Virus record (IMG/VR): IMGVR_UViG_3300043331_001777
Location: 1-20,323 of that record
Length of the DNA: 20,323 nt
Strand: one strand, 5' to 3'
Source of the DNA: a virus
Below, in pieces: positions 1-20,323 of the stretch. Position 1 is the first letter of the stretch. Every line of letters begins with the position of its first letter. The notes below the pieces were generated by a model. The model saw only the letters and a program-made list of their open reading frames with translations, was not told the DNA's origin and did no database searches. The position numbers and the translations under genes were made by a program.

Positions 1-1
1 G

Positions 2-97
2 TCCTTTGGTGACCTGATGGAGCCCGTCGGGGAATCCTTGCGCGTGGCAGCGGCGGTGCACGAGCAGAGCGGCCAGGGGCCCACGGCAGAGGAGTAG
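2..97 (+). CDS. 3' end of an upstream phage gene (partial)
   Basis: An open frame enters from the left edge and stops at TAG 95-97, giving 31 C-terminal residues that end in GPTAEE. The next gene starts four bases later, so the two look like neighbours in one operon. Position just before the head-tail connector genes suggests a head gene such as a capsid or capsid-associated protein. That is inferred from gene order only; the fragment is too short to recognise. Confidence 0.6.
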   Translation, partial: SFGDLMEPVGESLRVAAAVHEQSGQGPTAEE

Positions 98-100
98 TCG

Positions 101-469
101 ATGCCCGAAACGCCACCCCGGGTGAGTCATGCCGACCTGGCAGCGTTTCTGCCGTCGAGCACAACCGTGGACTTTACGCCGTATCTGGTCATGAGCCATG
201 CCTTTGTGGAGGCACGCCTGGGCGGGCAGGGTGTCGATGAACATCTCCTCGTGCACATTGAGATGAACATCGCGGCCGATATGGTGTTGTTGGACGAACA
301 GCGCATCAAGTCGGAGTCCCGAGGGCGCGCCAGCATTACGTATGAGACCTATGGCAGTGCGAGCGGCCACACGCGGTACTGGGAGTGGGCCTGTCGGCTC
401 GACCCTACCGGGGGCTTGCAGGACGCGGGCAAACGGCGCGCGACCTTTGCCGTGATTGCGGCGCCGTGA
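101..469 (+). CDS. Head-tail connector-like protein
   Basis: This 122-residue protein starts at ATG 101, with GAGGAG about ten bases upstream. Its size, mixed alpha/beta character and position fit the small gp6-like/adaptor proteins that dock under the portal and begin the head-tail interface. It opens with a short helical segment (HADLAAFLP) typical of adaptors. A middle stretch around residues 45-65 has regular hydrophobic spacing and could be a helix. The stop overlaps the GTG start of the next gene (GTGA, 466-469), so the two are likely translationally coupled. The family assignment rests mainly on gene order; a different head-completion protein is possible. Confidence 0.55.
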   Translation: MPETPPRVSHADLAAFLPSSTTVDFTPYLVMSHAFVEARLGGQGVDEHLLVHIEMNIAADMVLLDEQRIKSESRGRASITYETYGSASGHTRYWEWACRLDPTGGLQDAGKRRATFAVIAAP

Positions 470-801
470 GCAATCCGTTTCACCGCACCTTGCGGCAGAC
501 GGCCACCTACTGGGCCCCGGGCGTCACCGATGCCTATGGGCACCCGGACTTTGCCGCGCCCGTGCAGATTGCCTGTCGCTGGGAAGACGGCATGGAGACG
601 GTGACCACGCGCACCGGCGAGGAAGTACAGAGTACCAGTATCGTCGATCTGGCCAGTGCTGTGGTGACCGATGGCTATCTGGCACTGGGCACGTTTGCCG
701 AGGCAGACCCCGGCACCGTGGACGCGGCGCGCCAGATCATTCGCGTCGACCGCATTCCGGCGCTGCGAACCAATGCCATGGAATATACGGCGTATTTGTA
801 G
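466..801 (+). CDS. Head-closure/stopper-like minor protein
   Basis: This 111-residue protein probably starts at GTG 466, inside the GTGA overlap with the previous stop. The frame is open further upstream, but that would overlap the connector gene heavily. The N-terminal half has a Y-W-A-P segment, then V-Q-I-A-C-R-W-E-D, and later T-R-T-G-E-E-V-Q-S. This beta-strand layout recurs in small head-completion proteins of siphoviruses (SPP1 gp16-like stoppers), which close the head channel and receive the tail. It lies between the connector-like and gp10-like genes, as expected. Eight bases separate it from the next start. The role is inferred from motif pattern and gene order. Confidence 0.6.
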   Translation: MSNPFHRTLRQTATYWAPGVTDAYGHPDFAAPVQIACRWEDGMETVTTRTGEEVQSTSIVDLASAVVTDGYLALGTFAEADPGTVDAARQIIRVDRIPALRTNAMEYTAYL

Positions 802-809
802 GGGGCACG

Positions 810-1181
810 GTGGCACTTACGGGGTTAGAGCAGGTGATGCGGAATGTGCAGCGGGAACTACGAAAGCTCCAACAGACGAGCCAGGCCGGGGCGGTGCGCT
901 GGGCGCTGCTGACGCAACGGCGCTCTCAGATCAGAACTCCAATAGAAACTGGAAATTTACGCGCAAGTCACCGGGTGGTCTCTGAGGAGCACGGCGACAT
1001 CTTTGAAGTGGCCGTGGGCTGTGGCGGCATTAGCCCCAGCGGTGAAAATCTGGATTACGCGGTCCCGGTGCACGAACGCCTGGACGTACACCATCCGGTG
1101 GGCGAAGCGAAGTTCCTGGAAAAAGCGGTGCGCGAGGGCATTCCTGATGTCGTGCCGATGATCCGTGGGGGCACGCCGTGA
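810..1181 (+). CDS. HK97 gp10-like head-tail joining protein
   Basis: This 123-residue protein starts at GTG 810, four bases after a G-rich ribosome binding site (GGGGG, 801-805). The same frame is open back to 456, but that part is the shadow of the preceding gene. Residues 1-40 are helical and basic. The middle reads T-P-I-E-T-G-N-L-R-A-S, and the C-terminal half has Y-A-V-P-V-H-E-R followed by H-P-V-G-E-A-K-F-L-E-K-A. Those are hallmarks of the HK97 gp10-like family, small proteins at the head-tail junction where tail tube and terminator attach. The stop overlaps the next GTG start (GTGA, 1178-1181). Family assignment is fairly firm. Confidence 0.85.
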   Translation: MALTGLEQVMRNVQRELRKLQQTSQAGAVRWALLTQRRSQIRTPIETGNLRASHRVVSEEHGDIFEVAVGCGGISPSGENLDYAVPVHERLDVHHPVGEAKFLEKAVREGIPDVVPMIRGGTP

Positions 1182-1432
1182 GTAGCCAGCGGAAGCCCCG
1201 CTACGATGGCTATGGCCGGGAGGTGCCAGCGCTGAGTGAGGCGCGGCAAGAATCGCTCCTGGACCGGCCCACGAACCGCGAGGCCATGGCCCGCATCCAG
1301 GCCATGCTGCAACAGCGGTGGCAAGAAGTGCTGCGGCGCGGCCAGCATGTGACGATCTCCCTGACGTTTGACGTGCAGGACGGGGTGATCCAACAGGATA
1401 TCAAAGAAACACTGGTTAAAACGTATAAGTAG
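1178..1432 (+). CDS. Small phage protein of unknown function (84 aa)
   Basis: I do not recognise this 84-residue protein. It starts at GTG 1178, overlapping the stop of the gp10-like gene by four bases, which argues for coupled translation and a real gene. The N-terminus is basic and polar. Residues about 30-54 look like a single helix (REAMARIQAMLQQRWQEVL), and the end has beta-type alternation (HVTISLTFDVQDGVIQQD). It is the last gene before the terminator at 1477-1520, so it closes the head-completion block. A head-tail accessory role is only a guess from position. Confidence 0.7.
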   Translation: MSSQRKPRYDGYGREVPALSEARQESLLDRPTNREAMARIQAMLQQRWQEVLRRGQHVTISLTFDVQDGVIQQDIKETLVKTYK

Positions 1433-1449
1433 ATCGGTATTCAGACCCG

Positions 1450-1468
1450 CTACCCCGGGGGGTGGTAG
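1450..1468 (+). other. Hairpin upstream of the terminator
   Basis: CTACC (1450-1454) pairs with GGTAG (1464-1468). Two further inner C:G pairs form around one bulged T, closing a loop of four G. No T-run follows it directly, so it is not a terminator by itself. It stands nine bases before the terminator stem and could be part of one folded leader. Confidence 0.5.
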
Positions 1469-1476
1469 GGAACGGG

Positions 1477-1520
1477 GCCGAGGGACTCCAGGCGTGGAGC
1501 GACTCGGCTCTGTTTTTTTT
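1477..1520 (+). terminator. Strong intrinsic terminator inside the structural operon
   Basis: GCCGAG (1477-1482) pairs with CTCGGC (1503-1508). Inside it CTCCA (1486-1490) pairs with TGGAG (1495-1499) around a GGCG loop. The outer stem can extend to 12 pairs with two G-T wobbles, using AACGGG upstream and the bases after 1508. A TCTG spacer and eight T residues (1513-1520) follow. This is a textbook Rho-independent terminator. The next ribosome binding site (GGGGGAGG) begins at 1521, leaving no room for a promoter between terminator and next gene. Confidence 0.85.
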
Positions 1521-1534
1521 GGGGGAGGCCGGCA

Positions 1535-1927
1535 ATGATTCTTGATGAGATTGGGAGCTTTTTAGCCGCAGAAGGCGTCGCCACTGTAGGCACAACCCTG
1601 TTCAAGAGTCTGTTGCCCGATAGCCCAGATACGGCCATGGCGCTGTTTGAAACAGGGGGCTTGAGTGGTCAATACGTGCTGGGAGGGCTGCCCGTCGATA
1701 CCGAGCGCCCCGGGCTGCAGATTCTCTGTCGCGCCAATGACTACAGCACCGCACGCCAGCACGCAGAAAATGCCTACCGGGCACTCGATAGCGTCAACGA
1801 CCAGGCGCTCAGTGGCGTGCACTATCACTGGATACAGCCACAGCAGCCGCCGTTCAGCCTGGGGCAAGACGAGCGGGGGCGGCTCCTGGTGGCCTTTAAC
1901 GTCATTGCGAGCAAGGAACTCTCATGA
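1535..1927 (+). CDS. Tail terminator / minor capsid-like protein
   Basis: This 130-residue protein starts at ATG 1535 behind GGGGGAGG (1521-1528). It begins with a helix, then a G-x-P strand region, then R-P-G-L-Q-I-L-C-R followed by a helix (STARQHAENAYRALDS), and ends in F-N-V-I-A-S-K-E-L. This order of strands and helix, with the R-P-G-x-Q-x-x-x-R segment, matches small tail-terminator proteins often annotated as bacteriophage minor capsid protein (PF12691-like). These cap the finished tail tube and join it to the head. Its place between the joining genes and the tube gene supports this. The stop overlaps the next ATG by four bases (ATGA, 1924-1927). Confidence 0.75.
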   Translation: MILDEIGSFLAAEGVATVGTTLFKSLLPDSPDTAMALFETGGLSGQYVLGGLPVDTERPGLQILCRANDYSTARQHAENAYRALDSVNDQALSGVHYHWIQPQQPPFSLGQDERGRLLVAFNVIASKELS

Positions 1928-2259
1928 GCGAACGCAAACGCAGTACGACAAGAGACGCGATACAGCAAGACAATCCCCTGGGCTATCACGAGAGCACGTT
2001 CAAGGGCCTCCCGCAGTACGTGTGTGACACCTGCGGCGCCGCGTTTTTCGTGTCGGCCGAGGGGGAGACGCGGGACATCGTCGTCCATCTCCGGGACCAT
2101 GATGCCCAGAAGACGGCGGCAGCCCGCCAGGAACAACGGCAGGTGGTCTCGCCCCTGGTGGATGCCGCAGGACAGCCCATCACCCGAACCGTCGCGAGCA
2201 CCACACCGCCTGAGGGGGACAGCACGGTCACCCCGGCAGACGAGCCGCCGACGGCGTGA
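1924..2259 (+). CDS. Small C2H2 zinc-finger-like protein
   Basis: This 111-residue protein begins at ATG 1924, overlapping the previous stop by four bases, so it is very probably translated. Residues 34-59 hold C34-x2-C37 and, 17 residues later, H55-x3-H59, the spacing pattern of a C2H2 zinc ribbon or finger. The segment before it is polar and basic. The tail from about residue 62 is low-complexity, rich in Gln, Thr, Pro and Ala, and probably disordered. I cannot name a family. A DNA-, RNA- or protein-binding role is possible. Its location between tail terminator and tail tube genes is unusual for a regulator, so a structural or assembly role cannot be excluded. Confidence 0.75.
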   Translation: MSERKRSTTRDAIQQDNPLGYHESTFKGLPQYVCDTCGAAFFVSAEGETRDIVVHLRDHDAQKTAAARQEQRQVVSPLVDAAGQPITRTVASTTPPEGDSTVTPADEPPTA

Positions 2260-2266
2260 TTACTCC

Positions 2267-2284
2267 GGCCGCACGCACGCGGCC
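2267..2284 (+). other. GC-rich hairpin between zinc-finger gene and tail tube gene
   Basis: GGCCGC (2267-2272) pairs perfectly with GCGGCC (2279-2284) around the loop ACGCAC. It begins seven bases after the stop at 2257-2259. No T-run follows, so it is not a classic terminator. It may protect or process the mRNA of the highly expressed tail tube gene downstream. The rest of this 75-base gap holds only the tube gene's ribosome binding site. Confidence 0.45.
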
Positions 2285-2334
2285 CCCCAGGGCGCTGAGG
2301 GTGTCGGCGCACACACACCAGAAAGGAGCCTGGC

Positions 2335-3006
2335 ATGGCTGGCTACGCAGGTCGCAGTACACAGGTGCAACTCGGCGACATGACTGCCGGGAGTCCCATC
2401 AACATTGTCGATGTCACGGTCACCAGCGGGGTCGCTGACATCGAGGCCACCGCCCACGGACTGGCCAATAACGATATTGTGGAAATTGCCGCCGTCGGCG
2501 GGATTCTCAATATCAACGATTATCATCTCGTGCGCGTCACGGATGCCAACAATTTCACCCTGAACGGCTCCCCCAACCTTTCGGGCACCTACACCAGTGG
2601 CGGAACGGTGACCAAGCAGAACGGCGCCTATACCAATATCCCGGCGATTCTCTCGATTGAAGACGGCGAAGAAGACGATGAAATCGACGTGTCCGCCATG
2701 GATACGCCCCAGGGCTTCCGCGAGTTCGTCGCCGGCATGATCGGCGCCGATTTTACCCTGCAATACAACTGGCTCCCCAACAGCGTAGGCCAGGGCATGG
2801 TCGCCGGCCTCTATAACGTCAAACGCTCCACGACGCCGGTGTGGTGGCGCCTCTTGTTCCCGCAGGTGAGTACGACGCACGTGCCCGCCAAAGCCTTTCT
2901 CGGCGTGCTCCTCAGTCTGCGCGAGACCGCCAGTACCGAGGGCAAGCTGGAAGGCAACGGCCGAGGCCGTATTACCCGTGCCCGTATCATGACGCCCGGC
3001 ACCTAG
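2335..3006 (+). CDS. Major tail tube protein with an FCCH-like domain near its N-terminus
   Basis: This 223-residue protein starts at ATG 2335 behind a strong AAAGGAG (2322-2328). It is called as tube protein from position (just before the G/GT chaperones), its good ribosome site and its size. The body from about residue 97 has acidic D-G-E-E-D-D-E-I-D-V-S-A and G-F-R-E-F-V-A-G-M segments. It ends in G-R-G-R-I-T-R-A-R, like phage tube proteins that polymerise around the tape measure. Residues about 22-95 form an extra beta-rich module with A-H-G-L-A-N-N-D-I-V-E-I (39-51), resembling the E1-FCCH domain often found in phage structural proteins. The same module recurs in the M-like protein at 7861-8433. 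A 46-base gap with a perfect palindrome follows. Confidence 0.8.
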   Translation: MAGYAGRSTQVQLGDMTAGSPINIVDVTVTSGVADIEATAHGLANNDIVEIAAVGGILNINDYHLVRVTDANNFTLNGSPNLSGTYTSGGTVTKQNGAYTNIPAILSIEDGEEDDEIDVSAMDTPQGFREFVAGMIGADFTLQYNWLPNSVGQGMVAGLYNVKRSTTPVWWRLLFPQVSTTHVPAKAFLGVLLSLRETASTEGKLEGNGRGRITRARIMTPGT

Positions 3007-3023
3007 CACAGCGGCTGGTCAGC

Positions 3024-3035
3024 GACTGGCCAGTC
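3024..3035. repeat. 12-base perfect palindrome in the gap after the tube gene
   Basis: GACTGGCCAGTC is its own reverse complement. It lies between the tube gene stop and the ribosome binding site of the chaperone gene. An alternative RNA fold pairs CTGGTC (3015-3020) with GGCCAG (3028-3033). It could be an operator, an RNA processing structure or chance. Confidence 0.4.
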
Positions 3036-3052
3036 ACAGGACAGGAGTGCGT

Positions 3053-3457
3053 ATGGTCTTAGATCGTCAGACGATTCTCAGCACAATCGACTTGCCCCAA
3101 GAAAAGGTCGAGGTGCCCGAGTGGGGCGGCACGGTGCTGGTGCAGGGGCTCACCGCGGCGGAGTTCAATGCCATTCAGCGACAGTTCCGGCTGGACGACA
3201 GCCCGGAGCAAGTGTTCCAGAACGAAGAATTTTGGCTCATGCTGGTGGAGCGCTGCTGTATCAATGAGGACGGGCGTCCGCTGTTCCGTGAGGGCGATAC
3301 CATCCTGCTCAAGCAGAAGTCCGCGCGCGCCATTATGCGTGTGTTCGACGTGGCGCAGCGCCTGTGCGGTTTTGCCACTGAGGCAGCGGTAGCCGACGCA
3401 AAAAACGACTCAGCGACCCCCACGAGCGGTTCTGTTTCCGACTCGCCCTCAGCCTAG
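3053..3457 (+). CDS. Tail assembly chaperone, G-like short product
   Basis: This 134-residue product starts at ATG 3053, five bases after AGGAG (3043-3047). A GTG at 3047 in the same frame overlaps that site and is unlikely to be the start. The sequence (E-V-P-E-W-G-G-T-V-L-V near residue 20, then L-T-A-A-E-F-N-A-I-Q) matches lambda gpG-type chaperones, which bind the tape measure and keep it soluble while tube subunits are recruited. The end after residue 118 is Ser/Thr/Pro-rich and looks like filler read only when no frameshift occurs. The slippery heptamer lies at 3400-3406. Family fit and context are strong. Confidence 0.88.
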   Translation: MVLDRQTILSTIDLPQEKVEVPEWGGTVLVQGLTAAEFNAIQRQFRLDDSPEQVFQNEEFWLMLVERCCINEDGRPLFREGDTILLKQKSARAIMRVFDVAQRLCGFATEAAVADAKNDSATPTSGSVSDSPSA

Positions 3458-3789
3458 GGCGGACGAAAGCCGAATTGCTGCACAGTCTCTCTGCGCAAGA
3501 GCTGTTAGAGTGGGAGGTCTTTTTCGCCCTGGAAGGGGGCTGGCCCGCAGAGTGGGCCGACTGGCGGGCGGGGACCATCACGGCCATGATTGCCAACCTG
3601 GGCGCCGGGCTGGGCGGGAGTCGCAAGACCTGGCAACCGCAGGACTTTTATCGCCCGCACGAGCCGCCAGGCGGCGTAGGAGCCGCAGTGACGCCAGAAA
3701 GCCCGCAGCCGACCGAAGAGGATTTGACCATTATGAACCGCCTGGTGGCCAACCTGCAACGCCGGAACGGGCCAGCACACCCGGAGTAG
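3053..3789 (+). CDS. Tail assembly chaperone GT fusion made by -1 frameshift
   Basis: Ribosomes that slip back one base at A_AAA_AAC (3400-3406) leave the G frame after residue 118. They continue in the -1 frame from CGA 3406 to TAG 3787-3789, giving about 245 residues. The -1 frame carries a typical T-domain directly after the slip: F-R-L-A-L-S-L-G-R-T-K-A-E-L-L, then L-S-A-Q-E-L-L-E-W-E-V-F-F-A-L-E. This is the signature of lambda gpT/DUF4035-like proteins. It continues upstream of the first in-frame start-like codon of that frame, which confirms the fusion. In lambda the G to GT ratio sets proper tail assembly. Three bases separate its stop from the tape measure ATG. Confidence 0.85.
3400..3406 (+). 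promoter_or_regulatory. -1 programmed frameshift slippery heptamer A_AAA_AAC
   Basis: In the G frame the codons read GCA AAA AAC, so the heptamer A AAA AAC sits in exactly the X_XXY_YYZ register required for simultaneous -1 slippage. It is followed by a coding-like T-domain in the -1 frame. Confidence 0.88.
3423..3445 (+). promoter_or_regulatory. Possible frameshift-stimulating stem-loop
   Basis: CGAGCGG (3423-3429) pairs with CCG (3438-3440) and CTCG (3442-3445), with A3441 bulged and an eight-base loop. It starts 16 bases after the slippery site, somewhat further than usual. A second, mutually exclusive stem pairs CGCCCT (3444-3449) with AGGGCG (3456-3461) across the G stop codon. Either could pause ribosomes; neither is proven. 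Confidence 0.4.
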
Positions 3790-3792
3790 CCT

Positions 3793-6700
3793 ATGCCGAT
3801 TTCTGTTGGCGATCTGTTTGCCCGACTCACCCTCGATAGTCGGGGACTCCGTACCGGGGCCGATGCGGCGGTGCGGGAATTTAAAAGGGTCGAGACCGCT
3901 GCGCAGCAGATGCAGGAACAGACGACTGTTGTGCCGCGTCAGCCCCGCATTGCGGCGGGCGGCGGGGCGTTTGCCCAGCTCGGCCAACAGGTCAGCCGCG
4001 AAGCCCAGACCGCTGCGCAGCAGATTCAGCAGGCCGGGCAACAGGTGCAGCAGGCGGTCCAGCACGCGCAGCAAGGCATCCAGGCGCAACGCGGGCCACA
4101 GGCGTTTGGACAAAGCGCCTTTGCTCGCCTTGGGCAACAGGCGCAACGCGATGCCCAAATAGCCGCCACACAGATCAGACACGCGGGCCAACAGATCAAT
4201 CAGGCCGTCCAACAGGCCCAACGGGCAGGAAGTGGGGCGCAGCTGGGGGCCTTTGGGCAGGGGGCCTTTGCGCGACTCGGGCAGCAAGCCCAGGTCGCAG
4301 CACAACAGATTCAACAAGCGGGCCGCAGCAGCCAGAGCGTGTTCAGCCAACTCATGCAGCTCATGACGCAAACGGCGCGAGCAGGCATACAAGCATTCGG
4401 GGGCCTGGATCTCTCCCTCACGACCTTCATTGACCGCATGAGCTCCTTGCAAGGCGTGCTGGCCAGCCTGGGTGCCATCAAAGCCTTCACCTTTATTCTT
4501 GGCACGGGCACGCAGATAGATAGCCTGACGCGCTCCTTTAATGCGTTTTCTGGCTCAGCACGGGCGGGGGCCGAAAACCTGGGATTTGTCCGCGATCTCG
4601 CCAACCGGATCGGTATTGAATTTGTGCCGGCCGCTGAATCCTTCAAGAACCTCGCCGCCGCCGCCCGTGGCACGGTGCTGGCCGGACGCCCCGTGCAGGA
4701 GATTTTTGCCAATATCGCCACGACGGGCGCCACCATGGGCCTCAGTACCCAGCGCATGACCCTCGCCCTGAGCGCGCTGTCGCAGATGCTCAGCCGGGGG
4801 ACCGTGTCCATGGAGGAACTGCGGCAACAGCTGGGCGAACATTTGCCCGGGGCGTTTCAGAGTGCGGCCCGGGCCATGGGCGTCAGTACCAGCGAGCTCC
4901 AGAAAATGATTGAACAGGGCGAGGTGATGGCCACCGATTTTCTGCCACGCTTTGCCCGCCAGGTCGCGCAAGACCTGGGGGCCTCGACTGAAGCCGCGAG
5001 CGCGCGAGCAGCGGCCTCCTTTGCCCGCCTCACCAATGCGATTGTGGACCTGGGCAATGCGCTGGCCAGTGGTGGCGTGCTCTCCGGGCTGGCGGCCGTG
5101 ATTGAAACCCTCCTGAAGGTCAATAGCGCGTTTGATGCCGCCATCGCGCGCATTGCCCGCTTCAAAAGCCTGCTCGTCACGCCGGGGCAGGAACGGGGTG
5201 CCCAGCAACAATTGCAAGGGCTCATTCCCCCAGGCATCAGTCTGTCGCCCGCGCAGGAAACCGAAGCGCTCCGGGTCATTCAGCGCTACGAAAGCCTCCG
5301 CCAGAAACTGGAGCAGCTCCAAAAGGCCCCCACGCTGCCCTTTCTGCCCTCACCCGTGGGGCGGGTCGGGCGGGAACTGGAAGAGGCGCAGCGGGAGATG
5401 GACGCCTTACGCACGACCTTTCTCCAGATGGGCGAAGAAGCCAACCAGCAGGTGCAGCCCTTTCAGCGCCAGGCCGAGAGTGTGCGGACCGTGCAGCAAG
5501 AGCTGGCGGCCGTGCAGAAAGCCAGTGAAGGCATTCGGAGCGTCATGAACGGCCTGAATAAAGACCTGGCGCAGGTGGCGGCGAATGCGGAGCTCAGCGG
5601 CAAGGCCTTTGACCTGCCCAAAGAACGCAGCCAGGAAATTGCCAAGGCGTTCACCGACATCAGCAAGATCATGAGCGCCAATAAAATTACGCTGGGCGAC
5701 TTGCCAAAAGATATGCAAGCACAGATTCGTGCCTTGCAGGGCCAGCTCGAAGTAAAGACCCCACGGGCCAGACGTGACACGTCCTTTGATGCGGAGGACG
5801 TGGGGAAGGCGGATGCCCTCGCCCGGGCCTTTGGACAAGCCGGGCTCCAATTTGATGCCACACAGTTCAAGCTCCAAAAACTGTCGGAGACCTTGCGCAA
5901 CAAACTGGTCCGGGAAGGGCTGGACATTGCCCACCCTGCCGTGCAGGCGCTGATTGCTGAGATCCGCACCCTGCAAGCCGCCAGCACCGGCCTGCAAGGG
6001 CTGGGGCAAGCGCTGGTGGGCCTCAAAGCCTTTGACCAGGTCCCCGACATGGGGCCATTTGCCCGCGATGTGCAGACCATGGCCAATCAGGCCGCACTCC
6101 TGGGCGAGAGCTTTGACCTCCCCGCCGCCAAGCTCCAGGAATTTCAGAAAATCGTCCAGCAAACCGCCAGCACCAGTCTGCAAGTCACGGCCGAGCAAGC
6201 GGCGGCCACGCAGCAAGCGCTCAGTCAGTTGCGGGTCGAGGACATCCTGGAGAACCTTGCCCGGGCAGAAGCGGAGATCCAGCGCCAGGCGGCACTCCTC
6301 GGGCCAACGTTTGACGCCCTGACGCCGAAGATTCAGGCCATGAGCCAGGCGGTGCAACAGGCCTCTCGGTCTCAGCTCGACATTGTGCACCCGCGCATCG
6401 CGGCGTTGGCGCCGCAGGCACAGGAAGCCCAGATGGAGCAAGTGCTCCAGACCATCGAGCGCCAGATGGACCGCATTACCACGCAGGCGGCGCTGTTGGG
6501 AAACACCTTTGACGCGACCGGCGAGCGGGTGCAGGTGCTGGGGGCCGCCCTCAATACCGTGGCCGAGCAACAGCTGACTGGGTTTCAGAAAGAGGTGACC
6601 GGAATTCAGCAGCGCTTCGAGGCCATGAGCCTGCAAGGGCTCACCGACAGCCTGGCCCGAGGGCAGCAAGAGATTGCGCAACTCGCCGTGCTGTTGGGCC

Positions 6701-7857
6701 GGAGTTTTGACCCGGTGGAGACGCGGATCCAGGACTTGGAAGAGGCGCTTACCCTGGCGGGGCGGCGCGGGTTTGCCGCCTGGGAGCCCGCCATCGCGAC
6801 GGCGCGAGAGGAACTGGAAAAACTGCGCCTGGAGCAACTCGCCTTTGAAGTGTCCCGCCAGATTCCCAAGGGTACCGCGACCGACTTTGCCGTACGGGCC
6901 AAGGATCTGCGCCAACAACTGATCCCGGAAGAACAGTTACGGGCGACCGTGGCTGAGATCGAGGCCATGCGGGACAGCATTGCCTTGCTCGGGGAGAACA
7001 TGAGTCAGCAATTTGCGCCGACCTTTGCCCAGGCCCTGCAAAATGCACAGATCGAGTTTGCGAAAACCACGCTCGTGGGCCAGAGTCTCATGCTCGTGGC
7101 CGAGGGCATCGGCACCGCCTTTAGCCAATCCTTTGAAGGCGTCATTCAGGGCACCAAGAGCGTCTCGGATGCGTTTAAAGACATGGTACAAAGCATCCTC
7201 CTGAGTATTGCACAGCTCCTCATTCAGCGCGGCATTCAGGACGTGTTGAATCTGGCCCTGGCGGCTTTGCCGGGCGGTGGGGGCGCGCCGGTGGCAGACA
7301 TTGCCTCTGCGATTGGCGGCGCGATTGCCGGGCAGCGCGCCTTTCAGGAAGGCGGCATCGTCCGTGAGCGACAGATTGCCCAGGTTGGCGAAGTGCCTGA
7401 AGCCATCATTCCCCTCAAAGGCGGCGCTATCCCCACCGGACGCGATGTCATGGGCCGCCTCGTCGCGCTCACGCCACGCGGCGAGGAGGTGCCGATTGCC
7501 ATGAAGCACGTGTTAGGCCCGGGAAGCCGCCGCGACCATCCCCTTCCAGTGGTGCAACCGCGTTCCCTCAAGGCCGGCGGCATTGTGTCGCGCCCGCTCG
7601 TGGCGCAAGTGGGCGATGCCGGCGCCGGGAATCCCGAAGTCGTCGCACCCCTGCGGGAACTGGGAAACATGCTCCGGCACAAGGACAAGCCTGTACAAGT
7701 CTACAACCTCATTGTGCCCGACAAAGACGAAGCCGAGCGCCGGGCCGAACAACTGCGGCAGCTGGAGAATACCGTGGTGAATATCGTCGTCGCCAACGCC
7801 AGCGAGGGCCGAGGCAGCCGCATCAAGCAGGCCCTGGGTTTGGGCCGAGGAGCCTAG
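3793..7857 (+). CDS. Tail tape measure protein
   Basis: This 1354-residue protein runs inside the growing tail tube and sets its length. By the usual relation of about 0.15 nm per residue the tail would be near 200 nm. Residues about 59-180 are Gln/Ala-rich with three diverged 50-residue repeats. Residues about 237-396 match the tape-measure N-terminal domain, with S-L-T-R-S-F-N, T-G-A-T-M-G-L-S and M-E-E-L-R-Q-Q-L-G-E-H-L-P-G. A long coiled-coil region follows, with a 66-residue repeat from residue 766. Near residue 1135 lies a hydrophobic stretch. The end has two related G-G-I-V ... A-Q-V-G blocks at 1187 and 1262, as in many tape measures. ATG 3793 follows GGAG (3783-3786). The chaperone genes immediately upstream confirm the role. 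Confidence 0.93.
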   Translation: MPISVGDLFARLTLDSRGLRTGADAAVREFKRVETAAQQMQEQTTVVPRQPRIAAGGGAFAQLGQQVSREAQTAAQQIQQAGQQVQQAVQHAQQGIQAQRGPQAFGQSAFARLGQQAQRDAQIAATQIRHAGQQINQAVQQAQRAGSGAQLGAFGQGAFARLGQQAQVAAQQIQQAGRSSQSVFSQLMQLMTQTARAGIQAFGGLDLSLTTFIDRMSSLQGVLASLGAIKAFTFILGTGTQIDSLTRSFNAFSGSARAGAENLGFVRDLANRIGIEFVPAAESFKNLAAAARGTVLAGRPVQEIFANIATTGATMGLSTQRMTLALSALSQMLSRGTVSMEELRQQLGEHLPGAFQSAARAMGVSTSELQKMIEQGEVMATDFLPRFARQVAQDLGASTEAASARAAASFARLTNAIVDLGNALASGGVLSGLAAVIETLLKVNSAFDAAIARIARFKSLLVTPGQERGAQQQLQGLIPPGISLSPAQETEALRVIQRYESLRQKLEQLQKAPTLPFLPSPVGRVGRELEEAQREMDALRTTFLQMGEEANQQVQPFQRQAESVRTVQQELAAVQKASEGIRSVMNGLNKDLAQVAANAELSGKAFDLPKERSQEIAKAFTDISKIMSANKITLGDLPKDMQAQIRALQGQLEVKTPRARRDTSFDAEDVGKADALARAFGQAGLQFDATQFKLQKLSETLRNKLVREGLDIAHPAVQALIAEIRTLQAASTGLQGLGQALVGLKAFDQVPDMGPFARDVQTMANQAALLGESFDLPAAKLQEFQKIVQQTASTSLQVTAEQAAATQQALSQLRVEDILENLARAEAEIQRQAALLGPTFDALTPKIQAMSQAVQQASRSQLDIVHPRIAALAPQAQEAQMEQVLQTIERQMDRITTQAALLGNTFDATGERVQVLGAALNTVAEQQLTGFQKEVTGIQQRFEAMSLQGLTDSLARGQQEIAQLAVLLGRSFDPVETRIQDLEEALTLAGRRGFAAWEPAIATAREELEKLRLEQLAFEVSRQIPKGTATDFAVRAKDLRQQLIPEEQLRATVAEIEAMRDSIALLGENMSQQFAPTFAQALQNAQIEFAKTTLVGQSLMLVAEGIGTAFSQSFEGVIQGTKSVSDAFKDMVQSILLSIAQLLIQRGIQDVLNLALAALPGGGGAPVADIASAIGGAIAGQRAFQEGGIVRERQIAQVGEVPEAIIPLKGGAIPTGRDVMGRLVALTPRGEEVPIAMKHVLGPGSRRDHPLPVVQPRSLKAGGIVSRPLVAQVGDAGAGNPEVVAPLRELGNMLRHKDKPVQVYNLIVPDKDEAERRAEQLRQLENTVVNIVVANASEGRGSRIKQALGLGRGA
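3967..4320 (+). repeat. Tandem ~150-base coding repeats in the tape measure N-terminus
   Basis: Three units begin at 3967, 4117 and 4264 (residues 59, 109 and 158). Each opens with A-F-A-(Q/R)-L-G-Q-Q, followed by a Gln/Ala run such as A-A-Q-Q-I-Q-Q-A-G. The third unit is shorter. The spacing is 50 and then 49 residues. Confidence 0.7.
6088..6879 (+). repeat. Four 198-base (66-residue) coding repeats in the tape measure
   Basis: Units begin at 6088, 6286, 6484 and 6682 (residues 766, 832, 898, 964), spaced exactly 66 residues apart. Each starts with a version of Q-A-A-L-L-G-x-x-F-D, followed by a helix like K-I-Q-x-L-x-x-A-V. Two more diverged copies of the F-D core lie upstream at residues 606-607 and 687-688. 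Sixty-six is six times eleven, as expected for hendecad coiled coils. Confidence 0.8.
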
Positions 7858-7860
7858 CCG

Positions 7861-8433
7861 ATGCCGACCTTTCCCCTCAGTCCAGCGCCGCGCTCGACCA
7901 CCCTGGCCGGGGTGCAGCATCCGCAGATTGTGCACCGGGTCGATGACGGCTATGAACTGCGGCGCAGTCGCTACACGCGCGGCACGCGGCGCTATCGGCT
8001 GGAATATATCGTCACGACGGCCGACTTTCATGTGCTCCAGGACTTTGTGTACCGTGAGACGGCCAACGGCGTGTTGAGTGTGGAATGGACCTTCCCCTAT
8101 CCACACCGCATCGTCAGCATTACGGCCGCCACGCCCAACGTCGTCACGACCGTGGCCACGCATGGCTACCAGACGGGCGACATGGTCGAGATCTCCAGTA
8201 CGCCCACGCAGAACGGCACGCATACGATTACCAGAATCGGCGCCACCACATGCAGCCTGGACGGCAGCGCCGGGGGCACCCCGGCCACGGAGGGCTTTGT
8301 GGCCTTATACTTTCCCGTCATGCTGATTCGGTTGCCGGACGGCGAATTTCCCATGCCGGAGAAACTGAAAGCGGGCATCTCTGACACGTATGGCTGGCAC
8401 CGATTCAGCTTGGACCTGGAAGAGGGATACTAA
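7861..8433 (+). CDS. M-like distal/minor tail protein with an inserted FCCH-like domain
   Basis: This 190-residue protein starts at ATG 7861, three bases after the tape measure stop. GAGGAG of the ribosome site lies within the tape measure end. Residues 25-78 read H-R-V-D-D-G-Y-E-L-R-R, then R-Y-R-L-E-Y-I and V-E-W-T-F-P. This resembles the Phage_min_tail family (lambda gpM, PF05939), which sits at the distal end of the tube and connects it to the tip. Residues about 82-150 are an insert with H101-G102, D107 and V109-E110-I111, similar to the module in the tube protein. The C-terminal part resumes with L-I-R-L-P-D-G and ends in F-S-L-D-L-E-E. Stop and next start overlap as TAATG. Confidence 0.75.
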   Translation: MPTFPLSPAPRSTTLAGVQHPQIVHRVDDGYELRRSRYTRGTRRYRLEYIVTTADFHVLQDFVYRETANGVLSVEWTFPYPHRIVSITAATPNVVTTVATHGYQTGDMVEISSTPTQNGTHTITRIGATTCSLDGSAGGTPATEGFVALYFPVMLIRLPDGEFPMPEKLKAGISDTYGWHRFSLDLEEGY

Positions 8434-8936
8434 TGCCACGCACTTTCACGGCCGCACAGATTGCCAACAAGAACAGCCTGGAAGCCCGCACGCCCTGGGT
8501 AGACCTCCTGGAACTGGAGATTACCGGGGCACCGACCGCCTTGCGGTTTGTCAACAACGTCGATCCCCTGACCTTTCACGGCAACACGTTCGAGCGGGCG
8601 GGCTTCCGCGTGCCGTGGCTCCCGGAGAACTCGCAGGACCGCTTGCAGCGCGTGCAGGCCGAGGTGCAAAACGTGACGCGCGAAGTGCAGGCGCTGCTTG
8701 AACAATACTGGGCGGCCGGGCTGGCGGCCTGGACCGTGCGCCTGTGGAAAGTGCTGTGGAGTGCACCGGATGATACGCCGCTCGACAGCGCCGAAGTCTA
8801 CGAGGTGCTCGGTGCCAAGACGAACCTGGGGCCGGCGGTGCAATTTGATATGCGGCCCGCCGGTATTACGGGCGGGCGCGTGGTGCCTGGACGCGGCTAT
8901 ACCGCCACCGGGGGCTTTCCCAACATTCCCCGATAA
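8433..8936 (+). CDS. L-like / DUF1833-like minor tail protein
   Basis: This 167-residue protein starts at ATG 8433, sharing one base with the preceding TAA. It has an N-terminal strand region (V-D-L-L-E-L-E-I) and then D-P-L-T-F-H-G-N-T-F-E, the typical layout of DUF1833 and lambda gpL-like tail-tip proteins. The middle contains a regular helix (RLQRVQAEVQNVTREVQALL) and then V-R-L-W-K-V-L-W. The end is Gly-rich. gpL-like proteins link the distal tube ring to the baseplate hub; some bind an iron-sulfur cluster, but no Cys cluster is visible here. Its order before the NlpC/P60 gene matches lambda L-K. Assignment to DUF1833 versus gpL is uncertain; the tail-tip role is likely. Confidence 0.7.
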   Translation: MPRTFTAAQIANKNSLEARTPWVDLLELEITGAPTALRFVNNVDPLTFHGNTFERAGFRVPWLPENSQDRLQRVQAEVQNVTREVQALLEQYWAAGLAAWTVRLWKVLWSAPDDTPLDSAEVYEVLGAKTNLGPAVQFDMRPAGITGGRVVPGRGYTATGGFPNIPR

Positions 8937-8945
8937 GGAGTCTCT

Positions 8946-9086
8946 ATGCTGACCGTCACCATGATCCTGTCCGTGGCCGCTTTGTTGCTGGCCATCGCCA
9001 ACGCCATCAACCGCTGTCCGCTCTGGGTGCCCGTGGTCCTGCTGACCATCCTGCATCTGATCCAGAGTGCAGTGCCGATCCGGTGA
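8946..9086 (+). CDS. 46-residue membrane protein in the tail-tip operon
   Basis: A short frame runs from ATG 8946 to TGA 9084-9086. AAGGAG (8935-8940) is placed five bases before the start, the best ribosome site in this area. Its stop overlaps the GTG start of the NlpC/P60 gene (GTGA, 9083-9086), the same coupling used throughout this operon. The peptide has two hydrophobic stretches, residues about 2-20 and 27-42, separated by N-A-I-N-R-C-P. This predicts a hairpin of two membrane segments. Function is unknown. Small size and topology would suit a holin-like, pinholin-like or superinfection-exclusion protein, but its place among tip genes could also mean a tip-assembly factor. Confidence 0.7.
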   Translation: MLTVTMILSVAALLLAIANAINRCPLWVPVVLLTILHLIQSAVPIR

Positions 9087-9490
9087 GCAACCTGACGCGC
9101 CTGCCGTCGATACGGCAACTGTTGCTGGACGCCGAAGCCACCAACGCGCAGATTATCGGGGCGCCGTATACCCAGTGGAACTGCTGGCATCTCGTGCGCT
9201 ATTTGCTCCAGGCGGGCCTGGGGATCAACCTGGACGCTGACCCGCGCCACAACATGGATCTGGTCGCTGAGTATTGGTGGCATGAAGACACCGCCGACCC
9301 GCTCACGTGTACGCAACCCTGGGATCTCTGGGTCTTTCGCCTGCGGGGCGTGGCGGCCGAACACCTGGGCGTGGTCATGGATAGTGTCCATATGGTGCAT
9401 ACGAACGAAACTCATGGGGTCACAATAGAGACACTCAAACGATGGCGACCACATTTGCTCCTCATCTACCGCCTACGGCAGCTCCTGTAG
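9083..9490 (+). CDS. NlpC/P60-family tail-tip peptidoglycan hydrolase
   Basis: This 135-residue protein starts at GTG 9083. The probable catalytic Cys is C34 in W-N-C-W-H-L-V, at the start of a helix, corresponding to the D-C-x-x-L-V motif of NlpC/P60 cysteine peptidases. The catalytic His is H94 in E-H-L-G-V-V, matching H-V-G-I-Y of the family. A later M-V-H-T (H106) resembles the third conserved position. In lambda-like phages the matching protein (gpK C-terminal domain) helps assemble the tip or cuts cell-wall peptides during DNA entry. The usual Asp before the Cys is Asn here. The gene overlaps the next one by 49 bases. The domain call is good; activity is inferred. Confidence 0.78.
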   Translation: MSNLTRLPSIRQLLLDAEATNAQIIGAPYTQWNCWHLVRYLLQAGLGINLDADPRHNMDLVAEYWWHEDTADPLTCTQPWDLWVFRLRGVAAEHLGVVMDSVHMVHTNETHGVTIETLKRWRPHLLLIYRLRQLL

Positions 9491-12400
9491 CCACCGCAGA
9501 GCTGGTCATCCTCCTGACGCCGCTCAAAGGGCGCGACGGGCAGTGGCGTGTGCTGCGTCAGGCGGTGCATGCCGGGCAGACCGTCCGGGCGGTGTTGCCC
9601 CCTGGTCAGCCCTGGCAGCACGTCGATATCAGTGGGCGCCGGATTGCGCCCGAGGCGTGGGACACCGCCATCATTGCGCCGGGCGATGAGATCTGGCTGA
9701 CGCCCGAATGGGGCGTCCAGGCGGTGCCATTCCTGATTACCCTGGCGGTGGGCATTGCGTTGTCCGTCGCCACCGCCTTTCTGTTTGCGCCGAAGCCCCC
9801 CAAAGGCGCCGGACAAGACGACCCGACCTACACCATTACGGGGATTCGTAGTACGCGAGGTCCCGGGCAGCCGGTGCCGATCTGCTATGGCCGCCACCGC
9901 AAAGGGGGGCAAATTCTCTCCGCGTTTGTGACGTATCCCGACACCTATATTGACGATGGCTCAACCGCTTCGACGGCCAAGCCGATTGAAAGCTTTGTCG
10001 GGGGCGGGGGGGGCGATATGCCCGAGCAGGTCGTGGTGTTTGTTGACAATCATGGGTTCCCCGCCGGACAACAGATCCGCATCCGCAATGTCAAAGGGGC
10101 GCCCTGGTTGAATAATCTCTGGACCGTGGTTGCGCCCGTCGATACGCATTTCTTTGCCCTGGGCGGCGCCGATGGGTTGCAGACCGCAGGGGCCACCGGC
10201 GGCGAGGTGCTCACCGAAGGACCGATTCGGGAGCAGGCCACCGAGAAATCGGCGCGCTGGAATATGCTGTGGGGCCTGGCGGAAGGGCGTATTGCCGAAG
10301 TGCATCAAGAAACCATCCGCCTGAATGAGCAGCCCGCGCATAACTTCAAGAATTTGCTCATTGACACGCGGCCCGGGCTGGCCACGCAGAGCGTCATGGA
10401 AGGCTTTAACGATACACGCCTCACCGTGCCAGACGGCCGTGAGATTGTGAGTGGGGGCATTATCTATACCACCAGTCAGCCCGTCGATGCCTTTGGCCTC
10501 AACATCGACTTTAACGAGGGCCTGGTGCATTTCCTGGAGAGTGGCTCCCAGGTCAGTAACAAAGTGGTCATTGAGTATCGGTTCCGCGTCAGTCCCTCGG
10601 GAGCCTGGACGGGGATTCGCCAAATTGAGATTGTGGGGGAACGGGCGGGGCCGGTGCGGTTTGGGATTCGGCGCCGCAATATCGCCACGGAAACCTACGA
10701 CATCGAGGTGAGCCTGCTCAGTGTGGGCAATACCAGTAGCACGCGCAGTCGCTGGCGTCCGACCCTGACCAGCATCACGGAGATTGTCAACGGAACAGAA
10801 CGCTACGACAACACGGCGCTCCTGGGCATTCGGGGCATTGCCAGCGAGGGCATTCAGGGCGATTTCCCGAACATGACCGTCGAAGTACGCGGGCTCCTGG
10901 TGCGCGTCGGCAGTTTTGCGGCCACAGAGACCTATTCCACCAATCCGGCGTGGTGCCTGCTGGATCTGATGACCAATCCCCGTTACGGGCTCAAGCTGCC
11001 GGATAGCGCCATGGATCTGCCCGCCTTCCAGACCTTTGCCGATTACTGTGACGAAGAAGTCGAGGGCCTGCCCCGCCACACGCTCAACTATATTCTGGAC
11101 CGCTACGTCAGCGACCAGGACGCCATTTTGGAGCTCTTGCAGGGCACCCGGGCCGAGATGATTCACAGCGAGGGCAAGTGGGGACCGCGCCCGAGCCGCG
11201 ATGACCCGCCAGTGCAACTCCTCACGGCCGCCAGTTGCTGGAATGTCGAGATTGACTACGTGCGGGATGTCGATGCCGTCAACGTGGTCGAGGTGAAATA
11301 CGCCAACGCTGACAACGACTATCAGCAAGACGTGCTCACCTGGCCCCCCGAAGCCAACTGGCCCGCCCAGGTCCACAAAGAGACCATCGAGGTGCGCGGC
11401 ATTACGGAGAGTGCCGAGATTCAGCGCTATGCGCAGTACGAGCTGAATCGCCGCAGTATCCCGCGTCGCACACTGACCATGGAATGTGGGCTGGAAGCGC
11501 TGCGCCTGATTACGCACGAGATTTTCCGCTTTGCGCATCCGCTGCCGGGCTGGGGCATCTCCGGGCGTATTGCCAACGACCCGGACAATTCGACACTCCA
11601 ACTCACGTTGGATAAAGCCGTGCTCTTTGAGGACGGCAAAACCTATCATCTCTACGTGCGGCAGGCGGATGATACGACCGAAGTCCGCCCGGTGACACAT
11701 CCCGGCGCCGGGGAGTACCGCACTATTACCCTCAGTACCGCCCTGACGCAGATCCCCGAAGCCCGCCTCAGCGAGTGGAGCTTTGGCGAATCGGCGCCCA
11801 CGGACACGGCGCAAATTCGCTTCCGAGTCAAAGAGATGCGGCGCACAGCAGAGATGTCGGTGCTCATTGAAGCCATTGAACATAATCCCAGTGTTTACGA
11901 GGATGACGCGGCGATTGTCCTCCCGCCCATCACCGACCTGCCCGACGTGTTTGGCCCCTCCCCGCCACTGCTGAACCTCGTAGCGACCGAGCTGCAACGC
12001 ATCGACATTGGCGGGCGGGTGCGGCCGGTGGTGCAACTCTCCTGGGACATTATGGACCCACTGGCGGGCTTTGGCTTCTACGGCGGCGCCATTATCTATC
12101 GGCGAGAGATCATCGGCGCCAGTATGCTCGGGCATGTCCTGGCCGCGGAGGTCGAGGCGGCCGTGATACAGCCCGACACGGATACGGTCGATCTGGCAGA
12201 CTTTTTCCGCGTCGGCGATGTCGGGCTGGGCATCCTGGACTTTGTGCACCAGAACGTGGTACCCGGCATTGCGTACCAATATCGCGTGGTCCCGATCAAT
12301 ACGCGAGGGCTCCCCAATTTCTCGGGCTTTGATGAAGCGCTCATTCACGTCACCGGGGGCACCACCCCGGAGTTTCGCCCCGGCACGCCGACCCACCTGC

Positions 12401-13953
12401 GCCTGCTCAATGCCGACAGCGATGAGGTGATCATTGGCGGCTATGCCGAGGGCTACGCGGAGGATTACGCCGAAGAGGCGCAGAGTGTGCTGACCGCGGC
12501 GCATCAGTGGCATGGCCCCGACCTGCTCTTTACCTGGGATGCGCCCCCCCCGCCCGAGGCCGGCGGCAGTGTTACCGTGAGCTACCGCATTGACCTGTAT
12601 GCCCCAGGCCAGGCGTATCGGATTGCCGGCCCGATCTTTGTTCCGGCACCGGGCTATGCCTACACGCAGGCGGCGAATAGTGAGGACCATAGCCAGTGGG
12701 GGATGCCCCCGGCACGACAGATTCTCATTCGGGTGTGGGCCCGCAGCGATGCCGGCATGGAGTCCGTGGCGCCGGCCGCACTGCTCGTGGACAATCCGCC
12801 CCCCGATATGTCGGGCGTGATTCCCCTCGTGACCAATCTGGTTGATGGGCTGTTCGTCTCCTGGGAACACTGGGAGGCCCCCAGGGACATCGAGAAATTT
12901 GGCGTCTACGTCAACGGCCTGCTGCGGCAGACTGTCGGCGCGCATACGCAGAGCGTGGTGATTACGGGCCTGACCGGGGGCACGGGCGCCAGCGTGCACA
13001 TTCTGCCCTACGATACGTTTGGCCCAGGGATTCCCACCCCGAGCCAGGGCGGCGCTCCGGAGAGCGCCACCAGCCAATGGCCCTACCTGGCGCGCAGTGT
13101 GGCAGCCAATAATCTGGTGTTTTCGACAGATGAGGTGACCAATACCGTCAACTGGACGGGCGGGACACTGACGTATGTCACCCCGAGCGGCGCCACCGAA
13201 CAGCGCACCGTCAGCGCGGACAGCGCGCAGTGGACTGGGCAAACGCTGTATATCCAGTATCCCCTGGGCAGTACCGTGTTTGAGGCCAGCACCACCCTGA
13301 ACACGGGCAGTGAGCGTGTCCTGATGGCCGTGTACAGTGGCGGCCATGACCTCGTGGTCGAGGTCGGCACGGCCACGGTCCATGGCGACAATATTGTGCC
13401 CCAGAGCATCACAGCGGCCAATCTGACGCAGAGTAGCGCGGTGATTACCACCGCCACGCAACTGGACACCCAGGTCGTGAGCAGTGCGGCCATTCAGGAT
13501 GCGGCCGTAACTGGCCCAAAAATTGGCGAGTTTGCGGTGGATACCAACAACGTCGCCAGCAATGCCATTACCGCCATGGATGTGGCCAGTACGACCAGCC
13601 CGATTGTGTTGACCACCGGGGTAGAAACGGTGGTGCAGACGCTGGCCAATTTTGTGACGGAAGGCGGGCGGGTGCAGCTGACCTTTTTTGCCGGCCTGGC
13701 CAGTGGGAGTGCGTTTGATCTGAGTAGCGGCATCCGCATCCGCAAAGACACGGCGGCCGGGGAGATTCTGCGAGGCACGCAAGTCATTTTGGAGAACCAA
13801 ACCGCTGAAACACGCCTGGCGATTGCCCTGGGCGCTGAGGATGAGTTCCCCGCACTATTGCAAACGTACGTGGTGACCGCGACGAATAATATCGCAGGCG
13901 ATCTGGCCACGATGGACGATCGCCACTTGACAGCGCTGAACTGGAAGAAATAG
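9442..13953 (+). CDS. Tail tip attachment (host specificity) protein, J-like with fused I-like N-terminus
   Basis: This 1503-residue protein starts at ATG 9442 within the end of the NlpC/P60 gene; no better start is seen before residue 35. Residues about 20-93 look like a beta-grasp domain ending in P-G-D-E-I-W-L-T-P. Residues 94-117 are one hydrophobic segment. Together they resemble lambda gpI joined to J. The core then reads G-P-G-Q-P-V-P-I-C-Y-G (a tip-protein hallmark), and N501 begins N-P-A-W-C-L-L-D-L with N-P-R-Y-G-L after it, as in gpJ/TipJ proteins. Residues about 840-1205 hold three fibronectin-III-like regions, interrupted near residue 1000 by three Y-A-E repeats. The last ~300 residues are beta-rich and probably reach the receptor. 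It is longer than lambda gpJ (1132). Confidence 0.88.
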   Translation: MATTFAPHLPPTAAPVATAELVILLTPLKGRDGQWRVLRQAVHAGQTVRAVLPPGQPWQHVDISGRRIAPEAWDTAIIAPGDEIWLTPEWGVQAVPFLITLAVGIALSVATAFLFAPKPPKGAGQDDPTYTITGIRSTRGPGQPVPICYGRHRKGGQILSAFVTYPDTYIDDGSTASTAKPIESFVGGGGGDMPEQVVVFVDNHGFPAGQQIRIRNVKGAPWLNNLWTVVAPVDTHFFALGGADGLQTAGATGGEVLTEGPIREQATEKSARWNMLWGLAEGRIAEVHQETIRLNEQPAHNFKNLLIDTRPGLATQSVMEGFNDTRLTVPDGREIVSGGIIYTTSQPVDAFGLNIDFNEGLVHFLESGSQVSNKVVIEYRFRVSPSGAWTGIRQIEIVGERAGPVRFGIRRRNIATETYDIEVSLLSVGNTSSTRSRWRPTLTSITEIVNGTERYDNTALLGIRGIASEGIQGDFPNMTVEVRGLLVRVGSFAATETYSTNPAWCLLDLMTNPRYGLKLPDSAMDLPAFQTFADYCDEEVEGLPRHTLNYILDRYVSDQDAILELLQGTRAEMIHSEGKWGPRPSRDDPPVQLLTAASCWNVEIDYVRDVDAVNVVEVKYANADNDYQQDVLTWPPEANWPAQVHKETIEVRGITESAEIQRYAQYELNRRSIPRRTLTMECGLEALRLITHEIFRFAHPLPGWGISGRIANDPDNSTLQLTLDKAVLFEDGKTYHLYVRQADDTTEVRPVTHPGAGEYRTITLSTALTQIPEARLSEWSFGESAPTDTAQIRFRVKEMRRTAEMSVLIEAIEHNPSVYEDDAAIVLPPITDLPDVFGPSPPLLNLVATELQRIDIGGRVRPVVQLSWDIMDPLAGFGFYGGAIIYRREIIGASMLGHVLAAEVEAAVIQPDTDTVDLADFFRVGDVGLGILDFVHQNVVPGIAYQYRVVPINTRGLPNFSGFDEALIHVTGGTTPEFRPGTPTHLRLLNADSDEVIIGGYAEGYAEDYAEEAQSVLTAAHQWHGPDLLFTWDAPPPPEAGGSVTVSYRIDLYAPGQAYRIAGPIFVPAPGYAYTQAANSEDHSQWGMPPARQILIRVWARSDAGMESVAPAALLVDNPPPDMSGVIPLVTNLVDGLFVSWEHWEAPRDIEKFGVYVNGLLRQTVGAHTQSVVITGLTGGTGASVHILPYDTFGPGIPTPSQGGAPESATSQWPYLARSVAANNLVFSTDEVTNTVNWTGGTLTYVTPSGATEQRTVSADSAQWTGQTLYIQYPLGSTVFEASTTLNTGSERVLMAVYSGGHDLVVEVGTATVHGDNIVPQSITAANLTQSSAVITTATQLDTQVVSSAAIQDAAVTGPKIGEFAVDTNNVASNAITAMDVASTTSPIVLTTGVETVVQTLANFVTEGGRVQLTFFAGLASGSAFDLSSGIRIRKDTAAGEILRGTQVILENQTAETRLAIALGAEDEFPALLQTYVVTATNNIAGDLATMDDRHLTALNWKK

Positions 13954-13955
13954 CC

Positions 13956-14387
13956 ATGTTATACGCGGTGCTCTATGAGAAAAGTACCGGCGCGTTGCTC
14001 AGTCGGCGCCGCTCCAGTAGTCTCACGGATGTGACCCTGCTCGAAACAGAGACGGTGGGCGCGGTGGAAGTCCCAGGCGGGCATCCGATTTTCCAGGTGG
14101 GAGAGGCGCCCTATCGGCTCGTCGAGGACCGCATTGAGCCCAAAGTGGTACTCGTATTCAGTGCCACGCCCAGTCCATTCGAGGCGGATGGGGTGGCAGA
14201 GTGCACCATCCGCCTGACGCCCGCGCCGGTGGCGCCCCTCCTGGTCCAGGTGGGAGACGAGACGCTCGAAGTGACCCCGGAAGACCCCGACATCCTGCTC
14301 ACAGCCGACACGCCGCAGGTGATTCCGATCAGCCTCGTCCTGGACCTGGTGTATTGGGCTGCACCGATCACCGCGGAGGCGGTGTAA
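13956..14387 (+). CDS. Small tail-associated protein of unknown function (143 aa)
   Basis: I do not recognise a family. The protein starts at ATG 13956, two bases after the tip gene stop, and is almost entirely beta in character. The N-terminal ~60 residues are one unit (MLYAVLYEKSTGALLS then E-T-V-G-A-V-E-V-P). A second part from about residue 66 (V-V-L-V-F-S-A-T-P-S-P-F-E-A-D-G then C-T-I-R-L) resembles an Ig-like sandwich, perhaps holding the fibre or tip. Its place after J suits a fibre-attachment or tip accessory protein. This is an inference from position and strand pattern. Confidence 0.7.
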   Translation: MLYAVLYEKSTGALLSRRRSSSLTDVTLLETETVGAVEVPGGHPIFQVGEAPYRLVEDRIEPKVVLVFSATPSPFEADGVAECTIRLTPAPVAPLLVQVGDETLEVTPEDPDILLTADTPQVIPISLVLDLVYWAAPITAEAV

Positions 14388-14389
14388 CC

Positions 14390-14647
14390 ATGCCACGCCT
14401 GGACAAACAGAGTAGCGAACGCGTCGTCATCACGCGGGCCACGGAACGCCTGGGGCCAGAGGCCCTCACGCTTGCCGTGATTGACTACGTGCAGCAATTG
14501 CGGCAGGTGGTGGGCCAACAGCTCAATATCCTGCGGCAGCAGGCGGGGCTGCCCCCCCTGGAGGCGGACGTGCTCCCACGTCTAGACCGACAACGCCTGA
14601 TGCAGATATTGCGCCAGAAACTGCGCGACCAGCGCGGGGAGGACTAG
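14390..14647 (+). CDS. Small helical protein of unknown function (85 aa)
   Basis: ATG 14390 lies two bases after the previous stop. The same frame is open back to 14201, but that part is antagonised by the real upstream gene. The peptide is charged and helical: residues about 21-50 (A-L-T-L-A-V-I-D-Y-V-Q-Q-L-R-Q-V-V and on) could form a coiled coil. The C-terminal third is basic (R-L-M-Q-I-L-R-Q-K-L-R-D-Q-R). One base separates it from the next gene. It may be a short fibre-assembly helper or coiled-coil adaptor; there is no firm evidence for either. Confidence 0.7.
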   Translation: MPRLDKQSSERVVITRATERLGPEALTLAVIDYVQQLRQVVGQQLNILRQQAGLPPLEADVLPRLDRQRLMQILRQKLRDQRGED

Positions 14648-14648
14648 T

Positions 14649-15236
14649 ATGGCACAACTGGGCGCAGGGAGTGGGACCGACTATCCCAGCGCAATAGATA
14701 CCGTGGCGAGCTACGTCAACGGCGCCAATCCGCTGCCTGACAGCAATGCTCGCGTCGATGCCGAGCTCCTGAACGATCTACTCCTGGCGATTGAAGCACT
14801 CCAGATTACCCTGGGCGCCAATCCCCAGGGAAGCTTTGCCAGCGTGCGGGCGCGGCTCGATGGGCTGGCCCCTCCGACGACCACGCCAGGCGGCGCGGAG
14901 ACCACCGTGGCGGCGAACACGGGCGCCACCACGCTGACCTCCTCGGCCCTCATTCCCGCCAATGCCCGGATTGAAGCGGTGTTTATCGAGGTTGATACGA
15001 GTTTTGGCACCAGCAATGGCCTGACGGCCATCCATGTCGGCGGGCTCGGCCTCCTGGACCGCTGGGGCAGCACCATTGCGCTGACGGCGGGCACCAGGAC
15101 CGGCTTTCAGGATTTTACGACGAACGAGATGCCCACGACGACGGCCCCCACGGCGGTGACCATTACGGCCGCGAGCGGGACATTTGACAGTGTGGGGTCA
15201 CTGACCGTCACGGCAGAATTTAAACTGGCCCCCTAG
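14649..15236 (+). CDS. Tail fibre-like protein with helical neck and beta knob
   Basis: This 195-residue protein starts at ATG 14649. Residues about 8-72 are helical: D-Y-P-S-A-I-D-T-V, then A-R-V-D-A-E-L-L-N-D-L-L-L-A-I-E-A-L, ending with G-S-F-A-S-V-R-A-R-L-D-G. This type of N-terminal region occurs in environmental phage fibre proteins. From about residue 84 it is all beta (T-T-L-T-S-S-A-L-I-P-A-N-A-R-I, then L-D-R-W-G-S-T-I-A-L-T-A-G-T) and resembles a jelly-roll receptor-binding knob. It lies between the tip genes and the tailspike-like gene, as fibres do. Family is unnamed; a host-contact role is inferred from fold pattern and place. Confidence 0.65.
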   Translation: MAQLGAGSGTDYPSAIDTVASYVNGANPLPDSNARVDAELLNDLLLAIEALQITLGANPQGSFASVRARLDGLAPPTTTPGGAETTVAANTGATTLTSSALIPANARIEAVFIEVDTSFGTSNGLTAIHVGGLGLLDRWGSTIALTAGTRTGFQDFTTNEMPTTTAPTAVTITAASGTFDSVGSLTVTAEFKLAP

Positions 15237-15248
15237 AGAGGAACCGCT

Positions 15249-17279
15249 ATGCGCAAAACAATACTCTGGTGTCTACTCCTCTGCCTCGGGGCCGGTGTCG
15301 GCTCAGTCAGTCCGCAGCTCAACGCCACGCGGTATGAGAGCGCGAGCGGCTGCCATGCGCCAATTGGCTTCCCTGGACAGGCCAGCCTGAGTGCTGCCGT
15401 CAATGAACTGACATTCCCCAGTTGCCTCCGCATCGGCAGGCCGCTCGCAGCAGGGGTACTCGCCACGAGCGCCGGCGACTGGACCGTGACCAGCAACCTC
15501 ACGGTGCCGGCCAATATCCGGCTCAAGCTCGAACCTGGCCCGCTCCTCACGCCCAGTACGGGCGTCACGCTGACCCTGGGCAGTTGCCCCGATGCCGGCC
15601 CCTATCGCATTTTTGCCGGGGCGGGCACGGTGACGTTTTCCCCAGGTGCGTGCCATTTTGTCTACCCGGAATGGTGGTATGACGGTGGGGGCAACTGGCT
15701 GAGCGCCCTCAATAAAGCCCTGGAAGCCGTCGCTGCAAGTAAGGGCACGATGCTGCTCGGGGCCAAAACCTACCCGTATACCGGAGAACTCCTCTACCCC
15801 GCTGGCGTGAATATCCAGGGCGTCTCGTTCCGGGATACGATTCTGCAACCCAGTACCGGCGTGGGCCTGACGCCGACGGACCCCAACGCTATCTACGAGC
15901 GGAATACGTTCAAAGATTTTGCGATTGTCTGTAGCGACAGCAGCGCCCCCTATACGTGCACCGTGGGTCTGCGCCTGGCGTCTGCGCGGCGCAATCACCT
16001 GGAAAACCTCTTTGTGCAGTTCATGGCGCAGGATGGCATCCTCTTCTCGACGGGCACGGGGCTCAACCCGTTCTACAATACGCTGACCAATATCTGGGTC
16101 CGCAACGTCGAAACGGGGAACTGCTACCGCCAGGTCGCCACCGGGGGCGAGCAGCCCAATGCCACGCGCATCATTGGCGGCCACTACGGCGCCTGTGCCA
16201 CCGCCCTGATGATTACGGACGGCTCCACCGGCAGTGTGGTCGGGAGCGCCCTGGAAGGCGTCACGGCGGACTTTATGAGCATCGGCGGGAATGCCTGGAT
16301 GATGAACGCGACTAGAATGGAAAACAACACGTACCTCGGCCCAGATCATGGCATTGTCTTCACCGGCACCAGCGTCGACGGGTTTACCATGAGCAACACC
16401 ACACTGGTCGGCGGCTCAGTGGTGACGACGCTCCTGGACGATATGTCCTATTGCCTCACCAATAATCGCATCAACGGGGAGGTGGTGCCCGACGAATGCC
16501 CCATGAAAGATATGGCCGGACCCCTGTCGCAGGTCGGCAATCCCTGGGCGTGCTGGGGGCAGGAAGAGAATCTGGCGACCGCGACGGAGGCGCTGGGAGC
16601 CAGCGACTGGGTCACGATCTCAGGCAGTCTGAGCGTCAGCTCCAATACGGTGGTGGACCCGCTGGGCACCAGCCTGGCCGACCGCATTACGTTTACGGGC
16701 AGTACGAATATCCGAGCACTGCTGACCACGACCACGGCAAGCGGACGCCTCGTCTATTACGGGGCCTGGCTGAAGTCCCCCACGTTCGGCCGCATCCAGT
16801 GGGAACTCCTCGCCACCGGGGGCGGCGGAACGGAGCCGGTCGCACGCGGACAATGGAACCTCACGCCGAACTGGCAGTATCACTATATCACGCATCAATT
16901 CTGCACCACGGGCACTGGGGGATGCAACATTGCCGCAGGCGACACCATCCGGCTCGGCTTTCGGAACACCGATGTGGACAGCATGGTCGACCTTCTTGAC
17001 GTGTTTGGCGTGCAGCTCGGGCTGGGGGCACACCCGCGCTGCTATGTCACGGTGGGCAATGCGGCGCCGACCGTGGCGGCGCGGAATAAAACGACGATCC
17101 GCACCAAAATAGACGCCTCGGCGCAGTCCCTGCGCATTACGTCCGCCACCACCTGTGATGATAGCCTGTTTGATGTCGATGATAACGCCACACTGTGCCT
17201 GGATAATGACGCCAATGGGGGGAGCGGGGCGCTGTGCGTGCGCGTGAGTGGCCTGTGGAAATGCGTCAATCTCAACTAG
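15249..17279 (+). CDS. Exported beta-helix tailspike-like protein with C-terminal carbohydrate-binding-like domain
   Basis: This 676-residue protein starts at ATG 15249 behind AGAGAGGA (15234-15241). Residues 1-22 look like a Sec signal peptide: M-R-K, a Leu-rich core, then G-A-G-V-G-S-V-S. After a beta region, Y-P-E-W-W near residue 139 and N-W-L-S-A-L-N-K-A-L-E-A-V mark the entry to a pectate-lyase-like parallel beta-helix, residues about 150-420 (N-T-L-T-N-I-W-V, G-G-H-Y-G rungs). Such spikes cut or bind surface polysaccharide. Residues about 440-600 resemble a jelly-roll carbohydrate-binding module (W-L-K-S-P, L-T-P-N-W-Q-Y). The mature part has 18 Cys, fitting a disulfide-bonded extracellular protein. 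Catalytic residues cannot be picked by eye. Its stop overlaps the stop of the convergent - strand gene. Confidence 0.75.
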   Translation: MRKTILWCLLLCLGAGVGSVSPQLNATRYESASGCHAPIGFPGQASLSAAVNELTFPSCLRIGRPLAAGVLATSAGDWTVTSNLTVPANIRLKLEPGPLLTPSTGVTLTLGSCPDAGPYRIFAGAGTVTFSPGACHFVYPEWWYDGGGNWLSALNKALEAVAASKGTMLLGAKTYPYTGELLYPAGVNIQGVSFRDTILQPSTGVGLTPTDPNAIYERNTFKDFAIVCSDSSAPYTCTVGLRLASARRNHLENLFVQFMAQDGILFSTGTGLNPFYNTLTNIWVRNVETGNCYRQVATGGEQPNATRIIGGHYGACATALMITDGSTGSVVGSALEGVTADFMSIGGNAWMMNATRMENNTYLGPDHGIVFTGTSVDGFTMSNTTLVGGSVVTTLLDDMSYCLTNNRINGEVVPDECPMKDMAGPLSQVGNPWACWGQEENLATATEALGASDWVTISGSLSVSSNTVVDPLGTSLADRITFTGSTNIRALLTTTTASGRLVYYGAWLKSPTFGRIQWELLATGGGGTEPVARGQWNLTPNWQYHYITHQFCTTGTGGCNIAAGDTIRLGFRNTDVDSMVDLLDVFGVQLGLGAHPRCYVTVGNAAPTVAARNKTTIRTKIDASAQSLRITSATTCDDSLFDVDDNATLCLDNDANGGSGALCVRVSGLWKCVNLN

Positions 17280-17788
17280 TCGGCGGGCACGGACGGCGGG
17301 ACGCCTTGCAGCTGGACCATCAGGGCCTTGACCCGTTCCAGGTACGCCTGTGCCGGGGCGGAATAGGTGACAAGCATTGGGCCATCACTCCGGGGCGGGG
17401 GCGGGCCGAATCGCCACGCCACGATCAGATCATCCTGGCTATAGACCTGCGGCAGGAGCCACTCAATCTGCCGGAGCCCCACTTCGAGATTCCAGGCCGG
17501 ATGACAAAGCAGGGTCAAATACGGCACCTCACAGCCCCGCTGCCGCGCCACGGTGCCTGGAATCTGGAGCAACCCCCAGCGGGTGCGCTGCTGCATGCGT
17601 TCCGTGTTGACGGGAATGCCGAGGCGCTCAGCCCACTGCACGGGCTGCACCAGGGGGCTGCGCTGTGACTCGTAGTGCACCATCTCGGACACGCCCGCAC
17701 TTTCGGTCTCAATCAGCGCGGCGACCAGGACCGCATCAATCCGGCGGGCAGTACAGATCCAGGCAATATAGGGGAGCCAACTCTGCAT
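17276..17788 (-). CDS. SLT-type lytic transglycosylase / endolysin-like enzyme
   Basis: This 170-residue protein starts at the complement of 17788, behind AAGGAGG. A longer frame upstream has no comparable start signal. The lysozyme-like SLT fold is seen as A-A-L-I-E-T-E-S-A-G (catalytic Glu probably E29), W-G-L-L-Q-I (71-76), N-L-E-V-G-L-R (100-106) and I-V-A-W-R-F-G-P (122-129). Lytic transglycosylases cut the MurNAc-GlcNAc bond of peptidoglycan. There is no signal peptide, so export would need a holin or virion packaging. Its ATG shares one base with the upstream stop (TAATG). On the opposite strand to the tail genes and last in a cassette, it is more likely a lysis enzyme than a tail component. 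C86 and C95 are extra. Confidence 0.78.
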   Translation of the reverse strand: MQSWLPYIAWICTARRIDAVLVAALIETESAGVSEMVHYESQRSPLVQPVQWAERLGIPVNTERMQQRTRWGLLQIPGTVARQRGCEVPYLTLLCHPAWNLEVGLRQIEWLLPQVYSQDDLIVAWRFGPPPPRSDGPMLVTYSAPAQAYLERVKALMVQLQGVPPSVPAD

Positions 17789-18006
17789 TAATCCTCCTTG
17801 CGGGGGCGTAATTCTCTCGCCAGCACTTCTACTGCCTGCTGCACCCGACACGCCAGCAGATGGAGCCCGTGGGCATGGAGCAGCGGGAGGCACTTTTCCA
17901 GTTCATACACGGCGGCGCGCATCTGCGGCGTGACCGGCAACGGCGTCGGTTCAGGACGGGAGCGCCGTCGGGGCCGATACCGTGCCGCGCGGGTCATGAC
18001 CGGCAC
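17788..18006 (-). CDS. Small helical protein of unknown function (72 aa)
   Basis: I do not recognise this protein. Its stop TAA overlaps the ATG of the transglycosylase gene, which supports a real, coupled gene. It starts at GTG 18006 or ATG 17997; neither has a clear ribosome site, so reinitiation after the upstream stop at 18010-18012 is likely. The first 25 residues are strongly basic and Pro-rich (R-Y-R-P-R-R-R-S-R-P). The rest forms amphipathic helices (R-A-A-V-Y-E-L-E-K-C-L-P-L-L). The basic arm could contact nucleic acid. No holin-like hydrophobic segment is seen. Confidence 0.65.
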   Translation of the reverse strand: MPVMTRAARYRPRRRSRPEPTPLPVTPQMRAAVYELEKCLPLLHAHGLHLLACRVQQAVEVLARELRPRKED

Positions 18007-18009
18007 GCC

Positions 18010-18342
18010 CTACGCCAGCCCGGAGACCAGGAGACTCGGCGGACGCAGACACAGCGCCCGGGGGGACCGACACCAGTCGCACAGCCCGGTCTGCTGCTCT
18101 GTGCGACTCTGCAACAGCGCGCCATCACGGGAACAGCGGGGCCGGGGATCCTGGGCGATCCGAGGCCACGGCGGGGCCGGCAGCCGATCTTTGGCGTCCT
18201 GGAGCACCAGGAGCGCCGCAGCGCCGGACAGGCCATGGTCGCGTACTAAATGCTGCTGCATCCGGGGCCGGGCGACCCGCAACAGATGACAGCAGGAATA
18301 ATAAATGCGGGTGCGGTGGCGCTGGGCGGTGAGGTCAATCAT
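18010..18342 (-). CDS. Cysteine-containing protein of unknown function (110 aa)
   Basis: ATG at 18342 overlaps the end of the DUF1064-like gene by eight bases; a GTG at 18348 is an alternative start. The protein is basic and has C17, C18, C70 and a cluster C88-x2-C91-x6-C98 near the C-terminus. The cluster resembles a zinc knuckle or ribbon half-site. Residues about 20-52 look helical (HLLRVARPRMQQHLV and A-A-A-L-L-V-L-Q-D-A). It belongs to a chain of four overlapping genes ending in the lytic enzyme. A DNA-binding or regulatory role is possible; no family is recognised. Confidence 0.6.
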   Translation of the reverse strand: MIDLTAQRHRTRIYYSCCHLLRVARPRMQQHLVRDHGLSGAAALLVLQDAKDRLPAPPWPRIAQDPRPRCSRDGALLQSRTEQQTGLCDWCRSPRALCLRPPSLLVSGLA

Positions 18343-18763
18343 GGGCACGCGCTCCCCGATCCAGGGTGATGGTCCACCCCCGCGATTCCCACTCCTGCTG
18401 ATACAGGGCCAGGAACACCCGCCACCGAAATTTTGCGGGGGCGGGGAAATAGCCCTTCACCTCGATCAACTCGCGGGTGGCATCTGTATGGATAATAACA
18501 AAATCCGCGCGGTATGTCCCCACCTGCTGCCCATTGACCACCAGAGGAAAATCCACCTGCCGCGCCCAGCTGGTAATCTCGCCCGCCTGGACCCGGGCAT
18601 CGAGGGTAAACGCCAGCCGTGCCTCACGGGCGGAATGGTACAGGATGCCATTGTACCGGCGCTGCTCCGGTAGGCTGACATGATATTTGTTGCCCGATTC
18701 GCCCTGCTGCATCAAGGCCCGGTAGGCCGCCGCAGTCATGCGGGTGGATAGTTCACGCGCCAT
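18335..18763 (-). CDS. DUF1064-like PD-(D/E)xK nuclease
   Basis: The best start is ATG 18763, with AAGAGG about nine bases upstream; an open frame continues to 18814 without a good start. The 142 residues contain Y38-N-G-I-L-Y-H-S-A-R-E48-A, a long helix, V-D-F-P-L-V-V, then A-D87-F-V-I and L-I-E101-V-K103-G. These match the DUF1064 family (PF06356), a small phage nuclease family with the PD-(D/E)xK metal-binding core D ... ExK. E48 is a possible extra metal or fold residue. Such enzymes are thought to act on replication or recombination intermediates or on packaging. All core residues are present, so activity is plausible. The last eight bases overlap the next gene. Confidence 0.75.
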   Translation of the reverse strand: MARELSTRMTAAAYRALMQQGESGNKYHVSLPEQRRYNGILYHSAREARLAFTLDARVQAGEITSWARQVDFPLVVNGQQVGTYRADFVIIHTDATRELIEVKGYFPAPAKFRWRVFLALYQQEWESRGWTITLDRGARAHD

Positions 18764-18783
18764 CAGGTGCACCCTCTTGCCAT

Positions 18784-18882
18784 TCAACAGCGCGCCCGTA
18801 CTGCTGCTGGGCATCCTGCTCTTTCAGCCAGCGCGGGGCATGCTGTGGTGGAATACGGCGTCAATCGCATGATTTTTGCCAT
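18784..18882 (-). CDS. Very small gene, possibly frameshifted (32 codons)
   Basis: A strong AGGAGG lies seven bases before ATG 18882. That frame gives only 32 residues, beginning M-A-K-I-M-R-L and ending at TGA 18786-18784. The +1 frame from about 18860 down to TGA 18755-18753 looks more protein-like (R-R-I-P-P-Q-H-A-P-R-W-L-K-E-Q-D). It would overlap the DUF1064-like start by 11 bases, the normal pattern here. Skipping one base near 18861 would join them into a 42-residue basic protein. Function is unknown. A real +1 shift, a sequence error, or an unrelated leader peptide are all possible. Confidence 0.4.
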   Translation of the reverse strand: MAKIMRLTPYSTTACPALAERAGCPAAVRARC

Positions 18883-18960
18883 TAAAAGTCCTCCTTCTGG
18901 GGAACAGGGGGCATTGGAACCATGGCTCCATGACACATACGGGCCTCCGGTGCCTGGCGG

Positions 18961-18991
18961 GGGGCGAGAGAAGGCCGGACCCTCTCGCCCC
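18961..18991 (-). other. GC-rich 10-bp hairpin downstream of the nuclease gene
   Basis: GGGGCGAGAG (18961-18970) pairs perfectly with CTCTCGCCCC (18982-18991) around 11 bases that can add a GG/CC pair. It lies 45 bases beyond the stop of the secreted nuclease gene on the - strand. No T-run follows on either strand, so it is not a classic intrinsic terminator. It may stabilise the mRNA end, stall polymerase or separate expression of the two gene groups. The rest of this gap (18883-18960) holds only the small gene's ribosome site and a near-palindrome around CCATGG. Confidence 0.6.
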
Positions 18992-18993
18992 GA

Positions 18994-19015
18994 GGATGTG
19001 CCGTAAACCACATCC
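18994..19015 (-). other. Second hairpin between nuclease gene and small gene
   Basis: GGATGTG (18994-19000) pairs with CACATCC (19009-19015) around an eight-base loop. It is two bases from the 10-bp hairpin, so the two stems could stack in the transcript. Confidence 0.55.
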
Positions 19016-19035
19016 CCATGGACCGCGCAGGGGTG

Positions 19036-19494
19036 TTAATCGCACCAGGACTGGCGCCCAGTCCCATACGGCCGCGCATAGCCCGCCGCCAGCATCGCGT
19101 CAGACAGGGACACGGGCGGCTCCCCAATCGTCACATCTGCAATCACGCGGCCATACATATCCGGCACCAGGGTCTGCACCACCACGGGGGTCTGCTCCAG
19201 CAATCGTGCGAGGGCCGCAGTGGCCGCGATGGCCCACTCGCGTTCTGCGGGACAGCGGGCCTGCCGTTCTGCGGTATCGTACCCCCGAGGCCGAATGCGC
19301 GCGAGCACGGTGGTAGTCATATTGAACCAGAGGGGGATACTGATCGTGCCTTCAAAGGTATCCCCGTCAATGACCCGCGTGACCGCCACAGGATAGGGAC
19401 CGTCCATCTGAGGCAGCGCACTGGCGTGAGCACTGGACAACGCCAGACTGGCACAGACACTGATGAACACGAGGCGGGACACTCTGGGACGCAT
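19036..19494 (-). CDS. Secreted staphylococcal-nuclease-type (thermonuclease) enzyme
   Basis: This 152-residue protein starts at ATG 19494. Residues 1-27 are a Sec signal peptide (basic M-R-P-R-V-S-R, hydrophobic core, then S-S-A-H-A-S-A). The mature part is an SNase domain: V-I-D-G-D-T (D45, equivalent to D21 of the S. aureus enzyme), R68, Y-D73-T-A-E76 (D40, T41, E43) and Y-G-R116 (R87). All catalytic positions are present. These Ca-dependent enzymes cut DNA and RNA. The C-terminal L-A-A-G-Y-A-R-P-Y segment is family-typical. C81 and C151 could form a disulfide. It follows a second exported protein by 15 bases, with AGCAGG as a weak ribosome site. It may act in the periplasm or outside the cell on host or competing DNA. 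Confidence 0.85.
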   Translation of the reverse strand: MRPRVSRLVFISVCASLALSSAHASALPQMDGPYPVAVTRVIDGDTFEGTISIPLWFNMTTTVLARIRPRGYDTAERQARCPAEREWAIAATAALARLLEQTPVVVQTLVPDMYGRVIADVTIGEPPVSLSDAMLAAGYARPYGTGRQSWCD

Positions 19495-19509
19495 ACGGGC
19501 GCCTGCTCG

Positions 19510-19941
19510 TTACGGCCGCGCATCGAGCAGGCCCGCCTGCACCGTACAACCCGCAATATCGCCCCGCAGGCGCGTCGGCAGCAGCGCCGAGACCCCGGGG
19601 GCCGTCACCGTAAACCGCAAGTCCAGCAAGCGCCGCGCATGGGGGGTGCCGAACGCCTCGCTCCGCAGCACCGCACAGGTCAGGCGATCACGCCCATAGT
19701 TGATCGCTTCCCGGACGCACGTGCCTTGCGCATCCTGCGGCACGCGGGGCGTCAAGCTATTCCCCTGGAACAACACATCCAACTGCGCATCGTCAAAGGA
19801 GGCGGGCAGGCCAAACATGAGAATAGGAATCGACACCAGCGCCCCCACCGGGGCCACGGTATCGGGGATATGGACCGTACAGGCGGCGGAGGCAGCGGCC
19901 ACCGTCCACACACTCAGGAGGAAACCGAGGATTGTCCGCAT
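19510..19941 (-). CDS. Secreted cohesin-like protein with four cysteines
   Basis: This 143-residue protein starts at ATG 19941 with AAGGG upstream. Residues 1-19 are a Sec signal peptide ending in A-A-A-S-A; C21 is not in a good lipobox. The mature part has alternating strands: P-V-G-A-L-V-S-I-P-I, D-D-A-Q-L-D-V-L-F, R-L-L-D-L-R-F-T-V-T-A. This resembles a cohesin-like or carbohydrate-binding-like jelly-roll. C21, C75, C89 and C132 could make two disulfides. It overlaps the upstream gene by 28 bases and precedes the secreted nuclease by 15, so the two are probably co-expressed and may act together. The fold call is tentative; other beta-sandwich families are possible. Confidence 0.65.
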   Translation of the reverse strand: MRTILGFLLSVWTVAAASAACTVHIPDTVAPVGALVSIPILMFGLPASFDDAQLDVLFQGNSLTPRVPQDAQGTCVREAINYGRDRLTCAVLRSEAFGTPHARRLLDLRFTVTAPGVSALLPTRLRGDIAGCTVQAGLLDARP

Positions 19942-20222
19942 ACTTCGTGCCCTTCAGAGAGAGGTGATCCTTTCAATACGCTCGCCTTATACGCGCAGAA
20001 TGCGCCAAAAATGGCATCGACCAGGCCCCCGGGCAAGTGCTGCACCAGGGCGCCCACGAGAATCGCGGCTTCCGCAGTATAGGACGCCTGGGCCAGCGCG
20101 AGCGCCTGGCGAGACGCGCGGGGGGTATCAGGGACCATGATCCGTTGCGTGGCCACATCCGTATCAAACATCAGGGTCAGTGGCGTGCCGGGACTGGCAT
20201 GGTAGGAATGTAAGACGCGCAT
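19914..20222 (-). CDS. Protein of unknown function (102 aa)
   Basis: ATG at 20222 shares one base with the stop of the upstream partial gene (TGATG), so translation is likely coupled. The N-terminus is beta-like (M-R-V-L-H-S-Y-H-A-S-P-G). The middle is a long helical stretch (R-Q-A-L-A-L-A-Q-A-S-Y-T-A-E-A-A-I-L-V-G-A-L-V) and a mildly hydrophobic G-G-L-V-D-A-I-F-G-A-F follows. I do not recognise it. It lies ahead of two secreted proteins. Membrane association is possible but weakly supported. Confidence 0.6.
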   Translation of the reverse strand: MRVLHSYHASPGTPLTLMFDTDVATQRIMVPDTPRASRQALALAQASYTAEAAILVGALVQHLPGGLVDAIFGAFCAYKASVLKGSPLSEGHEVCGQSSVSS

Positions 20223-20323
20223 CAGGCCTGTCCTCCCTGCACCACCGGGGCGGCCTGTGCCTCAAGCAAATCTCCCAGGTTTTGGGCAAAGCCCCACCGC
20301 TGCTGGTCTGTCGTCTCGGCATC
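20222..20323 (-). CDS. C-terminal end of a gene entering from the right edge (partial)
   Basis: The - strand frame is open from the window edge to TGA 20224-20222, giving 33 residues with W-G-F-A-Q-N-L-G-D-L-L-E-A near the middle. Its stop overlaps the next ATG by one base. It shows the - strand operon continues to the right. Nothing can be said of function. Confidence 0.55.
   Translation of the reverse strand, partial: DAETTDQQRWGFAQNLGDLLEAQAAPVVQGGQA

Follow-up and report, generated by a model that had tools for sequence, protein, structure and literature searches.

A predicted-exported, catalytically complete SNase in a phage gene cluster and the orphan protein encoded beside it

Nucleases exported by phages have been little studied beyond a few pathogen prophages, and the use that a phage might make of such an enzyme outside the cytoplasm is a question raised by two small genes near one end of a virus-collection fragment of 20,323 bases from an uncultured bacterial virus (hereafter the window, meaning the whole stretch of DNA that was analysed; the record ends at 20323). 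One gene, P0001, encodes a nuclease of the SNase (thermonuclease) family, and the other, P0002, a protein that the first-pass annotation took to be a possible binding partner of the nuclease. The locus thus poses two questions: whether the genes specify one exported system, and what the nuclease would do.

The rightward genes of the window (about 100-17279) are those of the head-tail connector and tail module of a long-tailed phage, comprising connector, major tail protein, tail chaperone, a 1354-aa tape measure protein, an NlpC/P60 gene, a 1503-aa J-type tail tip protein and fibre genes. The last of this module (15249-17279, +) encodes a 676-aa protein that is tail-spike-like by eye and carries a clear Sec signal peptide (MRKTILWCLLLCLGAGVGSVS), an odd feature for a protein of that appearance. 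A single phage sharing this tail module was recovered (L307/L387; J 2e-157, tape measure 7e-46, major tail protein 2e-55); read to its end, it carries neither the SNase nor P0002. L387 also encodes three small proteins with apparent signal peptides (9414-9953 and 9979-10455, +; 13688-14053, -), two of them adjacent and none related to P0002. The best matches to the J protein were distant ones from Rhizobium phages, and the nearest cellular relatives of P0001 are from Hyphomicrobiales; a host of Hyphomicrobiales type is a reasonable guess, and no more.

Leftward genes occupy 17276-20323. In order from the end of the record they are a gene cut by that end, P0003, P0002, the SNase gene, a DUF1064/Holliday-junction-resolvase-like gene, two small genes and an SLT-like (lytic-transglycosylase-like) gene, whose end meets that of the last tail gene (17276/17279; Table 1). 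The end of P0003, for which Pfam and PHROG searches returned no family, shares 28 bases with the start of P0002, which makes it likely that P0003, P0002 and the rest of the leftward run form one operon. The SLT-like gene, a candidate lysozyme, begins at an ATG at 17788 with an AGGAGG-type site upstream. Between it and the DUF1064 gene lies a 112-aa cysteine-rich ORF (18010-18348, -) with weak codon support (0.09) and CDWC-type pairs that appear zinc-finger-like by eye, and between the DUF1064 and SNase genes is a possible 32-codon ORF (18882-18784, -) preceded by a strong AAGGAGG site. No 3TM holin was found in the window, which is cut at 20323, and no clear helical membrane protein in its leftward cluster.

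Table 1. Features of the leftward cluster, with the evidence for each
Feature	Position	Strand	Evidence
SLT-like (lytic-transglycosylase-like) gene at the far end of the leftward cluster	17276..17788	-	Pfam SLT match that misses the cut-off, E 0.016 (score taken from the longer ORF 17276-17893)
DUF1064/Holliday-junction-resolvase-like nuclease	18335..18763	-	Pfam DUF1064 30.7 bits, PHROG 190 8.9e-14 (scores taken from the longer ORF 18335-18814)
P0001, predicted-exported SNase (thermonuclease family), 152 aa	19036..19494	-	Pfam, PHROG 452, alignment A4, PDB profile match (staphylococcal nuclease), AF2, Foldseek
Predicted Sec signal peptide of P0001, about residues 1-25	19420..19494	-	Hydropathy 2.63 over 12 aa, basic n-region, AHASA c-region
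P0002, predicted-exported orphan, 143 aa, four cysteines in mature part	19510..19941	-	Codon usage
Predicted Sec signal peptide of P0002, about residues 1-20	19882..19941	-	Hydropathy 2.18 over 12 aa, ASA|AC c-region
P0003, 102 aa	19914..20222	-	Sequence; codon usage weakly positive, 0.11

Both genes were found as ORFs on the same strand, separated, as the first-pass annotation had it, by exactly 15 bases (19495-19509). A codon-usage model trained on the window's tail genes showed P0001 and P0002 to be tail-gene-like in their own frames (0.23 and 0.37 bits per codon, respectively) and negative in all five others, with a 354-aa antisense ORF at -0.28, and on this basis both look like real genes. 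The Sec signal peptides that had been proposed for the two are consistent with hydropathy and cleavage motifs and, for P0001, also with SNase homologues, which likewise bear N-terminal signals. Sec n-, h- and c-regions are present in both (MRPRVSRLVFISVCASLALSSAHASA; MRTILGFLLSVWTVAAASA), the hydrophobic cores exceed those of nearly all other genes in the window, and the P0002 signal has no canonical lipobox. Both proteins are therefore predicted to be exported via Sec.

P0001 passes the Pfam cut-off for the SNase family (PF00565; 28.2 bits against 21), was matched in the genome search too, and corresponds to PHROG 452 'endonuclease' (1e-18). Residues D45, R68, D73, E76 and R116 align with the catalytic and Ca-binding residues D21, R35, D40, E43 and R87 of staphylococcal nuclease; the five positions are invariant among 11 relatives (alignment A4) and also align with thermonuclease 4r8n. 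An AlphaFold2 model of P0001, made from 11 relatives, reached a pLDDT of 88, and its best Foldseek matches were all SNases (E about 1e-5, TM about 0.5-0.6), as expected of the OB-type SNase fold. The earlier description of a complete SNase with every catalytic residue is upheld by the Pfam score, the five aligned positions and the confident fold. Judged from sequence and model, P0001 is an SNase with a complete active site, and the presence of a catalytically complete, predicted-exported SNase in a phage is supported. Pfam detected no extra domain in P0001, dockerins included, leaving a signal peptide and an SNase domain only.

The mature enzyme has two cysteines, C81 and C151, of which the latter is invariant in A4 and the former present in at least 90% of sequences, a conservation that fits an exported, oxidised protein. 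The same arrangement is absent from the cytoplasmic SNases of cyanophages, which share the SNase family and PHROG 452 with P0001 but lack both the signal peptide and the WC cysteines. P0001 belongs to an exported two-cysteine type ending in 'WC' that many phages share with the chromosomes of Hyphomicrobiales. The chromosomal SNases of Hyphomicrobiales (PF00565; L155-L184) are 36-46% identical to P0001 over the domain and have the same catalytic residues, the two cysteines, an RxxWC end and an N-terminal signal or membrane anchor; P0001 differs in being phage-borne, in its shorter N-terminal region and in a strand 2/3 loop longer by two residues. A tree of 84 SNases gave no supported placement for P0001.

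Profile scans of viral contigs and phage records gathered further WC-type SNases, and among the matches listed 17 were non-redundant. Fourteen of these 17 listed proteins were predicted to be exported by a crude signal-peptide rule, and eight are adjoined by a peptidoglycan-hydrolase-like gene of one of three enzyme kinds, forming apparent lysis modules; the counts describe these listed matches and are no measure of population frequency. A GH19/PG-binding-type gene adjoins the SNase gene in L005, L092, L106, L138, L139 and L140, and follows it 10-11 bases downstream in L005, L106, L138 and L139, which represent one phage group; in L095 the neighbour is a GH108 gene together with a 3TM holin, and in L121 it is an SLT-like gene. 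Because the GH19 cases stem from one phage group, the independent instances number about three, plus the window itself, whose SLT-like gene has the same orientation as P0001, starts about 1.25 kb downstream of it and scores below the Pfam cut-off. No lysis gene adjoins the SNase in the T4-like relatives (L015, L020, L058, L109 and L130), nor in L244, where the neighbouring gene encodes a D12-class DNA methylase and lysis genes are absent from the reachable surroundings. The exported WC-type phage SNases of MW202675.1, where a 'nuclease-like protein' is encoded next to 'chitinase A', and of the IMG/VR contigs L106, L138, L139, L095 and L121 are among the closest parallels to P0001; there the lysis gene usually follows within about 11 bases, whereas in the window at least three genes separate the two and the SNase gene is preceded by that of the orphan P0002. 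A search of mostly non-subscription literature found no paper joining an SNase or thermonuclease with a phage holin, endolysin or lysis module, which is not proof of novelty.

P0002 is, by every comparison made, an orphan with no detectable relative in the collections searched. It has no match in Pfam, PHROGs or NCBIfam, and no relative was found among phages (tblastn), plasmids, three phage records or 397 Hyphomicrobiales genomes, nor among viral contigs screened with two sets of exact octapeptides, by which only close relatives are detectable. Three Klebsiella phage matches (E 0.2-0.7) were rejected, as they lie opposite to annotated genes, and one Hyphomicrobiales match with a per-genome E of 0.002 is about what chance would yield across 397 genomes. 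The four cysteines that had been noted in P0002 are present (C21, C75, C89 and C132); the cohesin-like beta-sandwich ascribed to it was not confirmed. By eye, P0002 resembles cohesins (PF00963) in length, in its beta-rich pattern and in the order of strand motifs, but Pfam gave no cohesin match even at E up to 10, the profile score falls within the background tail, and there is no dockerin partner. Against a profile of 30 cohesins from five genomes plus CipA, with which scores varied according to alignment mode, the score of P0002 was reached by 21 of 500 shuffles (4.2%) and 16 of 500 unrelated proteins (3.2%), or p of about 0.03-0.04, which is only weakly suggestive of a cohesin-like protein. 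A single-sequence model (pLDDT 55) was unusable and provided no usable match bearing on the jelly-roll beta-sandwich fold of cohesins; the structural matches to MoaC, PheRS and RRM returned by Foldseek and VIA-align (Z up to 6.3) were judged meaningless.

Could P0002 nevertheless be a dedicated partner of the SNase, acting as inhibitor, anchor or targeting subunit through a cohesin-like fold within one exported system? The shared strand, the 15-base spacing, the predicted export of both proteins and the faint cohesin-like similarity speak for such an arrangement, but the SNase has no dockerin or other extra domain, P0002 is an orphan, the tail-module relative L307 has neither gene, and SNase relatives were without P0002 everywhere they were looked at. 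At more than 230 SNase loci no P0002-like ORF was found next to the nuclease gene, and among the matches listed a predicted-exported neighbour of any kind on the same strand accompanies only two of the 17 viral relatives. Rare co-occurrence of the homologues, one of the outcomes that the first-pass annotation had named as refuting the idea, is what is seen from the nuclease side, and a joint nuclease-partner system is not supported; we consider it improbable. That P0002 might be a fast-evolving, phage-specific exported partner is more doubtful still, although if this were true the phage would secrete a DNA-degrading device of two components for which no counterpart has been described. Most simply, P0002 would be an exported accessory protein with no connection to the SNase beyond a common operon. 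Of what the first-pass annotation proposed, the exported SNase is supported and recurs in other phages; the pairing is not supported.

The most likely role of the nuclease on its own is in lysis, given the complete SNase, the eight of 17 listed relatives beside peptidoglycan hydrolases and the same-strand SLT-like gene. We propose, with a probability of roughly 0.45, that P0001 is a Sec-exported, probably disulfide-bonded, calcium-type SNase used outside the cytoplasm, where it clears DNA around lysis. The enzyme would accumulate in the periplasm during infection, unable to touch phage DNA in the cytoplasm, export itself being what keeps the two apart; released at lysis, it would cut host and matrix DNA, thereby freeing progeny from viscous DNA and destroying free DNA. 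Against this reading stand the SLT-like match that falls short of the Pfam cut-off, the failure to find a holin in the 20-kb fragment, and the T4-like relatives and L244, whose SNase genes have no lysis neighbour. Moreover, the SNase and SLT-like genes are separated by the DUF1064 gene and a small gene rich in cysteine codons, so that the leftward cluster may not be a lysis module at all, but an early or accessory operon.

The main rival is that the phage carries the nuclease as an accessory (moron) factor, exported to destroy DNA on its way into the cell, whether in the periplasm or extracellularly, be it that of superinfecting phages or DNA taken up by natural transformation of an infected or lysogenic host. 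The prophage enzymes of Campylobacter jejuni (CJIE1 dns, CJE0256) are dns-type nucleases and not SNases. As phage-borne extracellular DNases they are comparable to P0001, and those tested in lysogens, CJIE1 dns and others, strongly cut natural transformation (PMC4004267). This precedent, a cluster that also holds the DUF1064 gene and genes without a family, as accessory operons do, and the L244 SNase with its methylase neighbour all favour the idea; the recurrent position of relatives beside peptidoglycan hydrolases points instead to lysis, and with no integrase, repressor or attachment site visible in the fragment lysogeny is unproven. We regard destruction of incoming DNA as somewhat less likely than a role in lysis. 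Considerably less probable is that the phage exports a set of matrix-degrading enzymes to open biofilm, the SNase acting on extracellular DNA and the 676-aa protein on polysaccharide. The third Sec signal peptide and good ribosome-binding site of the latter are in keeping with this, as is the finding that biofilm is both prevented and removed by extracellular DNases that C. jejuni RM1221 encodes (PMC4372405), but that is a cellular phenotype and not one of phage infection, and comparisons with protein families, the PDB and phages returned nothing for the 676-aa protein, which makes its enzymatic role a guess.

P0001, then, is a predicted-exported member of the well-known SNase family, of which other phages too export members, often encoded next to the genes that burst the cell. 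On present evidence the pairing of P0001 with P0002 adds nothing further, and the association between exported SNases and lysis genes suggests itself as the part worth following. That exported SNases recur next to peptidoglycan hydrolases of three kinds suggests that, in some phages, DNA clearance has been added to lysis.
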